This document shows, piece by piece, positions 1 through 64,000 of a DNA stretch of 64,000 nucleotides. The stretch covers positions 52,679 through 116,678 of the forward strand of contig JAFKEE010000043.1 of assembly GCA_017307505.1 (NCBI GenBank), read 5' to 3'. The stretch comes from Acidobacteriota bacterium. GTDB taxonomy: Bacteria > Acidobacteriota > Terriglobia > Bryobacterales > Bryobacteraceae. Under the pieces are notes generated by a model. The model did not search any database and was not told the origin of the DNA. It saw only the letters and a list, made by a program, of their open reading frames with translations. A program made the position numbers and the translations under genes. Within the stretch, counting starts at the first letter, position 1. Each line of letters opens with the position of its first letter.

Positions 1-1
1 G

Positions 2-886
2 GTCACCGACGCAATTGACAGCATTCTGCACCAGACCTACGGCCGCGTGGAACTGATCGTGGTTGACGACGGGTCGACCGACGAAACCCAAGAAGTACTC
101 GGTAAGTATGGTGACCGGATCATCGTGATCCGGCAGGAGAACGCGGGGCCATCCGCTGCTCGTAATCGAGGTATCGCGGCTGCCCATGGCGAGTTTGTCG
201 GGTTTCTGGACTCGGATGATGTCTGGCTTCCCACGAAGCTGGAGAAACAGGTAGCGCTGCTGACCAAGTGCGACGAGTCAGTTCCATGTTGTTTGTGCAA
301 CATCATGATGAATTGGAGTGATGGTGGGAGAAGTTCGTTTGACATCGCATGGCTCAGCATCGAACAGCCAGAGGGGATCTGGACCAACGTCAGTGAAGTT
401 GTTGCGACCAGATTTGTCCTCTTGAATCAAGGCGTTCTGATTCGTCGATCCGCGCTGCAGCGGCTGGGCGGATTCGACGAGAGTCTACGGTACTTAGAAG
501 ATCACGACCTCACGCTTCGAATGTCTCTGCTAGGCCCATGGGGGATCCTGCGTGAGCCCCTGGTAATCTGGAGAGAAACCAAGGGGAGCTGTTACAAAGT
601 CGCGACGGCCCAAAGAAGCTCACTGGAAACGGCTCCCTGGATTGAGATTCTGGAACGTCAACTGGCCAGGGTGCCGAAGGACGGTGAGTACAGTAAATTG
701 AGACGGCATCTGACGAGAGAAGTGAAGAGGGCGCGGCGCCACTACAGAGGGGAGAGACTCAGTCAGTCGCCTTCATTCGCCGGCATGCTTGCCGGCAAGC
801 TACTGCTCAAGCTAGAGAAGTACCGCAGCAGCGTTTTCCGCCGCTCGCCTTGGTTCCCCACTGTGCAAATAGAGGCGGCCAAGTAG
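2..886 (+). CDS. Glycosyltransferase family 2, 5' end outside window
   Basis: Cytosolic GT-A glycosyltransferase expected to transfer a sugar from a nucleotide donor to a lipid-linked glycan. The frame is open from base 2 (it reads AIDSILHQTYGRVELIVV before the first possible internal start, a GTG at 47), so the true start lies upstream; 294 residues are visible. Seen: the donor-site motif VDDGSTDET, the metal-binding LDSDD, and the acceptor-side segment GGFDESLRYLEDHD with the ED.D pattern usual in GT2. The C-terminal 80 residues are basic (many Arg/Lys). It precedes the flippase gene by 72 bases on the same strand, so it is probably part of the same glycan-assembly operon. Donor and acceptor cannot be told from sequence. 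Confidence 0.9.
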   Translation, partial: VTDAIDSILHQTYGRVELIVVDDGSTDETQEVLGKYGDRIIVIRQENAGPSAARNRGIAAAHGEFVGFLDSDDVWLPTKLEKQVALLTKCDESVPCCLCNIMMNWSDGGRSSFDIAWLSIEQPEGIWTNVSEVVATRFVLLNQGVLIRRSALQRLGGFDESLRYLEDHDLTLRMSLLGPWGILREPLVIWRETKGSCYKVATAQRSSLETAPWIEILERQLARVPKDGEYSKLRRHLTREVKRARRHYRGERLSQSPSFAGMLAGKLLLKLEKYRSSVFRRSPWFPTVQIEAAK

Positions 887-958
887 ACTCGGGACAGTCT
901 TGGCACATTGCGATCGCGCAACCACAGGTGAGGTAGTGTCACCCGGGCCAACTTTCAA

Positions 959-2347
959 ATGGGAACTCCAAGTAAATCAATCACAGCACTAACCGAGGGG
1001 TTAGGCTCACTTACGATTCAGGAACTCCGCCGGAAGGCTCTCGCCGGCCGAGCAGGCAAGGTCATTCGGGCCGGCTCCTGGAGCGGAGTTGGCTACATTA
1101 CATCGCAAGCTCTGCGAATGCTGGCCACTTTGGTGTTAACACGCCTGTTGGCTGGCCCGGAGGCGTTTGGCGCTATCGGGTTGGTTGGCGTGTTTCTCGC
1201 CGGTCTGGCGATGTTCTCTGAGCTCGGCATTACGGCAAACGTGGTCCAGCACGCGCGCGGCGACGACCCCCGGTTTCTCAATACGGCATACAGCATCCAA
1301 GTCATGCGCGGAGCCGCAATTTGGCTTATCGCAGTAGGCGCCGCATATCCACTCTCCTTGTTCTACAAGCAACCGGAAATAATGCCACTTCTGGTCGTGG
1401 CTGGGTTGTCTGAGTTGATTAGAGGGTTAGCGAGCACGGCTGCATGTACTTTGACCAGGCATGTGAATCTACGAGATATTACTCTTCTAACAGTCGGCTC
1501 TGAATTTGTGGCTGCGGCGATTAGTATTGGGTGGGCCATGGTTGCGCCATCACCATGGGCTCTGGTTGTTCGGACAGTGGTCAGCGCCATTATATATGCA
1601 GCCGGCAGCCACTTTATTGCCCGGCCCAGAGTACAATTCGAATGGGATCGCGAGTCGGCACGCGATCTGCTCCATTTTGGCGGATGGGTTTCTCTCTCAA
1701 CAGCAGCATATTTTCTAAGTGGTCAAGGAGAGCGGTTGATTCTGGGCAAGTTTATCACACTGGGAGAATTAGGATGTTTCTCTCTCGCCGTGATGATAGT
1801 ATCAATGCCTGGAGGCGGGATCAATCAGTTGGTGAATCAGATATTTTTGCCTATCCTGTCTCAATCTGTGAGAACTGGTGAGGCCGCTACAATTCAGGAT
1901 TTCATTCGAGCACGCCGTGTGTTTGCCGCACTTGCTGGTTTCTCTGCTTTAGGTTTCCTTCTGTGCGGAAGACCATTTGTCACATTGCTTCTGCCTAGCA
2001 AATATGCGATGGCGGGCTGGATGGTTCAGGCATTAGGCATCAAAGTTGCCCTTGACATATTTGCGGCTCCAGCCACCACGGTCATCCTGGCACGCGGCAA
2101 ATCTGCGTATTCGGCCTATGCTAGCTGTCTCCGGCTGGTGTTCATGGTGGCGGGGCTTGGAATAACTATCAGGTACTTCGGTATTAAGCAGGCAATCATA
2201 TCACTGCTGGTAGCACAAGCAATTTCATATTTTCCTGTGATCTTTGGAGTTTCTACAATGCTGCCCGGTGTTGCAAAAGCGGAACTGAAATGGTACGGCG
2301 GATTCTTAGGTCTTCTGTGCATAGCTGCATTCGTTCCATGGCCCTAG
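959..2347 (+). CDS. Wzx-type oligosaccharide flippase (MOP superfamily)
   Basis: Integral inner-membrane protein of 462 residues expected to flip the undecaprenyl-linked repeat unit to the periplasmic side. After a cytosolic head of about 40 residues it shows a long series of hydrophobic segments (about 12) with the opening pattern SWSGVGYITSQALRMLATLV and GPEAFGAIGLVGVFLAGLAM typical of polysaccharide biosynthesis flippases. The ATG at 959 has only a weak ribosome-binding sequence; no better start is seen. The gene is clearly less G+C rich than most of the window (a sample at 1801-1860 counts 28 of 60), as is common for wzx genes and suggestive of separate ancestry. It sits between glycosyltransferase genes. 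MATE-like drug export is a less likely alternative. Confidence 0.85.
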   Translation: MGTPSKSITALTEGLGSLTIQELRRKALAGRAGKVIRAGSWSGVGYITSQALRMLATLVLTRLLAGPEAFGAIGLVGVFLAGLAMFSELGITANVVQHARGDDPRFLNTAYSIQVMRGAAIWLIAVGAAYPLSLFYKQPEIMPLLVVAGLSELIRGLASTAACTLTRHVNLRDITLLTVGSEFVAAAISIGWAMVAPSPWALVVRTVVSAIIYAAGSHFIARPRVQFEWDRESARDLLHFGGWVSLSTAAYFLSGQGERLILGKFITLGELGCFSLAVMIVSMPGGGINQLVNQIFLPILSQSVRTGEAATIQDFIRARRVFAALAGFSALGFLLCGRPFVTLLLPSKYAMAGWMVQALGIKVALDIFAAPATTVILARGKSAYSAYASCLRLVFMVAGLGITIRYFGIKQAIISLLVAQAISYFPVIFGVSTMLPGVAKAELKWYGGFLGLLCIAAFVPWP

Positions 2348-2393
2348 GTTGAAGGTGATGATCCTATCAGTTACGCGTGTGTGAGATAGAGCT

Positions 2394-3356
2394 ATGAAAG
2401 TATCTGCGGTCATTGTAACTTACAACAGGCGTGAGTTTATTCGTCGAGCTATCGATAGTATTCTGCATCAGACTGTGCCAGTAGATGAGATTGTTGTTGT
2501 GGATGATGGGTCCACTGATGGTACGGCGGAAGCAGTGACGGAGTGGTTTGGGTCGGTAGCTAAGGTGGTTCGTCAGGACAATGGCGGTGTCGGTGCTGCG
2601 CGATGGCGGGGGGTCCGTGAGGCATCAGGCGATTGGATTGCATTCCTCGATAGTGATGATGAGTGGATGCCGGATCGGACGCGGCTTCTGCGGGACGCAG
2701 CCGGGAAGGTGCCAGGCGACGTTGCATGGATCTTCGGGGATATGCAGGTTGTTACGGATGCAGGCAGCGCCACCACTCTTTTCGGCGAGCATGGCCTCAC
2801 CGTCAAGGAATCCCCAGAGGTATTCCCAGACCCACTGAGTGTCCAGTTCCCGTTTCAGTTCGGGTTGCTCCAAGGCAGTTTCATTCGTAGAGAAGTGCTG
2901 CTTGAACTGGAGTGCTTTGGCGAGAGACTTCGAAGCGATGACGACCTACTTGCCGGGTTTCAGGTAGCGTGCCGCTATAGGTTCGCAGCCATCCCCGACA
3001 TTGTTGGGAAGTACTTTCGGACCTCGGACTTGTCTGCCAGTTCGGTGGTAACAAACGGTGTCTACGGAGTCGATCATTTCCGCTCCCGCATGCTGGCCTT
3101 TGAGCTGGTGGTGCAGTCCGGCCGCCGCACTCCCTGGAACATGCGATATGCTTCCGAAGTTCGCGGACTGTGCAAAGTCCTGGCGACGCGTGGCTCGGTC
3201 CCGAAGGGTCTGGCGCTGCAGCAGTTCCGGTATGGCGGTTACTCCATCAAGGGTCTTGGTTTCCTCTTCGCGGCGATGATGGGCCGGCGGGGCATCCTGG
3301 CCTGGGATGCAGTGGGAGAGTTTCGGCGGAACCGCAGAAGCCAGCCACAGGGGTAA
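2394..3356 (+). CDS. Glycosyltransferase family 2
   Basis: Cytosolic GT-A enzyme of 320 residues. Seen: an N-terminal Rossmann-like start SAVIVTYNRREFIRRAID, the nucleotide-binding motif VVDDGSTDGT at about residues 37-46, the DXD-type AFLDSDDEW near residue 85, and an acidic acceptor-side motif RSDDDLLAGF near residue 185. The C-terminal third is basic and may hold an amphipathic membrane-associated segment (IKGLGFLFAAMMG). It follows the flippase by 46 bases and precedes a membrane glycosyltransferase by about 40, so all appear co-transcribed. Its core resembles that of the partial GT2 gene at the left edge, suggesting an old duplication. Substrate unknown. Confidence 0.9.
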   Translation: MKVSAVIVTYNRREFIRRAIDSILHQTVPVDEIVVVDDGSTDGTAEAVTEWFGSVAKVVRQDNGGVGAARWRGVREASGDWIAFLDSDDEWMPDRTRLLRDAAGKVPGDVAWIFGDMQVVTDAGSATTLFGEHGLTVKESPEVFPDPLSVQFPFQFGLLQGSFIRREVLLELECFGERLRSDDDLLAGFQVACRYRFAAIPDIVGKYFRTSDLSASSVVTNGVYGVDHFRSRMLAFELVVQSGRRTPWNMRYASEVRGLCKVLATRGSVPKGLALQQFRYGGYSIKGLGFLFAAMMGRRGILAWDAVGEFRRNRRSQPQG

Positions 3357-3398
3357 TGGCACCGAACCAGTTGGTGAATGTTGAGAGGGAAAGTGACT

Positions 3399-4958
3399 AT
3401 GGGAAGTCTGGCTGCTACATCCAGGCGCGTCAGCGCCCTGCTTTCGTTCACTGGATTTAACCTGCTGCTGCTGGCGCTCTGTGCTGCAACAGTTCTCCTG
3501 TTTCTGGTTCAGGCCGCTGGATATTTGCCTGTCCGGGGTGATAATTCCTACCCGGAGGCCGCAGCCGCTCTGTCGGCCCAACGCTGGGCACAGGGTCTTC
3601 CACTGTACGAGAACTACAGACAACCCCCTTATCTCGTGACGGCTTTCCCACCGCTTTGGTACGCGTTGCTTTCCATGCCGGCCCGCCTTGGTTACGCAAA
3701 CCTTGATTCAGTGACCCTGTTTGGGCGGCTGTTGAATCTGGTGGCGCTGTTCGGAGTGGCGGGCCTAGGGTTCGTTTGGGGACGGCAACTGGGGCGGCCT
3801 GTCCTGATTGCGTTACTGACACCGGCGCTTTACCTCAGCTTCCCGATTCTCATCCCGTGGGCGGTCACCGTCCGTCCAGACTTCCCCTCGCTGTTTTTTG
3901 CCTTACTCGCCTTGTGCCTGGTGGGCTATAGGCCCAGCACGGCCTGGGTGGCAATGGCGGGCCTGGCTGCAGCATTGGCATTCCTCATCCGCCATAACGC
4001 GGTCGCGGTGCCAGTCGCCGTGGTGCTGTGGCTGCTTTGGAGCGGGCGCTGGAAGCACGCCGTCACCTTCTGTCTGACTTGGGGCGTAGTCGTTGCCGGA
4101 ACGCTCTATGTGTTCAATTCCTCCTCCCACGGAATGTTGCTGGTGAACCTCTCGGGCGCAAAGTTTGGCCGGCTGGCGGTTACCTATAGCCGGGATAGCC
4201 TGCTCAGGTTGCTTGTCTCGCCGGGGCACGGGTTCGCATTGGTTCTGTTCATCCTCGGCGCGCTGGGGTTCCTGTACAGCTGGCGTGATACGGATCTGCG
4301 AAATCGGATGGTGGGCATCTACGTCATCGTCTCTCTCGGACTCGCCCTGTTCGGGTCGGCGGCCGCGGGCGGAGATGTTAACCATTACCTGGAGCCCGCC
4401 TTAGCAATGGCTCTTCTGGCGCCGACGGGCCTGGCCCGGCTCCGTGCCTCGTGGCCTGATGATTCGCCGCTCGCGGCCTTCGCAGCCATCTCCATGGTGG
4501 TGCTGTTACTGCCTTCCATGGACGTCCAGCGCTGGAAAGCCATGCATGAGCGGTCGGAAGACCTGAGAGGGTTTCTGCCTCTGGTGACGGAGAGAAGTGT
4601 TCTGACGGATGTTCCTTTCCTGGCCGCACGAATGCAATCACCGCAGGCTACAGATCTTGCATCGCTTTCCTACGCCGTCCGATCTGGAGGGTGGTCATCG
4701 GCGGGGTTGGTCAATCAGGTGGTGGAGAAAAAGTACGAAAGCGTGATTCTCAGCGAGGCGGTGAGCACAGCCTACGACCCTGCAGCGTTGTACCCGCGGT
4801 ATCCGCATCTGGATCCCGCACTCCGCAAAGCGCTCATGGAGAATTACGGGTTGTGCTTTGAGGTGGGAAGGCATTTTGTCTATGGCCCGAACCAGTCGGG
4901 CGGGGAAACAGGAAACCCTAAGTGCCCAGCCTTGGTTGAAGGCGTCGCCCAGAGATAG
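3399..4958 (+). CDS. GT-C membrane glycosyltransferase (GT39/ArnT-like)
   Basis: Polytopic membrane protein of 519 residues. The first transmembrane helix (about residues 18-38) is followed by a periplasmic loop with an acidic pair (RGDNSYPE) and an RQPPYLVTAFPPLWYALL segment, the arrangement seen in GT-C enzymes that use polyprenyl-phosphate sugars as donors. About ten further hydrophobic segments follow, then a soluble C-terminal domain of about 120 residues. I chose the ATG at 3399 because GAGGGA lies 9 bases upstream; an ATG at 3378 would add seven residues with poorer context. It could glycosylate the periplasmic repeat unit, or conceivably act in polymerisation, since no standard Wzy is seen. 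The family call is moderately sure, the role inferred. Confidence 0.75.
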   Translation: MGSLAATSRRVSALLSFTGFNLLLLALCAATVLLFLVQAAGYLPVRGDNSYPEAAAALSAQRWAQGLPLYENYRQPPYLVTAFPPLWYALLSMPARLGYANLDSVTLFGRLLNLVALFGVAGLGFVWGRQLGRPVLIALLTPALYLSFPILIPWAVTVRPDFPSLFFALLALCLVGYRPSTAWVAMAGLAAALAFLIRHNAVAVPVAVVLWLLWSGRWKHAVTFCLTWGVVVAGTLYVFNSSSHGMLLVNLSGAKFGRLAVTYSRDSLLRLLVSPGHGFALVLFILGALGFLYSWRDTDLRNRMVGIYVIVSLGLALFGSAAAGGDVNHYLEPALAMALLAPTGLARLRASWPDDSPLAAFAAISMVVLLLPSMDVQRWKAMHERSEDLRGFLPLVTERSVLTDVPFLAARMQSPQATDLASLSYAVRSGGWSSAGLVNQVVEKKYESVILSEAVSTAYDPAALYPRYPHLDPALRKALMENYGLCFEVGRHFVYGPNQSGGETGNPKCPALVEGVAQR

Positions 4959-5518
4959 CAATACCCCGTGATGGCGGGGGGAGTGCCTTCCGCCGAAAAT
5001 GAACCGGGTAGCCATACTCCGACCGGAGTGGCATGAGGCTAGTGCCCGCCGTACGTCCCTGCGAATTCTACACAACTCTAACAAACCAATGAGGAAAGGC
5101 AGCGTCATGTGCAATGGTCTATGTCCTCAAAACGATAGTACTGGAGAGGTGCACCCGGGGGTGGGTTCAGAACCACCCTTCTGTGAGATGTCTGTTTTCT
5201 GGACAATTGTGACTGGTCATAGGCGTGTCGGAGGCCTTGGAGGAATCAACGCAGTGGGACCGAAAGAGCGGTAGCCTGCGCTGAAATAGGAAATACCCCG
5301 TTCGGACGACGCGGAGGGATTGGTCGTTTGGCGTGGGATATGACGGTCGGTCGGATAGTTTAGTCAGGTCAGTTCAAATTCCCACCTTACGGCACCGCAT
5401 CAGGTTGCCCCCTCCATGAAAGTCCACAAATTCTGGTTCTGCCTCGCTGCAGCGTGCATTTGAGGCCGGCCAGGGCGAATTGCAAAAACGATCTCTTCGT
5501 ACAAATAGAGGCACCGCA
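4959..5518. other. Intergenic stretch between two glycan gene groups
   Basis: About 560 bases with no convincing gene. An open frame at 4999-5274 lacks a ribosome-binding site and recognisable content. Three small inverted repeats are visible: CCCCG/CGGGG at 4964-4979, right after the upstream stop; ACTCC/GGAGT at 5016-5029; and GGGTGG/CCACCC at 5159-5178 with an 8-base loop. None is followed by a T run. The stretch probably carries the promoter of the wlb-type gene that follows, but no clear -35/-10 pair was identified. Confidence 0.5.
4964..4979 (+). terminator. Weak hairpin after the GT39-like gene
   Basis: CCCCG and CGGGG arms (5 bp) with a 6-base loop start five bases after the stop codon. 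There is no T tract, so this is at best a weak terminator or an mRNA 3'-end stabiliser. Confidence 0.3.
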
Positions 5519-7180
5519 ATGGGAAATATCGCAGTTGTAGGGAACGGCTATTGGGGACGCAACCTCGTCCGGAACTTTCATGAACTGGGCGCACTCGGAA
5601 TCGTCTGCGATGGCAACCCGGATGTTGAAGCGTCGGTCCTGGAAAAGTACCCGGATGTACGCTTTACCCGCGACTACTCGGAAGTGCTGGAGCTCAGCGG
5701 CATCGACGCAGTTGTGCTGGCCACGCCCGCCGCTACGCACTTCGAGATGGCGCGGCGAGCTTTGCTGGCCGGAAAGGACGTCTTCGTCGAAAAGCCGCTG
5801 GCACTGAGAGCCACGGACGGCGCGGATCTTGTGGATCTGGCAGCTCGCAAAGGGCGCATCCTGATGGTCGGGCACATCCTGCAGTACCACCCCGCCGTCC
5901 TGAAGCTGAAGGAACTCATCACCAGCGGCACTCTCGGTCGTGTGCAGTACATGTACTCGAACCGGCTCAACATCGGCAAGATTCGTACGGAAGAGAACAT
6001 CCTCTGGAGCTTTGCTCCGCACGACATCTCGGTGATTCTGTCCCTGCTTGGTGAAGAACCGACCGAAGTCCGGTGCACCGGCGGGTCGCATCTGAACCAG
6101 GGTGTGGCGGACGTAACCCTCACTGATCTGGCTTTCCCCAGTGGTGCGCGGGCGCACATCTTCGTGAGCTGGCTGCACCCCTTCAAGGAACAGCGCCTGG
6201 TGGTGGTGGGCTCCGAGAAGATGGTCGTGTTTGATGACGCTGCCGCAAACAAGCTGGTCATCTATCCTCACCGTGTTGAATGGAAGAACCGGATCCCCAC
6301 CGCCGTGAAGGCCGATGGATGCCCCGTCGCCCTGAAATCTGTGGAGCCGCTGAAGGAAGAATGTCGCGCATTCCTGAACGCGATTGAGAAGCGCCAGAAT
6401 CCGGTGACCGACGGTCATGAAGGTCTCCGCGTGCTGCGTCTGCTGAATGCCTGCCAGGAATCACTCGAATCCGGCAGAACCATCATGCCCGCCCGCAAGC
6501 TCGCGATGGCGACCGGCGCGGAACAGTCCTGGTTCGCCCATCCCACGGCCATCGTTGCCGAAGGCGCACAGCTTGGGCAAGGAACCAAGGTCTGGCACTT
6601 CAGCCACATCATGAAGGGCGCCCAGATTGGTGAAAAGTGCATTTTCGGCCAGAACTGCCACATTGCCGGCGATGTCACGATCGGCAATAACGTCAAGGTC
6701 CAAAACAACGTTTCGATCTACACCGGCGCGATCATTGAGGACGATGTTTTCCTGGGACCGTCCTGCGTCCTGACCAACGTCACCAACCCGCGTTCGCAGG
6801 TGAACCGGCACAGCCTCTACGAACGGACCATTTTCCGCCGCGGCACGACCGTTGGAGCCAACTCCACGATTGTGTGCGGAATCGAACTGGGGCGCTATTC
6901 GTTTGTCGCTGCCGGCGCCGTGGTGACGAAGAACGTTCCGGATTATGCGCTCGTCATGGGTACACCCGCTCACCAGGTTGGCTGGATGAGCCGTCACGGA
7001 CATCGTCTCGAGAATCCGGATGCGGAAGGCATCATGGTCTGTCCGGAAAGTGGTTATCGCTACAAGGAAGTGAGCCCTGGTATCCTGCGCTGCCTCGATC
7101 TGGACGAGAACGCGGTGTTGCCGCCTCAGCTCGCAACGGGCAACAAAGCCTACGACGACTTCAAGATCAAGGTCGCCTAG
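5519..7180 (+). CDS. WlbA-WlbB fusion: UDP-sugar-uronate 3-dehydrogenase + N-acetyltransferase
   Basis: A 553-residue bifunctional enzyme. Residues 1-330 are a Gfo/Idh/MocA oxidoreductase: dinucleotide motif GNGYWG (8-13), EKP (91-93) with the family lysine, and SFAPHDISV near 170. Residues about 337-530 are a left-handed beta-helix acetyltransferase with hexapeptide repeats (VTIGNNVKVQNNVSIYTGAI), then a tail with two Cys (MVCPESGYR, LRCLDL). In Bordetella and Pseudomonas these are separate proteins (WlbA/WbpB and WlbB/WbpD): the first oxidises C3 of UDP-GlcNAcA, the second acetylates the 3-amino group made by WlbC. ATG 5519 has AGAGG seven bases upstream; a TTG at 5480 would add 13 odd residues. 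WlbC- and WlbD-like genes lie at 23.0 and 26.0 kb. The homology is strong; activity is inferred. Confidence 0.88.
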   Translation: MGNIAVVGNGYWGRNLVRNFHELGALGIVCDGNPDVEASVLEKYPDVRFTRDYSEVLELSGIDAVVLATPAATHFEMARRALLAGKDVFVEKPLALRATDGADLVDLAARKGRILMVGHILQYHPAVLKLKELITSGTLGRVQYMYSNRLNIGKIRTEENILWSFAPHDISVILSLLGEEPTEVRCTGGSHLNQGVADVTLTDLAFPSGARAHIFVSWLHPFKEQRLVVVGSEKMVVFDDAAANKLVIYPHRVEWKNRIPTAVKADGCPVALKSVEPLKEECRAFLNAIEKRQNPVTDGHEGLRVLRLLNACQESLESGRTIMPARKLAMATGAEQSWFAHPTAIVAEGAQLGQGTKVWHFSHIMKGAQIGEKCIFGQNCHIAGDVTIGNNVKVQNNVSIYTGAIIEDDVFLGPSCVLTNVTNPRSQVNRHSLYERTIFRRGTTVGANSTIVCGIELGRYSFVAAGAVVTKNVPDYALVMGTPAHQVGWMSRHGHRLENPDAEGIMVCPESGYRYKEVSPGILRCLDLDENAVLPPQLATGNKAYDDFKIKVA

Positions 7181-7193
7181 GACCCTACACCAT

Positions 7194-7649
7194 ATGGCAT
7201 CTGTCATTACCTCAAAACAGGCTCCCGCCATCGCCTCGACAGCCGGCACGCAACAGCGTGCCGGCTTTGCGTACACGGCGGAGATGGCTCTGATTGTCTC
7301 CGTCCTGCTGGCGGCGTGTGGGCATCTCCTGATCAAGAACGGGCTGAATGGTGTGGCGCTTCCGGCCCACGCGGCGCTCGTGATGAAGCTGCAGGCCTAT
7401 TTCCTGGCGCCCAAGGTTGTAGCCGGTCTGGCCATATATGGAATGGGGACGATGCTGTGGATCGTGGCTGTCTCCAAACGCGACATCAGCTATCTGTATC
7501 CGTTTACGTCATTGAACTATGTGGTCATCACCGTGGGCGGGATGTGCCTCTTCGGGGAGCCGGTTTCCGCCGGACGCTGGGCCGGCATTGTTGTCGTGAT
7601 GCTGGGCGTGGGGATGATGCACATATCCACAGGGGGGAAGAAGTCATGA
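7194..7649 (+). CDS. Small SMR/EamA-like membrane transporter, subunit 1
   Basis: A 151-residue protein with an N-terminal soluble tail of about 25 residues and four hydrophobic helices, the size and shape of small multidrug resistance or half-EamA proteins such as the ArnE/ArnF flippase for aminoarabinose-phosphoundecaprenol. Typical segments are SVLLAACGHLLIKNGL (first helix with a polar residue), SKRDISYLYPFTSLNYV and the glycine-rich last helix GIVVVMLGVGMM. It begins 13 bases after the WlbA-WlbB stop and overlaps the next SMR gene by four bases (ATGA), so the two are probably a heterodimer. In this setting a polyprenyl-phosphate-sugar flippase is more likely than a drug pump; that is inference. 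Confidence 0.75.
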   Translation: MASVITSKQAPAIASTAGTQQRAGFAYTAEMALIVSVLLAACGHLLIKNGLNGVALPAHAALVMKLQAYFLAPKVVAGLAIYGMGTMLWIVAVSKRDISYLYPFTSLNYVVITVGGMCLFGEPVSAGRWAGIVVVMLGVGMMHISTGGKKS

Positions 7650-8005
7650 GCGCTCTTACCGCCTTGTGGGCTAGCGTTGTGATCGGCGCCTTCGCGCAGA
7701 TCGCGCTCAAATCCGCCGTCAGCGGGCCTCTGGGCGGCGGCAATGCGGCCGCTTCGTCCTGGTGGCTCACCCTGCTGCGGTCGGGTTGGCTGTGGCTCTA
7801 CCTTTCCTGTTTCGGCGCGGCCACTGGGTTGTGGCTGCTGGCCCTTTCCGGACTGAACATCTCCTACGCGTTCCCGATGCTGAGCGCCAGCTACGTGCTG
7901 GTTGCCGTTCTGGCACGGATCTTCCTCAAAGAAGCAGTATCCATGCGCCGGTGGATCGCGATCGGTGTGATTTGTTGCGGTGTCATTCTCATTGCCCGGA
8001 GCTAG
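7646..8005 (+). CDS. Small SMR/EamA-like membrane transporter, subunit 2
   Basis: A 119-residue protein with four hydrophobic helices. Seen: VVIGAFAQIALKSAV, then LWLYLSCFGAATGLWLLALS, LNISYAFPMLSASYVLVAVL and WIAIGVICCGVILIARS. The ATG at 7646 overlaps the stop of the first SMR-like gene in an ATGA junction and has a GGGGGGAAGAAG stretch just before it, so translation is coupled. The SYxFP segment matches SYLYPF in its partner, which supports a heterodimer of the ArnE/ArnF or EmrE-pair type. It is followed after one base by a possible GTG start of the FAD oxidoreductase gene. Confidence 0.75.
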   Translation: MSALTALWASVVIGAFAQIALKSAVSGPLGGGNAAASSWWLTLLRSGWLWLYLSCFGAATGLWLLALSGLNISYAFPMLSASYVLVAVLARIFLKEAVSMRRWIAIGVICCGVILIARS

Positions 8006-8006
8006 C

Positions 8007-9392
8007 GTGACGTCACCTACCACTTCAATGCCCGAAGCAGCGTCCTCGAACGGCCGCACCCATGTTGGGATCCTGGGGGGCGGTATCACCGGACTCGCGG
8101 CAGCTTTCTACCTGCTGCGTGCCGGCGTTCAGGTCACTGTTGTCGAGGCCCGTCCGCAGCTTGGCGGTCTGGCTACCTACTTTGATTTCGGACCCTTCCA
8201 CTGGGACAAGTACTACCACTGCGTCCTCACCTCTGATCGCCCCCTCCAAACTCTCATCGAAGATCTCGGACTGAGCGAGGAGCTCCGCTGGCGCGAAACC
8301 AAGGTTGGTTTTTATGCCAAGAGCGGACTCTATTCGGTCAGCAGCTCCCTGGAGTTCCTCCGCTTCCCGCTCCTCTCTCTCTGGGAAAAGTTTCGCTTCG
8401 GCCTCGGCATCATCTATGCCTCCCGCATTCCGGATGGTCGGGACCTCGAGAAAGTCTCGGTGACGGAATGGCTCACCCGGATCTTCGGCAAGGGTTGCTA
8501 CCAGAAGATGTGGGCGCCCCTCCTCAAGTGCAAGCTGGGCTCCTGCCGGGAAGAGGCATCGGCGGCTTTCATCTGGGCCACCATCGCCAGGCTTTACTCC
8601 ACCCGCGATCGCGATGCCGGTCAAAAAGAACGGCTCGGCTACGTGCGGGGCGGCTATCGCGCCGTCTTCACCCGTCTCATCGAGGAGATCGAGAGAATGG
8701 GCGGCAAGCTGGTAACGGGCGTTCCGGTCGAGCGCATCGAGAGTCGTCCGGACGGTGGCATCGATTTCGTCACAGCCAACGGGCCGATGAGCTTCGACAG
8801 GGCCGTGGTGACATCACCGAGTCACGTCGCCTCTGCGCTGGTCCCCGAGCTCTCACGAGAGTATGTGAACAAGTTGAATGCCGTGAAGTATCTCGGCATT
8901 GTCTGCACGGTTCTGGTGCTCAAACGGAGCCTGACTCCGTTCTATGTCACCAACCTGACTACGGATGACGTGCCTTTTACGGGCGTCATCGAGATGACCA
9001 ACCTGATTTCGTTAGAAGAAACAGGCGGCCGGCATCTGATCTACCTGCCGAAGTACATCGCTCCTGGCGATCCGCTCTTCCAAGCGAGCGATGAGGAAGT
9101 CTGGAGCCTCTTCCAGAAACACCTGAGCAAGATGTTCCCCGACCTGCAGGAGTCGGATATTGAGCGGAAGTTTATTTTCAGGGAAAAGCTGGTTCAGCCG
9201 CTACCGGTGATGCACTACTCGGACATAGTGCCTCCCATGGAAACGGGAGTACCCAATCTGCTTCTGGCTAATACGACGCAGATCATCAACTCCACGCTGA
9301 ACAACAACGAGATGGTCAAAATCGCCCGTCAGGCGGTGGACCGCATTCTGAAGAACGCCGCCCAGGGAGCGGCGATTGGAGCAAGGTCTTGA
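8007..9392 (+). CDS. FAD-dependent oxidoreductase (amine-oxidase/protoporphyrinogen-oxidase-like)
   Basis: A 461-residue flavoprotein of the NAD(P)-binding Rossmann/amine-oxidase superfamily. Seen: FAD motif GILGGGITGLAAAFYLL with the following strand ending in VVEA (about residues 20-48), the second FAD motif GGLATYF, and a C-terminal FAD segment (GVPNLLLANT) near residue 415. Members occur often in exopolysaccharide loci, where some act on sugar nucleotides or polyprenyl intermediates, but no substrate is established. Starts are ambiguous: GTG at 8007 lies one base after the previous stop; ATG at 8028 and GTG at 7980 are in frame. The conserved FAD motif lies downstream of all three. Operonic position with the SMR pair hints at modification of a lipid-linked sugar (inference). 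Confidence 0.75.
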   Translation: MTSPTTSMPEAASSNGRTHVGILGGGITGLAAAFYLLRAGVQVTVVEARPQLGGLATYFDFGPFHWDKYYHCVLTSDRPLQTLIEDLGLSEELRWRETKVGFYAKSGLYSVSSSLEFLRFPLLSLWEKFRFGLGIIYASRIPDGRDLEKVSVTEWLTRIFGKGCYQKMWAPLLKCKLGSCREEASAAFIWATIARLYSTRDRDAGQKERLGYVRGGYRAVFTRLIEEIERMGGKLVTGVPVERIESRPDGGIDFVTANGPMSFDRAVVTSPSHVASALVPELSREYVNKLNAVKYLGIVCTVLVLKRSLTPFYVTNLTTDDVPFTGVIEMTNLISLEETGGRHLIYLPKYIAPGDPLFQASDEEVWSLFQKHLSKMFPDLQESDIERKFIFREKLVQPLPVMHYSDIVPPMETGVPNLLLANTTQIINSTLNNNEMVKIARQAVDRILKNAAQGAAIGARS

Positions 9393-9412
9393 ATTTCATG
9401 GGGGAAAGAATC

Positions 9413-12400
9413 ATGAGTCGTCTATATCGCTACCTGGTTGTGATCGGTCTGCTGTTGGCGGGTGTGCTGAACACCAATGCCTTTGCACAGAGCTGTCCTT
9501 GCACAATCTGGGGGACAACCGCGGCACCGCTGGTTGCCGATAGCGGAGACGGGACAGCCGGTGAGTACGGTGTAAAGTTCAAGGTCGACGCCGATGGGCT
9601 GGTATCCGGTGTGCGCTTCTACAAGAGTGCCGCCAATACCGGCACGCATATCGGCAACCTGTGGAGCAGCACAGGCACGTTGCTCGCTTCGGCCACATTC
9701 ACAGGTGAGTCTGGCTCTGGCTGGCAGCAAGTTACCTTCAGCTCCCCTGTTGCGGTTGCGGCAGGCGCCACATACATTGCTTCGTATTATGCGCCCGCGG
9801 GCCACTACTCGTTTGATTCAGGCTTTTTCACTTCGGTTGGTGTCGACAATCCACCGTTACATGCGCTGGCCAACGGGGTCGACGGCACCAATGGCGTCTA
9901 TGCTTACGGCAGTGCAAGCACCTTCCCGACCTCCAGCTACAACGCCTCAAATTATTGGGTGGATGTTGTTTTCACTCCCACTGGCACGGCGCAGGGGCCC
10001 GCAGTAACCTCCTTCTCGCCGGCCAATGGCGCCTCAGGAGTTGTCACTTCCAGTGCCATCACTGTCACCTTCAACAAAGTGGTTGATGCAAGCACAATTA
10101 ATAGCACCACCTTCCAGCTCCTTGATGCTTCCAACAACGCCGTACCGGCATCGATCACCTACAGCAGCCTCACTCTGACTGCGGCTTTGCAGCCCACAGT
10201 GGCCTTGCTGCCCTCCACCAGCTATACCGTTGTCCTCAAGGGTGGCAGCACCAGCCCGACAGTTCGAGATCTGAATGGCATTGGCATGGCTGCGAATGTC
10301 ACGTGGTCTTTCGCCACAGCGAATCCGCCTGGCAGTTGCCCCTGCACCATCTGGAGTTCCGCTACTGTACCCGGCACAGTGGACAGTGGCGACGTCAACT
10401 CTGTCGAACTGGGCGTGCGGTTCCGCTCTGATGTGAGCGGCTACATCACCGGGATTCGATTCTACAAGAGCGCCGGCAACACCGGCACCCACGTTGGAAA
10501 TCTCTGGGACAACGCCGGCAATCTTCTTGCTTCCGCTGTCTTTGTTGGTGAATCCGGATCCGGCTGGCAGCAGGTCAACTTTACCAACCCGGTAGCGGTC
10601 ACGAGCGGCACGACCTACGTGGCGTCCTACTTTGCTCCAGCCGGCCACTATGCGTTCAACACTGGTGCCTTTAGCGGGACCCCGGTCGACAATGCTCCGC
10701 TGCATGCGCTCGCCGATGGGGCCGATGGACCTAATGGGGTTTATGCCTACACTGCCGCAAGCACCTTCCCGGCCAACACTTTTGGCTCAGCCAATTACTG
10801 GGTCGACGTGGTGTTTGCCACCACGCTGAGCTCCGATCCCCCGTATGTCACGAGCTATTCTCCGGGCAATGGAGCATCCAGTGTCAGCACGACCAGTTCT
10901 GTTGTTGTCGGTTTCAACACGGCTATGGACCCGACGACGATCAACGGCAGCAACATCCAATTGCTGGATCCGGCCCGCAATGTCATCAGCGCCTCGGTGA
11001 GTTACAACAGTGCAACGTTCACGGCTGTTCTGCAGCCTCTTGCTCAGCTCACCAGCGGAACGACATACACGGTGATTGTCAGAGGCGGTGGTGTTAGGAA
11101 CGTAGCTGGCACGCCACTGGCTGCCAGTTTCTCCTGGTCGTTCGCTACAGCGTCGTCCAACCCGCCTCCGGTAGTGGTTTCGTTTACTCCGGCCGGTGGC
11201 TCAACTGGTATCAGCGTCTCCACAGCCGTCACGGCTACGTTCAACAAAGCGCTCAACGCAACCACGGTGAACAGCGGCACCTTCCAGTTGCTGAGCCCGT
11301 CAAATGTTGCGGTCAGCGCGACAGTCACCTATAACAGCGGCACTCTGACAGCAACCCTGCAGCCCGCCGCGGCTCTGGCGTATTCGACGACGTATACCGC
11401 CATGCTCGTTTCGGGCGGGGTTAAGGATACCTCCGGAACTGCCCTCGCCTCCAACGTGGTCTGGACCTTCACCACTGGGGTGGCGCCTCCGCCCCCACCG
11501 TCCAACTGCCCCTGCAAGATCTGGGCAGCGTCCACCACGCCAGCAACCGTGGACTCGGGCGATAGCTCTCCCGTGGAGCTTGGAGTGAAGTTCCGCTCCG
11601 ATGCCAATGGGTACATCACTGGCATTCGCTTCTACAAGAGTGCCGCGAATGGAGGTACTCATGTCGGCAACTTGTGGACGACTGGCGGCACACTGCTTGG
11701 ATCAGCAACCTTCACGGATGAAACCGGCACCGGCTGGCAACAGGTGACCTTTAGCTCGCCCATCGCCATCACTGCGGGTACGACTTATGTGGCGTCCTAC
11801 TTCGCGCCTCAAGGCCATTATGCGTTCGACATCAACTACTTCGGCAACCTCGGAGTGGACAACGTGCCGATGCATGCATTGGCGAGTTCGGTCTCCGGCG
11901 GAAACGGCATTTTCAGTTACGGCTCCGCCAGTGTGTTCCCGACCAACTCCTACAGCGCCTCCAACTACTGGGTTGACGTCGTGTTCGTTCCGACTGTGTA
12001 TACAGCCGCTCCCACCCCCATCGCAACATCTCCGACCGCTGGCGCCACATCCGTAAATGTTGGGTCCTTGGTTAGGGCCACATTCAGTGTGCCTATGAGT
12101 GCTGCGACAATCAACAGCACCAACTTCCAGCTGACCGACTCTTCGAACAATGTTGTGAGTGGCACTGTAACTTACGTTGATGCCTCTTCCAGCCTCAAGT
12201 TCACACCGGTGACCGACCTGGTACCACAGACCACCTACACGGCCCGAGTGAAAGCGGCAGTGACCGATCTCTTTGGGAACTCCATGGGCCAGGACTTCAC
12301 CTGGACATTCACTACGGCCGCGGCACCTGCGAATGGTGGTCCCGGCGGTCCGATCCTGGTGATTGCTTCTTCCCAGAACCCCTACACGCGCTACTTCAGT

Positions 12401-15400
12401 GAAATCCTCTACAACGAGGGCATGAACGAGTTCACGGTGCAGGATGTTTCCACCGTGAATGCTGCGACTCTGGCGGCATACGATGTCGTGATTCTTGGTG
12501 ACATGCAGTTGACCGCCACCCAGGTGTCCATGATCTCTACCTGGGTGACCAACGGTGGACGCCTGATTGCCATGCACCCCGACAAGCAACTGGCCGGCCT
12601 GCTGGGTTTGACCAGCACGAATAACACCCTGGCGAATGCCTATTTGGCCGTGAATACCTCGTCCGGGCCTGGTGTGGGTATCGTGGGCCAGACGATGCAA
12701 TTCCATGGGACGGCCGATCTCTATACTCTGAGCGGAGCTACGGCTTTCGCGACACTGTACTCCAATTCAACGACAGCGACTTCTTCTCCAGCCGTCACGT
12801 TGACTGCGGCAGGAGCTGGGCAGGCTGCCGCCTTCACCTATGACTTAGCGAAGTCGGTCGTCCAGACAAGGCAGGGCAACCCGGCATGGTCTGGCATTGA
12901 TCGCGATGGGTTCATCGACCCGGCCGTCGGTTCCGGACAGATCCGCTCCGATGACCTGTTCTGGGGCAATGCGAGCTTCGACCCGCAACCCGACTGGGTC
13001 GACCTCAATAAGGTGGCTATCCCACAGGCTGACGAGCAGCAGCGGCTGTTGGCCAACCTTATCCTGCAGATGAACGCCAACAAGAAGCCCCTGCCTCGCT
13101 TCTGGTACTTCCCCAGCGGGTATAAGGCCGTCGTGATCATGACAGGCGACGACCACAACCTTGGTGGCACCTCCGGCCGCTTCAATCAGTACATTGCCGC
13201 CAGCCCAAGTGGATGCTCCGTTGCTGACTGGACCTGCATCCGCGGCACCTCATACATCTGGACAAACACGCCGATCTCCAACTACCAGACCTATGTGTCA
13301 CAGGGTTTTGAGATCGCGAACCATACGGATTCGATCCCGACTTGCACGAACTTCACGAAGGATTCTCTGGAATCCTCCCTTTCACTGCAACTGGCGCAGC
13401 TTGCGCAGAACTTCCCCGGCATGCCCGCGTCGAAGACCAACCGCAACCACTGCGTTCTGTGGTCCGACTACGACTCCGCTCCGCAAGTTTTTGTGAACCA
13501 CGGAATTCGTCTCGACACCAGCTACTACTACTGGCCTGGCGTCTGGGCTCAGGATCGGCCGGGTATGTTTACCGGCTCGGGAATGCCCATGCGCTACGCC
13601 GACCGCTTCGGAAATCTCATTGATGTCTTCCAGGCCACCACGCAGATGACCGACGAGTCGGGTCAGACTTACCCGAAGAACATCGACACGTTGCTGGACA
13701 ACGCCATTGGTTCACTGGGCTACTACGGAGCCTTCACAGCCAACATGCATACGGACACTGCCACGTCCAGCGGATCCGACCTCATTGTGGCGTCGGCTCA
13801 GGCACGCGGCGTACCTGTTATCGCAGCTCAGCAGATGCTCACCTGGCTCGATGGCCGCAACGCATCATCGTTCAGTGGGGTTACGTGGAACGGCAGCACC
13901 CTCAACTTCGCAGTGACGGCCAATTCCGCTGCCCGCAACCTGCGTGGCATGATTCCGGCGAACTCCACAGGGGGGGCGCTGAATAGCCTGAAGCTGAACG
14001 GGAGCGCCATTACCTTCACCACGCAGACTATCAAGGGCGTTCAGTACGCATTCTTCGCCGCCTCTACAGGCACTTACCAGGCCACCTATGGAGCTGGCGG
14101 CGCCTTCTCCATCTCCGGCACCTTGACCGGCGGCGCCGCCGTCGGTACCAAGGTGACGATCACCGGGCCGTCGAGCACGGTTGTCACCACCGATGGAGCA
14201 GGGCAGTACCTCGTTACGGGGTTAACGAACGGCACTTACACGGTCACCCCGAGCGCAACGGGCTTTACCTTCACACCCGCGAGTCAGACCATCACGATTT
14301 CCGGGGCCAGCGTCAGCGGTGCCAACTTCACCTCTGTCGTCATTCCGACATATACGATCAGCGGGAACGTGTCGGGGGCCGGTGGTGTCATCGCCACTGT
14401 CACTCTGAGCGGTGCAGCCAGCAACAGCACGCTGACCGACGCCAGCGGGAATTACTCCTTCGCCAATCTATATAATGGTGCTTACACGGTGGCGGTGGCC
14501 CGCAGCGGCTATACCTTTACGCCAGCCAGTCGGAGCATCACTATCAGTGGCGCAAATGTCACTGGTGCCAACTTCGCCTCCGCCGTCGCCACCTCCACAA
14601 CGGTAGCTCAGGATGCGATGGTGTATACCGACAACCTGTCAGCCAGCACTACGATCACCAGCCCCGCACTCTCCACGACGGTTGGTAATCAGCTCCTGTT
14701 AGCCTTCATCGGGGCCGACAACTCCGGCGTATCGCCGAACATCACAGTCACCGGAGTCACCGGCGGCGGGCTCACGTGGGAACTTGTTCGTCGCACCAAC
14801 GTGCAACTGGGGACGGCTGAAGTATGGCGCGCCTTTGCGCCGAACCCGCTCACCAATGTGACCGTGTCGGCCACTTTCTCAATTGCCGCACCGGAAGCAA
14901 GCATTACGGTGATCTCCTACACCGGCGCCGACTTCTCCGGGACTAACGGTTCTGGCGCCATCGGTGCTACTGGTAGCGGCAACGCACTGAACGGAGCGCC
15001 GACAGCCAGCCTTACTACCACGAGAGACAACTCTCTAGTCGTCGGCGTTGGCTGGGATTGGGACAGCCCCGATCAAAGGGTTCCGGGCACGAACCAAACG
15101 GTAATCCGCCAACCGGCCACGCACAATGCTGGAGGGTGGGTGCAGCGGCAAAATGCGGCGACACCAGCCAGTGGTACGTCAGTCACTATCAACGATACGG
15201 ACCCCTCGACAGATCGCTACAATCTGACCATCGTCGAGATCAAATCGATCCAGCCAACCTATTCGATCTCAGGAACGATCAGCGGCGCTGGCGGCAATGG
15301 GGCCACGGTGAACCTGACTGGTCCTGCCACCTCAACCGTGACGGCCAACACTTCCGGGGTCTTTACCTTCACTGGCCTTTACAACGGGACCTATACCGTC

Positions 15401-16771
15401 ACGCCCAGCAAGACCGCCTACACCTTTACGCCGACCAGTCGGTCCGTCTCGGTCAGCAGCGCGAATGTTACTGGAGTGACCTTTAGTTCCACTGGAACTC
15501 CTGTCGCTTCGTTGTCGCCGACCTCCTTGAGCTTCGGCAACCAGAACCTCAACACGACCAGCGCCGCCCAGGTGGTCGTGCTCACGAACACCGGTGCAGC
15601 GAGCATGAGCATCAGCAGCATTGCGATCTCGGGCACAAATTCGAGCAACTTCGCGCGAACCACTACTTGCGGGACCTCACTGGCGATCGGTGCAAGCTGC
15701 AACATCAGCGTCACGTTCACACCTTCCGCCGCGGGCACCCGCACCGCAACGCTCTCTGTCACGGACAATGCCACCGGCAGCCCGCAAACAGTCTCCCTTA
15801 CTGGCGTTGGTTTTGCGCCAGTCGCCAGCCTGTCGCCCACTTCTGTTTCATTCGGCAACCAGCGAGTGAACACCACTAGTAGCCCGAGCGTTGTGACTCT
15901 GTCCAACACCGGCACTGCGAGCATGGCGATCACCAGCATCTCGCTTTCGGGAACGAATGCCTCCAACTTCGCACAAACCAATAACTGCGGGACCTCGCTG
16001 GCGGCCGGCGCCAATTGCGCGATCAGCATCACATTCACGCCCAGCGCCACTGGCACTCGCACCGCTACGCTCTCGGTTGTAGACAATGCTTCCGGGAGTC
16101 CTCATAACGTTTCACTCTCCGGCACCGGAGCTGTCCCTGTGGTCAGTCTCTCGCCGACTTCAGTTGCCTTCGGCAATCAGGCAGTGAACACAACCAGTAG
16201 CGCCCGTAGCATCACTCTGTCGAACACAGGCGGCGCATCCATGGCGATCAGCAGCATCACGCTGACCGGCACGAACGCAGGCGACTTCGCCCGGACCACC
16301 ACGTGCGGCGCTACATTGGCCGGCGGTGCGAGCTGCACCATCAGTGTCACCTTTACGCCGACGACGGGTGGTGCGAAGACGGCATCCGTCTCTATCACTG
16401 ACGATGCAACGGGCAGTCCGCACACGGTGGCCCTCACCGGCACGGGCACCGCGGTATCGGTGAACCCGACGAGTCTTGCGTTCGGCAACCAGCGGATCAA
16501 TACAACCAGTTCCGCTCGAACCGTCACGTTGAGTAATCTTGGGACAACGACACTCACGGGTGTTGCCATCTCCCTAACGGGCACCAATGCCACCAATTTT
16601 GCGCAAACCAACAATTGCGGTTCGTCCCTCGCGGCCGGCGCAAGCTGCACCATCAGTGTGACTTTCCGGCCCACCGCGCTCGGCACTCGGACTGGGACCC
16701 TCCAGATTGTCAATTCCGATCCGACTAGCCCTCAGCTGGTAAGCTTGACGGGCAATGGCACCCTGTTCTAG
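9413..16771 (+). CDS. Giant exported multidomain protein (DUF4082, SbsA-Ig, deacetylase-like, ASH repeats)
   Basis: A 2,452-residue secreted protein. ATG 9413 has GGGGGAAAG upstream and begins a signal peptide ending near NTNAFAQ; in-frame TTG/ATG at 9389/9398 are less suitable. Approximate domains: DUF4082-like modules at 27-187, 307-469 and 697-859, each opening with CPC.IW; Ig-like SbsA (Big_5) modules at 196-301, 476-579, 586-689 and 865-969; a ThuA/glutamine-amidotransferase-like fold at 980-1226 (AAYDVVILGDMQL); a NodB-like region at 1231-1493 (VIMTGDDHN, later GFEIANHTDS); carboxypeptidase-regulatory-like modules at 1566-1641, 1645-1722 and 1949-2026; a beta-rich module between the second and third; four choice-of-anchor-D (ASH) repeats at 2033-2452. 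No PEP-CTERM or LPXTG tail is present, so it is probably released or held non-covalently. Deacetylase activity is uncertain. Confidence 0.8.
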   Translation: MSRLYRYLVVIGLLLAGVLNTNAFAQSCPCTIWGTTAAPLVADSGDGTAGEYGVKFKVDADGLVSGVRFYKSAANTGTHIGNLWSSTGTLLASATFTGESGSGWQQVTFSSPVAVAAGATYIASYYAPAGHYSFDSGFFTSVGVDNPPLHALANGVDGTNGVYAYGSASTFPTSSYNASNYWVDVVFTPTGTAQGPAVTSFSPANGASGVVTSSAITVTFNKVVDASTINSTTFQLLDASNNAVPASITYSSLTLTAALQPTVALLPSTSYTVVLKGGSTSPTVRDLNGIGMAANVTWSFATANPPGSCPCTIWSSATVPGTVDSGDVNSVELGVRFRSDVSGYITGIRFYKSAGNTGTHVGNLWDNAGNLLASAVFVGESGSGWQQVNFTNPVAVTSGTTYVASYFAPAGHYAFNTGAFSGTPVDNAPLHALADGADGPNGVYAYTAASTFPANTFGSANYWVDVVFATTLSSDPPYVTSYSPGNGASSVSTTSSVVVGFNTAMDPTTINGSNIQLLDPARNVISASVSYNSATFTAVLQPLAQLTSGTTYTVIVRGGGVRNVAGTPLAASFSWSFATASSNPPPVVVSFTPAGGSTGISVSTAVTATFNKALNATTVNSGTFQLLSPSNVAVSATVTYNSGTLTATLQPAAALAYSTTYTAMLVSGGVKDTSGTALASNVVWTFTTGVAPPPPPSNCPCKIWAASTTPATVDSGDSSPVELGVKFRSDANGYITGIRFYKSAANGGTHVGNLWTTGGTLLGSATFTDETGTGWQQVTFSSPIAITAGTTYVASYFAPQGHYAFDINYFGNLGVDNVPMHALASSVSGGNGIFSYGSASVFPTNSYSASNYWVDVVFVPTVYTAAPTPIATSPTAGATSVNVGSLVRATFSVPMSAATINSTNFQLTDSSNNVVSGTVTYVDASSSLKFTPVTDLVPQTTYTARVKAAVTDLFGNSMGQDFTWTFTTAAAPANGGPGGPILVIASSQNPYTRYFSEILYNEGMNEFTVQDVSTVNAATLAAYDVVILGDMQLTATQVSMISTWVTNGGRLIAMHPDKQLAGLLGLTSTNNTLANAYLAVNTSSGPGVGIVGQTMQFHGTADLYTLSGATAFATLYSNSTTATSSPAVTLTAAGAGQAAAFTYDLAKSVVQTRQGNPAWSGIDRDGFIDPAVGSGQIRSDDLFWGNASFDPQPDWVDLNKVAIPQADEQQRLLANLILQMNANKKPLPRFWYFPSGYKAVVIMTGDDHNLGGTSGRFNQYIAASPSGCSVADWTCIRGTSYIWTNTPISNYQTYVSQGFEIANHTDSIPTCTNFTKDSLESSLSLQLAQLAQNFPGMPASKTNRNHCVLWSDYDSAPQVFVNHGIRLDTSYYYWPGVWAQDRPGMFTGSGMPMRYADRFGNLIDVFQATTQMTDESGQTYPKNIDTLLDNAIGSLGYYGAFTANMHTDTATSSGSDLIVASAQARGVPVIAAQQMLTWLDGRNASSFSGVTWNGSTLNFAVTANSAARNLRGMIPANSTGGALNSLKLNGSAITFTTQTIKGVQYAFFAASTGTYQATYGAGGAFSISGTLTGGAAVGTKVTITGPSSTVVTTDGAGQYLVTGLTNGTYTVTPSATGFTFTPASQTITISGASVSGANFTSVVIPTYTISGNVSGAGGVIATVTLSGAASNSTLTDASGNYSFANLYNGAYTVAVARSGYTFTPASRSITISGANVTGANFASAVATSTTVAQDAMVYTDNLSASTTITSPALSTTVGNQLLLAFIGADNSGVSPNITVTGVTGGGLTWELVRRTNVQLGTAEVWRAFAPNPLTNVTVSATFSIAAPEASITVISYTGADFSGTNGSGAIGATGSGNALNGAPTASLTTTRDNSLVVGVGWDWDSPDQRVPGTNQTVIRQPATHNAGGWVQRQNAATPASGTSVTINDTDPSTDRYNLTIVEIKSIQPTYSISGTISGAGGNGATVNLTGPATSTVTANTSGVFTFTGLYNGTYTVTPSKTAYTFTPTSRSVSVSSANVTGVTFSSTGTPVASLSPTSLSFGNQNLNTTSAAQVVVLTNTGAASMSISSIAISGTNSSNFARTTTCGTSLAIGASCNISVTFTPSAAGTRTATLSVTDNATGSPQTVSLTGVGFAPVASLSPTSVSFGNQRVNTTSSPSVVTLSNTGTASMAITSISLSGTNASNFAQTNNCGTSLAAGANCAISITFTPSATGTRTATLSVVDNASGSPHNVSLSGTGAVPVVSLSPTSVAFGNQAVNTTSSARSITLSNTGGASMAISSITLTGTNAGDFARTTTCGATLAGGASCTISVTFTPTTGGAKTASVSITDDATGSPHTVALTGTGTAVSVNPTSLAFGNQRINTTSSARTVTLSNLGTTTLTGVAISLTGTNATNFAQTNNCGSSLAAGASCTISVTFRPTALGTRTGTLQIVNSDPTSPQLVSLTGNGTLF

Positions 16772-16819
16772 GTCTGCACGTGGTAACTTAACCGTCGCGA
16801 TCTGTCAGTGAACGCGGCT

Positions 16820-16845
16820 GCCCGGTGGAGCAACCTCCACCGGGC
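16820..16845 (+). terminator. Strong 11-bp hairpin after the giant gene
   Basis: Perfect inverted repeat: GCCCGGTGGAG at 16820-16830, CAAC loop at 16831-16834, CTCCACCGGGC at 16835-16845, 48 bases past the giant gene's stop. The T tract is poor (ACTGTTGACTT follows), but the stem is strong. It overlaps a GTG at 16825 in frame with the next gene, which argues against that codon as the start. Confidence 0.7.
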
Positions 16846-16926
16846 GACACTGTTGACTTGGCCGGCGCTCCCATCTCTTCGGACCTGCCCGCAGAGCACA
16901 CGATAAGTGCCCGCCCGAAACCCACT

Positions 16927-18303
16927 ATGGTTACAAACCGAACATCAGAAGTGCGCGCGGCTGACCTCGAATTCCGCAATCACTATAGATACCCCACCGG
17001 TTCAGTTGGTGTTCACGTATCGCTTGGATCGGCGCTCTGCGGATTCTTTCGTTTTGGTTCCTCTATCGGTTTCGGCCATTGCGCAGATGGCGTAACCAGC
17101 GAATCCAAGAACTCGAAACTACCCATCGTCAAGACCGCAAGGTCTGATGACTCGGGCCAACTAGAACTACCATTTGATCCCAATGAGGTTGCGGACAACT
17201 TGAGGAGGGAGAGGTATTATTCGTCCTCAACTTCTCAGGGCAGTGGCATCCTGAGCGCGAGTTGGATTCGGAACGCTTATTATACTGTCCGAAAATTCCT
17301 GCCAGTCCATGTGAGGAAATACTTGCAACGGGCGCGCCTGGCAGATTGGGATCGTATCCCATTCCCATCGTGGCCGGTTGACGTTTCAGTCGATCTGATG
17401 TTTGAAGAGATGATGCGTCTCGTCCTGAACGCCAGAGGCGGCTCACCTCTCCCCTTTATCTGGTTTTGGCCTCACGGCCATTCGGGAGCAATGATGCTCA
17501 CGCATGACGTTGAAGAAGCCGCCGGACGAGATTTCTGCCCCGTCCTCATGGATTTAGTCGAAACCGCCGGCTTTCGTTCTTCGTTCCAGATCATCCCTGA
17601 AGAACGTTACGAAGTGACTACGCACTTACTCGACTCTCTCCGCAAAAGAGGCCACGAGGTCAATGTTCACGACCTAAATCACGATGGTCATCTCTTCCGC
17701 GAACGGACCGAGTTTCTGAGGCGGGCTGCGCGCATCCGTCATTATCTGCAGGATTTCAGGGCGGAGGGTTTCCGATCGGCAATTCTCTACCGTAACTCCG
17801 AGTGGATTAATGATCTAGGGTGCGCATATGACATGAGTATACCTAACGTTGCTCATCTCGATCCCCAACGAGGCGGCTGTTGCACGACTTTCCCCTACTT
17901 TCTTGGGGATGTTATAGAACTCCCACTCACGACAACGCAAGATTACTCACTGTTTCACATTCTCCAAAAGCACACTCTCGATCTGTGGGAGCAACAAATG
18001 AAGGCGATTCTCCAGCGGCACGGACTGATCAGCTTCAATATACATCCTGATTATATTCTCAGTAGGCAGAATCGTTCTGTGTTTGTAGCCCTCCTGGCAT
18101 CGATGGCCGCTCACCGGCAACGTTACAATCTTTGGGCGGCATTGCCAGGAGAGGTAAACAAGTGGTGGCGAATGCGTGCAAAGATGGAGATTGTCGCTGA
18201 CGGGGGGCGCCTTACCATTAGGGGGCAGGGGGCGGAACAAGCACAAATCGCCTATGCCGCACTTGAGGGCGATCGGTTAGTCTATCGACTAGCCGATCAA
18301 TGA
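16927..18303 (+). CDS. Polysaccharide deacetylase-like protein (NodB fold)
   Basis: Probably removes acetyl groups from an exopolysaccharide or its precursor. NodB signatures are clear: THDVEE near residue 192 (metal-binding Asp) and HDLNH near residue 246 (H-x3-H), preceded by the family-like segment FIWFWPHGHSGAMML; later ELPLTTTQDYS and SFNIHPDYI fit the C-terminal motifs. The start is uncertain. Family-like sequence begins around LPFDPNEVADNLRRERYY (about 17170); ATG 16927 is used because the longer GTG at 16825 lies inside a hairpin. Residues 1-75 may be non-native. No signal peptide is obvious, so it may act in the cytoplasm, as deacetylases of exosortase-linked exopolysaccharide loci are often annotated. 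It is followed closely by a GT4 gene. Confidence 0.75.
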   Translation: MVTNRTSEVRAADLEFRNHYRYPTGSVGVHVSLGSALCGFFRFGSSIGFGHCADGVTSESKNSKLPIVKTARSDDSGQLELPFDPNEVADNLRRERYYSSSTSQGSGILSASWIRNAYYTVRKFLPVHVRKYLQRARLADWDRIPFPSWPVDVSVDLMFEEMMRLVLNARGGSPLPFIWFWPHGHSGAMMLTHDVEEAAGRDFCPVLMDLVETAGFRSSFQIIPEERYEVTTHLLDSLRKRGHEVNVHDLNHDGHLFRERTEFLRRAARIRHYLQDFRAEGFRSAILYRNSEWINDLGCAYDMSIPNVAHLDPQRGGCCTTFPYFLGDVIELPLTTTQDYSLFHILQKHTLDLWEQQMKAILQRHGLISFNIHPDYILSRQNRSVFVALLASMAAHRQRYNLWAALPGEVNKWWRMRAKMEIVADGGRLTIRGQGAEQAQIAYAALEGDRLVYRLADQ

Positions 18304-18316
18304 GGGCGGATCGACA

Positions 18317-19555
18317 ATGACGCACGCAACCACTTCCGACGAACTTACGATCAGCATGTCCACCGCTTCCCGCGTAGAACCTCGACGGCCGCTCCGCGTC
18401 TGCACAGTCGCTTACGCCTTCCATGATTCAGATTCGCGCATCATGCGCTACACCCATGCTTTGAAGTCCCGTGGTGATGTCGTGGACGTGATTGCGTTGC
18501 GCGAATCAGGCAAGCCGAAGGTATACGTAAGCGAGGGGGTTCAAGTAATTGGAGTGCAGCCTCGCGAGGTGAATGAGCAGTCGCAGTTCTCCTACTTGAT
18601 GCGCATTGTTCTCTTTTTTTTACGAACAATGATCATACTGAGCTGGCGCCACCTGCGTGTAGGCTATGACGTCATCCATGTCCACTCGGTACCCGATTTC
18701 CTTGTCTTTGCGGCAATACTTCCCAAGTTGATGGGGGCAAGAATTGTACTGGATATTCACGATCTTTTGCCGGAGCTCTACGCCAGTAAATTCTCGATGG
18801 GTGGCCGGTCAATCATTGTTCGCCTCCTTCTTGTGGTAGAGCGATTCTCTATTCTCTTCTCCGATCACGTAATAACCGCTAATGACCTTTGGCATGAGAA
18901 ATTGGTCGCTCGCGCAGTTCCCAGGGCGCGAGCCACTGCGTTGATGAACTATCCGGATCTGGAAGTGTTCACTCCCCGCGGCAGAAACCGCAATGATGAT
19001 CGGTTTGTCATGATCTACCCTGGAAGTCTGAACTGGCATCAAGGATTAGATATTGCATTGCGCGCATTTGCGTTGATTAAAGACAGGGCACCGTTGAGTG
19101 AGTTCCATATTTACGGTACCGGTCCAGCTCTGGAAGAGCTGGTTACGCTTGCGAAACGCTTAGGCTTGAGTGAGAGAGTTCGATTTTCTGGGATGCTCCC
19201 TCTTCGAGAGATTGCGCAGGTAATTGAGAATGCTGATTTGGGTGTGGTCCCGAAGCGGAAGAATCATTTTGGGAATGAAGCTTTCAGTACTAAGACTCTC
19301 GAGTTCATGGCAATGGGTGTCCCTGTTCTCGTATCTGATACCAGAATAGATAAATACTATTTTGATGAATCCGTGGTACGGTTTTTTGATGGCGAAAATA
19401 TTGAAGATCTCGCAGCTCAAATGCTTGCACTGATAGAAGATAGCAAGGCGCGTGAGTGCCTAAAGAGCGCGGGTTTGCAGTTTGTTCAAAGAAACTCGTG
19501 GGATTCGAAAAAACCGCAGTATTTTAATATTATCGATGCTTTGGCGACTAACTGA
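18317..19555 (+). CDS. Glycosyltransferase family 4
   Basis: Retaining GT-B glycosyltransferase of 412 residues. The N-terminal half carries the acceptor domain with DVIHVHSVPDFLVFA and VLDIHDLLPELYASKFS; the C-terminal half carries the donor domain with IYPGSLNWHQGLDIALRAF (phosphate-binding region), FHIYGTGPALEEL and the E-x7-E-like segment EAFSTKTLEFMAMGVPVL. A hydrophobic stretch around 95-115 (IVLFFLRTMIILSW) suggests membrane association, as in capsule enzymes. It starts 13 bases after the deacetylase gene with GAGGG upstream. A sample inside the gene (19261-19320) counts 25 of 60 G+C, far below the later operons, so the gene is probably of foreign origin. The sugar is not known. Confidence 0.88.
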   Translation: MTHATTSDELTISMSTASRVEPRRPLRVCTVAYAFHDSDSRIMRYTHALKSRGDVVDVIALRESGKPKVYVSEGVQVIGVQPREVNEQSQFSYLMRIVLFFLRTMIILSWRHLRVGYDVIHVHSVPDFLVFAAILPKLMGARIVLDIHDLLPELYASKFSMGGRSIIVRLLLVVERFSILFSDHVITANDLWHEKLVARAVPRARATALMNYPDLEVFTPRGRNRNDDRFVMIYPGSLNWHQGLDIALRAFALIKDRAPLSEFHIYGTGPALEELVTLAKRLGLSERVRFSGMLPLREIAQVIENADLGVVPKRKNHFGNEAFSTKTLEFMAMGVPVLVSDTRIDKYYFDESVVRFFDGENIEDLAAQMLALIEDSKARECLKSAGLQFVQRNSWDSKKPQYFNIIDALATN

Positions 19556-19585
19556 ACGGCGTCACGCACTACAAGGAAAGCTTAT

Positions 19586-20818
19586 ATGTTGCAACCTTCA
19601 CACATGGAGCAACGCGAGAGTATTACCGCCGAACATCAGGGGCCAGTCTTCACCGGTCAGGTAGGAGCTGTAGTGATTGGGGGTGATCACCAGGGTCTCG
19701 GCATCGTGCGCAGTCTGGGTAGGAAGGGTGTACCTGTATGCGTGATTGACGATGAACATTCGATATCCCGTTACTCACGCTACACGACTCACCACATCCG
19801 GCTTGACGAGCTACGGGATGAGACTCGCACCGTTGAGCAACTCCTCGAGATAGGTCAGCGTCTTGGGCTGAAGGGCTGGGTCCTGTTCCCCACCCGCGAA
19901 GAGACGGTGGCCGCGCTGTCGAAACACCGCGATCGGTTGACGCAGTACTTCAGGGTGCCAACACCTGCTTGGGACTCTATACAGTGGGCGTGGGACAAGC
20001 GGAATACATACACACTTGCGGGGCAACTCGACATACCCACGCCGAAAACTTGGTACATCAATCGCAGGGAAGAGCTTCTTGATCTTAACCTCACCTTTCC
20101 GGTGGCTTTGAAGCCCGCTATCAAGGAGCACTTCGTCTATGCCACCAAGGCGAAGGCGTGGAGAGCGGATGACCTCCAGCAGTTGCTGAATCTTTATGAC
20201 AAGGCCACTGCCCAGGTCGGCGGCGGTGAGATCATGATCCAGGACTTGGTGCCTGGTGACGGTACCCATCAGTTTGCGTACTGTGCGCTATTTAAGGACG
20301 GCACTTCCATCGCCAAGATGCACGCCTGCCGGCGGCGGCAGCATCCAGCCGAATTCGGACGAGCCAGTACTTACGTAGAGACCATAGAGATGCCTGAGCT
20401 TGAAGCGCTTGCCGAGAAATTTCTCCGTGCTATTTCCTTCTATGGATTGGTTGAGGTTGAGTTTAAGCGTGATCCGCGTGATGGACGTCTTAAACTCCTC
20501 GACGTGAACGCCCGGACCTGGGGGTACCACACACTTGGACGCTCCGCCGGAGTCGACTTCCCCTACCTGCTGTTTGCTGATCAAGTAGGCCAGAGCATTG
20601 TGCCTTGCGCCGCTTCTCCTGGGGTATCGTGGGTACGCTTGGCGACCGATATACCTACAGCAATGGTCGAGTTAGTAAGGGGACGGCTAAACTTCGGTCA
20701 GTACGTGAAGTCTCTCTGGCAGGCTCGGACCGAATCTGTCTTCGCGATGGACGATCTGGCCCCTGGAATGATCGAATTGGGGTTGATTCCGTATCTGTTT
20801 GTTAAGAGGGGTTTTTAA
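19586..20818 (+). CDS. ATP-grasp domain protein (carboxylate-amine ligase-like)
   Basis: A 410-residue ATP-grasp enzyme, expected to join a carboxylate to an amine or thiol through an acyl-phosphate. Seen: N-terminal Rossmann segment AVVIGGDHQGLGIVRSLG, the ATP-binding FPVALKPAIKEHFVYATKA with Lys, IMIQDLVPGDG, and the metal-binding VEVEFKRDPRDGRLKLLDVN in which E and N coordinate Mg. ATG 19586 has AGGAAAG upstream; ATG 19604 is an alternative. The stop overlaps the next ATG by one base (TAATG), coupling it to the phosphatidylserine-decarboxylase-like gene. ATP-grasp ligases of this kind are found in exosortase/exopolysaccharide loci; the substrates are undefined. Joint action with the FemAB-like protein to attach an amino acid is a guess. 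Confidence 0.78.
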   Translation: MLQPSHMEQRESITAEHQGPVFTGQVGAVVIGGDHQGLGIVRSLGRKGVPVCVIDDEHSISRYSRYTTHHIRLDELRDETRTVEQLLEIGQRLGLKGWVLFPTREETVAALSKHRDRLTQYFRVPTPAWDSIQWAWDKRNTYTLAGQLDIPTPKTWYINRREELLDLNLTFPVALKPAIKEHFVYATKAKAWRADDLQQLLNLYDKATAQVGGGEIMIQDLVPGDGTHQFAYCALFKDGTSIAKMHACRRRQHPAEFGRASTYVETIEMPELEALAEKFLRAISFYGLVEVEFKRDPRDGRLKLLDVNARTWGYHTLGRSAGVDFPYLLFADQVGQSIVPCAASPGVSWVRLATDIPTAMVELVRGRLNFGQYVKSLWQARTESVFAMDDLAPGMIELGLIPYLFVKRGF

Positions 20819-21690
20819 TGGCGCTATCTCCAAATCTTCTTTCCTCCGGCCAGGCAATACTCTGGGGCGTTCTCGTCGCCCTGGCTTGCACCGTACCTCT
20901 TGCTTGGAAATGGCAGCTCGGAGTACGGCGCGTCGCCACCTTCGTCCTGGCCGTCGGCGCCGCATGCGGTGTCTCCCTAGCCTGGCTGGAACCTCAACTG
21001 GCGCTGGCAGCTCGTGCGTCCATCCTCGCGGGCTGCACAATTTGCTTGTCTGCGCTGTACCTTGCCTATCGGTTCTACCGGGATCCGGAGTGCACCCCTC
21101 CCACCCAACCGGGCGCGATCGTCAGCCCGGCGGAAGGACTGGTCATCTACGTAAAGCGGTCGGAAGGCGGAGAGATCCCGGTTTCCACCAAGCATGGACG
21201 GCATTGCCCGTTGTCCGAGCTGCTGAAGACATCATTTTATTCTTCGGACGTCTGGGTGGTAGGAATCAGCATGAGCCTGCTCGACGTTCACGTCAACCGC
21301 GCCCCAATCGCCGGGAAGGTGATCTTTCAAAAGCACTTTCCTGGACTCTTCGGTTCCCTGCGGCTACCCGAACGTACCTTTGACAACGAGCGAGCGACGA
21401 CCATCGTCGCATCCGGTGACCTGCAAATCGCCATCGTGCAGATCGCATCGCGCCTGGTCCGGCAAATCGTCTCTTACGTCAAGGTCGGAGACGATGTGGC
21501 GTTCACCCAACGCATTGGGGCCATTCGTCTCGGTTCGCAGGTCGATGTCGTCATTCCGGTTCGCGACGACATAGAGGTGACTGTTGCCGTCGGTGATCAC
21601 GTGAAGGCCGGCGAGTCCGTGCTTGCTTACTGTGCCCGGTCTGCCGGCAAACTATCAGACCGACACGCTGTCACCGGCAAACATGCGTAA
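20818..21690 (+). CDS. Phosphatidylserine decarboxylase-like pyruvoyl enzyme
   Basis: A 290-residue membrane-associated protein. Residues 1-90 hold three or four hydrophobic segments ending in YLAYRFYRDPE. The soluble part matches short Psd proteins: IVSPAEGLV, DVHVNRAPIAG near residue 156, and the self-cleavage site RLGSQVDV with Gly239-Ser240, where the serine would become the pyruvoyl group. It would decarboxylate a phosphatidylserine-type lipid to an ethanolamine lipid, or an analogous seryl group. It lies inside a glycan locus, overlapping the ATP-grasp gene by one base and followed after five bases by a FemAB-like gene. Whether it is the housekeeping Psd is unknown; a pathway-dedicated copy seems likelier given the neighbours (inference). 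Confidence 0.8.
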   Translation: MALSPNLLSSGQAILWGVLVALACTVPLAWKWQLGVRRVATFVLAVGAACGVSLAWLEPQLALAARASILAGCTICLSALYLAYRFYRDPECTPPTQPGAIVSPAEGLVIYVKRSEGGEIPVSTKHGRHCPLSELLKTSFYSSDVWVVGISMSLLDVHVNRAPIAGKVIFQKHFPGLFGSLRLPERTFDNERATTIVASGDLQIAIVQIASRLVRQIVSYVKVGDDVAFTQRIGAIRLGSQVDVVIPVRDDIEVTVAVGDHVKAGESVLAYCARSAGKLSDRHAVTGKHA

Positions 21691-21695
21691 TTTTA

Positions 21696-22733
21696 ATGGC
21701 CTGTTACACGCTCTGCCCGTTGACGGATCCGCGCTGGCAACAACTGTTGGAGGTGCATGAGTCGGCAACTGTCTTTCATTCGCCCGACTGGTTACGGGCG
21801 CTCCAGTGCACCTACGGTTACGAACCCGTAGTTTTAACAACTTGCCCACCGGACACTAACCTGACCAATGGGCTTTTGCTGTGCTCCGTCCGGAATCTGT
21901 TTGGCGGCCGGCGCTTGGTCTCGCTTCCCTTCTCTGATCATTGTGAGCCCCTGGCTGGAGATGATAGCGAGATGTGGGCACTGCTGGCGGCGGCTGCGAG
22001 CTATTGTAGCGATCTCGGGCGAATCCATCTCGAGATCCGGCCTCTTCACGTTCTTCCCCCATCCCAGCTCGGATTTCAGCCGACTGCGGCATATTACATT
22101 CACCAACTGGAACTATCTGAATCCGCAGACAACGTATTTGCTCGCTTCAGCAAGGGTTCTGTCCAACGTAAGATTACCAAGGCTGAGCATGAAGACCTTA
22201 CCTGTGAAGAGGGCAATTCCCAAAAGTTGATTGAGGCGTTTTACGGCCTGCTGCTTCTGACACGGCGGCGCCATCGGATCCCACCTCAACCCATCGAGTG
22301 GTTCCAGTCTTTGGCCCGTTTGCTGGGAGACGCATTCAAGGTGCGTGTGGCCTTCAAATCAGGAAGGCCTGTCGCAAGCATCATCACACTGCAGTCGACC
22401 CAATCCATGGTCTACAAGTACGGCTGTTCTGATGAGGCTTACTGGAACCTGGGCGGACTTCAGCTTCTTTTGTGGAAGGCCATTCAGCAGGCAGTGTCGC
22501 ATGGGTGCAAGCACTTTGATTTCGGACGTTCCGACGTAGATCACATTGGATTGGTGGAGTTTAAGGATCGTTGGGGCGCCAAGCGAACATTGCTCTCCTA
22601 CTGGACGACACCCTCTACCAACGAGACGCGCAGAGACGCGATGGACAGCCTGTTGGCGAGACGAGCCTTCTCTCTGGTACCAGATCGGATTCTAGTAGTA
22701 CTAGGCCGTATGCTGTATAGGTACATCGGATAA
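21696..22733 (+). CDS. FemAB/GNAT-like aminoacyltransferase
   Basis: A 345-residue protein with the double GNAT layout of FemAB-like enzymes of exosortase-linked exopolysaccharide loci. Seen: HSPDWLRALQCTYGYEPVVL near the N-terminus, VSLPFSDHCEPL, FARFSKGSVQRKITKAE in the middle, and a second GNAT half with FKSGRPVASIITLQ, VYKYGCSDEAYWNLGG and FDFGRSDVDHIGLVEFKDRW. FemAB proteins transfer an amino acid from aminoacyl-tRNA to a peptidoglycan precursor; relatives in these loci are thought to modify glycans or lipids, but no substrate is proven. It is the last gene of a tight three-gene run and is followed by 283 bases without a gene. Confidence 0.78.
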   Translation: MACYTLCPLTDPRWQQLLEVHESATVFHSPDWLRALQCTYGYEPVVLTTCPPDTNLTNGLLLCSVRNLFGGRRLVSLPFSDHCEPLAGDDSEMWALLAAAASYCSDLGRIHLEIRPLHVLPPSQLGFQPTAAYYIHQLELSESADNVFARFSKGSVQRKITKAEHEDLTCEEGNSQKLIEAFYGLLLLTRRRHRIPPQPIEWFQSLARLLGDAFKVRVAFKSGRPVASIITLQSTQSMVYKYGCSDEAYWNLGGLQLLLWKAIQQAVSHGCKHFDFGRSDVDHIGLVEFKDRWGAKRTLLSYWTTPSTNETRRDAMDSLLARRAFSLVPDRILVVLGRMLYRYIG

Positions 22734-22969
22734 TGTGACCTACCATGCGACGGTGGAGGCTTGGCCACTCGTGGTGTGGCGGTTAGGCAGCACACGGTGG
22801 GTATTGAGATACCGTCGCGTTTTAAAGCAAAAGCACTCTACCAACATTGATAGGCGAGTGATCGGTCTGCTAGCGATATCGGAGGCCATCGCCTTGCGAT
22901 ATTGACGATCCAGTTGAATCAGGTAAACAGTACTTCACCGCCGGGAACACGGATTACTGCTCGGTTTGT

Positions 22970-22989
22970 AAATAAGAGATAACTTATTT
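22970..22989 (+). promoter_or_regulatory. Inverted repeat upstream of the aminotransferase gene
   Basis: AAATAAG (22970-22976) and CTTATTT (22983-22989) are separated by 6 bases and lie 28 bases before the ATG at 23017. The surrounding 50 bases are AT-rich, unlike the flanks. It could be an operator or part of the promoter/leader. The ribosome-binding site AGGAAG is at 23003-23008. Confidence 0.4.
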
Positions 22990-23016
22990 CTGGTTTTTGT
23001 TTAGGAAGAAAGCACT

Positions 23017-24171
23017 ATGATACTTGCTGGCGTAAAAAAAAGCGTGCCGTTGCTCGACCTGGCAACCCTGCACGCACCCCTTCGTGACGAAATCATCGCC
23101 GAGATCACCCGCATCGTCGACTCACAGAAGTTCATCATGGGCGAGGACGTCAAGCAATTGGAGCAGCTTGTCGCTTCCTATACCGGAACACCTTACGCCA
23201 TCGGTTGCGCCTCTGGGTCGGATGCTCTATTCCTGGCCCTGGCGGCCTGTGGGGTCGGGCCCGGAGACCGGGTACTGACCACCAGCTACAGTTTCTTCGC
23301 CACGGCGGGAGCCATCACCCGCGTGGGCGCCACCCCGGTGTTCGTCGACATCGATCCCGTTACCTACAACATTGACCCCGTCCTAGTTGCCCAGGCTCTG
23401 GAGCGGCATCCGGGCATCAAGGCGATCATCCCCGTCCACCTCTTTGGCGCCTGCGCCGACATGGATCCCATTCTGGAACTCGCGAAGGCTCACAACTGCG
23501 CTGTCATCGAAGATGGCGCACAGTCCATCGGTGCCGAATACAAGGGTCGCAAAGCCCAGAGCATGGGCGAGGTCGGCTGCATCAGCTTCTTCCCTAGCAA
23601 GAACCTTGGCGGTTTCGGCGACGGTGGCATGGTGACGACCAACGACGAGGGGCTTGCCCGGAAACTGGCCGCCCTCCGAGTACACGGCAGCCTGAAGAAG
23701 TACTACCACGAATGGGTGGGCGTCAATTCCCGTCTCGACACGATGCAGGCAGCCATTCTCAAGGTGAAGTTCCGCTACCTGGATTCCTGGACAGAGGCCC
23801 GCAACCAACACGCCAGCCTCTACCGCCAGATCCTCGGCGACTCCGGAACGCCCATCGGTCTGCCGGTGACCACACCCTACCAGACCCGCCATGTCTATAA
23901 TCAGTTCGTCATCCGCAGTTCCGAGCGCGACGCGCTGAAGGCATGGCTGCAGGAGCACGGCGTTGGCACCGAAGTGTATTACCCGCTGCCGCTTCATCTC
24001 CAGCCGTGCTACCTCGATCTCGGCTACCACGAGGGCGACCTGCCCCACAGCGAAGCGGCCGCCAAGGAGACTCTGGCGCTCCCCGTCCACCCGGCGATGT
24101 CCACCGACGACATCGAGTATGTTTGCGAAGTGATCAAATCCTATTTCCTGAACCCCGCGAGGCAAGCTTAA
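23017..24171 (+). CDS. WlbC-like PLP aminotransferase (DegT/DnrJ/EryC1/StrS family)
   Basis: A 384-residue sugar aminotransferase. Seen: DLATLHAPLRDEIIAEI, the substrate-loop CASGSDALFLALAACGVGPG, VIEDGAQSIGAEYKG with the PLP-contacting Asp, and FFPSKNLGGFGDGG where Lys195 should form the PLP aldimine. The pattern fits the 3-oxo-sugar aminotransferases WlbC/WbpE, which convert UDP-3-keto-GlcNAcA to the 3-amino sugar with glutamate. That product is the substrate of the acetyltransferase half encoded at 5.5 kb, so the two loci probably share a pathway although 16 kb apart. ATG 23017 follows AGGAAG. The next gene starts three bases after the stop. Other sugar aminotransferase substrates cannot be excluded. 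Confidence 0.85.
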   Translation: MILAGVKKSVPLLDLATLHAPLRDEIIAEITRIVDSQKFIMGEDVKQLEQLVASYTGTPYAIGCASGSDALFLALAACGVGPGDRVLTTSYSFFATAGAITRVGATPVFVDIDPVTYNIDPVLVAQALERHPGIKAIIPVHLFGACADMDPILELAKAHNCAVIEDGAQSIGAEYKGRKAQSMGEVGCISFFPSKNLGGFGDGGMVTTNDEGLARKLAALRVHGSLKKYYHEWVGVNSRLDTMQAAILKVKFRYLDSWTEARNQHASLYRQILGDSGTPIGLPVTTPYQTRHVYNQFVIRSSERDALKAWLQEHGVGTEVYYPLPLHLQPCYLDLGYHEGDLPHSEAAAKETLALPVHPAMSTDDIEYVCEVIKSYFLNPARQA

Positions 24172-24173
24172 CA

Positions 24174-25154
24174 ATGAAGATTGGTATCACTGGTGTCGCC
24201 GGCTTTATCGGGTCCCATCTGGCGGATGCCCTCCTGGAGCGGGGGCATTCCGTCATTGGCCTCGATAACCTCTCGATGGGTTATTTGCGCAACATCGAGC
24301 ACCTGAAGGGCCGAAGCGACTTCGTATTTCACGAGGCCGATGTGCGGGATCTCGAGGGGATGCGCGAAGCGTTCCGTGAGGCAGACTGCATCGTCCATCT
24401 GGCTGCCTATAAGATCCCCCGTTACGGAAAGGCCATCGACACCCTGGAAATCAACAGCATCGGCGGGAAGAATGTCCTGGAGTTGGGCCGCGACGGGAAC
24501 AGGCGCATCATCATCGCCTCCACCTCGGATATCTACGGAAAGAATCCCAACCTCCCGTTCAGTGAGGACTCCGATTCCGTGATCGGCCCCACCACGGTGC
24601 CCCGCTGGTCCTATGCCGTCTCCAAGCTGTTCGACGAGCACATGGCCATGGCCTATCAATCCAGCTATGGCGTGCCCGTCACCATCCTGCGGTTCTTCGG
24701 CAGCTACGGGCCACGGCAGCACCTCACCTGGTGGGGCGGTCCCCAGTCGGTCTTCATTGGCGCGATGTTCAAGGATGAACCGATTGAAATTCACGGTGAC
24801 GGCACGCAGACACGCAGCTTCACCTACATCAGCGACCTGGTGGACGGAATCGCCCGTGCCACCGAATATGACAAGGATCCGGCGATTATCTTCAACCTCG
24901 GAAACACGCACGAGGTCACCATTCTTGAGCTGGCGAAACTGGTCCACGAACTATATACGCCGTCTAGGGAGCTCAAGTTGAAGATCGTTCCGTACGCCTC
25001 GATCGGCGGGAAGTATGAGGACGTCTTGCGCCGGATTCCCGACATCACGCGGGCTCGAACGCTCCTGGGCTTCAACCCCTGCGTGGATCTGCGGGAGGGA
25101 CTGGTCAAGACCATTGCGTGGCAGAAGAAGATGATGGAGGGGCTTGCAACATGA
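24174..25154 (+). CDS. NAD-dependent sugar epimerase/dehydratase (extended SDR)
   Basis: A 326-residue extended SDR enzyme acting on a nucleotide sugar. Seen: the NAD motif GVAGFIGSHLADALL at the N-terminus, D of GLDNLSMG at the end of the second strand, IASTSDIYG (catalytic Ser/Thr region), YAVSK (catalytic Tyr and Lys) near residue 148, and LRFFGSYGPRQH. The start at 24174 is three bases past the aminotransferase stop; a longer open frame from 23943 only overlaps that gene in another frame. It overlaps the following GT2 gene by four bases. It may be a 4-epimerase or a dehydratase/decarboxylase; the sequence alone does not decide. Confidence 0.85.
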   Translation: MKIGITGVAGFIGSHLADALLERGHSVIGLDNLSMGYLRNIEHLKGRSDFVFHEADVRDLEGMREAFREADCIVHLAAYKIPRYGKAIDTLEINSIGGKNVLELGRDGNRRIIIASTSDIYGKNPNLPFSEDSDSVIGPTTVPRWSYAVSKLFDEHMAMAYQSSYGVPVTILRFFGSYGPRQHLTWWGGPQSVFIGAMFKDEPIEIHGDGTQTRSFTYISDLVDGIARATEYDKDPAIIFNLGNTHEVTILELAKLVHELYTPSRELKLKIVPYASIGGKYEDVLRRIPDITRARTLLGFNPCVDLREGLVKTIAWQKKMMEGLAT

Positions 25155-25957
25155 TCTACCTGATGTTTCCCGCTTACAACGAAGCCGAGAATCTGCCGGA
25201 ACTGCTGTCCTCCCTGCAGAAATGGGCGCAGCAACACGACGAGCAGTGTCACCTCATCGCCGTGGATGACGGCAGCACGGATGGAACCGCAGAGGTCCTC
25301 AAGGCTTTCAAAGGCCTGCCGATGACCATAGTCCGCCATCAGCCGAACCAGGGTGTGATGAGGGCATTCCAGTCCGGCTTCCGCGCCTGGAGCGAGTTCC
25401 CGGAAGAGACGCGCGACCTGTTTGTGACGCTGGAAGCGGACAACACCAGCGCGCTCACCATCCTCGACACGATGATCGATCGCGCCCGCAACGGCTACGA
25501 CCTCGTTCTGGCCTCGTGCTATGCGCCGGGCGGCGAGATCGTCGGCACCAACCTGCTGCGGACCATCCTCAGCTTCGGGGCGAACCTGATCCTCCGCTGC
25601 ACCCCGGGCATGCCCAGTGTCCACACTTTCAGCTCGTTCTACCGGGTCTACCGCGGGCCGTTCCTGAATCGGGTGATCGCTGCCTACGGTAACCGGTTCA
25701 TCGAAGAGGAAGGCTTTGTCTGTGTCGTCGAAATGCTGTTGAAGTTCGGCATAATGAAGGCGCGCATTGCCGAGATTCCGTTGCGGCTGGATGGCTCCAA
25801 GCGGAAGGGCGCCAGTAAGATGAATGTGACCCGGACCATCCGCGGCTACCTGCGGCTGTTCATGCACTCTGTCTCCGGGCGTGTTGCGCGCCCCCAGGTG
25901 GTGCCTGACACACCACGCCCCATCGCGGTCGAGAAGGAAGCACCCGTCGAGCAATAG
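25151..25957 (+). CDS. DPM1-like glycosyltransferase family 2
   Basis: A 268-residue GT2 enzyme of the dolichol/polyprenyl-phosphate sugar synthase type. Seen: LMFPAYNEAENLPELL, VDDGSTDGT near residue 38, the metal-binding ETRDLFVTLEADNTS near residue 97 and the FIEEEGFVCVVEMLLKFG segment; no C-terminal transmembrane pair is obvious. It may load a sugar onto polyprenyl phosphate for a GT-C enzyme such as the one at 3.4 kb, possibly with the SMR pair at 7.2 kb as flippase (inference). ATG 25151 overlaps the epimerase stop in an ATGA junction. The C-terminal 20 residues are proline-rich and probably disordered. Confidence 0.85.
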   Translation: MIYLMFPAYNEAENLPELLSSLQKWAQQHDEQCHLIAVDDGSTDGTAEVLKAFKGLPMTIVRHQPNQGVMRAFQSGFRAWSEFPEETRDLFVTLEADNTSALTILDTMIDRARNGYDLVLASCYAPGGEIVGTNLLRTILSFGANLILRCTPGMPSVHTFSSFYRVYRGPFLNRVIAAYGNRFIEEEGFVCVVEMLLKFGIMKARIAEIPLRLDGSKRKGASKMNVTRTIRGYLRLFMHSVSGRVARPQVVPDTPRPIAVEKEAPVEQ

Positions 25958-25967
25958 CCACAAGCCC

Positions 25968-27071
25968 ATGCGAATCACTTCTATCGTCGGAGCAAGGCCG
26001 CAGTTCGTGAAAATGGCGGTGGTCTGCAGGGCCCTGGAGCAGTATGCTGCCTCGGCGCCGATGGACCACCTCATCATTCACACCGGACAGCACTACGACC
26101 ACGACATGAGCGCGGTCTTCTTCTCCGAACTCAATATCCCGGCGCCCGACTCCCATCTGGGCGTCGGCTCCGGCTCCCACGGAGAGCAGACCGGCGAGAT
26201 GATCAAACGCCTTGAGGGTGTTCTCCTCGAGCAGCGCCCGGATTGCGTGTTGCTTTACGGCGACACAAATTCGACGCTGGCGGGCGCCATCGTCTGCGCC
26301 AAACTCCACATCCCGGCCGCGCATGTCGAAGCCGGGCTCAGGAGTTTCAATCGCCGGATGCCGGAGGAGATCAACCGGCTCGTGGCCGATCAGCTCAGTG
26401 ATTTATTGTTCTGTCCGACGGCCGAGGCCATGCGGAACCTGGAGAGGGAAGGCATGAGCGATCGGGCTGTCCTGAGTGGCGACATCATGTACGACGCCGC
26501 GCTCTATTACCGTCAGGTGGCCGAATCCCGTAGCGGCGAGATCGCCAACCGGTTCCCGGCTCGCAGTTTTGCCCTGGCCACGATCCACCGCGCCGAGAAT
26601 ACCGACGATCCGCAACGGCTTCGCGCGATCTTCTCAGCCCTGGAGTCAGTTGCCGCCAGCACCTGCCAGGTTGTTCTCCCATTGCATCCTCGCACCCGCA
26701 AGTGCATTGAGGCCGCCGGCATCCGGCCTGGTTCCGTGACGTTCCTACCTCCGGTGTCGTACCTGGAAATGTTGCTGTTGGAGACCCGGGCGCGCTTCAT
26801 CATTACCGATTCCGGCGGTGTCCAGAAGGAGGCCTACTTTGCCCAGGTGCCATGCATCACCACCCGGGATGAGACGGAGTGGGTGGAGACTCAGGAAAAC
26901 CGCTGCAATGTCCTGACCGGAGCGGATTCCGCGGCCATCCTTGCCGCGGCGGAGGCTTCGGCCTCGGTTGGGCCCTGGTCCAATCCCTACGGGGATGGAG
27001 ACTCCTGCAGCGTCATTCTGAAGACGATCGAGCAAAAGCTCGGGACCGCGGTGAGTGAGGTCCCCGCCTGA
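25968..27071 (+). CDS. WlbD/WecB-type UDP-sugar 2-epimerase
   Basis: A 367-residue non-hydrolysing UDP-sugar 2-epimerase. Seen: SIVGARPQFVKMA at the start, HTGQHYDHDMS, YGDTNSTLAGA, HVEAGLRSFNRRMPEEINR, LPLHPRT and ITDSGGVQKEAYFAQVPCIT. The segment TRDETEWVETQEN resembles WlbD/WbpI (2,3-diacetamido-glucuronate 2-epimerase) more than WecB, whose equivalent reads RETTERPE-like. With the WlbA-WlbB and WlbC homologues nearby, conversion of UDP-GlcNAc3NAcA to UDP-ManNAc3NAcA is the best guess. ATG 25968 follows the GT2 stop by ten bases; an earlier in-frame start at 25881 would overlap that gene and lengthen the protein unnaturally. Confidence 0.85.
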   Translation: MRITSIVGARPQFVKMAVVCRALEQYAASAPMDHLIIHTGQHYDHDMSAVFFSELNIPAPDSHLGVGSGSHGEQTGEMIKRLEGVLLEQRPDCVLLYGDTNSTLAGAIVCAKLHIPAAHVEAGLRSFNRRMPEEINRLVADQLSDLLFCPTAEAMRNLEREGMSDRAVLSGDIMYDAALYYRQVAESRSGEIANRFPARSFALATIHRAENTDDPQRLRAIFSALESVAASTCQVVLPLHPRTRKCIEAAGIRPGSVTFLPPVSYLEMLLLETRARFIITDSGGVQKEAYFAQVPCITTRDETEWVETQENRCNVLTGADSAAILAAAEASASVGPWSNPYGDGDSCSVILKTIEQKLGTAVSEVPA

Positions 27072-27140
27072 TCGCGGTGCCGTATCAGTTGCAAGTCCAA
27101 CATCCGTGGTCCGCGCCCTGAGCCTCATCGAGCCGGACCG

Positions 27141-27146
27141 TATAAT
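27141..27146 (+). promoter_or_regulatory. Possible -10 element before the chain-length gene
   Basis: TATAAT lies in an AT-richer patch of the 240-base gap between the 2-epimerase and chain-length genes. No good -35 is found 16-18 bases upstream, so the assignment is weak. Confidence 0.25.
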
Positions 27147-27311
27147 AAGAATGAATTCAATTACTTGGGCTGTTGGCGTCTCTATGCAGCGGCAAACCGT
27201 TTGCCGCGGAGCAGCCAATGAGTTTAGCCTTCGCCTAAACACCTGACACAGCTATCCCGATTAGTCGTTGTAGTGAGGCGGCATGACGCCCCTCCTTAGA
27301 GGAATGTTCCA

Positions 27312-28814
27312 GTGACCGAAGCACCTGAAACTACCAGTAGTCCGAAAGAACTCCTGGAAAAAGTGAGCCATTTTGTCATTCGTAGCCGGTGGTGGATTCT
27401 TGGGTCTACATTTGCAGTCACAGTGCTGGGCGTCGGATACGTTCAGCAGCTTCCAAACCGGTATACATCGGAAGCGGTGCTGGTGGCGGTGCAACCACAG
27501 ATCCCCCAGCGATACATCGACCCTCAAAGCACCTCAGCACCCGCCGATGTGGTTGGGCTCATTACGCAGGAGATCCTTTCAAGAAACCGCCTCATGGGCA
27601 TCATTGACTCATTCGGTTTGTATGGAGAGGATCGAAAGCGCCTGGCCCCTGAGCAGTTGATTGCCCGCATCCGCAAGGACGCCATCGTACAACCACTCGA
27701 AGATTATCCAGGTTCTACCGGGTTCAAGATCAGCTTCACTTCCACCAACCCCCACCTCGCCCAGGAGGTTACCAGCCGCCTTACGTCGTTCTTCATCGAG
27801 GAGAACATCAAGGCCCGCGGTAACCAGGTGTCGACCACAACCAAGTTCCTTTCTGAGCAACTCGACGCCGCCAGGCGGAAGCTGGAGGAACAGGAGAAGC
27901 GGCTGCAGGATTTCAAGGCGAGCAATCTAGGTGCGTTGCCGGAACAGCAGCAGTCCAATATTGGGGCGTTGACCGATCTGCGAATACAGCTCCAAAGCAC
28001 GTCGGCTAACCTCAATCGGGCACAGTTGCAGCGCGTTACGATGGAATCCGAGTTGAACGGAGTCGTGGCCCGGCTGCGCTCTGAGCGAACTACCCTGCTG
28101 GGACGCTTTACGGCTAAGTACCCCGACGTCATCAAGAAGGACGAAGAAATCGCGAGGGTTGAATCCCTCCTGACCCGGCTCCGATCCGGGGTGCGCGATG
28201 GCGACAAACCCCAAAGTTGGACGGCGGCCGACGACCCCACGATTGCCAGGTTCCAGGGCCAGATCGAATCCTACCTCACGGACGTCGATAACCTTACAAA
28301 AGAACAGCACCGTCTTCAAGTGGCGGTAGCTCAAGCTCAAAGCCGCCTTCAATTGACACCGATGCGGGAGCAGCAAATGGCAGTCCTGTTGCGCGACTAC
28401 GACCTCTACAAGCAGGACTACAACGACCTCATGAACAGGCAATTCCGCGCCCAGATGAGTGCCAGTGCGGAAGAGAAACAGGATGGGCAGCACTTCCGGC
28501 TCATCGACCCTCCAACCCTGCCTACCCTCCCGTCCGGCCCCAAACGCCTCAAGGCAAGCCTCGGCTCCGCGGCAGCCGGTGCGGCTCTTGGTGCCGCCAT
28601 CGCTCTGCTGATTGGCCTGCTTGATACCAGTTTTCGGACCGAGAAGCAGGTCCGGCAGCAGTACTCGGTGCCGCTCGTCGTAGGAATTCCGGTTCTCCGG
28701 ACCGAAGCAGAACAGGTAAGTCGCAGGTGGCACACGATGTTTGAGTGGATAGCTGGAACCGCTGTCGTTCTGCTCGTGTGTGCAATTGAGATCTACGCCT
28801 TCCGCAAAGGCTAG
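27312..28814 (+). CDS. Wzz/GumC-type polysaccharide chain-length protein
   Basis: A 500-residue inner-membrane polysaccharide co-polymerase. Seen: a helix near residues 28-46 (WWILGSTFAVTVLGVGYV), a periplasmic region with long charged coiled coil about residues 170-360 (rich in Gln, Arg, Glu, Leu), a GNVR-like PPTLPTLPSGPKRLKASLG before a helix at about 420-438, and a further C-terminal helix (WIAGTAVVLLVCAIEIYAF). The family sets chain length and contacts a BY-kinase, encoded next at 28.9 kb. The GTG start at 27312 has AGAGGA nine bases upstream. The last helix after the usual second one puts its tail topology in question. Confidence 0.88.
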   Translation: MTEAPETTSSPKELLEKVSHFVIRSRWWILGSTFAVTVLGVGYVQQLPNRYTSEAVLVAVQPQIPQRYIDPQSTSAPADVVGLITQEILSRNRLMGIIDSFGLYGEDRKRLAPEQLIARIRKDAIVQPLEDYPGSTGFKISFTSTNPHLAQEVTSRLTSFFIEENIKARGNQVSTTTKFLSEQLDAARRKLEEQEKRLQDFKASNLGALPEQQQSNIGALTDLRIQLQSTSANLNRAQLQRVTMESELNGVVARLRSERTTLLGRFTAKYPDVIKKDEEIARVESLLTRLRSGVRDGDKPQSWTAADDPTIARFQGQIESYLTDVDNLTKEQHRLQVAVAQAQSRLQLTPMREQQMAVLLRDYDLYKQDYNDLMNRQFRAQMSASAEEKQDGQHFRLIDPPTLPTLPSGPKRLKASLGSAAAGAALGAAIALLIGLLDTSFRTEKQVRQQYSVPLVVGIPVLRTEAEQVSRRWHTMFEWIAGTAVVLLVCAIEIYAFRKG

Positions 28815-28932
28815 AGAACGTCGCATGGTAGGGCCGGAAGCGGGCAAGGTCCTCCAGGTCAGGGTAAAGCGCAATCCCGGTATAACGCGCCGATGCCCGC
28901 AGCTTGATCAGGTTGGGTGACAGAATAGGAAA

Positions 28933-29763
28933 GTGACGAGACAACGAAGAATGCTCAGTCTATCGGAGTACCTGGAGAAACCGGAGGCCCCCTCCGAGTT
29001 GCCAGCAACGGACTTCTCTGCGGATGGAGTAGACCGCCTCGAGCTCCCGCTCGAACTACAAAATGCCTCGATACACACCATATCCGCCGAAACGGCACCG
29101 CGCATCGTCATGCTCACCGAGCCGAAGAGCCCGGGTGCGGACCGGTTTCGTTATCTCCGCATGCGCCTGCGGGAACTCAGGGCCCTCGTTCGTTTGAAGA
29201 CCCTCGTCATCACCAGTGCCCTGCCGCAGGATGGCAAATCCACGGTTGCTCTGAACTTGGCCACAGCCTTAGCCGAAAGCGGCCGGCGTCGCGTCCTGCT
29301 CGTCGAAGCCGATCTGCACTGTCCGAGTCTGTCCAACACTCTTGGGGTTGGTGAAGCTGCCGGGTTGGCCGAATGTCTTGAGGAAGATCTTGCCCCGCTT
29401 CCCGCCATCAAACGCATTGAACCAGTCAATTGGTATTTTCTACCTGCGGGCCACGCCGTCGGGAATCCTACCGAACTGCTGCAATCCACCTCTTTTGCCG
29501 GCGTAATGGAGAAGGTTGCGCCCTACTTCGATTGGATTCTGATCGATACCCCACCCGTGGAGCCGCTCTCTGACGCTTTGCTGGCGGCAAAGCATGCCGA
29601 CGCCAGTCTACTTGTTGTCAGGGCGAATCGCACACCCCAGGCAGCGGTCGATGAGGCTCTTTCACTTCTGAACCCGCAGCGCGTGGCAGCGATTGTTTTT
29701 AATGGCGCCGAAGGTTTAAATAACCTGTATTCAAAGTACTCCGGTTACTACGGCCGAAAATAA
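28933..29763 (+). CDS. CpsD/Wzc-type tyrosine kinase domain protein
   Basis: A 276-residue soluble BY-kinase, partner of the chain-length protein. Seen: Walker A SALPQDGKST (about 95-104), Walker A' VLLVEADLHCPSLS where a Glu precedes the usual ADL, and Walker B WILIDTPPVE near residue 200. The C-terminus ends in a tyrosine cluster (YSKYSGYYGRK), the expected autophosphorylation tail. GTG 28933 has AGGAAA just upstream; ATG 28951 is an alternative. Cycles of phosphorylation would control polymer length and export. The kinase and membrane domains are on two polypeptides, as in Gram-positive CapA/CapB and in exosortase-linked systems. Confidence 0.87.
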   Translation: MTRQRRMLSLSEYLEKPEAPSELPATDFSADGVDRLELPLELQNASIHTISAETAPRIVMLTEPKSPGADRFRYLRMRLRELRALVRLKTLVITSALPQDGKSTVALNLATALAESGRRRVLLVEADLHCPSLSNTLGVGEAAGLAECLEEDLAPLPAIKRIEPVNWYFLPAGHAVGNPTELLQSTSFAGVMEKVAPYFDWILIDTPPVEPLSDALLAAKHADASLLVVRANRTPQAAVDEALSLLNPQRVAAIVFNGAEGLNNLYSKYSGYYGRK

Positions 29764-29827
29764 CCACTGGCCCAGGAGCGGTAGTCTCTCCCGGCCTTCG
29801 TTCTGACAAGCGCTCTTCAGGACAGAT

Positions 29828-30295
29828 ATGATCCAACGTGTGTACATTTGGAGAGTACTGGCTTTGGGCTGGGCAGTGAATATATTCATGATGTCCACAG
29901 AGGGGTTTGGTGGGGGCTTTAGCCGAATCCTCCTGGCGCAGCTGTTCGATTTCCTGGGAGTCTCTGTCTCTCTGGAGGTGTTTGATATTATTCACCTCGC
30001 TCTGCGCAAACTAGCCCACCTGCTCGAATACTCAATCTTTGGTTTTCTTCTCTATCGCTCATTCCGGGATCAGGACCACCCCGCCTGGCAACCCAACCGT
30101 GCAGCTTGGGCTCTCGCTACCGCGGCAGCATACTCACTTACTGACGAACTACACCAGGCCATGGTCCGCGGCCGGGCAGCCTCGCTCCTGGACAGCCTCA
30201 TCGACTCCACCGGGGCACTACTCACAATTGCGCTGATCTACCTTTTCTCGACCAAATCGCGGCTTGGCCAATCCGTCACTTCCCATCGAGGGTAA
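29828..30295 (+). CDS. VanZ-like membrane protein
   Basis: A 155-residue protein with about four transmembrane helices. The VanZ signature is present: LRKLAHLLEYSIFGFLLYR in the middle helix region and TDELHQAMVRGRAASLLDS, the conserved D/E-x2-HQ followed by a RxGxxxDxxxN-like segment. VanZ proteins give low-level teicoplanin resistance, but most members in exosortase loci have no proven role. It lies 64 bases after the kinase gene on the same strand. Two more VanZ-type proteins occur in the window (33.2 and 56.3 kb). Confidence 0.8.
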   Translation: MIQRVYIWRVLALGWAVNIFMMSTEGFGGGFSRILLAQLFDFLGVSVSLEVFDIIHLALRKLAHLLEYSIFGFLLYRSFRDQDHPAWQPNRAAWALATAAAYSLTDELHQAMVRGRAASLLDSLIDSTGALLTIALIYLFSTKSRLGQSVTSHRG

Positions 30296-30365
30296 TCCCC
30301 AAGAAGGGGTATCGAATTGCGACGTCGTCGCAGCAGACATTAGCTCTAGGTTGGAGACGGCACCC

Positions 30366-30827
30366 ATGACATATCCTGCCCTCGTCTGCCTGTTGGCCAC
30401 CTTAGCTTCCACCTCAGGACAGTCACTACAGGTCTCCCCAGCCTCGGGCTCGCCAGGTGACAGTATCACCATCGAAGTCGCATTGGTTGCGACAGCAGAC
30501 CCCAAGCCTTCGGCTCTGCAATGGGATATCATCTTCCCGGCACAGCTTCTGGAACTCGGCAAACCACCAGTGGAAGCCAGTTCCGTTGTGCGAAACGCAG
30601 GCAAGACTCTCACTTGTGCCGGGCGAAACGCATACACGACGGCATGTATCCTGGCTGGTGGGTCGGAAGCTATTCCGAACGGCCCCATCGCAGCCATTCA
30701 TCTAAAGATCCGCGCAGAAGCCAAACAAGGCACAACGACAGTCAAGCTCGGTAAGATTCAGGCTGTCACCTCTGATCTTAGGCCGCTGACCTTAAAAGAC
30801 CTCGACACCGTCATCACCATCCGCTGA
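30366..30827 (+). CDS. Secreted cohesin-like domain protein
   Basis: A 153-residue protein. ATG 30366 begins a signal peptide of about 18 residues (MTYPALVCLLATLASTSG). The rest is a single beta-sandwich similar to cohesin domains: SPASGSPGDSITIEVALV at the start, ALQWDIIFPAQLLEL in the middle and GPIAAIHLKIRAEA near the end, a layout matching type I/II cohesins but short. Two cysteines (TCAGRN, TACIL) could form a disulfide. Cohesins bind dockerin modules; a dockerin-type protein is encoded at 40.0 kb. An earlier in-frame ATG at 30264 lacks a signal peptide. A generic Ig-like adhesin is the alternative. Confidence 0.6.
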   Translation: MTYPALVCLLATLASTSGQSLQVSPASGSPGDSITIEVALVATADPKPSALQWDIIFPAQLLELGKPPVEASSVVRNAGKTLTCAGRNAYTTACILAGGSEAIPNGPIAAIHLKIRAEAKQGTTTVKLGKIQAVTSDLRPLTLKDLDTVITIR

Positions 30828-30863
30828 CGCCGCTGCGTCGCATTTCATTTTCACTGCTTCTCG

Positions 30864-30900
30864 ATTCAATACACCGCACTATGAACTGTGGCGATTGAAT
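30864..30900 (+). repeat. Inverted repeat downstream of the cohesin-like gene
   Basis: ATTCAAT (30864-30870) and ATTGAAT (30894-30900) flank a 23-base loop, 37 bases past the cohesin-like stop. The AT-rich gap to 31052 contains further short repeats such as TCTCT/AGAGA. Function unknown. Confidence 0.3.
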
Positions 30901-31052
30901 TAAAGACATTAAGATAAATAAGTTCTGTCTCTGAAAGAGAACTCATCATGTCTTGGGGCAGCACGGCAAATCACTCGATCTCGTCCGACTGCGGCAGGCG
31001 CGGGGATTGAATCCTTATAGAGAGTATTGATAGGAACGTATTCTTCACGCTT

Positions 31053-31298
31053 ATGACAGACCAGAGCCAATCAAAGACAGTGCTCCAGATTTGGCAATTC
31101 GAAAATGTCCCTTCCCGACTACGCCGCCATATCTCCCAGACGCACTCGGGCGGGTGGGTTGCCTACATCTCCCCTGGCGGCGCCGAAGACGTCATTCAGG
31201 AGTTAATAAAGCGATGGCTGTCTTCGGGGTTCTCAATCGAACGGCATGAATTCAGAACAGGAGGAATTGTCCTGGCCGGCTCGCCAGTTCGGAACTAA
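31053..31298 (+). CDS. Small hypothetical protein
   Basis: An 81-residue soluble protein of unknown family. It opens MTDQSQSKTVLQIWQFENVP, has a glycine/serine-rich middle (QTHSGGWVAYISPGGAEDV) and a predicted helix VIQELIKRWLSSGFSIE before a short C-terminal strand. There are no cysteines or membrane segments. Only TAGGAACG about 20 bases upstream could serve ribosome binding, so expression is uncertain. It ends 15 bases from the 3' end of the convergent LuxR-type gene. The composition looks protein-like, but no homology can be claimed. Confidence 0.45.
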   Translation: MTDQSQSKTVLQIWQFENVPSRLRRHISQTHSGGWVAYISPGGAEDVIQELIKRWLSSGFSIERHEFRTGGIVLAGSPVRN

Positions 31299-31312
31299 CA
31301 GGCGCTTGGGCT

Positions 31313-32026
31313 CTATTCGTCTTCGTCCTCGTCTGCACTCTTCGTCTTCGCCAATTCCCCGGTCTTTGCCTGGTACAGTTCATACTCACGAATGGCGCTG
31401 GACCGGTTCTTGACTCCGATCTTCGAGTAAAGGCTGCGCACATGCCAGCGGACCGTCTCCCGGCTTAGAAACAGTTCATCCGCGATTTGTTGGTTCGTGA
31501 GCCCCTGGCGGATAAACTCGAAGACTTCCAACTCTCTGCGGGTAAGGTGCCTGGTGTTGCCCTTGGACAACGTGTCCTTGACCATCCTGGATAGGGTCTT
31601 TCGAGGAAACCAGAGTTCCCCCGCGAAGATTGCCTGGATTGCCCTGAACAACGTTGCGTCGTCCACATCGCGTGGAAGCACACCCACGCAGCCTTGCCGG
31701 AAGAACGATTCGTAGGCGGGCTGGTCCTCCTTGTCGGAAACCACTACCACGTGTACGCCGCCATTCGGGATCAGTTCGTGGAGATCCTTCAGCGGTACTT
31801 CTGCAAGACGAGTATCCTCAATCATCACAAGTGCGGGCGCTAATCGACGGCACAACGCGACGAGTTCCGTCGGAGACCCTTGCGATCGAGCGAGGATAAA
31901 CTCCGACGCCGCATCCGACGCGTCCGTCAGCCGCCTTAGCCGCTTCCAGAGTTCAACAGAAGACTCAAGACAAACTATCGCCTGCATGTTCCTCGGTTGG
32001 GCTCCAGTTTCACTTAATCGTTTCAT
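31313..32026 (-). CDS. NarL/LuxR-type response regulator with atypical receiver
   Basis: A 237-residue transcription factor. The C-terminal part holds a LuxR-type helix-turn-helix (LTRRELEVFEFIRQGLTNQQ, then ADELFLSRETVRWHVRSLYS) around residues 160-215. The N-terminal part resembles a receiver with VVVVSD, but the phospho-acceptor region reads ALVMIEDTRL, with E where Asp is usual and D one place later. Phosphorylation may be lost or altered. The gene is transcribed away from exosortase 1 (shared gap 32027-32298), so it may regulate that gene or the exopolysaccharide operon. ATG 32026 is used; ATG 31987 would remove 13 residues. The C-terminus has an acidic tail (DEDEDE). Confidence 0.8.
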   Translation of the reverse strand: MKRLSETGAQPRNMQAIVCLESSVELWKRLRRLTDASDAASEFILARSQGSPTELVALCRRLAPALVMIEDTRLAEVPLKDLHELIPNGGVHVVVVSDKEDQPAYESFFRQGCVGVLPRDVDDATLFRAIQAIFAGELWFPRKTLSRMVKDTLSKGNTRHLTRRELEVFEFIRQGLTNQQIADELFLSRETVRWHVRSLYSKIGVKNRSSAIREYELYQAKTGELAKTKSADEDEDE

Positions 32027-32298
32027 TCGCTACTGCCTGTCAGCAGAATTCTCCTCCCGGGAACTGCACACGCTGTGCCACTGCAACCGAGTAGACGGAG
32101 GACGGCCAATTCAAGCACCGATATCCTCCAAATTCTTGATTCCACACGCCTTCGAGCCTAGCACTTACCAACGTCACCTGCATATACAATGCTGCCACGG
32201 CGCCAAGTCCAAGAGGCTAGCATAACATTCGGCAATTCGAAACCGATGCTGTAGACTGTGTCCGTGCACGTCTGCCTCTGGCTCACTCATCCATAATC

Positions 32299-33252
32299 GT
32301 GTCAACACCTGCCGCAATACCCGAGCCTGTCTGCGAAGATTCGACGAGGTTCCCCACCAACCACCTCTGGTTTCTGGCGTACTGTCTGGTCTCCCTGCTA
32401 CTGTTCAGAAAGTCCCTGACCGCTCTCCTGACCTTGGCATGGCGAGACGACAGCTACACACACCTGCCGCTCATCCCTCTTATTTGCGTTGCTTTGATCC
32501 TCTTCCGGCGTAGAAGAATCTTCCGGGACTCCCAGGGCCATCGCTTGCCAGGAATCCTGCTCGCGATCGCAGGAATCATCGTTACCAGCCTGACTCCAGC
32601 CCAGGCCACATCGCAGGAAACGGCTCTGCCAATGGCCGTATTCGGCATCGTTCTCATCTGGATCGGTGGCTTCATCTCGTTCTACCGCACTGGCCCGTTC
32701 AACGCGGCTCTTTTCCCTCTGGCGTTGCTACTGCTATTCATCCCCCTACCCCGTCCTCTTGTAGAGTCGGCTCAGGTGATGTTGCAGCGGGCTTCGGCGG
32801 AAGTGACCTACCTGCTTTTTCGGCTGGCCGGGACCCCCGTGTTCCGCCAGGGCTTTCAGTTTTCGTTGCCTGGCTTTGACATCGAAGTGGCCCGGGAATG
32901 CAGCGGAATCCGCTCGACGATTGCGTTGTTGATCACCGATCTTGTCCTGAGCTATCTTTTCCTGCGCTCTGCTTGGCGCCGAGCCAGTCTTGTTATCCTC
33001 ACCATCCCCATCGCCATCTTCAAGAACGCGCTCAGAATCGCCTCGATGTCCTGGCTCGGCATTTATGTCTCCAAGGACTATCTCTACGGAGACGTGCACC
33101 GTTTCGGCGGCCTCCCGGTTACCGCGATTGCCTTGTTGCTCGTGATCCCGGCTCTACTCCTTCTTCAGCGGCCTGAACAACGGCGCCTGGCACCATCCAC
33201 ACCCCCCACTGCCCACGGGCCGGTTCCGCCGGTCTCCAGCCCGATCGAATGA
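32299..33252 (+). CDS. Exosortase 1
   Basis: A 317-residue integral membrane transpeptidase of the exosortase family, expected to cut proteins at PEP-CTERM tails. The catalytic triad is visible: Cys201 in ECSGIRS, Arg246 in KNALRIAS and His267 in VHRFGG, with about eight transmembrane helices around them. The GTG at 32299 starts MSTPAAIPEP; a proline-rich C-terminal tail of about 30 residues follows the last helix. No fused EpsI-like domain is present. The next gene (LamG-VanZ) overlaps the stop by four bases (ATGA). PrsT-like and PEP-CTERM proteins downstream make it the likelier partner of that substrate. A second exosortase lies at 55.3 kb. Confidence 0.9.
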   Translation: MSTPAAIPEPVCEDSTRFPTNHLWFLAYCLVSLLLFRKSLTALLTLAWRDDSYTHLPLIPLICVALILFRRRRIFRDSQGHRLPGILLAIAGIIVTSLTPAQATSQETALPMAVFGIVLIWIGGFISFYRTGPFNAALFPLALLLLFIPLPRPLVESAQVMLQRASAEVTYLLFRLAGTPVFRQGFQFSLPGFDIEVARECSGIRSTIALLITDLVLSYLFLRSAWRRASLVILTIPIAIFKNALRIASMSWLGIYVSKDYLYGDVHRFGGLPVTAIALLLVIPALLLLQRPEQRRLAPSTPPTAHGPVPPVSSPIE

Positions 33253-34343
33253 ACCCCGCCACCAGGGCAAGCACTTCTTTGCGCGTTCTTTGCGCGCTTT
33301 GCGTCGGCATCATTCTCGTGGCAGGACTCTGGCCGTTTCATAGTCCGCGCAACAATGTGCAATGGCTCGAGCACGGCAATGGAGTGCAGCTCCGTGCACC
33401 GGCTGTGATCCTCAGCTCCGGCCCCATCTGGACCAATTCGGGAGCAACGCCCACGCCCTGCAGTCTGGAGCTGTGGCTTCAACCCGCTGAGACGAGCGCC
33501 TCCAGCACAATCCTCTCCCTCTACAATCCGGCTAGCCCGATACGTGTCTCGCTCCGTCAGTCCCTCTCAGATCTTGCACTTCAATCCGAGAGCCGGCATA
33601 GCGGCCCTGACGACCCAATTCGGCTCTATGTCGACAGGCTGTTCGTCGGGGGGCGGTCCACCTTCATCACCATCACATCCAACCCCCTCCGGACGGCCGT
33701 TTATATCGACGGCAAACTGGCTGAGACTCGGTCCAGGTTCCCGCTCCTCTGCCCGCACCCACAGCCGTGGATTGTCGCCGGAACGTCCCCCGTGGCCCCG
33801 GACGGTTGGTCTGGGGCGTTGCGCGGTCTCGCCTTCTACCCTGTGGATCTCTCGCCCCGGGAAGTTGCTCAACACCACGCCCAGTGGATGAGCAGCGGGC
33901 ATCCGGACTTTCAACCGCATGGAGAAAAGCCGGCGCTCTACCTCTTTCAGGAGCACTCAGGCTCACTGCTCCACAGTGTTTCCGGGTCCGGGCCGGATCT
34001 GCGGATTCCACAGAACTATCAGATCGTCGACAAGCTGCTTCTTTCCTGGCCGAATCGCTGGAATTGGAACGACATCCTGCTCAACTGGGCCGGCTTCATC
34101 CCTTTGGGCGCTTGTCTTTGCCTGCTGAACCGCCGTTCGCCAGTTCGCGCCCTTCTCGTCACTACACTCCTCGGGATGGCACTCAGCCTCGCCATTGAGA
34201 TTCTGCAGATCTATCTCCCGACGCGCGATTCCGACCTGACAGATGTCATCACGAACACTCTGGGAACTGCCAGCGGAGCTCTGCTGTGCCAGGCGGCCAT
34301 AGTCCGATCGATGTTCACAAGGGTCGGCTGGCTGAAGGCCTGA
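33249..34343 (+). CDS. LamG-like domain fused to VanZ membrane domain
   Basis: A 364-residue protein. An N-terminal helix (about 12-28, LCALCVGIILVAGLWPF) is followed by an extracytoplasmic concanavalin/LamG-like sandwich about residues 40-215 (SLELWLQPAETSASSTILSL; TAVYIDGKLAET; GALRGLAFYPVDLS). The C-terminal part is VanZ-like, with WNDILLNWAGFIPLGACLCL, LSLAIEILQIYLPTRDSDLT and DVITNTLGTASGALL. The E-x3-Q and R-x-S-D-x2-D motifs match VanZ. It overlaps exosortase 1, so the sorting enzyme and this protein are probably made together. A carbohydrate-binding role is suggested by the LamG domain but unproven. Confidence 0.8.
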   Translation: MNPATRASTSLRVLCALCVGIILVAGLWPFHSPRNNVQWLEHGNGVQLRAPAVILSSGPIWTNSGATPTPCSLELWLQPAETSASSTILSLYNPASPIRVSLRQSLSDLALQSESRHSGPDDPIRLYVDRLFVGGRSTFITITSNPLRTAVYIDGKLAETRSRFPLLCPHPQPWIVAGTSPVAPDGWSGALRGLAFYPVDLSPREVAQHHAQWMSSGHPDFQPHGEKPALYLFQEHSGSLLHSVSGSGPDLRIPQNYQIVDKLLLSWPNRWNWNDILLNWAGFIPLGACLCLLNRRSPVRALLVTTLLGMALSLAIEILQIYLPTRDSDLTDVITNTLGTASGALLCQAAIVRSMFTRVGWLKA

Positions 34344-34361
34344 CTCCTCCCGCTACCCGCC

Positions 34362-36530
34362 CTACGGCCGCGCCAGTTTGCCTAGCGCCGCGCGGGCTTC
34401 ATCCGGATGCTGGAACTCCGGATCCTTCAACGCCTGCTGCAGAGACTTCTCTGCCATCGACTTCTTGCCCGAAGCGATGTAAGCCAACCCCAGGTGGAAA
34501 TGACACGTCGGAGTAGTCGGAGTCATCTCCAGGCATCCCTTGAACTGGCTGATCGCGGCGTCCATCATCCCAAGTTTGTAGTAGGCCCAGCCCAGCGTGT
34601 CGGCTGCATTCGCCGACTTTGGCATTCCCTGCTTGGCCTGCTGAGCCAGAGACAGCGCAACGTTGGCATCACCGCCATGCTCGAGATACAGATAGGCTAG
34701 CTGGTTTGCCACCAACGCCGACGAGGCGTTCGCCGCACGAGCCTTCTCATAGAGGCCCTTCGCCGCCTGCCAGTTCCCTTCTTTCTCATATTGTCCCCCG
34801 AGCAGAAGGTAATTCGTCGCATTCCGAGGGTCCGCTTCGATGGCCGCGCGCAGCTCTCCTTTCGCTTCCTCGGGAACACCCTTGGCAAATGCCACATTGG
34901 CCAGCAATGTGTGTGCATCCGGGGTTTGGGGATCCAGCTTGAGGGCCTGCCTGGCATTCAGTGATGCCTTTTCGTAGTCGCCCATGCTAAACGCACCTGC
35001 AGCCAGTACGAAGAAAAGTCCGGCATTCTGGGGATGCTGCTGCGCCAGCAATGACAGCCGCTTAATCGCATCCTGCACTTTCCCCTGCCGGATCGACAAG
35101 TTCAACAGCGTGGCCAGGCCCGCCGCCGAGGTTGGATCGCGCCGAAGTACTTCCTCGATCATCGCCTCGGCTTTCTTTGTATCCCCCTTGGCCAGGAATG
35201 CCTGCGCACTGGAAATGTAGGCCGAGACCGCGTTCGGATCTGCCTTCAGCGCCTTGGTGCCCATATCCAGAGCCTGATCAGGGTTCCCGCTTTCCCTCGC
35301 CAGCCTCGAAAGGGCAACCGCGGTCGCACTCATCTGTGGTTCCAGTTGCAGGGCCTGCGAAAACGAAGCTCGAGCTGAGCTCGCAAGGCCTTGCGCATTC
35401 TGCGCAACTCCCAACAGATAGAACCCGCTCGCGGAACCGGGATCCAGTTGGGTGGCCTTCTGGAGCGCGGTGACTGCGTCCTCATAGCGCCGTTGTGCCA
35501 GGAAGAGCCGCCCGCTCATCAACATTGCTTTCGCTTCCTCAGGCGCCATCTTGAGCACTTCCTGCGTCCGCGCCATCGCCTCATCAATCCGGCGCAGCTC
35601 CAGCAAGGCCTCGGCCAGCCGGAGCTTCAGAGCAATGTCCTTGGGCTTGAGGTTCACCAGTTGGCTAAACTCGGCGACAGCCTTGTCTTTCTGTCCAGTG
35701 GAGCTGTAAAAGCCACCAAGTGCCTGGTACGCCTGTGGGTCGTCCGGTCCCACGGTCTTCACCTCTGTGAGGACCTTTTCCGCCTCGGCCAGACGGCCTG
35801 TTGAACCGTAAATCTGGCCCAACAGGAGAAGGGCCGCGATGGATTTGGCATTAATGGAAGACGCCACCCGGCATTCTGCTTCTGCTTTAGCCATCTCATT
35901 TCGCGAAAAATAGTACCGGGCCAGGTTTAAGTGCGCCTCCTCCGACTGCGGATTCGCTGCCACCGCCTCCCGGACAACTCCCTCCGCATCGTTTGGCCGG
36001 CCTGATGCCAGATAAAGAGCCGACAGCACGGTATATGGTTCCAGCCGGCTGCGGTCCAGGGAGATGGCTTTCCGCAGCTCTTCAATCGCTCGCGGTGTAT
36101 CCTTGGCGGCCACATACCGCTGTCCCAGCAAAGCATGAGCCTGTGGATTGGAGGGGTTCGACTTGAGAATCCCTTCCAGGCGCAACTGTGCTTTGCCGTA
36201 GTCCGCCCGCGCAATCAGGAGAATTGCCGCCTGGAGCTGCGTATCCAGGTTCTTCGGATCGATAGCCGCCGCTTCCTCAAACTCACGCAGGGCGGCGTCC
36301 GGGTTCCTCAGTGCCAGGTATGTCCGCGCCAGCTTCAGATGCCCCTGGACCAATTCCGGGTCTAATTGGACTGCGTTTCGAAACTCGATCGCCGCTTCCT
36401 GGTATTTCCCAGCCGTGAAATACTTGTCGCCGCTTTCCAGATAGCGCAGCTTCCTGGCCTCGGGGCTCATTGAGCAGGACCACAATGACAGCAAACCCAC
36501 AGCAATTAGGATCGGAGTATATCTATTCAT
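34362..36530 (-). CDS. PrsT-like TPR lipoprotein of exosortase systems
   Basis: A 722-residue protein with about 18-20 tetratricopeptide repeats spread from residue 30 to the C-terminus (for example YFTAGKYQEAAIEFRNAVQL, and ALGGFYSSTGQKDKAVAEF). ATG 36530 begins a lipoprotein signal peptide, RYTPILIAVGLLSLWSC, with Cys at about 19 as lipidation site. TPR proteins of this size (PrsT family) accompany exosortase/PEP-CTERM and exopolysaccharide export loci and are thought to scaffold the export or sorting machinery in the periplasm. In-frame starts at 36629 and 36551 would give non-lipoprotein N-termini. It lies convergent to LamG-VanZ, ending 18 bases from it. Confidence 0.82.
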   Translation of the reverse strand: MNRYTPILIAVGLLSLWSCSMSPEARKLRYLESGDKYFTAGKYQEAAIEFRNAVQLDPELVQGHLKLARTYLALRNPDAALREFEEAAAIDPKNLDTQLQAAILLIARADYGKAQLRLEGILKSNPSNPQAHALLGQRYVAAKDTPRAIEELRKAISLDRSRLEPYTVLSALYLASGRPNDAEGVVREAVAANPQSEEAHLNLARYYFSRNEMAKAEAECRVASSINAKSIAALLLLGQIYGSTGRLAEAEKVLTEVKTVGPDDPQAYQALGGFYSSTGQKDKAVAEFSQLVNLKPKDIALKLRLAEALLELRRIDEAMARTQEVLKMAPEEAKAMLMSGRLFLAQRRYEDAVTALQKATQLDPGSASGFYLLGVAQNAQGLASSARASFSQALQLEPQMSATAVALSRLARESGNPDQALDMGTKALKADPNAVSAYISSAQAFLAKGDTKKAEAMIEEVLRRDPTSAAGLATLLNLSIRQGKVQDAIKRLSLLAQQHPQNAGLFFVLAAGAFSMGDYEKASLNARQALKLDPQTPDAHTLLANVAFAKGVPEEAKGELRAAIEADPRNATNYLLLGGQYEKEGNWQAAKGLYEKARAANASSALVANQLAYLYLEHGGDANVALSLAQQAKQGMPKSANAADTLGWAYYKLGMMDAAISQFKGCLEMTPTTPTCHFHLGLAYIASGKKSMAEKSLQQALKDPEFQHPDEARAALGKLARP

Positions 36531-36808
36531 GCCACTGGACTTACCTGCCATGGATCGCCTCTTTCTACGGAACCTGAAGACTGCTTTGGGCCTCGTTGCA
36601 CTGTCAGAGATGCCGGTTGCCTTTCGCACTCACTCTGTTGGCCGCTCTTCTTCTGCCCAGCCATGGTGTATCCGAGAACGTCTGCTCTATCCCTGAGACC
36701 ACTATAGCCCCGTCCTCCCTGGTACTGCCATCAGACCACACCCTTGGTATTCCGTTGCTTATCCCATTATTTTGTTTAAGTTACCGAGCCGCCTGAAACT
36801 AAGACTCT

Positions 36809-36823
36809 AGTACTGAAAGTACT
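36809..36823 (+). promoter_or_regulatory. Palindrome AGTACT-GAA-AGTACT
   Basis: Two copies of AGTACT (itself palindromic) flank GAA, 128 bases before the GTG start of the PEP-CTERM gene. It may be an operator for a dimeric regulator, possibly the LuxR-type protein at 31.3 kb (inference). Confidence 0.4.
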
Positions 36824-36863
36824 TACCGACCCCAAATAGACATTGACGGGTGGCTAGGGGGAT

Positions 36864-36880
36864 CCTAGGATATACCTAGG
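36864..36880 (+). promoter_or_regulatory. Palindrome CCTAGG-ATATA-CCTAGG
   Basis: Two CCTAGG hexamers separated by ATATA, 71 bases before the PEP-CTERM start. CCTAGG is rare in high-GC DNA because it contains CTAG, so two copies close together are notable. A likely operator, partner unknown. Confidence 0.45.
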
Positions 36881-36951
36881 TCATAAGGGTGGTCACCCTG
36901 AGAGACCGGTGGGTGGAACCACTTATTTGGACTGCCAAGAATGGGGGGGAA

Positions 36952-37671
36952 GTGAAGCACGGAGTTACACGAATATGGTGGTTGGCTGCTGTGGTGTGCA
37001 TTTGTCTTGCGCCGACAGCAATTGCTGACACCGTAAATATGAAAATGATCGGCCTTGGCAACAGTACAGCCATGGCCGGAGACTACGTGAATCCGTATAC
37101 CGCAACGGTCAACGGCGTCACCACCACAGTCATCTGTGATGATTTCGCCGCTGTGACGTACTTGAACGAAACGTGGCAGGCAACGACCCACACTTTCGCC
37201 GATCTGAGCGGTACGCGCTGGGGTGGGCTGCAGGATGCGCTACATCTTTATAACGCAGCTGCCTATCTGACACTCCAACTGCTGGACCCCAATATTTCGA
37301 AGGTCCTGCAAGGCGAGATCTCATTCGCGATCTGGGGGATGTTCACGCCCACCGCCATCACGACCAACTTGGCCAGCTATAGCCCGGCTTATGCCAATGC
37401 GGCTACCCAGTTGAAGAATGCGGCCTTGGCGGCAACATCCAACACGGTCATGGATCAGTTCTCCAACTTTGTGATCTACACGCCTATCGCTGGCACAGCA
37501 GCCAACTGCTGGGGTGCAAAGTGTGCCGCGCCGCCACAGGAGTTTCTGGCTATCACTGGTACGCCCATTCACACACCGGAGACTGCGTCCCTTCCGATCC
37601 TGGCGTTCAATCTGCTCGCTGTCATCGGGGTCATCGCGTTCCTCCGCCGCCGCATGGTGAGCGCCGAATAA
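36952..37671 (+). CDS. PEP-CTERM sorted surface protein
   Basis: A 239-residue exported protein. GTG 36952 has GGGGGGAA just upstream and starts a signal peptide (RIWWLAAVVCICLAPTAIAD). The mature part is low in charge and rich in Ala/Thr/Asn, typical of PEP-CTERM substrates, with Cys pairs near ICDDF and CWGAKC. The C-terminus shows the sorting tail: PETASLP, a hydrophobic helix ILAFNLLAVIGVIAFL, then RRR. PETAS replaces the usual PEPxx, still within known variation. An exosortase would cut here and anchor the protein in the envelope or matrix. A start at 36889 would add 21 residues without a signal peptide. It is followed by a strong terminator. Confidence 0.82.
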   Translation: MKHGVTRIWWLAAVVCICLAPTAIADTVNMKMIGLGNSTAMAGDYVNPYTATVNGVTTTVICDDFAAVTYLNETWQATTHTFADLSGTRWGGLQDALHLYNAAAYLTLQLLDPNISKVLQGEISFAIWGMFTPTAITTNLASYSPAYANAATQLKNAALAATSNTVMDQFSNFVIYTPIAGTAANCWGAKCAAPPQEFLAITGTPIHTPETASLPILAFNLLAVIGVIAFLRRRMVSAE

Positions 37672-37694
37672 AGAGGCCTCAACCTCACGATTGA

Positions 37695-37735
37695 ACAAAA
37701 GGCCGCCGCCCCGGCAAAGGGCAGCGGCCTTTTGT
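37695..37735. terminator. Bidirectional intrinsic terminator
   Basis: ACAAAAGGCCGC (37695-37706) and GCGGCCTTTTGT (37724-37735) form a perfect 12-bp stem with an inner GCCC/GGGC extension. A4 before and T4 after give a terminator on both strands. It separates the PEP-CTERM gene (plus) from the convergent acetyltransferase gene ending at 37740. Confidence 0.9.
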
Positions 37736-37739
37736 ACGT

Positions 37740-38285
37740 TTACTCGCCTTCTTTGTCTGCACGTGTCTTCAGGATGTAGCGAGCCGGCACCCCCACGGCC
37801 GTAGCACCATCCGGAACGTCCTTCACGACGACGGCGTTTGCGCCGACCCGCACGTCCGACCCTACTCGCACCGCGCCGATGATCTTCGCGCCTGCGCCGA
37901 CAAAAACGTCATCGCCCAGCACCGGCGCCCGCTGCCTCTCCGCTCCAATCGTGACCTGGTGCTCGATCATGATGTTGCGCCCCCCCTGGACCGCTCCATT
38001 GATGACCACTCCATGACTGTGCACCAGCACAAAGCGAGGGCCAAACTCGGCACCACGGCCAATGATGCAACTGCCGAAGATGCCATTCAGCTTGTTGAAG
38101 ACCATCGCCAGCAATCCAAACCTGTGACGATGAGACGCCTGCATCAGCCGGTACAGCAGCATTGCCAGTGTGCCGTCGGTCGTCAGGGCTTTCAGGCTGT
38201 TCCGCCCATCTGAGGCCCCATAAAGCCACTCCGCCTTCGCCCGCACATCTTCGCGGAATAGACTCAGCCAGCCTGAGTTGTGCAT
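37740..38285 (-). CDS. Serine acetyltransferase-like hexapeptide-repeat protein
   Basis: A 181-residue left-handed beta-helix acyltransferase. ATG 38285 gives MHNSGWLSLFREDVRAKAEW, then helices (LYRLMQASHRHRFGLL) and a hexapeptide-repeat helix (IIGRGAEFGPRFVLVHSHGV; VLGDDVFVGAGAKIIGAVRV) ending in DGATAVGVPARYI. It resembles CysE-like acetyltransferases of exopolysaccharide loci, which probably O-acetylate a sugar, although true serine acetyltransferase activity is possible. The longer frame starting at 38402 overlaps the upstream GT4 gene and is not needed. It follows that gene by 64 bases on the same strand. Confidence 0.8.
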   Translation of the reverse strand: MHNSGWLSLFREDVRAKAEWLYGASDGRNSLKALTTDGTLAMLLYRLMQASHRHRFGLLAMVFNKLNGIFGSCIIGRGAEFGPRFVLVHSHGVVINGAVQGGRNIMIEHQVTIGAERQRAPVLGDDVFVGAGAKIIGAVRVGSDVRVGANAVVVKDVPDGATAVGVPARYILKTRADKEGE

Positions 38286-38349
38286 AGACTCTACATCACT
38301 CCGATCCCGGCAAATACCGCCCGGCCGAGCCGGGGTCTCACACTGTAGG

Positions 38350-39678
38350 CTAGACAATTCCCGTGGCACGCACCATGCTCGCGGCCAGGCTCCGGCGATC
38401 ATAGAACTCTACAGCCTGACGGTCCTGCTCGATTGGCGCCTGCGCGCCGGATGCGACGGCATAGAGATTCCTGATGGCATCCTGAATCCCCTGACGATCC
38501 TCAGCCGCCACAGTCCAACCGGCGCGGGTCTCGCGCATGATACGGCTCACCTCACCGTCGGGAGGAGTGATGGCCAGGATGGGGATGCCCATGGCAAGGT
38601 ACTCGAACAGCTTCCCGGAATGGACCGTAGGGTTGCCGATGATCAGCAGCAGGCAGTGGCACTCCGTCAGCTTCTGGAACGCCTCCACCTGAGGGAGGAA
38701 CCCCGTTTGAACTACGTCCACTGCCCGGTTTGCCAGCAAGTGGGCCGCGTTGCCGGCCACCCTCCCAATGATCCGCGTCTGCACCCTGCTGCGCCACTCC
38801 TCGGGCATCGCCTCCAGAGCGTCCAGATAGGAAGCCGGCGAGTACACCGGATTGGCGTAGACGGTCCCCATGTACCCTACAATCATCGGCGGGACCGGTA
38901 ATGGCGCTCGGTGGAAGTCCTTCAGCGTATCTGCATCGTACCCGTTGGGAATACAGACAAACTTCGATGCCGGCTGGTCCGGATACCGGCGCACCAGGCT
39001 TTCCACCCAGGGCGGGGTCACTGTCACCACAACATCGGAGGCCTGCACGGCCGCCTTCTCCAGCCGTCCTGCCTCCGCCCGCTTCCATGGAGAGGCTGTG
39101 CCATCCAGTTCAGGCAAGTGGTAGCCCAACCACTCATCGCGTATATCGAGCACAATACGCAGCTTGGGGAATAGCTTGCGTAGTTCGATCGCCATGAAGA
39201 GCAGCGAAAATGGCGGTGCCGTGAGCACCACAGCGCCGACTTTCTGTTCCCTGATGATCCGCGCCGCCTCGTGCACCGAGGGCTTCACCCACAGCAACTG
39301 GGTATCCGGAAATAGAATCCTCTCAGCTGCGGTCTTCACCATCCGCCGCAGCAGCGAGGGCCGCTGAGGTGCCCCTTTCGCTGGGGTGCCCCCACCTCGA
39401 TCCCCGTTCACCGCCTGTTTCACGCGATCCCTGAGTGCACGGGGAGGCTCCCAGGCCGAGGAATGACACACCTGGATACCGGGCGGAACCATGCGTTCCA
39501 GATCCGGGTCCAAACCGTGCTGGGAGATCGGATCCTGCGCGGTCAGCACAGACACGTCCACACCGGCATCCGGCATGTATCGAGCCATGGCCAGTGCCCG
39601 CTGAACACCCACACCGCCACAAGGTGGGAATAGATAGCTCACGAGCAACACGCGGGGACGATCCATAGAGGCAGTCAT
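38350..39678 (-). CDS. Glycosyltransferase family 4
   Basis: A 442-residue GT-B glycosyltransferase. Seen: LLVSYLFPPCGGVGVQRALA with the glycine-rich acceptor loop, LRIVLDIRDEWLGYHLPEL, SDVVVTVTPPWVESLVRRYP and VCIPNGYDADTL linking the domains, then VGYMGTVYANPVY, IGRVAGNAAHLL and VHSGKLFEYLAMGIPILAI with the E-x7-E-like donor-binding motif. ATG 39678 (MTASMDRPRVLLVSY) is preferred to a longer frame from 39798; ATG 39666 is also possible. It precedes the hexapeptide acetyltransferase gene, so both may act on the same sugar. The substrate is not known. Confidence 0.87.
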   Translation of the reverse strand: MTASMDRPRVLLVSYLFPPCGGVGVQRALAMARYMPDAGVDVSVLTAQDPISQHGLDPDLERMVPPGIQVCHSSAWEPPRALRDRVKQAVNGDRGGGTPAKGAPQRPSLLRRMVKTAAERILFPDTQLLWVKPSVHEAARIIREQKVGAVVLTAPPFSLLFMAIELRKLFPKLRIVLDIRDEWLGYHLPELDGTASPWKRAEAGRLEKAAVQASDVVVTVTPPWVESLVRRYPDQPASKFVCIPNGYDADTLKDFHRAPLPVPPMIVGYMGTVYANPVYSPASYLDALEAMPEEWRSRVQTRIIGRVAGNAAHLLANRAVDVVQTGFLPQVEAFQKLTECHCLLLIIGNPTVHSGKLFEYLAMGIPILAITPPDGEVSRIMRETRAGWTVAAEDRQGIQDAIRNLYAVASGAQAPIEQDRQAVEFYDRRSLAASMVRATGIV

Positions 39679-39982
39679 TATAGTAACCCACTGCTCACGG
39701 TACGATCCTCCGGTGCGGGCTATAGGTGCAACAGCCGGGTAAGTGATGGTGGGCTGCGGTTTGCGGCGGAACAGCGGTGGCGCAATCCGTGGTGGCAATG
39801 CGCCAGTGGGCGGGCATGAACAGAGTGGGGGCGCAGCAGGATACTGGTCAACAATTGATCGGGGCAGCCTGGAGCACGGCTGCCCTCAAGATGTGCGGCC
39901 CAGGGCCGGGCGGCGCGATGACTGTTGCTCTACAGAGCCTTCCTTGGGGAAGACCCCGCCTCGCAAGTCCGCCTGCGGGCTA
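39679..39982. other. Intergenic stretch between GT4 and dockerin-type gene
   Basis: About 304 bases. Overlapping open frames lack ribosome-binding sites and family resemblance. It holds a perfect 8-bp hairpin at 39862-39885 and a GGGG/CCCC hairpin near 39944-39955, plus the GT4 promoter region. No gene is supported. Confidence 0.5.
39862..39885 (-). terminator. 8-bp hairpin downstream of the dockerin-type gene
   Basis: GGGCAGCC (39862-39869) and GGCTGCCC (39878-39885) with an 8-base loop. On the minus strand it lies about 100 bases after the dockerin-type stop; without a T run it is a possible but unproven terminator. Confidence 0.4.
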
Positions 39983-40489
39983 CTAGGGCGTCGGAACAAC
40001 GGCCGAAGCCTGTGCCGAATAGACGCTCTCTCCTGTGCTGCTTACCGCCGTAACCACGTAGTAGTAGGTCTGGCCGGACACAACACCCGAGTCGATATAG
40101 CTGGTGCCTGCAACCGCGGCCGGCTTCACCAGTGAATACGGCCCGCCCGACGCGGTACCACGATAGACCTTGTAGCCCGTCACGCCCTGGGACGTGCTGG
40201 CCGTCCAGGTCAACGTCACGGCATGCGGGTTGCCAACGATGCAACTGCTTGAAATTGCGTTACTCACACGCTGAACTACAACTACGTTGCAGACACCCTC
40301 ACCCATGATGTTGGCACTGCACGCGGTCTGGCCGAGGCTCATATTGACTGCCAGGTTGTAGTCGGTGCTGTTCACGGATCCGTCACCGTTCAAGTCGCAG
40401 GCTGTGGTGGACGTGGCCTGAGCCCAGGCGAAGTTCGCCACCAGAAAGAGACTCGCGGTCATTAGTGTAAGAAGAGGCTTGCGCATCAT
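39983..40489 (-). CDS. Secreted dockerin-type I plus fibronectin type III protein
   Basis: A 168-residue exported protein. ATG 40489 (40486 also possible) begins a signal peptide ending near ANFAWAQ. Residues about 30-90 are dockerin-like: a calcium-loop motif DLNGDGSVNSTDYNLAVN followed by a degenerate second half (NIMGEGVCNVVVVQRVSNA). Residues 95-165 are a fibronectin III-type sandwich (VTLTWTASTSQGVTGYKVYR, SGQTYYYVVTAVSSTGES). Cys residues near ACDLNG, ACSAN, VCNV and SCIVG could make disulfides. A dockerin needs a cohesin partner; the cohesin-like protein at 30.4 kb is a candidate (inference). Many acidobacterial dockerins have no proven partner. Confidence 0.75.
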   Translation of the reverse strand: MMRKPLLTLMTASLFLVANFAWAQATSTTACDLNGDGSVNSTDYNLAVNMSLGQTACSANIMGEGVCNVVVVQRVSNAISSSCIVGNPHAVTLTWTASTSQGVTGYKVYRGTASGGPYSLVKPAAVAGTSYIDSGVVSGQTYYYVVTAVSSTGESVYSAQASAVVPTP

Positions 40490-41106
40490 TGCTATCCTTG
40501 CCGAACTGTCAAATTCCAACATCTTCAGGGGCCCTGTCCTACACGAGGTCGAACCTATGGCAAACCCAGGATATGGGTTCCCTGCCCCACTATTTTCGTA
40601 CTCACTCGTCTATCGACCTTCCACCTTTCGCCCATTAGCGGGTAAGAGAGGAAAGAGGTCGAAACTCGGTAAGCACCTGAGCCTTGGCGGGATCGACGAC
40701 CGGCCGGCCGCCGTCTACTACCATCGCTAAAACAAGACTTTACGGCCCGAATCAATGCAACCCACGGGGCTGCGGGTCTCTTGGTCCGGACACTGATCCA
40801 ACCCAAACGCAGTGCAATTGTCTTACCAGTTTGCAATCTCTATTGCGTTCAATAATTTACTGAGTGGCGAAATCGCACAGCCCTGGGAATCATCCAAACT
40901 CCTAGTACTTCTTCCTGGCGGATTCGGTAAATATTACCGCATGCCCCTGGCGAAGGCAGCCCGGCGTCCTTCCAGCCGATTGCAGGAGCCCTCCGGATTC
41001 GGCCATCATTGTTGGTCTTGCCCTGCCCGTAAGAGTATGCTGTGTAGAGGTCTGCCACGCATTTCGTCCAAACTTAAACGCGGACCGTCACTTCGGGGGT
41101 ACGGGC
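40490..41106. other. Gene-poor divergent region
   Basis: About 617 bases lie between the divergent dockerin-type and Ig-like membrane genes. No gene is supported; short frames on both strands have no ribosome-binding site or recognisable domain. A weak sigma-70-like pair, TTGCAA (40831-40836) and TAATTT (40853-40858) with 16-base spacing, could drive the plus-strand genes. The inverted repeat at 40925-40939 is listed separately. Confidence 0.5.
40925..40939 (+). promoter_or_regulatory. Inverted repeat CGGTAA-ATA-TTACCG
   Basis: Six-base arms with a three-base centre, in a long gap upstream of the secreted-protein operon. A possible operator for a dimeric regulator. Confidence 0.35.
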
Positions 41107-41733
41107 TTGTCCTGTCATAGCCTTATTGCTCTTCTTCTTGTTGGTCTTCTGATCTCGCCGGGTTCGCTTTCAGCGCAGCAACCACCCGCTCCGGCGGCCC
41201 CTTCCGGCCCGCCTCGCGGCTCTGCCCAGGGAAAGATCAAGATCCTCGTTCTCGAGGGCCAGAACGCCACCAATAGTCTCCGGTCCAAAACAGCCATCAG
41301 CCCGGTGGTCCAGGTTCTCGATTCACTCGAGCAGCCCGTGGAAGGTGCGACGGTGACATTTGAGGTGGCCCCCACCGGACCCGGTGGCCTCTTCGGAACG
41401 GCGCCCCTGGCGACCACCCGGACAGACTATACCGGTCAGGCCACTGCCGCCTTCACCCCCAACAGCACACCAGGAACGTTCACCATCAAGGTCAAAGCCA
41501 CCATCGGCGATCAGTCCTCCGAGATCGGTATCCGCCAGACGAACGACTCGAAATCATCCGAGGCGATGCTACCGGTTCCGCCCAAACCCTGGTTCAAGAA
41601 TTGGAAGTGGTGGGCTGTGATCGGCGCCGGCGCGGGTGCCGGCGTCGCGGCCGCCGTGATTCTCAGCAACCGGGGCAATACTTCCACAATCACCATTTCC
41701 CCCGGTCCCATCGTTATCGGAGGTCCGAACTAA
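41107..41733 (+). CDS. Membrane-anchored Ig-like protein
   Basis: A 208-residue protein of unknown function. A TTG start at 41107 gives a signal peptide (LIALLLVGLLISPGSLSAQ), a proline-rich linker, then a single beta-sandwich (about 40-135) like bacterial Ig-like domains: VVQVLDSLEQPVEGATVTFE and TTRTDYTGQATAAFTPNST. A tryptophan-rich stretch (WFKNWKWWAVIGAGAGAGVA) precedes a hydrophobic helix ending AAAVILS, with a short tail outside or in the cytoplasm. The following gene starts four bases after the stop, so it is probably the first gene of a three-gene run. It may anchor or present a matrix component (inference). Confidence 0.65.
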   Translation: MSCHSLIALLLVGLLISPGSLSAQQPPAPAAPSGPPRGSAQGKIKILVLEGQNATNSLRSKTAISPVVQVLDSLEQPVEGATVTFEVAPTGPGGLFGTAPLATTRTDYTGQATAAFTPNSTPGTFTIKVKATIGDQSSEIGIRQTNDSKSSEAMLPVPPKPWFKNWKWWAVIGAGAGAGVAAAVILSNRGNTSTITISPGPIVIGGPN

Positions 41734-41737
41734 ATCC

Positions 41738-42730
41738 ATGTCTCCGGCGATTCGTCTGAGCTGGGCCTTGTGCGGCTTAGCCCTCTCCTGCTTCTCCCAA
41801 AGTCTTCAGATTGGTGGCCCCATCACGGGCTTCGTATTCGACGCGCCGACCACGTCGCTCCGCCAGGTTCTCGGCATGCCGGGAGCCGCCCGGCTCAGCA
41901 CCCCTGTCCTCTCCGAAGTGGATTGGGCGTCTGTCGCCCCGAATGGCCAGATGGCTCTCGTCACGCGCCAGGGAGAGACCCGCCTCGTCTCCCGCGACAA
42001 CATCGGCCAGGACCCGGCCGGCACCCTCGTGGAGTCCGCGGTCGCAGAGCCTCAACTCTCTGCCTGGGCCGCCGATTCCTCCTCCGTTGTTCTTTATTCG
42101 TCATCCTCCCGCTCCCTCCAGTGGGTGCGCTTCTCCGCCCAGACAGCCACTGCGGAGGCCCCCATCCCGTTGACCGGCGTTGACGGGACAGTAACTGCTC
42201 TCGCCGCGGACGCCACCTCCAACCTGGCGCTGGTGGCGGTTGCCGGCGCCGGAGTCTATCGGGTCAGCACCACGGATGGCACCACCCAGGTGCTCGCCTC
42301 TGGCGATATCTCCGCCATCGCGCTCGAACCCGGCGGCGCCACGCTCTGGGCAGCCGACAGAACCAACGCGCAAGTCCTGCAGGTCCTCAATCCCGGCTCC
42401 TCCGAACCGGCGGCCTCTGCCCTTCTCGCCGATCCCGAGAAACTGGCCGACGTCTCCGCCCTCGGCCTCAGCTCCGACCGGAAACAGCTCTATCTCGCCA
42501 GCCGCACCACCCAACTGCTGTATGGGTTCGATCGCTCCGCCTCGCAGCTCTCCGACGGCATCGCGCTGGATGCACCTGTGACAGCTCTGCTTCCCCTGGG
42601 AAGACCTTCCCTGCTCCTGCTGGGAGCCCGGGATAAAGCGGGCGCGGCTCTCTACGTCCTGGATGAACGATCCGGGCCAGGCATCTTCTTCGTTCCGGCA
42701 CCCGCGGGAGAAGGAGACTCCGCCCAATGA
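41738..42730 (+). CDS. Secreted beta-propeller-like protein
   Basis: A 330-residue exported protein. The signal peptide is near LSWALCGLALSCFSQ. The rest shows repeated strand patterns of about 40-45 residues typical of a beta-propeller or YVTN-like fold, such as SVAPNGQMALVTRQGETRLV, SAWAADSSSVVLYSSSSRSL, AISAIALEPGG-type blocks and LGLSSDRKQLYLASRTTQLL. No catalytic motif is seen. ATG 41738 has GGAGGT upstream (41719-41724). It overlaps the next gene by four bases, so both are probably co-made. Propellers often act as protein-binding scaffolds in secreted complexes; the partner here is unknown. Confidence 0.65.
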   Translation: MSPAIRLSWALCGLALSCFSQSLQIGGPITGFVFDAPTTSLRQVLGMPGAARLSTPVLSEVDWASVAPNGQMALVTRQGETRLVSRDNIGQDPAGTLVESAVAEPQLSAWAADSSSVVLYSSSSRSLQWVRFSAQTATAEAPIPLTGVDGTVTALAADATSNLALVAVAGAGVYRVSTTDGTTQVLASGDISAIALEPGGATLWAADRTNAQVLQVLNPGSSEPAASALLADPEKLADVSALGLSSDRKQLYLASRTTQLLYGFDRSASQLSDGIALDAPVTALLPLGRPSLLLLGARDKAGAALYVLDERSGPGIFFVPAPAGEGDSAQ

Positions 42731-44934
42731 AGACCCGGCTCTCCACTCTCTTCCTGCTGGCATCCGCATTTACCGTGGCCCAGGGCCAGCTCCTGATCCG
42801 TGTCCAACAGGGCAACAACATCGCGCAGGTGGCCAACGGCGGCACCATCACGGTCAACTCCACCGGCGTGGCCCAGCCGAAGACACTGGTCGTCACCGTC
42901 ACCTACACCGGAACCACCAGCATCTCCTTCTCGCAGCCCCCCCAGATCCTGGGCTCTCCGGACTTCACCGTCAGCCGCGCCCCGGCCGGCAGCACCAGCC
43001 TCGGGCCGAATCAAAGCCTGACCATGGAGCTTCGCTACCTGCCCGGCAGCAGCCAGCAGGCCCTCAGCGAGTTGGACTACCCCTTCACGGTGGCGGGTGC
43101 GGCTTCCTCTGACCCCACACAGCCCGCGACTTCCACCCCCGGACTGCTCGTCCTCGGTCTGAACGGACTCACGCCGGAATACTCTCTGAATTACAGCCTG
43201 AGCCTGGACAGCAACGTCGTAGGTCTGCCTCCCAATGGGGTTCTGCCTTTCACGGATACCCCGGTGAACAACACCACGCTGGCCTCCATGGCGCTCATCA
43301 ACCGGGGCAGCGGTACCGGTCAGGTGATGTCCGTCAGCACCACCGGCGACGCTTTCTCGCTCGTTTCCCTCCCGCTGATACCAACTCAGCTGGCTGCGGG
43401 CGGCGGACTCCAGTTCCAGGTTCGCTATCGCCCCCGGCAGGCAGGAACCGATACTGGAACGCTCAGCATTACCTTTGAGGGCGGCACCACTTACACCGTC
43501 AGCCTGAAAGGCCGCGGCATCGCCTCTTACCTGACCTACTCTCTGGTTCCCGCCAGCGGCACGCCCCAGTCACTGACCCCGAACCAGACCATAGAGATGC
43601 CCGGCGCCGCGGTCAATGGCAAATCGTCAGTTTTCATCAAAATACAGAACACCAGCGGGCTGGACATCACGGTAAGCAGCATTGCAGTCACGGGCGCTGC
43701 CTTCCAGGTCAGCGGTTTACCCTTCCTGCCCTTCAGCATGCCGCCAGGGGATACCCAACTCTTCACGCTCACCTTTGCGCCCACAGAGGCAGGTGCACAA
43801 ACGGGCCGCCTGCGCATCGGTAACGACACCTTCGACCTCGTCGGCAACCAGCAGAGCTCCCGGCTCACTTACTCCTACACCGGAGCTTCCGGCGTGACGC
43901 CTCTGGTGCCCCAGGGCAGCCTCATTTTCCCGAACCTCCAGGTGGGACGGACCGCCACGGTCCCGTTCACCGTCCGGAACGAAGGCACCGCGCCGGCGGT
44001 TCTTTCCAGCGTCGCGATCCTGCCGCCGGGCAGCGGCAAGCCCGTGTTCACCCTCATCGGTTTGCCCGCTCTGCCGGCCACCATTCAGCCCAACGCGACC
44101 CTTTCGTTCACAATCCAGTTCGCGCCAACCACCACCAGCCTGGCGACGGCCACGCTCCGGATCGATTCCGATACCTTCACTCTCTCCGGTGTAGGCACCA
44201 CTCCTGATCCGCTGCCCACTTACACCTTCCAGGGACCCACCAGCGCCCAACCGTTCCAGCAGCCCACCATCGGTCTCACCCTGGCTTCCGCCTATGCCGT
44301 GAATCTCACCGGCACTCTGACCCTGAGCACGGCCTCCGACATCGCCACGGACGATCCGTCCGTCCAGTTCGTCTCAGGCAGCCGCGTCGCCACCTTCACC
44401 ATCCCGGCCGGCAGCACCACCGCCGTCTTCGCCGGGGGCTCTACGCAAATCCGCTTCCAGACCGGCAGCGTCGCCGGCACCATCTTTGTGACGCCCGCCT
44501 TCGCCACCGAAGGGGGCCTCGACCTCACGCCGGACAAACCCAGGCAGTTCCAGGTCAGCCTGGCTGCCACCGCGCCTCAGGTGCTCGACCTGAGCATCGG
44601 TTCGCGCACCGGCACCGGCTTCACTCTGCTGCTCACCGGCAATACAACCACCCGGTCCCTCAGCAAGATCACGGTCAGCTTCAAGGGCAAGCCCGGGTAC
44701 AACTTCCCGCAAACCGACTTCAGCCAGGACCTGACGACCAAATCCTATGTCTGGTTCAGCTCGGCGTCCGCTCAGGCGTTTGGCGGCCAGTTCCAGATTC
44801 AGGTTCCCTTCACCCTGACCAATAGCGACTCATCGTCCTCGGCGACACAGCCTATCCAGGCCATCGAATCCGTAACGGTGACCGTGACCAACAGCGTGGG
44901 CGCCTCGACCGCCGTGACCGTGCCAATTTCGTAA
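42727..44934 (+). CDS. Secreted choice-of-anchor-D/ASH repeat protein
   Basis: A 735-residue exported protein; signal peptide MKTRLSTLFLLASAFTVAQG. It is a chain of ASPM-SPD-2-Hydin (choice-of-anchor D) beta-sandwiches: TGVAQPKTLVVTVTYTGTTS, LASMALINRGSGTGQVMSVS, FPNLQVGRTATVPFTVRNEG with the usual FTLxFAPT-type ending (FTLTFAPTEAG, FTIQFAPTTTS), and a more divergent C-terminal region ending in a Thr/Val-rich strand (VTVTVTNSVGASTAVTV). No C-terminal sorting tail is seen. It resembles the C-terminal repeats of the giant protein at 9.4 kb. It is probably a structural matrix component. An inverted repeat just downstream may terminate transcription. Confidence 0.75.
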   Translation: MKTRLSTLFLLASAFTVAQGQLLIRVQQGNNIAQVANGGTITVNSTGVAQPKTLVVTVTYTGTTSISFSQPPQILGSPDFTVSRAPAGSTSLGPNQSLTMELRYLPGSSQQALSELDYPFTVAGAASSDPTQPATSTPGLLVLGLNGLTPEYSLNYSLSLDSNVVGLPPNGVLPFTDTPVNNTTLASMALINRGSGTGQVMSVSTTGDAFSLVSLPLIPTQLAAGGGLQFQVRYRPRQAGTDTGTLSITFEGGTTYTVSLKGRGIASYLTYSLVPASGTPQSLTPNQTIEMPGAAVNGKSSVFIKIQNTSGLDITVSSIAVTGAAFQVSGLPFLPFSMPPGDTQLFTLTFAPTEAGAQTGRLRIGNDTFDLVGNQQSSRLTYSYTGASGVTPLVPQGSLIFPNLQVGRTATVPFTVRNEGTAPAVLSSVAILPPGSGKPVFTLIGLPALPATIQPNATLSFTIQFAPTTTSLATATLRIDSDTFTLSGVGTTPDPLPTYTFQGPTSAQPFQQPTIGLTLASAYAVNLTGTLTLSTASDIATDDPSVQFVSGSRVATFTIPAGSTTAVFAGGSTQIRFQTGSVAGTIFVTPAFATEGGLDLTPDKPRQFQVSLAATAPQVLDLSIGSRTGTGFTLLLTGNTTTRSLSKITVSFKGKPGYNFPQTDFSQDLTTKSYVWFSSASAQAFGGQFQIQVPFTLTNSDSSSSATQPIQAIESVTVTVTNSVGASTAVTVPIS

Positions 44935-44969
44935 GAACGCTCAAGCCTGCCTCGTTCAACCCGCACAAT

Positions 44970-44990
44970 AGTGCAAGAACCACTTGCACT
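44970..44990. terminator. Convergent inverted repeat
   Basis: AGTGCAAG (44970-44977) and CTTGCACT (44983-44990) with a 5-base loop lie in the 68-base gap between the ASH-repeat gene (plus) and the GNAT toxin gene (minus). No T run, so a weak bidirectional terminator. Confidence 0.5.
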
Positions 44991-45002
44991 GTTGCCGGTG
45001 GA

Positions 45003-45521
45003 TCATCGAGCGCCTGCCTGAAGGAACGCCTTCTCTGCCGTCACCAAGGGCAAAAACAACGTCCTTGGCGCGCTGGCGAGCTGACGGAAGCCATATCGCC
45101 GATAGAAGGCCACCGCCTGGTCGTTCTTCGCATCCACGAGCAGGGTAAACACAGCTACCGGCGTCTGCAAGCTGCGGGCGGCGGCATCGGCCAATAGCGC
45201 GCCGCCCAGGCCCTGCCCCTGAAAGCGGCGATCGACAGCCAGACGCCCGATACGGACGGCAGGCAGGGTCGGGTAGCGCGGCAGACGCTTCGTGTCGGAT
45301 TCCGGCAGATCGGAAATGGGCACACTGGCGGCAGCCAGTGTGTAATAAGCCGCGATCTGTCCATTTTCGTTGGCGATAGCGACAAAGCAGTTCGTGATGC
45401 GACGGCGCACATCCTGCGTCACCTGTGTCTGAAAATAGCGGTTCAGAACCTCGTCGCCGCAGTCGAACGAACTACGGTCATGGCCGCCCGCCAGCAGCTC
45501 CAAACGAAAGGGAGTGCTCAC
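45003..45521 (-). CDS. GNAT toxin of a TacT/AtaT-type toxin-antitoxin pair
   Basis: A 172-residue GNAT acetyltransferase. Seen: FDCGDEVLNRYFQTQVTQD near the N-terminus, YYTLAAASVPISDLP, RIGRLAVDRRFQGQGLGGAL carrying the acetyl-CoA motif R/Q-x2-G-x-G, and the catalytic-like Tyr in AVAFYRRYGF. The layout matches TacT/AtaT toxins, which acetylate the amino acid on charged tRNA and block translation. It starts four bases inside the end of the antitoxin gene, which is translated first, the usual arrangement for this type. It is presumably autoregulated with its partner. It interrupts a cluster of secreted-protein genes. Confidence 0.88.
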   Translation of the reverse strand: MSTPFRLELLAGGHDRSSFDCGDEVLNRYFQTQVTQDVRRRITNCFVAIANENGQIAAYYTLAAASVPISDLPESDTKRLPRYPTLPAVRIGRLAVDRRFQGQGLGGALLADAAARSLQTPVAVFTLLVDAKNDQAVAFYRRYGFRQLASAPRTLFLPLVTAEKAFLQAGAR

Positions 45522-45799
45522 GCGCCCAGCAACTGCTTGCGTTGCTCAAAGGCACGCTGCAGGGCCGGCGCCGGTTCCGGCGGGTTCAGGATCGCCTCGG
45601 CGATGGCCCGCTGATCCTCCACCGAAACCCGCAGGATCTCCGTGTCCTCAATGGTCCGGAAGGCGGCATCCCGAGCCGCCGATACGACAAAGTCCGTCAG
45701 GGAACGGCCCTGAATTTCAGCCGCACGCTTGAGCAATGCGTGAACCTCACTCGGCAGGCGAGCCTCCAGACGGGCTGTGTTTTGTGATTCGGTCGCCAT
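45518..45799 (-). CDS. DUF1778 (TacA-type) antitoxin
   Basis: A 93-residue ribbon-helix-helix antitoxin. The N-terminal part (about 8-50) matches DUF1778: ARLEARLPSEVHALLKRAAE followed by GRSLTDFVVSAARDAA, which forms the DNA-binding dimer. The C-terminal 35 residues (VSVEDQRAIAEAILNPPEPA) would wrap around the GNAT toxin. It overlaps the toxin gene by four bases, so the two are translationally coupled. It would repress its own promoter, which must lie in the few bases between it and the HigA gene or upstream of that. Confidence 0.88.
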   Translation of the reverse strand: MATESQNTARLEARLPSEVHALLKRAAEIQGRSLTDFVVSAARDAAFRTIEDTEILRVSVEDQRAIAEAILNPPEPAPALQRAFEQRKQLLGA

Positions 45800-45802
45800 G
45801 AC

Positions 45803-46078
45803 TCAATTGTACGGCACATTGCCGTACGCATCAATCTCCCTGCGGGCCACATCAAGCTCATAGGCCGTCTGCAAGTTCATCCAGAAATCAGCCGACATGC
45901 CAAAATACTGGCCAAGACGGAGAGCCGTATCGGCGGTAATGTTTCGTTTGCCGGCAAGGATCTGGTAGAGCCGGTTGGGTGGCACTTCGATCACATCCGC
46001 GAGGTTCTTTGCCGTAAGGCCGATCTCTTCCAGTTCGTCAGCGAGGATCTCTCCCGGGTGAATAGGTGTTCTTGGCAT
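45803..46078 (-). CDS. higA: HigA-family antitoxin (XRE helix-turn-helix)
   Basis: A 91-residue helix-turn-helix antidote of the HigA/VapI group. ATG 46078 (MPRTPIHPGEILADELEEIG) is preferred to a longer frame from 46156, because PxxPGEIL is the usual start of this family. Seen: AKNLADVIEVPPNRLYQILA (recognition helix region), TADTALRLGQYFGMSADFWM, and YELDVARRE near the C-terminus. GGAGGAAGGAG gives a strong ribosome-binding site. HigA normally follows an intact higB toxin gene; here only a degraded remnant is upstream. It ends three bases before the DUF1778 antitoxin gene, so both pairs may share a promoter. Confidence 0.85.
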   Translation of the reverse strand: MPRTPIHPGEILADELEEIGLTAKNLADVIEVPPNRLYQILAGKRNITADTALRLGQYFGMSADFWMNLQTAYELDVARREIDAYGNVPYN

Positions 46079-46090
46079 GAGGTCTCCTTC

Positions 46091-46204
46091 CTCCCCAAGT
46101 GGTAGTCCACAATCCCGACATTGGACGGCCCCTGCGCTTCGCCCGGCCTTGTTCAATCTTAAAGTGCAGGCCCATTCCTGTCGATTCTCTGAGTAGGCCC
46201 GTCC
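46091..46204 (-). pseudogene. Degraded HigB toxin remnant
   Basis: Directly upstream of higA, the minus strand encodes pieces resembling the HigB C-terminus in two frames: GRAYSENRQEWACTLRLN, similar to the family's YSI-x3-N-x-QW-RICFRF region, then after a frame change GPSNVGIVDYH, matching the conserved VEIVDYH ending. No start codon or N-terminal half remains, and the 5' side abuts the next gene's start. The frame change and loss of the first 50-60 residues mark it as a pseudogene. The call rests on short motifs only. Confidence 0.45.
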
Positions 46205-46227
46205 TGTCCTGGGCCGCGAGGTGATCT

Positions 46228-49200
46228 ATGTGTGCAATGCCGCGGAAAGCCGCGTCCTTCCTTCCGTTGGCTGGCCTGCTCTTAAGTCTTGCTCCCTGTG
46301 CCCGAGCGTCGGATCCCAGGCTCTATGACATCGGCTCTCCCGTGGTGACTGACCTCTGGGTGGATCCTGTCAATGGCGCGGACTCCAATAGCGGTCTGGC
46401 ACGCACAACGGCCCTGAAATCCCTCAGCGCCGCCATGAGCCGGGTGCCCGCCGGCGCCCCCTTCACGGGCACGGGCTGGCGGCTGAATCTACTGCCGGGC
46501 GCCTACTCCGCCTTGTATGCCGGCGACCGCCACGGCACTTTCCAATACCCTTTGATCCTGCAGGCCGCGGACGGACCGGGCACAGTGACGATGAACGGCT
46601 ACCTTTCGGTCGACACCTGTAGCTACGTCTACCTCATCGGCCTCAAAATCAGCCCGCCAGCCACTGCGACGGTGCATCACGGGCTGCACATCAGCGCCAG
46701 CGACCATGTCCTCGTCCGCGAAGTGACAGTCATCGGAGTAGGCAGTCTCAGCAGCAAAACCACCGTCAAGGAAGGGCTGAAAGCGAATCAGGCGCAATAC
46801 CTCTACGTGGAAAACTGCGATCTGTCCAACGCCTGGGACAACGCTCTGGATTTCGTCGCCGTCCAGTATGGCCACATCCTGTTCAACAAGGTCCACACCT
46901 CGTCGAGCTGGGCCGGCTATGTAAAAGGCGGCTCGGCTGAACTCCACATTGAAGGCAACGAGTTCTACGACAGCCCGGTAGGTGGCTTCATGGTGGGCGG
47001 CTCGACGGGCTTTGAGTTCATGGTCAGCCCCTGGCTCCACTACGAAGCCTACAACGTGAAATTCGTGAACAACGTCATTCACGACACCGGGGGGATGGCG
47101 ATGGGCGCGGCCGGCGCATACAACGCATTGCTGGCCTATAACTCCCTTTATCGCGTCTCCACCGCAGCGCCGCCCATTCGGGTAGCCCAGGGTGAACGCA
47201 CCTGCGACGGCGACACCACCGCCTGCGAACAAAATCGCCTGGCCGGCGGCTGGGGGACAGCCAGCCTGGCCTACGGCCAGCCCATCCCGAACAAGAACGT
47301 CTTCATTTACGACAACCTGATCTACAATCCGCCCGGCTACACACCGGGCAACCGCCAGTTCCAGGTGCTCGGACCAGTGACGCCCGATGCAACGTCCAAC
47401 ATCCCTTCCCCGGCCGTGTCGGACGACAATCTCCAGATTCGCGGCAACGTCATCTGGAATGGCACTTCCAGCACTCCGTTGGGCATCGAACTCACCTCCT
47501 ACGGCTGCCAGCCGTCGAATCCCACCTGCAATGCCACCCAGCTGAAGGCCGACAACACGATCAACCAGCGCGAGCCGGATGCCGTGTGGGACTCCGTGGC
47601 AGCCTCCCTGACCCCGCCCTACGGCAGCTGGCTGTCGACAGCGATGGTCTTCGCGATCCCCGATTTCCTGGGCGGCGACCTGCCGACACCCCCGCTGACG
47701 GTGCAGGGGGATCTCTCCAACACCGTCCCCAATGACCGTCCTGGTGCGGCCCGCTCCGCGATCGCTCCGCCCGGTGCCTACCTGGAGTCCCAGGCCGTTC
47801 CACCCACAGGCGTGACGCTCGATCAGACGGCCCTGAGCTTCACCTTCATCACCGGCCAGGCCGTTCCGGCCGCACGGACCGTCAACGCTACCAGCGGCGG
47901 CGTTCCTCTCGGCATCAAGGCTGTCTCTTCCGCTTCCTGGCTGTTGGTGACTCCGGCCACCACCTCCACTCCAGCGGCTCTCTCGGTGTCGGTGAACCCC
48001 ACCGGCCTGGCTGCAGGCACCTATCAGGGCGTGATCACGGTAACGGGCGGCAGCAGCAGCGCTACCGTGAATGTCTCCCTCACCGTCTCCAGTCCGTCCG
48101 CGACCTTCTCCGCCTCGCCCTCTGCCCTGTATCTCAGCTATACCGTGGGCGGCGCCATTCCCGCGCCCACCCAGGTCCGCATCATCTCTACACCCGCCGG
48201 AGTGGGTTTCTCCGTTTCCCCCGGAGCCGCCTGGCTGCAAGTGACGCCCACCACCGCGACCGCCACGGCCTATCTCAGCGTCTCCATCGCACCCGCCGGA
48301 CTGACGGCCGGAACCTATCTGACCACCCTGACTGTCACCGGCAACGGCGGCGGAACCCTCAAGATCCCGGTCTCCCTGAAAGTGAATCCACAGGCGGACA
48401 TCAGCCTGAAACCCAAGTCGATGGCATTCAGCTACACCAGTGGAGGCACGGTCCCGGCCGGACAGGCGCTCACCGTCAGCTCGACGGCCGCCGCGTTCAC
48501 TTGGACCGGCACGTCCAACGCCGCCTGGCTCCTGCTCTCGTCCGCGGCCGGCACCTCCGGTTCGACCATCACGATTTCCATCGACCCCACCGGACTCGCC
48601 GCCGGCACCTACAACGGCACAGTGACTATCTCGGCGCCGGGTACAGCCAGTGGATCCGCTGCCCTGCCGGTGACCCTCACCGTAAGCTCCTCCGGCCCAA
48701 CAGCCACCACGTACTACGCGTCGCCTTCTGCTTTCTATCTGTCCTACACCCTTGGCGGCACGGTACCTGCGCCGGTCTCCGTCCGCATTACGGCCGCCAA
48801 AACAGGCGCGGCTTTCACCGTAGCCACCACCGCGGCCTGGCTCCAGGCCACCCCGGGTTCCGCCCAGACGACTGCCTATTTGTCGATCACTACCACTCCA
48901 GGCCAACTGGCGCCCGGCAACTACACAGCCAATGTCGTGGTGACCGGCACCGGAGGCGGCAGCGTAGTGATTCCGGTCTCGATGAAAGTGTCGGCCCAGC
49001 CGTCCATCGCGGTAAGCCCGAAGTCGCTGGCCTTCAGCGCCGCGCAAGGTACTACGCCCGCAGGCAAAACCCTGGGCATCAGCACCACCTCAGTGGCCTA
49101 CAGCTACACGTTGAGCGTGAATGCACCATGGCTCAAGCTGTCTGCCGTGTCAGGCACGGCGTGGGGCTCAACCGTGGTTTCGGTGGATACGACGGGTCTT

Positions 49201-49296
49201 GCTCCAGGTACGTATAGCGGAGCGGTCACAGTCACCGCACCAGCCACTACCAATGGAACGCTGCTCGTCCCGGTGACGCTGACGATCACGCCTTGA
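46228..49296 (+). CDS. Secreted parallel beta-helix protein with BACON repeats
   Basis: A 1,022-residue exported protein. ATG 46228 follows GAGGTGAT and begins a signal peptide (SFLPLAGLLLSLAPCARAS). Residues about 40-480 form a right-handed beta-helix of the pectate-lyase-like type (WVDPVNGADSNSGLARTTAL; HHGLHISASDHVLVREVTVI; NVKFVNNVIHDTGGMAMGAA). Residues about 530-1022 hold five BACON-type repeats, marked by SFTFITGQAVPAARTVNATS, then paired SASWLLVTPAT-like and LSVSVNPTGLAAGTYQGVIT units. BACON domains often bind glycans or mucin, and beta-helices often cleave polysaccharide, so this could trim or bind the matrix glycan. No catalytic residues can be assigned. The strongly repeated tail may vary in copy number. 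Confidence 0.78.
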   Translation: MCAMPRKAASFLPLAGLLLSLAPCARASDPRLYDIGSPVVTDLWVDPVNGADSNSGLARTTALKSLSAAMSRVPAGAPFTGTGWRLNLLPGAYSALYAGDRHGTFQYPLILQAADGPGTVTMNGYLSVDTCSYVYLIGLKISPPATATVHHGLHISASDHVLVREVTVIGVGSLSSKTTVKEGLKANQAQYLYVENCDLSNAWDNALDFVAVQYGHILFNKVHTSSSWAGYVKGGSAELHIEGNEFYDSPVGGFMVGGSTGFEFMVSPWLHYEAYNVKFVNNVIHDTGGMAMGAAGAYNALLAYNSLYRVSTAAPPIRVAQGERTCDGDTTACEQNRLAGGWGTASLAYGQPIPNKNVFIYDNLIYNPPGYTPGNRQFQVLGPVTPDATSNIPSPAVSDDNLQIRGNVIWNGTSSTPLGIELTSYGCQPSNPTCNATQLKADNTINQREPDAVWDSVAASLTPPYGSWLSTAMVFAIPDFLGGDLPTPPLTVQGDLSNTVPNDRPGAARSAIAPPGAYLESQAVPPTGVTLDQTALSFTFITGQAVPAARTVNATSGGVPLGIKAVSSASWLLVTPATTSTPAALSVSVNPTGLAAGTYQGVITVTGGSSSATVNVSLTVSSPSATFSASPSALYLSYTVGGAIPAPTQVRIISTPAGVGFSVSPGAAWLQVTPTTATATAYLSVSIAPAGLTAGTYLTTLTVTGNGGGTLKIPVSLKVNPQADISLKPKSMAFSYTSGGTVPAGQALTVSSTAAAFTWTGTSNAAWLLLSSAAGTSGSTITISIDPTGLAAGTYNGTVTISAPGTASGSAALPVTLTVSSSGPTATTYYASPSAFYLSYTLGGTVPAPVSVRITAAKTGAAFTVATTAAWLQATPGSAQTTAYLSITTTPGQLAPGNYTANVVVTGTGGGSVVIPVSMKVSAQPSIAVSPKSLAFSAAQGTTPAGKTLGISTTSVAYSYTLSVNAPWLKLSAVSGTAWGSTVVSVDTTGLAPGTYSGAVTVTAPATTNGTLLVPVTLTITP

Positions 49297-49302
49297 GCGC
49301 AA

Positions 49303-50328
49303 TCAATGCCCTGTAGGCTCGCCCAATCGGATGGCTTCGATCCGGTTACGCATGCTCCACGCCGTAGCAAAGCGTAGCTTGTGCCCCTGCTGGCGGCAGG
49401 CTTCGCCCACCACCTGAAAAAGCCGGTCCAGCCCGCCTTCCAGTAGCGCCCGGCTGTTCCGCTCCTGCGTGCCGTGCGTGTGCAGTTTCAGAAAGATGTC
49501 ATTGCCCAGGCGAGGCGCAAGGTCTAACCAGCGAGCCGCACGGTAAGGTGTCGGCAGGTCATAGCCCGCCAGGTCGCCGGCCTCCATGCGCGGCACCAGG
49601 CGCTCGCGCCAGCGCAGTCCAAACGGGCCGGGAATCATCAGCAGGTCGCCGGTCTGGCGTCCCCCGGGCGTCACCGCCGTCCCGAAGTCGTAGGAGCGTG
49701 GCTTGGCCGGATCGTCGGTGGCGTAATAGATCTGGTTCACCGTCCGCGGCTGCGTCGGCGAGGCGCCCGATGGAAACGTGAGATCCGCATAACAGCCCAT
49801 GCGGCGCAGCAGCGTGATCTCGTTGTTGAGCCCGCACCAGCGCCCGTCGGGCCGGCTGTTGTCCAGGCACCAGTTGCCGTGGATAAACGCGAAGACGGGC
49901 CGTCCGTCCTCTTCGTGCAACAGGCCGTGCCGCGTATGGAGCGTCTCCAGAAAACCGCCCATCCGCTCGATAAACGCGGCCTCGGTGTCGTTGTCGTGGT
50001 GGAGGTGGATCTCCACGTCGCCCAGGCCGTCATGCACCATCCCGGCCAGTGAATCCAGCAGCCAGGGCCGGTACTCTTCCTCCGGGTAGAAGAAGCAGTA
50101 TTGGGGCTTCCCGCCGAAATCGTCGCTATGACGGCCGGCGATCCGCGGCCAGTGCTCCACCCATTGAGCCACGCGCTGACGGGCGAGTTCGTCGTCCTGG
50201 TTGCGCCAGTACGGCTCGTAATGATCGCAGATGGCCAGCCAGACCGTGGCCGGGCCGCTGGGCCGCGAGCTCAGCCGGTCTCTCACGTAACCGGGCAGCC
50301 AGATCTGTGCATTGCGGGGCAGTTTCAC
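49303..50328 (-). CDS. Polysaccharide deacetylase-like protein
   Basis: A 341-residue protein with a NodB-related fold. GTG 50328 starts KLPRNAQIWLPGYVRDRLSS; the open frame continues much further upstream but only by crossing the GT2 gene in another frame. Seen: VWLAICDHYEPYW with a metal-type Asp-His pair, PEEEYRPWLLDSLAGMVHDG, GDVEIHLHHDNDTEAAFIER with His residues, FAFIHGNWCLDNSRPDGRWC, and LKLHTHGTQERNSRALLEGG near the C-terminus. It probably deacetylates the exopolysaccharide or a precursor; absence of a signal peptide suggests cytosolic action. It is the last gene of the nine-gene minus-strand run. Confidence 0.72.
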   Translation of the reverse strand: MKLPRNAQIWLPGYVRDRLSSRPSGPATVWLAICDHYEPYWRNQDDELARQRVAQWVEHWPRIAGRHSDDFGGKPQYCFFYPEEEYRPWLLDSLAGMVHDGLGDVEIHLHHDNDTEAAFIERMGGFLETLHTRHGLLHEEDGRPVFAFIHGNWCLDNSRPDGRWCGLNNEITLLRRMGCYADLTFPSGASPTQPRTVNQIYYATDDPAKPRSYDFGTAVTPGGRQTGDLLMIPGPFGLRWRERLVPRMEAGDLAGYDLPTPYRAARWLDLAPRLGNDIFLKLHTHGTQERNSRALLEGGLDRLFQVVGEACRQQGHKLRFATAWSMRNRIEAIRLGEPTGH

Positions 50329-50345
50329 GGCGGGACCTTCAGCTC

Positions 50346-51173
50346 CTACCCGAACAGCTTCCGCTTGGCCCGCGCCGCCGTAGTGTGGATGGCGCTGTGC
50401 ACGCCCGGCGGCAGGAAGGCATACCAGTATTGGAGATAGTTGATGGCGATGGCCCGCGTATAGCCCGGGTACTTGTCGTGGTAGCGCTTGGTGAGCATCA
50501 GCGACGTTTTCAGGTGCGGCTTCATGTGCACGATGGAAGTATTCTGCGATCCCATCGTGTAGTAGCTGAGATACTCGGGGAAATTGTAGAGCTTGCCCAG
50601 CAGCCCCATCTTCATCCAGAAATCGCGGTCGCCCGAGTAGCGGATGGAGGAGTCGTACCAGCCCACACGCTCGCCGGCCTCGCGCCGGAACACAGTCGTG
50701 GAGTTCGCCATGGGGTTGGAGAACAGCATCGCGGCGCGGATGGCTTCGTTCGTCTCGGGCTTGAGATAGCGGTACATCTCCTGGCCCGTGGGGTCGACGA
50801 TGATAAGACCGCCGCCGCAGCCCACGTAATCCGGATGGCTGTCCAGGAATTCGAGTTGCGTGGCCAGCTTGTTGTCGAGACACCACCGGTCGTCGTCATC
50901 GATCATGGCGACATACTCGCCGCGGCAGCGGGCGAAGCCCCGGTTGTAGTTGATGCTGATGCCCTGGTTGTCGTCGTGCCGCAGATACGTCATGCGCGGC
51001 TCCGACGCGGCCAGCCGGCGGGCGACCTCCGGCGTATTGTCCCGCGAGCCGTCGTCCGGGACGATCAGCTCCCAGTCTGTGAACGTCTGGGCCTGCAGCG
51101 CCGCCAGGGCGGCTTCCAGGAAGTGGGCGCGATTGTAGGCGCCCATCAGAATACTGACTTTCGGACTGCTCAT
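50346..51173 (-). CDS. Glycosyltransferase family 2
   Basis: A 275-residue GT-A enzyme. Seen: SILMGAYNRAHFLEAALAAL, the donor motif VPDDGSRDNTPEV near residue 40, RGEYVAMIDDDDRWCLDNKL with the DXD-type aspartates near 98, and DSSIRYSGDRDFWMKMGLLG with the acceptor-side acidic residues. ATG 51173 overlaps the upstream HddC-GmhB stop by four bases, so it is made with the heptose enzymes and may transfer the heptose (inference). It is followed by the deacetylase gene 17 bases downstream. Confidence 0.9.
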   Translation of the reverse strand: MSSPKVSILMGAYNRAHFLEAALAALQAQTFTDWELIVPDDGSRDNTPEVARRLAASEPRMTYLRHDDNQGISINYNRGFARCRGEYVAMIDDDDRWCLDNKLATQLEFLDSHPDYVGCGGGLIIVDPTGQEMYRYLKPETNEAIRAAMLFSNPMANSTTVFRREAGERVGWYDSSIRYSGDRDFWMKMGLLGKLYNFPEYLSYYTMGSQNTSIVHMKPHLKTSLMLTKRYHDKYPGYTRAIAINYLQYWYAFLPPGVHSAIHTTAARAKRKLFG

Positions 51174-52444
51174 ACGGCGGTATCCAGGTGAGGCAGCAGC
51201 TCCGTCAGGCGCTCCAGCGTGACGGTGGGCTGAACGCGGCTCTCTTCTTCCGCGTTGAATTCATTGCGCAGGAAGGCAGACCGGCAGCCGAACGCCTGTG
51301 CGGCCTGCACGTCGCGGAAGCTGTCGCCCACCATCCAGCAGCGGGCCGGGTCGAGGGCAAACTCCCGGGCAGCCTGGCGCAGCATGCCATCAGCGGGCTT
51401 GCGGCAGCCGCAGCCATTGGCATCCACGTGCGGGCAGGCGTAGAAAACATCGATGCGGCGGCCCAGGCGGCGCGCCAGATCGTCGTGCAGCGCATCAAGC
51501 TCAGCCTGCGTGAGCAGGCCGCGGGCCACCTGCGGCTGATTGGTCACCACCAGCAGACGGTAACCCAGGTCCTGGGCGCGGGCCAGCAACTCCTCGACGC
51601 CCGGCAACAGCTCCATCTGGCTGGCCTTGGTCAGATACTCGCCACGAGGCAGGGCCCGGATGAGCGTGCCGTCCCGGTCCAGCAGCAGCGCCTTGTTGAC
51701 GCGCGGCCGGGCGTCCTGCCAGCGCGTGTACCACTGTTTGGCGAACTCGTACTTCTCCGGCGTGCCGATGTCGAGGATCTCCAGTTCACCGGGCAGCCCG
51801 ACAATCGGCGCGCCCTCGGCCACCAGGCGCGGCAGCACTTCGCGGTCGAGACTCACCGGACGGCCTTCCGGAATCTCGTCCAGAATGCGGCGCGACAGCA
51901 CGTCCAGGCCGGTGTTGAGATACAGGTTCTCGCTGAACTCCGTGATGCCGTGGGGCCGGCCGAACCAGCGCCGGATGTGGCCGCCGCTGCCGGGCTCAAT
52001 TTCAGCCAGGTCGCCATTGGCGGGCAGGTCGGACCGCTTCAGCGTGACGGTGGCCAGCGCACCGGTCTCGTGGTGGCGGCGCAGCAGAGCGGAGAAATCG
52101 TAGTTGTGCAACTGGTCGCCGTAGACCAGCAGGAACTCCTCGTCCAGCAGGTGGGCGGCATGGCGCAGCGCTCCGGCGGTATCCAGCAGGCCGGCGCTCT
52201 CGTCGCTGTAATGGATCTCAACGCCCAGCCTGGCGCCGTCGCCAAAGTGGGCCATGATCTGCTCGCCCTTGTAGTGCAGGTTCACGACGAAGCGGCGCAC
52301 GCCCTGGTCTTTCAACTGCCGGATGAGATGCTCCAGCAGCGGCATGCCGTCGGCGCTGATGGGCACCATCACTTTCGACATGTGATCCGTGAGCGGGCGC
52401 AGGCGCGTGCCCAGCCCGGCGGCCAGCAGAAACGCCTGCTTCAT
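51170..52444 (-). CDS. HddC-GmhB fusion: heptose-1-phosphate guanylyltransferase + heptose bisphosphate phosphatase
   Basis: A 424-residue bifunctional enzyme. Residues 1-230 are a sugar-phosphate nucleotidyltransferase: FLLAAGLGTRLRPLT, MVPISADGMPLLEHLI, LVYGDQLHNYDF and NLYLNTGLDVLS. Residues about 255-420 are a HAD phosphatase of the GmhB type: ALLLDRDGTLI (nucleophile Asp), VVTNQPQVARGL, the zinc loop CPHVDANGCGC and CWMVGDSFRDVQAAQAFGCR. In Gram-positive S-layer and capsule loci, D-glycero-D-manno-heptose-1,7-bisphosphate is dephosphorylated and then converted to GDP-heptose. ATG 52444 overlaps the HddA gene by four bases. A mannose-1-phosphate guanylyltransferase role for the first half is the main alternative. 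The fusion is uncommon. Confidence 0.82.
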   Translation of the reverse strand: MKQAFLLAAGLGTRLRPLTDHMSKVMVPISADGMPLLEHLIRQLKDQGVRRFVVNLHYKGEQIMAHFGDGARLGVEIHYSDESAGLLDTAGALRHAAHLLDEEFLLVYGDQLHNYDFSALLRRHHETGALATVTLKRSDLPANGDLAEIEPGSGGHIRRWFGRPHGITEFSENLYLNTGLDVLSRRILDEIPEGRPVSLDREVLPRLVAEGAPIVGLPGELEILDIGTPEKYEFAKQWYTRWQDARPRVNKALLLDRDGTLIRALPRGEYLTKASQMELLPGVEELLARAQDLGYRLLVVTNQPQVARGLLTQAELDALHDDLARRLGRRIDVFYACPHVDANGCGCRKPADGMLRQAAREFALDPARCWMVGDSFRDVQAAQAFGCRSAFLRNEFNAEEESRVQPTVTLERLTELLPHLDTAV

Positions 52445-53451
52445 GCCAGCATGTCTCCGTTGTAGACGACGGAGGCCCCGCTCGTAGCCAGCGAGAGATG
52501 GATCTCGCACGAGTCGGTCAGTTCCAGCTTGCGGGCCTGGTCGTGCACCGCGGCGCGGATCTCGTCATGCCGGGCGGCCGGCGCCAGGAACAGCACGCAG
52601 CCGCCACCGCCCGCACCCAGCAGCTTGCCGCCCCATGCTCCGGCATCCATGCCCGCCTTGTAGATGTGGTCGATGATCCCGCTGGAGATCATGCCGGAGA
52701 GCTGGCGCTTGCGCATCCAGTTCTCGTGCAGCAGCCAGCCCATGCCTTCGGTATCGCCCCTGCACAGCATGCCTTCGAAGACTTCCACATCGGCCGCCAT
52801 CTGTTTCATCAGCTCGAAGTGGCGGCCCATGCCGGAATGCTGGTCCCGCAGCACCGCTTCGGCACTGCGCGTGATGCCGGTGTAGAACAGCAGCATGTGG
52901 TACTCCAGCTTGCGGCGCTGGGGCACATTCAAAGCCACCGGTTTCGCGTCCACCGTGCCGTCGTGATTGAACTGAAACACGTGCAGGCCGCCGAAGGCCG
53001 CGGCGTACTGGTCCTGCTTGCCGATGCGCTCGCCCACCAGTTCGATCTCCAGGCGGCAGGCCAGTTCGGCCAGATGCCCCGGCTCCAGGCTCTTGCCCAG
53101 ATAAGAGTACAGGCCCGCCAGCAGCGCTACAGAGAAACTGGACGACGAGCCCAGCCCGGTGCGCGCCGGCAGCGACGCGAACGAACCGATTTCAATCTGG
53201 CTGCGGATGCCCAGGTCTGTCAGCGCGGCGCGCAGGCGCGTGTGCTGCAGATCCTCGGGCCGGTCCACTGTCTCGACGACGGAGTAGCGGGCCGAGACCT
53301 TCTCGATGAAAGGCGTGCGGTTGATCGCCAGAAAGACATACTTGTCGATGGCCGTCGAGATCACCCGCCCCGGGTGGCGCTGGAAGAACTCCGGCAAATC
53401 GGTGCCGCCACCGACAAAGCTGATGCGCAGGGGCGCTCGGGCTACAATCAT
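52441..53451 (-). CDS. hddA: GHMP kinase, D-glycero-alpha-D-manno-heptose-7-phosphate kinase-like
   Basis: A 336-residue sugar kinase. Seen: MIVARAPLRISFVGGGTDLP with the family N-terminus, ISTAIDKYVFLAIN, the ATP-binding ARTGLGSSSSFSVALLAG near residue 114, ERIGKQDQYAAAFGG and the C-terminal GGKLLGAGGGGCVLFLAPA. This pattern fits HddA, which phosphorylates C1 of heptose-7-phosphate; the product would be used by the HddC-GmhB fusion that overlaps it. GmhA, the isomerase that makes the substrate from sedoheptulose-7-phosphate, is not in the window. Fucokinase or another GHMP sugar kinase is possible but less likely. Confidence 0.82.
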   Translation of the reverse strand: MIVARAPLRISFVGGGTDLPEFFQRHPGRVISTAIDKYVFLAINRTPFIEKVSARYSVVETVDRPEDLQHTRLRAALTDLGIRSQIEIGSFASLPARTGLGSSSSFSVALLAGLYSYLGKSLEPGHLAELACRLEIELVGERIGKQDQYAAAFGGLHVFQFNHDGTVDAKPVALNVPQRRKLEYHMLLFYTGITRSAEAVLRDQHSGMGRHFELMKQMAADVEVFEGMLCRGDTEGMGWLLHENWMRKRQLSGMISSGIIDHIYKAGMDAGAWGGKLLGAGGGGCVLFLAPAARHDEIRAAVHDQARKLELTDSCEIHLSLATSGASVVYNGDMLA

Positions 53452-53458
53452 CGGGCGC

Positions 53459-54562
53459 TCACTTTCTGATCCCTGCTTTGAGGGCTTTCAACTGCTCGAC
53501 GGGCGCCGTCTTGTGGAAGCCTTCGGCCATGTACCACTCGACATAAGTGCGGATGGAATCCGTGATGCCCGCCTTCGGCTTCCAGCCCAAAGCCTGCAGC
53601 TTCGAGGAGTCGCTCACCGCGTTGCGGGTGTCGGTATGACGGTAGCCGCCCAGCACGATGGGCGAGGCGGAACCCGTGATGCTCTTCACCGCTTCAGCGA
53701 ACTCCACCACCGGAACGGCCCGGCCGCCGCTGACATTGAAGACCTGGAAATCGGCCTTGCGGGACTTCATCACCAGCAGATTGGCGGCCACAACATCATG
53801 CACGTTCACGAAGTCGCGCAGCTGGCGGCCGTCCTCGTACACCGTGATGGGCACGCCGGCCAGGGCCTGGCTGATGAAGATGCGCAGCGCGCCGGAGTAC
53901 AGATTGCGCGGCGACTGGCGCGGCCCCTGGATGATGGAGTAGCGCATGATCTTGGTGGGGATGCCGTAGGTCTTGCCCAGCCGCAGCGCCATCATCTCCG
54001 AAGCGTACTTGGACAACCCGTAGCTGTTGGTGGGCTGCACCGGCTGATCCTCGCGAAACGGCGTGAACACCGCCTCGCCGCCGTCGGGGGCGCGCACGGC
54101 CCAGCGGCCCGCTTTCAGATCCGCCTCGCGGCGCAGTTCCGGGAAGAACGTGCGGCCGGCCGAATCCTGGTAGGCGCCGTCACCGTAGACGAACTGTGAA
54201 CTGGCGTAGACCACCGAACGCACCGGCAGGTTCTTCTCCGCGATCACCTCGTACAGCAGCGCCGTGGAGACGGTGTTGGTGGTGTAGAAGCGCGAGAAGT
54301 CGGGCCGCTGATCCTGATAGGCGGCCAGGTGGAAGACCGCTTCCACGCCCTTCAACGCCTTTTCCCACACCGGTTTATCCCGCACATCGGCGCGAACCAG
54401 CTCATAGCCCTTGCGCTGGATATAGCGCGGCCATTTGCCCGCATGAACCTCGCCCTGAAGATTGTCGACGATCCGAATGGAATAGCCTTTGGCGGACAAG
54501 GCATCCGCGGTGTGGGAGCCCAGGAAGCCGGCCCCGCCAGTGATCAGAACAGTTTTTGACAT
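53459..54562 (-). CDS. NAD-dependent nucleotide-sugar epimerase (extended SDR)
   Basis: A 367-residue extended SDR enzyme. Seen: VLITGGAGFLGSHTADALS with the NAD glycine motif, IVDNLQGEVHAGK, VFHLAAYQDQRPDFSRFY, VVYASSQFVYGDGAYQDS, NSYGLSKYASEMMALRLG (catalytic Tyr-x3-Lys) near residue 185, and IMRYSIIQGPRQSPRNLYSG. The insertion of about 30 residues around residues 140-170 is longer than in GalE, so the sugar may be unusual. It starts 32 bases after the EpsI stop and is followed by HddA after seven bases, which suggests it modifies the heptose nucleotide (inference). Confidence 0.85.
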   Translation of the reverse strand: MSKTVLITGGAGFLGSHTADALSAKGYSIRIVDNLQGEVHAGKWPRYIQRKGYELVRADVRDKPVWEKALKGVEAVFHLAAYQDQRPDFSRFYTTNTVSTALLYEVIAEKNLPVRSVVYASSQFVYGDGAYQDSAGRTFFPELRREADLKAGRWAVRAPDGGEAVFTPFREDQPVQPTNSYGLSKYASEMMALRLGKTYGIPTKIMRYSIIQGPRQSPRNLYSGALRIFISQALAGVPITVYEDGRQLRDFVNVHDVVAANLLVMKSRKADFQVFNVSGGRAVPVVEFAEAVKSITGSASPIVLGGYRHTDTRNAVSDSSKLQALGWKPKAGITDSIRTYVEWYMAEGFHKTAPVEQLKALKAGIRK

Positions 54563-54594
54563 ATGTGCTGCGATCGATGACTGCCGCTGCCGCG

Positions 54595-55263
54595 CTAGGC
54601 GCCCGTGTGCGGGCCGGGCAGGTACTGCTTGACGGCCGGATAGATGGAGTTCAGGAAGTCCAGTGCCTCCCGGTCGGCCGTTTGTTCGGTGTCCGTGATG
54701 GGCACGACGATACGCACCATGGCCGTGTCGCTGCGCTGGTAACGCAGGGAATCGGCAACCAGGTAGAACTTGGCCATGTACTCGCTGGCGACAGAACGGT
54801 AGGGCGTCAGATACCAGTAGTAGACGATGCTCTTGGCCGAGCCATGGGAGACGATGTAGCGGTTGACGTTGACCGGCGCCGGCGCGCCCGGCACGTTGAT
54901 GTCGATGATGCTGCTGGTTTCCTGCGTCCAGCCGTTGGCCGGCAGGCAGTGCTTGGGCGAATGCGGCGCGACGCCTGTGCGCTGCGTGCGGAAGAAGGCG
55001 ATGTAAAGGTTGGCCGGCTCCGTGTAGGCCGGGTTCTTGTAGTCGCGCACCAGCGTACCGTCAGCCTTCAGCTCGTCCAGAACTTCCTTCTCCATCGGGT
55101 AATCCCGGATGGCGGTCCAGGCGCCCGCGGTCTGGCTGATCCCCGACAAAGGCTGCAGGTCGGGCACATACTCGGTTCTTTTCATGGAGTATTCGGCGCC
55201 GATCGCCGCTACCAGCAGCAGCGCTCCGGCGAGGAAATGGGGAGAGCGGAAAAGACCGGTCAT
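54595..55263 (-). CDS. EpsI-family exosortase-associated protein
   Basis: A 222-residue protein of the EpsI (DUF3485) family. A membrane helix near the N-terminus (LAGALLLVAAIGAEYSM) is followed by a periplasmic domain with IAFFRTQRTGVAPHSPKHCL and PANGW, the family core motif around Cys106, and by YYWYLTPYRSVASEYMAKFY. In many exosortase systems EpsI is fused to or next to the exosortase and needed for polysaccharide biosynthesis or sorting; its exact reaction is unknown. It starts one base inside the exosortase 2 stop, so the two are translationally coupled. Confidence 0.85.
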   Translation of the reverse strand: MTGLFRSPHFLAGALLLVAAIGAEYSMKRTEYVPDLQPLSGISQTAGAWTAIRDYPMEKEVLDELKADGTLVRDYKNPAYTEPANLYIAFFRTQRTGVAPHSPKHCLPANGWTQETSSIIDINVPGAPAPVNVNRYIVSHGSAKSIVYYWYLTPYRSVASEYMAKFYLVADSLRYQRSDTAMVRIVVPITDTEQTADREALDFLNSIYPAVKQYLPGPHTGA

Positions 55264-56135
55264 TAGGTCTCCAGAGGCAGCGGAGTCTTGGGGGTGGTTC
55301 TACGCGGCCGGCTGATCAGATCCAGGATGCGATGCAGGGAACCCAGGATAACCAGCGCAACCATGAAGATAACCCAGCCCTCCATACTATGATAGACCCC
55401 CTCGGACCACTCCCGTTTGTACTCGCTCATGATGCCCGTCATCGTGACCCGGAAGGCATTGGCGGCAATGGCGATGGGGATCGTGGAGACGAACAGTACG
55501 ACGCGCATCCACATGCGCTTGTCGAAGAGGTAGCCGTAGATCAGGGACAGGAACGTCAGCGAAAGCAGCGAACGGATGCCGGAACACGCTTCCACCACCG
55601 AGAGCTTCTGGCTGGGCAGTTCCAGTACATTGCCGTCCCGCAGGACAGGGATGCCCACGATCTCCAGACCCACCTCCGCCAGTTGCGAGGCCAGCATCTG
55701 CAACGGAAATGTAATGCGCGTGTACAGAATAGTGGGCCAGCGGACCATGAAGCACAGCAGGAAGAACGGAAAGGCCAGAGCCCGCAGCATGGCTGTTCCG
55801 GCAGTCAGGAGGACAATGCCCATCAGGGCAAGGATGAAGGCGCTTCTGGCCAGGAAGTACTCGGCGCCAAGTTCGGCAATCATCATCTGGACAAAGGCCA
55901 GCGCCAGCACCACCCAGCCGGTCCACGAAGGACGCAGGGGGATCTGTGAGAGCTTCTCGCGCTGCGACCAGATGACCCAGCCGGCGACGAACGGCACAAA
56001 GATGCCGTGCCCCATCTCCTCGAGCCGAAACCACTCATCCACCATCTTGTACAGGACGTTCCCGAAAAGGATGAGCAGGAGCAGTAGGAGGATGCCCGTT
56101 CTCGCCAGGAAGGACGACGTCTGTTTCTCAAGCAT
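55263..56135 (-). CDS. Exosortase 2
   Basis: A 290-residue integral membrane transpeptidase. Catalytic residues are visible: Cys184 in ACSGIRS, Arg229 in ANAFRVT and His249 in VYHSMEGW. Around eight helices are present, for example LLLLLILFGNVLYKMV, LALMGIVLLTAGTAML and WMRVVLFVSTIPIAIAANAF. It differs from exosortase 1 in length, motif context and associated gene (EpsI), so it probably serves another substrate set or acts in polysaccharide anchoring. ATG 56135 has GGAGGAG upstream. An inverted repeat CCAGGCA/TGCCTGG lies in the upstream gap (56221-56259). Confidence 0.88.
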   Translation of the reverse strand: MLEKQTSSFLARTGILLLLLLILFGNVLYKMVDEWFRLEEMGHGIFVPFVAGWVIWSQREKLSQIPLRPSWTGWVVLALAFVQMMIAELGAEYFLARSAFILALMGIVLLTAGTAMLRALAFPFFLLCFMVRWPTILYTRITFPLQMLASQLAEVGLEIVGIPVLRDGNVLELPSQKLSVVEACSGIRSLLSLTFLSLIYGYLFDKRMWMRVVLFVSTIPIAIAANAFRVTMTGIMSEYKREWSEGVYHSMEGWVIFMVALVILGSLHRILDLISRPRRTTPKTPLPLET

Positions 56136-56220
56136 CGAAAAAGGGAACTCCTCCGGACATTACCAATTGGACGGTGCGGATTGAACTCGCCGGATGTCCA
56201 ATCATCACAGGCAGACTACA

Positions 56221-56259
56221 CCAGGCACAACCGCACAAAAAGCAACAAGTTCTGCCTGG
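56221..56259 (-). promoter_or_regulatory. Inverted repeat upstream of exosortase 2
   Basis: CCAGGCA (56221-56227) and TGCCTGG (56253-56259) are separated by 25 bases. The minus-strand spacer contains TTGTTGCTTTTTGTG. It sits in the only gap of over 100 bases inside the nine-gene run, so it may be an internal terminator/attenuator or promoter. Confidence 0.35.
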
Positions 56260-56274
56260 CACCTATCCATAAGA

Positions 56275-57456
56275 TTATGACAGACTTCCCGGCTGATCCA
56301 GGGTGGCCGGAGCCGTCCGGGGCGCGAAACGGCGGTCTACCAGCCAGAAGAGAGAGGCCGCTAGGGCCGCAATCACCAGATCCGTGATCCCGGGCGTGCG
56401 GCGAGGCAGCCAGCACTGGGCTGCCTCGATGAAAGTGACAGTGGCGGCGGTCAGCAGAAACGCCGCCGGCCGGCCCAGCCGGGTGCGGGAAAGCAGCCAG
56501 AACGCGGCGCCGTAGGCCCAGGTCTTCCTCAGCAGGACGCCGATGCTGGGCATCCAGGCGATGCCGAGCATCTCCTTGAAGGGCACCCAGCCGAAAGGTT
56601 GGGGGTGGGAGGAGACGTGGAACGGCCGCAGGCCCTCCACCACCAGCCAGGCCAGCCAGAGCCAGGCCAGGGCCGCGCTGGTGCCGCGCCAGTCCTGCGG
56701 CAGCAGCGAATGCAAGGCCACGGCGGCCACGGCGCCGCCCAGGTACGACCAGGTGAAGATATGGCCGGGGGATGCCAGCATGAGTCCAAAGACCAGCGGC
56801 AGCAGGGCCCACAGCCACCAGCGCGGATAGCTTCCGTCCAGAATCACGGTGAGCAGGCAGCCCGCCAGCATCCAGGGCATGGCGCCGTTCAGGCTGTCGG
56901 GTGGCGACCAGGCGCCGGGATGGAGCAGGATTCGCACGCGCGGGACCACGCCCAGGCCGAAGATGCGGTCCGGCCAGCCCAGGCCGGCAAGCCATAGCGA
57001 AAGCAGCAGGATGGCGGAAGAAAAGTGGAAGACGTGGCGGTGTGAGCGCTGCCCGTGATGGGCCTCGATGATCCTCTGGAAGAGCGCGGCCAGAACCAGA
57101 CCCAGCGCCGTGCTGACACTGTTGCAGGCGACATCGGTGAGGCCGGGCATGCGCGATTGCACATAAGTTTGTAGAGTTTCCACCGTGAACGAGAGCAGGG
57201 TGCCGAGCAGCAGCGGGACGCCGAGGCGGGTCAGGTTCCGCCGCCAGCCGCTCCACAGAAAGCCGGTAAACCCGATGGGGATATAGATCACCAGGTTCAC
57301 CAGGATGTCCCGCGGGCCGGTATTCTCGACGGAGTAGTCCCAGCCGGTGAGCAAATGCCGGATGGCCTGGTCCAGGGGCGGGCCGGGCCGGAGGGTCCAG
57401 GGAAAGAGGGACCCGGCCAGCAGTAGGAAACAGAAAGCCGCGAGCAGGATAAGCAT
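56275..57456 (-). CDS. Tandem VanZ-domain membrane protein
   Basis: A 393-residue protein with 10-11 hydrophobic segments. Two VanZ-like halves are visible: GPRDILVNLVIYIPIGFTGF with FTVETLQTYVQSRMPGLTD in the N-terminal half, and RKTWAYGAAFWLLSRTRLGR with FIEAAQCWLPRRTPGITDLV in the C-terminal half. In each, E-x2-Q and R-x-P-G-x-TD mimic the VanZ motifs. ATG 57456 starts one base after the upstream GT4 stop; a longer frame from 57495 would overlap that gene. Role unknown; close linkage to exosortase 2 and EpsI suggests a part in anchoring or exporting the polymer (inference). Confidence 0.75.
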   Translation of the reverse strand: MLILLAAFCFLLLAGSLFPWTLRPGPPLDQAIRHLLTGWDYSVENTGPRDILVNLVIYIPIGFTGFLWSGWRRNLTRLGVPLLLGTLLSFTVETLQTYVQSRMPGLTDVACNSVSTALGLVLAALFQRIIEAHHGQRSHRHVFHFSSAILLLSLWLAGLGWPDRIFGLGVVPRVRILLHPGAWSPPDSLNGAMPWMLAGCLLTVILDGSYPRWWLWALLPLVFGLMLASPGHIFTWSYLGGAVAAVALHSLLPQDWRGTSAALAWLWLAWLVVEGLRPFHVSSHPQPFGWVPFKEMLGIAWMPSIGVLLRKTWAYGAAFWLLSRTRLGRPAAFLLTAATVTFIEAAQCWLPRRTPGITDLVIAALAASLFWLVDRRFAPRTAPATLDQPGSLS

Positions 57457-57457
57457 G

Positions 57458-58654
57458 TCAGTGGCGCGGGGTGGCCAGGGCGGCGCGGCAGACATCGAGC
57501 GTCTGGCCGGCTACCGTGTCCCAGCCGCGGCGGGCGGAAGCGGCGATAGTTTCGGTGTCCCAGCGGCGGTCGAGGGCGGTGTCGAGCGCGGCGGCCAGAG
57601 CGCGGGGATCGCGGGGCGGAGTGAGAATTCCGCGGGTCTCGTCGAGCAGGTCCGGGATGGCCCCGACGGAACTGGCGACCACGGGGCGTCCGGTGGAGAG
57701 CGCCTCAATGACAACGTTGGGGCAGCCCTCGTTGAGGCTGGGCAGGCAGAAGACGTCGCAGGCGCGCATCCAGCGGGCCACTTCGACGGGCGGCAGGGCG
57801 CCGGTGAAGCGAACTTTCAGCCGGGACCCGGAAGCGGCCAGCGCGGCCTCAAGTTCCGCGTGCTGCTGGCCTTCGCCGACGAGCACGAGTTCCAGCCTGG
57901 GGCGCCGGGCGGCCAGCTCGACGGCGGCCTTCACCAGGTCGGTAACCCCTTTGACGGGAATGAGATGGCCGGCGAAGAGGACCACCTCGGAATCCGGCTC
58001 CACGGCCAACTGGCGGCGTGCTTCAGCGCGGTCGCCGGGCGCGAAGATGGAGCTGGCGCAGCCGTTTAGAATCACATGGATCCGGTCGGCCGGGGCGCCC
58101 AGATCGAGGGCCCGGTCGCGCAGCTCGCCGCTGACGGTGAGGATGGCGGCAGCCTCGGCCAGCACGGAGCGGACGCCGCGCGTGGTGAAGGGATCGGACG
58201 GGCGCAGGTCCGTCCCCCGCGAGCCGACCGCCAGGGGAACACCCAGCGAACGGGCGGCAATCGCGGCGCCGTGGCCATCGGGATAAATCCAGTAGGCCAG
58301 CACGATGTCGGGGCGGAAGCGGCGCAGGGGGCCGATGAGGCGGCGGGCGGCCAGGTGGCCGTTGATGGGGCGCGTGATGCGCGGCAGCACGGAGTATTCG
58401 CAGTAATGGACGCGGACGCCCGGCGGCTGCCAGGCGGGGTCGGCGCGGCGGTAGAGGTACGTCTTCGGCTGTAGCCACGAGACCGGCGGATAGATCGCCA
58501 GCGGGACGAAAACCTCCACCTCGGCGAGGTGGGAAAGTTGCTCCACCGTGTAGTAGATGGGGATGCCCCGGTAAGGTTCCGTGCTGAGCGGAAACAGGGA
58601 GGTGACGACCGCAATGCGCAGCGGGCGGTCAGGTTGATCTGTGGCCATCACCAA
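57458..58654 (-). CDS. Glycosyltransferase family 4
   Basis: A 398-residue GT-B enzyme. Seen: IAVVTSLFPLSTEPYRGIPI with the acceptor-side loop, FRPDIVLAYWIYPDGHGAAI, LAVGSRGTDLRPSDPFTTRG, ILTVSGELRDRALDLG and VILNGCASSIFAPGD, then VVLFAGHLIPVKGVTDLVKA (donor phosphate site), LVLVGEGQQHAELEAALA and LPSLNEGCPNVVIEALSTGR with the E-x7-E motif. It is the first gene of the nine-gene minus-strand run. ATG 58654 is used; ATG 58648 is nearly equivalent. It has a high G+C content and codon use like the rest of the run, unlike the GT4 gene at 18.3 kb. Confidence 0.9.
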   Translation of the reverse strand: MVMATDQPDRPLRIAVVTSLFPLSTEPYRGIPIYYTVEQLSHLAEVEVFVPLAIYPPVSWLQPKTYLYRRADPAWQPPGVRVHYCEYSVLPRITRPINGHLAARRLIGPLRRFRPDIVLAYWIYPDGHGAAIAARSLGVPLAVGSRGTDLRPSDPFTTRGVRSVLAEAAAILTVSGELRDRALDLGAPADRIHVILNGCASSIFAPGDRAEARRQLAVEPDSEVVLFAGHLIPVKGVTDLVKAAVELAARRPRLELVLVGEGQQHAELEAALAASGSRLKVRFTGALPPVEVARWMRACDVFCLPSLNEGCPNVVIEALSTGRPVVASSVGAIPDLLDETRGILTPPRDPRALAAALDTALDRRWDTETIAASARRGWDTVAGQTLDVCRAALATPRH

Positions 58655-58694
58655 AGGTTCTACAGTAACACGCGGTACATTGGGGAGATATTAA

Positions 58695-58719
58695 TGCGGA
58701 CCGGGTGATCCCGTCCGCA
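58695..58719. promoter_or_regulatory. Bulged hairpin in a divergent promoter region
   Basis: TGCGGAC (58695-58701) and GTCCGCA (58713-58719) pair, with inner GGG/CCC and a single C bulge around TGAT. It lies between the divergent GT4 and tail-fibre-like genes, so it could be an operator for both. Confidence 0.4.
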
Positions 58720-58741
58720 AAGGCGCGGCTGCGCGATCACA

Positions 58742-58756
58742 ACAAAGTTGCTTTGT
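58742..58756. promoter_or_regulatory. Inverted repeat ACAAAG-TTG-CTTTGT
   Basis: Six-base arms around TTG, followed by TATTTTC, 53 bases before the ATG at 58809. A possible operator in the same divergent region as the bulged hairpin. Confidence 0.35.
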
Positions 58757-58808
58757 ATTTTCAACCACATCACTGTCCAAACGAGAATCTTCCATTACGG
58801 TTCTCGGC

Positions 58809-60305
58809 ATGTCATATAAAAAGTGGACTGGTCTTTCGATTACAGTGGCGGCTTTCGCCTTAGCAAGCGGACAAACCACGGTTAATCTGAAGTCACAGGG
58901 CCGGAATGTCGATTTTGCGGGTGCAAGTCTGACTAAGCCGTTCCGGATGGGAACGGTGTTGCCGGCAGGTTGTGCGGACGGGGAAATGTTCTTTAAGGCG
59001 AACGCGGTAGCGGGACAGAACGTGTATGCGTGCCTGAACGGCGCCTGGGTGGGCTCGACTCCGATGCCCCCGGCGGCCGGGGAAGGCGGCAAGGTGCTGG
59101 GCAGCGACGGGACCCAGCCCGCGTGGCAGGCGCTGGGCGGAGACGTCGCAGGCACGCCTGGCACAATGGCCGTCAGAGCCTTGCGTGGCAAGAGTTTAGG
59201 AACGGTAGACCCGGTGGACGGCGACTGGCTGCGCTGGAACGGGGTAGCCGGTGAATGGCAGGCCACACCGCCGGAATCGGGGCTGGTGGCAGGCAATGGC
59301 CTGCGCTTAACAGGGACCACGCTGGCCGTGGAAGATGCGGTGGTGCCGCTCTACACAACGGGCCAGGGTGCTCCGTCCGGCGCCTGCACGGCGGGCCGCG
59401 ATTTTTATACGGATACGGCCGGCAGCGGCTTGTGGACCTGCGGCAGCGGCGGCGCCTGGAGGCAGGCCAGCCTGGCGGGCCATGTACATGGAACTGAACA
59501 GATTACATCGGGCCTGATGGCCCTGCCGCGAGGCGGCACAAACCAGGGTTCCTGGACGGCCGGGCGGTGTGTGCAGGTGAGCGCCGACGGCACACGGCTG
59601 GAGAGCGCGGCGGCCGCCTGCGGCAACGGCGGTGACTCGTCACCGGCTTTGCCGGATATCTCCAAGGCTTTGATATGGGACGACTTCCTCAGCGGCGACA
59701 AGAGCACGACGGCCAGCATTGGAACCCTGGGCTGGCAGCAGCAGGGGGTTGGCACATTCACCGAGCTGACCAGCGAGACCAATCATCCCGGGCTAATCCG
59801 GATGGACTCGACTACCTCGGCGACGAACAACACGGCCACCCTGCACCTGATGAGAACAGTAGGCTTTCAACGTTCGGAGATGTTTGATTTGACGTGGATT
59901 TTCCGAGTCAACCAGGCGGATACCAGCATGGTGGCACGGGTGGGTTTGTTGGGCGCCGCAACGTCGGCCTACAATCAACCCCGCCCATCGGACGGCATCT
60001 GGCTCGAGAAATCGGCCAGTGACACAACTTGGTTTTGGACCATTCGATCAGGAGGCACGGATGTACAGCGAATCGATACGGGTGTGGCGGTGATGGCGGC
60101 AGGCTGGGTGAAGTTGCGCCTGCGGCGGGTGGATTCGTCCACCTTGGGGCTTACTGTGAACAACGGCGTGGAACTGACCTCGGCAGCCGCGCTGCCGGCG
60201 TCTCCCTGTACCCCCTGGGCGGTGGTCCATAATGGCAATACTGCAAACAGTCGAACAATGGATGTCGACTACTTCAGCCTGACATTGACAGGGCTGGTCC
60301 GCTAA
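58809..60305 (+). CDS. Secreted tail-fibre-like protein
   Basis: A 498-residue exported protein of unknown function. The signal peptide ends near FALASGQT. The middle carries a motif common in phage tail fibres and contractile-tail tips: GHVHGTEQITSGLMALPRGG, close to the H-x-H/ItsG/rGGT pattern. Cys pairs flank YACLNG, SGACTAGRDF and WTCGSGG. The C-terminal 210 residues look like a LamG/concanavalin-like sandwich (LIWDDFLSGDKSTTASIG; GWVKLRLRRVDSSTLGLTVN; MDVDYFSLTLTGLV). There are no tail genes nearby, so a trimeric fibre or adhesin domain borrowed from phage is likelier than a phage remnant. Homologues are expected in Acidobacteriota, but this was not checked. Confidence 0.6.
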   Translation: MSYKKWTGLSITVAAFALASGQTTVNLKSQGRNVDFAGASLTKPFRMGTVLPAGCADGEMFFKANAVAGQNVYACLNGAWVGSTPMPPAAGEGGKVLGSDGTQPAWQALGGDVAGTPGTMAVRALRGKSLGTVDPVDGDWLRWNGVAGEWQATPPESGLVAGNGLRLTGTTLAVEDAVVPLYTTGQGAPSGACTAGRDFYTDTAGSGLWTCGSGGAWRQASLAGHVHGTEQITSGLMALPRGGTNQGSWTAGRCVQVSADGTRLESAAAACGNGGDSSPALPDISKALIWDDFLSGDKSTTASIGTLGWQQQGVGTFTELTSETNHPGLIRMDSTTSATNNTATLHLMRTVGFQRSEMFDLTWIFRVNQADTSMVARVGLLGAATSAYNQPRPSDGIWLEKSASDTTWFWTIRSGGTDVQRIDTGVAVMAAGWVKLRLRRVDSSTLGLTVNNGVELTSAAALPASPCTPWAVVHNGNTANSRTMDVDYFSLTLTGLVR

Positions 60306-60318
60306 GGGAGTGATGACA

Positions 60319-63300
60319 ATGAGAGTTTTCCTGTATCTTCTATCACTGTCGCTCCCTCTGCTGGCTCAAACCCAGCTCTATGTACCGACAGGGCCTACGC
60401 GCTGCATTGCGTCGGCCAGCAATTCGACACCAATCGTCATTTCGACAGCCGGGTGCGACAACGCTTCTCTCGCCTCCGCATCACCAGTGCCCCTGGCGCA
60501 CGGCTGGACGAACGGCACGATCATCGTCCTGGCCGGCGTGGAAGGCAACACCGCAGCCAACGGGACACGCGTAGCCACGCACGTCACGGCCACAACGGCG
60601 GAACTGTATGACCTGAGCGGAGCCCCGGTAGCGGGCAATGGCAACTTCCTGCGCTTTACCAGCGGACAGGGCACCAGCTATCCGGAGGCAGCCTCCGGCA
60701 CGCAAGTCACGCTCAAGGATCATCCCCGGGTATGGCTGGATGGCTCGGCAGGCGCTCTAACCTCCACACTCTGCAAGAGCGGGCCAGGCTGCAAGGGCGT
60801 GAACAGCAACCCGGCCTTCGCCGCGATGAAGACGGCGATCGACGGGCGCGTGGTCGCCAAGACCGCCGAGACTCCGGACAACGCGCTGATCTCGCAGATG
60901 CAGAATGGCGATTTCGGGTATCTGGGCGGAGCCGCCCTGATGTACCAGTCCACAGGCACCAAAACCTATCGCGACAAGACCGTGGCGATCCTGAACAATA
61001 TCGACAAGTACACCAAGGGCTTTGGCTGCAACGAGCAGATTGGGGGCTGCGGCGACTCCATCACGCTGGATTACTCCAGCAAGTACATGTGGAACATCGC
61101 CCAGGCCTACTCCATCGTGAGAAGCACGATGACACCGGAAGACCGCAAGGCGTTCGCAGGCAAGATGCTGAACGACGTCAACGACGGATGCACCAACCGC
61201 TTCTATGGCGGAACCGGCACAATCGATTACACGCTCTATGCGACGACGATCACAGGCCACGGAACGCAGTGGCTGACGAATCCCGACCCCGCGCAACGCA
61301 TCGCGCCGGGCGATTCCATCATGTTCACGACAGGCTGTACATCCGGCTACTGCACCGGCATGACGATGATCGTGGGCGCGGTGAACTCGGATACTTCTCT
61401 GACGATCAACGGCTATCCCACCGGCGGTTATGTGGCCGGCAACGTGGCGAACGGTCCTTTCTGGATCGGCAAGCCGTGGACGGAGGGCAATTGTGGGTTG
61501 ACGAACTTCATCAACCATTCCGGATTCTCTCCGCTGTCGAGCGGCCAGATGCACCCCAGCGTCTTCCTGAACGGGAAGCCTTCCAGTTTCGGCGGCACGA
61601 CGGTGTACTCGCGCGACGAATCGAACCGGTCTGAGCTGTACAACCAGAACATCACCAAAGGTCTGGGCTTTCTGGCGCTGGGCATCGCACTGGCCGATGA
61701 CGATGTCCGTGCCCAGATGATGATCCAGCGGCTGATGTTCTGGTGGAAGGACTACTGGTATCCCCTGCAGCGCCAGTGGACAACGGGCGCAATGCAGATC
61801 ACGGCGAAATACTACGCCACGCGCGTGCAGCCGTTCACGGCCGACTTCGCCATCCAGTTGCGCAACAGCTTCGTGGAACCGGTGATGGACTTCACTGGCG
61901 GAACGTGGCTGAAGACACCCCTGTCGTTGTGGGTTTACGGCTACAACCGGGCGATGAACTCCGGCACACGCTGGGGCTATGCGGCGCCGACTGTAATGAC
62001 ACCGGACCACTGGAAGGGCGGGCTGGCTTCCGCCTACCTGCAGCCGGACTCCGACGAAGCCAAGGCCTGGCGCCACATCCTGAAAAGCTGGACCGGCTAC
62101 TACGGCCCGTCGGAGACGCAGTTCGGCTACGCCAACCTGCTGGGCTATCCGGACAACTACCTGTATACGGACCCCTCGGAGCCCGCGGAAGACCCGAATA
62201 AAACCCTGCCTCTGTCGCGAAACCTGACCATTTCGGATTCGCAGCCGAATGGCGAGGGTTCAGGACTGGTGATTTCACGCACGGGGTGGAATAACGACTC
62301 CAGCATCTTCGAGATCCACGCGCTGAGCAATCTGAAGTTCGCCAACATGTGGCCGCAGTCCTATGCAGGCAACCCGGCGAGTTATAAGATTTTCAAGCGC
62401 TTCTATCTGCTGGCCGAAGATTACGGCAAGGGTGTGCAGCCGACCTTCTCGGCCTACTGCGGGCCGAACGAGCAGAGCAACTACATGCGCATCGGGCCGT
62501 ATACGCCCACCTCTCCGTCGCTGCTGCGGAGGGCGAACTTCAAGTCGCAGGTGCAGTATGTGAAGACGCCGCGCTACTGGAACGACGCCAACAACGAAGC
62601 CACCTATGCCATGGTCGATTACGCCGGCGCCTATCAGCCCAGCGCGCATATCGCTTTTGCGCACCGCCATTTCGCGCATTTCAAGAAGACAGGCCGCAAT
62701 GAGTATGTGATTGCGGCCGATTCGGTACGGACCTCCGACGGTCAGACCAAGGTGACCTTCCTGCACTATCCGAACAACGCGCAACCAGGCGTCTTCGAGA
62801 ACGGCACGACAGCCTGGGCGGCCAACCCGACCGAAGGCCAGACGGAGCTTGACGCCACAACCGGCCGGGTGATCTCCAGTTCGCCGTCCTCACGGATCGT
62901 GACGCAGGTGCTGCAGCCGGACGGGCCCAATTCCCTACGGGTCTATACGGACAATCCGGATGGTTCCTACACAGGGACGGTGGATCCGGTGAAAGGGCCG
63001 CTGGGCGGTGCGGGACAGACGTTCCGGGTTTCCATCTGCGCCTCGGCCGACGGCGCGAGCTGCGACGCGGGCAACCTCAAGACCAACGTACTGGTGGCAC
63101 ACCGCATCGTGGAAGGCACGGGAGAAACCGAGAATGCCGCCGCACTGCTGACCACCATCGACGCCAACTTCGTGGGCATGCAGGTGGACGACGGTCCGAA
63201 CTCGATCGTGGCCCTTTTCCCGTCGGAAGGCGGGACGCTGTCCACGGCGAGCTTCACCTCAACACATGCCGACAGGGCACAGTATCTGGTGAGCGGACTG

Positions 63301-64000
63301 TCGGCCGGTTTATGGACGGTCCTGAAGGACGGCGAGCCCCTGGACCTGCCGGGCAAGGTGGACGACAGCGGGGTTCTCTACTGGGAAGGCACGGCTGGGG
63401 CGTATGTGCTGACGCGTACCGGCGCCGGGCCGCTGACGGTGGCAACAGATTCCCTGCCGCCCGCGGCGACCGGTACGGTTTATCTGTACCCGCTGGTGGC
63501 ACTGGGTGGCACGCCGCCCTATGCGTGGAGCATTACCACTGGCGCGCTGCCGGACGGCGTGGCGCTGCAGGAACTGGGGCTGATCACCGGTACGGCGCAG
63601 ACCTCGGGGGATTTCAGCTTCACGGCCACGGTCACGGACAGCGAGGGCCAGACGGCTTCGAAGGACCTGGTTTTGTCTGTGGGCACGAGTCCGCTGACGA
63701 TTCTGAGCAATTCCCTCAGCGGTGGCGTGATCGGGCGTCCCTACCTTGCCGTGCTGGTGGCGAATGGCGGAGTCGGGCCGTATGTGTGGAGCGTGGTCAA
63801 CGGCACGCTGTGCGACGGCCTCTCGCTTTCCGAAGAAGGCACAATCAGCGGCCAGCCGGCGACCGCCGGGGCCTGCACCTTTCGGGTGCGGGTGACTGAC
63901 CAGGGCGGGCTGACGGCGGAGCGGGATTTGGAGCTGGATGTCGCGGCCAACGATTCGCTGACGATCCTGGAGACGAGCCTGCCTGACGGGATGACAGGCA
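60319..64000 (+). CDS. Large secreted protein, possible alpha-toroid lyase with Ig repeats (3' end outside window)
   Basis: An open frame with no stop to the window edge, at least 1,227 residues. ATG 60319 starts a signal peptide MRVFLYLLSLSLPLLAQ. Residues about 150-600 contain many Trp/Tyr-rich helical segments (YLGGAALMYQSTGTKTYRDK, RLMFWWKDYWYPLQRQW, KYYATRVQPFTADF), like the alpha/alpha toroids of heparinase- or alginate-lyase-type enzymes, followed by a beta-rich part with ISRTGWNNDSSIFEIHA and RHFAHFKKTGRNEYVIAAD. From about residue 1040, putative-Ig (He_PIG) repeats appear: TPPYAWSITTGALPDGVALQ, LITGTAQTSGDFSFTATVTD, and a second copy. A polysaccharide lyase role is only inferred from shape. 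It follows the tail-fibre-like gene by 13 bases with AAGGGAGTGATGACA upstream, so they may be co-transcribed. Confidence 0.7.
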   Translation, partial: MRVFLYLLSLSLPLLAQTQLYVPTGPTRCIASASNSTPIVISTAGCDNASLASASPVPLAHGWTNGTIIVLAGVEGNTAANGTRVATHVTATTAELYDLSGAPVAGNGNFLRFTSGQGTSYPEAASGTQVTLKDHPRVWLDGSAGALTSTLCKSGPGCKGVNSNPAFAAMKTAIDGRVVAKTAETPDNALISQMQNGDFGYLGGAALMYQSTGTKTYRDKTVAILNNIDKYTKGFGCNEQIGGCGDSITLDYSSKYMWNIAQAYSIVRSTMTPEDRKAFAGKMLNDVNDGCTNRFYGGTGTIDYTLYATTITGHGTQWLTNPDPAQRIAPGDSIMFTTGCTSGYCTGMTMIVGAVNSDTSLTINGYPTGGYVAGNVANGPFWIGKPWTEGNCGLTNFINHSGFSPLSSGQMHPSVFLNGKPSSFGGTTVYSRDESNRSELYNQNITKGLGFLALGIALADDDVRAQMMIQRLMFWWKDYWYPLQRQWTTGAMQITAKYYATRVQPFTADFAIQLRNSFVEPVMDFTGGTWLKTPLSLWVYGYNRAMNSGTRWGYAAPTVMTPDHWKGGLASAYLQPDSDEAKAWRHILKSWTGYYGPSETQFGYANLLGYPDNYLYTDPSEPAEDPNKTLPLSRNLTISDSQPNGEGSGLVISRTGWNNDSSIFEIHALSNLKFANMWPQSYAGNPASYKIFKRFYLLAEDYGKGVQPTFSAYCGPNEQSNYMRIGPYTPTSPSLLRRANFKSQVQYVKTPRYWNDANNEATYAMVDYAGAYQPSAHIAFAHRHFAHFKKTGRNEYVIAADSVRTSDGQTKVTFLHYPNNAQPGVFENGTTAWAANPTEGQTELDATTGRVISSSPSSRIVTQVLQPDGPNSLRVYTDNPDGSYTGTVDPVKGPLGGAGQTFRVSICASADGASCDAGNLKTNVLVAHRIVEGTGETENAAALLTTIDANFVGMQVDDGPNSIVALFPSEGGTLSTASFTSTHADRAQYLVSGLSAGLWTVLKDGEPLDLPGKVDDSGVLYWEGTAGAYVLTRTGAGPLTVATDSLPPAATGTVYLYPLVALGGTPPYAWSITTGALPDGVALQELGLITGTAQTSGDFSFTATVTDSEGQTASKDLVLSVGTSPLTILSNSLSGGVIGRPYLAVLVANGGVGPYVWSVVNGTLCDGLSLSEEGTISGQPATAGACTFRVRVTDQGGLTAERDLELDVAANDSLTILETSLPDGMTG

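What the first reader, a model, noticed from the sequence alone, without database searches (positions are those of the whole stretch)
19586..22733. ATP-grasp / Psd-like / FemAB-like cassette in a glycan locus
Three genes with 1-base overlap and 5-base gap encode a ligase, a pyruvoyl decarboxylase and an aminoacyltransferase-like GNAT. This set could load an amino acid (for example Ser) onto a carrier, decarboxylate it, and transfer an ethanolamine-like group to lipid or polysaccharide. Such a route would be new; Psd in particular is normally a housekeeping lipid enzyme.
Basis: inference. Interest (0 to 1): 0.7.

Follow-up and report, generated by a model that had tools for sequence, protein, structure and literature searches.

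The report
Ligase–decarboxylase pair of glycan loci
In bacteria of at least eight phyla a ligase gene lies directly beside a distinct, predicted membrane-bound relative of phosphatidylserine decarboxylase, mostly among sugar-polymer genes, and the two enzymes likely put an amino acid on a surface glycan and then decarboxylate it rather than make ordinary membrane lipid.

Summary
In detail: ATP-grasp (19586-20818), Psd-like (20818-21690) and FemAB-like (21696-22733) genes with a 1-base overlap and a 5-base gap. The genome has a second, short Psd beside pssA. The window copy belongs to a separate Psd-like clade (PSDL), mostly with an extra hydrophobic N-terminal segment. An ATP-grasp gene lies in 18 of 20 wide PSDL loci, directly adjacent in 15, and in 0 of 62 other psd loci; the adjacent copies fall in one ATP-grasp clade. 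FemAB is not a fixed partner (3 of 20). PSDL also occurs in a lineage where 0 of 61 genomes match the PS synthase PssA at E <= 1e-10. So the core is a co-inherited ligase-decarboxylase pair whose substrate is probably not PS. I infer that the ATP-grasp enzyme amidates a lipid-linked glycan with an amino acid whose alpha-amino acid end stays free, and that PSDL removes its carboxylate to leave an amine. The pairing is well supported; the chemistry is inferred. A general exosortase link is not seen (8 of 21 genomes).

The parts
19586..20818 (+). ATP-grasp ligase (410 aa), first member of the conserved pair
20818..21690 (+). Psd-like pyruvoyl decarboxylase (PSDL, 290 aa), second member; predicted N-terminal helices 5-31, 36-55, 63-86; SPAEG, DVHVNRAP and LGS/QVD motifs
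   Evidence: PF02666 127.7 bits; alignment; AF2 pLDDT 85; separate clade; residue counts
21696..22733 (+). FemAB/GNAT aminoacyltransferase-like protein, optional third gene
   Evidence: PF13480, PF02388, TIGR03019 below cut-off; next to PSDL again in L142, but in only 3 of 20 wide loci
16825..18303 (+). polysaccharide deacetylase-like protein, frequent neighbour
   Evidence: PF01522 and TIGR03006 below cut-off; relatives in 12 of 20 PSDL loci, 0 of 62 controls
18317..19555 (+). GT4 glycosyltransferase, frequent neighbour
   Evidence: PF00534; relatives in 12 of 19 PSDL loci, 0 of 62 controls
23017..24171 (+). DegT/DnrJ sugar aminotransferase (possible source of an amino sugar)
   Evidence: PF01041; a relative also lies beside FemAB in L142
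32299..33252 (+). exosortase of the same locus (context, not a fixed partner)
   Evidence: PF09721 150.8 bits; exosortase in 8 of 21 PSDL genomes

Best explanation
The window carries a co-inherited pair of an ATP-grasp ligase and a separate clade of Psd-like decarboxylase within a glycan locus, and the pair likely adds an amino acid to a membrane-bound glycan precursor and then decarboxylates it to leave a free amine. Shown: the pairing, its spread, the separate Psd clade, the second short psd beside pssA, and the presence of PSDL in a lineage without a PssA match. Inferred: the ATP-grasp enzyme joins a carboxylate to an amine so that an alpha-amino acid end stays free (for example the beta-carboxyl of Asp on an amino sugar, as the D-aspartate ligase AslA does on peptidoglycan, or the side-chain amine of Lys on a uronic acid). 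PSDL, held in the membrane by its predicted helices, would then remove the alpha-carboxylate through its pyruvoyl group and leave, for example, a beta-alanyl or aminoalkyl amide. FemAB, where present, could cap or extend that amine. Amino sugars could come from the deacetylase-like or aminotransferase neighbours.
For: Second psd next to pssA in the same genome. ATP-grasp in 18 of 20 wide PSDL loci, 15 directly adjacent on one strand, against 0 of 62 other psd loci. ATP-grasp tree: a 100/99 clade of 23 rows holds 17 of 17 adjacent, 2 of 2 nearby, 2 of 4 second copies and 2 of 16 unlinked ones; in L014 the genes are 5.6 kb apart, yet its ATP-grasp falls in the clade. Distances of the two proteins correlate: r 0.52 over 17 genomic pairs, 0 of 5000 permutations. 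PSDL mostly has three or four hydrophobic N-terminal segments (18 of 21) where other Psds have at most two (62 of 63). Not tied to PS: 13 of 13 genomes with a further Psd have a PssA match of at least 94 bits, 5 of 5 with PSDL alone have none above 31. In one of those five and 60 relatives, 0 of 61 match PssA at E <= 1e-10, yet two of the 61 carry PSDL, each with an ATP-grasp in its locus. Glycan context: deacetylase-like 12 of 20, GT4 12 of 19, one or the other in 15 of 19, 0 of 62 controls. Precedents: the Psd relative PsiD decarboxylates Trp (PMC6121855, passages); AslA is an ATP-grasp using D-Asp activated as beta-aspartyl phosphate (PMC4155827, passage).
Against: No substrate or product is known, and the order (ligase first) is inferred. 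The Gln after the pyruvoyl-site Ser, which sets PSDL (22 of 22) apart from other bacterial Psds (Arg in 53 of 53), is shared with archaeal Psds (9 of 10), so it does not by itself speak for another substrate (titles). L005 has PSDL without an ATP-grasp, and L117, a distant basal row, has none within its 1.5-kb flanks. The ATP-grasp family also lives without PSDL: 16 of the 18 genomes with a match in the phylum sample, two of them with rows inside the pair clade (L119, L123); a single clade of adjacent copies only is rejected. The window copy has Glu where 63 of 63 other Psds have Asp in SPxDG; its effect on self-processing is unknown. The PSDL model found no PDB match at E <= 0.001. The structural neighbours of the ATP-grasp do not single out a substrate. 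PssA absence in the other four PSDL-only genomes could be missing sequence, and the E. coli-type PssA check had no positive control.
Confidence: 0.4

Rival explanations
1. Decarboxylase first: PSDL makes an ethanolamine-type lipid and the ATP-grasp ligase joins its amine to a carboxylate (uronic acid or peptide), so that a glycan or other molecule is anchored to the membrane by an amide to a PE-like lipid.
For: PSDL is predicted to be membrane-bound; the partner has an ATP-grasp fold; the locus makes polysaccharide.
Against: A further Psd is present in 13 of 18 genomes, so a dedicated PSDL would be unnecessary unless its lipid differs; where no PssA is found no PS is expected.
Confidence: 0.23
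2. PSDL is a second PS decarboxylase that supplies PE locally, for instance as the lipid to which the exosortase of the locus attaches proteins, as PssA and PssD are needed for archaeosortase ArtA in Haloferax.
For: An exosortase lies 10.6 kb downstream and a second one at 55263-56135. PssD is needed for ArtA processing in archaea (PMC7157517, passages). PSDL shares Gln241 with archaeal Psds and groups nearer to them than to other bacterial Psds. One PSDL (L016) just reaches a PS decarboxylase cut-off (183.2 against 183).
Against: Exosortase in only 8 of 21 PSDL genomes. None was found in 19 wide PSDL loci, though those flanks end at 10 kb and the profile had one seed. No PssA match lies on the window's contig; PSDL occurs where no PssA is found.
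Confidence: 0.17
3. PSDL acts on a serine phosphodiester that belongs to the glycan (phosphoserine to phosphoethanolamine on a lipid-linked sugar), and the ATP-grasp enzyme is a separate glycan amidating enzyme.
For: Closest to known Psd chemistry; does not need PssA-made PS; glycan context.
Against: Leaves the co-inheritance with the ATP-grasp enzyme unexplained; no transferase for phosphoserine was noticed among the genes scanned (not searched for as such).
Confidence: 0.13
4. The two genes are neighbours by common transfer of glycan loci and have no joint reaction.
For: PSDL is patchy: 2 of 396 genomes of the phylum sample and 3 of 246 of another phylum at E <= 1e-30, so it may travel with glycan loci.
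Against: Adjacency across eight phyla while other neighbours vary, the matching ATP-grasp clade, and both genes kept in L142 though on opposite strands.
Confidence: 0.07

Closest known systems
Housekeeping phosphatidylserine decarboxylase (short type; L001 copy in this genome)
   Same: PF02666, His of DVHVNR, Gly-Ser cleavage site
   Different: Separate clade, mostly an extra N-terminal hydrophobic segment, Gln for Arg after the Ser, Glu for Asp in the window copy, and an ATP-grasp partner instead of pssA. NCBIfam cut-offs do not tell them apart: the L001 copy also misses all of them.
Archaeal Psd (archaetidylserine decarboxylase, TIGR00164)
   Same: Gln after the Ser (9 of 10 archaeal rows), nearest neighbours of PSDL in the tree
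   Different: No ATP-grasp in the loci seen; the window copy and the four other PSDLs scanned score 143 to 177 against a cut-off of 230
PsiD-type amino-acid decarboxylases of the Psd family (PMC6121855, passages)
   Same: A Psd-family enzyme with a non-lipid substrate and an altered cleavage-site motif
   Different: Fungal tryptophan pathway; no ATP-grasp partner in the cluster described; not compared by sequence here
AslA/Aslfm D-aspartate ligase (PMC4155827, passage)
   Same: ATP-grasp that adds an amino acid by its side-chain carboxyl to an amine; JGI names 36 of the 120 listed homologues of our ATP-grasp D-aspartate ligase (my count)
   Different: Acts in peptidoglycan; no decarboxylase partner known to me; sequence of AslA not compared here
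Archaeosortase ArtA with PssA and PssD (PMC7157517, passages)
   Same: A Psd homologue in a surface-anchoring context
   Different: PssA is needed there; exosortase is not a fixed partner of PSDL
XrtA/PEP-CTERM exopolysaccharide loci
   Same: Chain-length protein, autokinase, deacetylase-like, FemAB-like, exosortase
   Different: These members score below the XrtA model cut-offs; no PSDL link was seen in the papers listed or in the 2006 PEP-CTERM/EpsH paper (terms searched)

Membership tests
Psd superfamily PF02666 | Match above the curated cut-off | tested here: met
   127.7 bits, cut-off 22
Psd superfamily PF02666 | Conserved His (DVHVNR) and Gly-Ser self-cleavage site (roles recalled) | tested here: met
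   H158, G239, S240 present; invariant in 22 of 22 PSDL rows
Phosphatidylserine decarboxylase proper | Score above an NCBIfam equivalog cut-off | tested here: inconclusive
   Window copy best 153.2 against 183, all 11 listed models below cut-off; but the genome's own short copy also misses all, and one of four other PSDLs just passes, so the test does not discriminate
Phosphatidylserine decarboxylase proper | Asp of SPxDG (role in self-processing recalled, from no call) | tested here: not met
   Glu106 in the window; Asp in 63 of 63 other Psds and in 19 of 22 PSDLs, one gap
Phosphatidylserine decarboxylase proper | A PS synthase in the same genome | tested here: inconclusive
   Window genome has PssA. 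No strong PssA (TIGR00473) in 5 of 5 genomes with PSDL as only Psd, nor in any of 61 genomes around one of them; the E. coli-type check lacked a positive control
Phosphatidylserine decarboxylase proper | Converts PS to PE | not testable with these tools
   needs assay or complementation
ATP-grasp ligases | ATP-grasp fold with conserved acidic, Asn and Arg residues of the nucleotide-metal site (roles recalled) | tested here: met
D-aspartate ligase AslA | Sequence membership and beta-carboxyl Asp specificity | not tested
   only source names; AslA itself was not compared
Exosortase/archaeosortase lipid-anchor PssD (NF038088) | Score above cut-off 240 | tested here: not met
   102.5 bits
Exosortase/archaeosortase lipid-anchor PssD (NF038088) | Constant co-occurrence with an exosortase | tested here: not met
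   8 of 21 genomes, many of them metagenome assemblies of untold completeness
XrtA FemAB (TIGR03019) | Score above cut-off 260.35 | tested here: not met
   113.9 bits

The most novel reading that the evidence does not exclude
A widespread two-enzyme route builds decarboxylated amino acids directly on lipid-linked surface glycans: an ATP-grasp enzyme loads the amino acid by its side chain and a membrane-bound Psd-like enzyme strips its carboxylate, so that a whole clade labelled phosphatidylserine decarboxylase does not act on phosphatidylserine at all.
Probability: 0.36. Interest if true: 0.82.

Novelty: new variant of a known kind. Interest (0 to 1): 0.62.

Why it matters
Proteins of this clade are labelled phosphatidylserine decarboxylase in public data (names), which would lead readers to predict PE synthesis where there may be none. 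If the pair modifies glycans, it predicts a surface chemistry (amine-ended amino-acid amides) that I did not find in the papers searched, in at least eight phyla. It would be a further case, beside PsiD, of the Psd fold being turned to another amino-acid substrate. The claim can be tested with one complementation and one glycan analysis.

Tried and rejected
Exosortase-linked PE supply as the general role: rejected as general, because an exosortase is in only 8 of 21 genomes. The three-gene cassette as a fixed unit: rejected, FemAB in 3 of 20 wide loci. The Pfam GNAT positions (21 genomes) agree: PF13480 lies within 10 kb of PSDL only in G000, G067 and G073, by comparison, and about 12 kb away in G587.

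Degenerate pseudo-enzyme: not favoured; His and Gly-Ser are kept, and Glu106 recurs in 11 of 120 database homologues (a first count by text pattern gave 10).

Gln241 as a mark of a new substrate: given up, because archaeal Psds share it. Equivalog cut-offs as a test: given up, because the short copy L001 misses them too. After these two controls I lowered the main reading from 0.42 to 0.40 and raised the PS-decarboxylase rival from 0.15 to 0.17.

Led nowhere: viral contigs (no relative) and plasmids (no match); a sequence search of the PDB with the PSDL profile (none) and a fold search (none at E <= 0.001; absence shows nothing); promoter and terminator scan (no more than in shuffles). Paper searches for a Psd/ATP-grasp/exosortase/FemAB/polysaccharide link listed no paper whose title or abstract start describes such a pair; some searches listed only 20 of 26, 20 of 40 and 12 of 16. 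Passages of PMC12419801 (VanZ and lipid head groups), PMC11631085 (reference list only) and PMC2922099 (reference list only) did not describe it. Polar lipids of Solirubrobacter: no paper held.

Rows dropped or special: L020 starts inside PSDL, so its upstream side is unseen (kept in the n of 20 as a miss). L117 (stops inside the match; no ATP-grasp within 1.5 kb) and L116 (short locus, ATP-grasp adjacent) are outside the n of 20. I drew the line between PSDL (L003-L020) and other Psds (L021-L082) from the rank list and the neighbourhoods; the tree, which has 21 of those 62 rows plus L001, agrees. Profiles were built partly from the PSDL loci themselves, which favours hits there.
Full report
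Observation. The three ORFs are as described. They are the last of five co-directional genes with gaps of at most 30 bases (deacetylase-like 16825-18303, GT4 18317-19555, ATP-grasp, Psd-like, FemAB-like), followed 283 bases later by a sugar aminotransferase, SDR, GT2, WecB, a chain-length protein, an autokinase and an exosortase. The locus is therefore an exopolysaccharide locus with XrtA-like features.

Two Psds. The genome (9.39 Mb, 75 contigs) has two PF02666 genes: the window copy and a 208-aa copy on another contig. The latter is followed by a 300-aa ORF that overlaps the genome's 119.5-bit PssA match (TIGR00473; G000:C17:311997-312581). I take the short copy as the housekeeping enzyme (inference). 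The host is probably an acidobacterium, because the short copy groups with Acidobacteriota rows (88/81; inference).

The PSDL clade. Homologues of the window protein are numerous (3949 at E <= 0.001 among the 7998 scored, ordinary Psds probably included). In a tree of 52 Psds (with 21 of the 62 other-Psd loci) the PSDL rows group together (96/92 with the distant L117, 85/75 without it); three archaeal rows branch next, and the other bacterial Psds lie on the far side of a 99/99 branch. In 22 PSDL rows the residue after the pyruvoyl-site Ser is Gln; in 63 other Psds it is Arg in 54 and Gln in 9, and all 9 are archaeal by record title, while the 53 bacterial ones have Arg. Gln is thus an archaeal-like feature, not proof of a new substrate. 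By a hydropathy count, 18 of 21 PSDLs have three or four hydrophobic N-terminal segments, while 62 of 63 others have at most two. The His and the Ser are kept in all. The window copy and L007 have Glu for Asp at residue 106, as do 11 of 120 database homologues. The predicted structure has helices at 5-31, 36-55 and 63-86. NCBIfam equivalog cut-offs do not separate the two kinds: the genome's short copy misses them too, and one of four further PSDLs scanned just passes one.

The pair. I took 20 wide PSDL loci: L003-L020 from the scan of one genome for each of 84,980 species, plus L114 and L142. An ATP-grasp homologue is in 18, missing in L005 and in the truncated L020. It is directly adjacent on the same strand in 15 (gap or overlap at most 78 bases, except L007, where long ORFs overlap by 255); in L003 it is 1.1 kb away, in L014 5.6 kb, and in L142 on the other strand about 2.4 kb away. 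Titles put adjacent cases in Acidobacteriota, Actinomycetota, Verrucomicrobiota, Latescibacterota, Bacteroidota, Planctomycetota, Omnitrophota and Fermentibacterota. None of 62 other psd loci of similar length has one (Fisher p 3e-16). In the database lists, 10 of the 16 best PSDL hits (P0002-P0017) share their longest-contig length with a listed ATP-grasp hit, which suggests the same contigs.

Co-inheritance. In a tree of 39 ATP-grasps, all 17 adjacent copies (window and L116 included) and both nearby ones lie in one 23-row clade (100/99), with two of four second copies and two of 16 unlinked ones. A clade of the adjacent copies alone is rejected, as second and unlinked copies lie among them. 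Protein distances of the two partners correlate (r 0.52 over 17 genomic pairs, 0 of 5000 permutations; 0.91 with 11 inferred database pairs added). Shared ancestry of the hosts contributes to this. The ATP-grasp family is also used elsewhere: 18 of 396 genomes of the phylum sample have a match at E <= 1e-30, only 2 of them with PSDL. One unlinked copy lies near a FemAB (L125), another near an exosortase (L126).

FemAB and other neighbours. FemAB-like genes are in 3 of 20 wide loci: L009, L015, L142. In L142 the order PSDL, FemAB, aminotransferase repeats that of the window, in a genome from the sample of relatives of the Solirubrobacteraceae genome G061. Deacetylase-like genes are in 12 of 20 and GT4 in 12 of 19, with 0 of 62 controls for both. 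Other neighbours in single loci scanned are formyltransferase-like, radical SAM, AMP-binding, asparagine synthase-like and FAD enzymes. An exosortase is in 8 of 21 genomes and in none of the 19 loci, whose flanks of at most 10 kb would have missed the window's own (10.6 kb).

Is PS the substrate? Of 18 genomes, 13 have a further Psd, and all 13 have a PssA match of at least 94 bits (8 over the curated cut-off of 107); the 5 with PSDL alone have none above 31 bits (Fisher p 1e-4). As the further Psd and pssA lie within 1 kb in 9 of the 13, missing sequence could explain this. I therefore tested the lineage of one of the five: 0 of 61 genomes (itself included) has PssA at E <= 1e-10, and 55 of 61 have no PF02666 match. 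Of the six that do, two are PSDL (G061, G756), each with an ATP-grasp in its locus, and four are longer proteins (open frames of 428-604 aa) without BLAST similarity to PSDL or the short Psd. The completeness of these genomes was not told. The other four PSDL-only genomes were not tested in this way. The E. coli-type PssA gave 0 of 69, but without a positive control, so it shows little.

Novelty. Six paper searches (three of them listed only in part) showed no description of the pair, and the 2006 PEP-CTERM/EpsH paper has none of the six terms looked for. Most subscription journals are not in the library. The archaeal PssA/PssD-ArtA link (PMC7157517, passages) is the nearest published idea seen, and it fits these data less well because PssA and exosortase are not constant.

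Noticed in passing
window 55263-56135 (-): A second exosortase, closest to the XrtD, XrtW and XrtA models but below their cut-offs; a third, weaker match lies on contig C48.
   Followed up: partly
window 29828-30295 and 33249-34343: Two VanZ-like genes; the second carries a LamG-like domain before VanZ and overlaps the end of the exosortase gene by 4 bases.
   Followed up: no
window 9389-16771 (+): A 2460-aa repeat protein with choice-of-anchor D domains (four stretches) directly upstream of the glycan operon.
   Followed up: no
L003, L004; P0126, P0127, P0131: Second ATP-grasp copies lie on the other side of PSDL, and some database proteins look like tandem ATP-grasp fusions, which may mean two ligation steps in some loci.
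   Followed up: partly
L136-L139: Four longer PF02666 proteins (open frames 428-604 aa) in a lineage without a PssA match, with no BLAST similarity to PSDL or the short Psd.
   Followed up: no
L009, L012, L019: A shared order ATP-grasp, PSDL, formyltransferase-like, B12-radical SAM in three unnamed bacteria (families by similarity; Pfam on L009 only).
   Followed up: partly
L021, L022, L023, L028, L030, L032, L037, L045, L058: Archaeal Psds share the Gln after the pyruvoyl-site Ser with the bacterial PSDL clade, which may point to an archaeal-type origin of PSDL.
   Followed up: partly
L142:1627-2901 and 11176-12267: The same protein start occurs twice, on either side of the glycan genes; duplication or assembly effect.
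   Followed up: no
L126 (G309): An ATP-grasp relative without PSDL lies near an exosortase.
   Followed up: no
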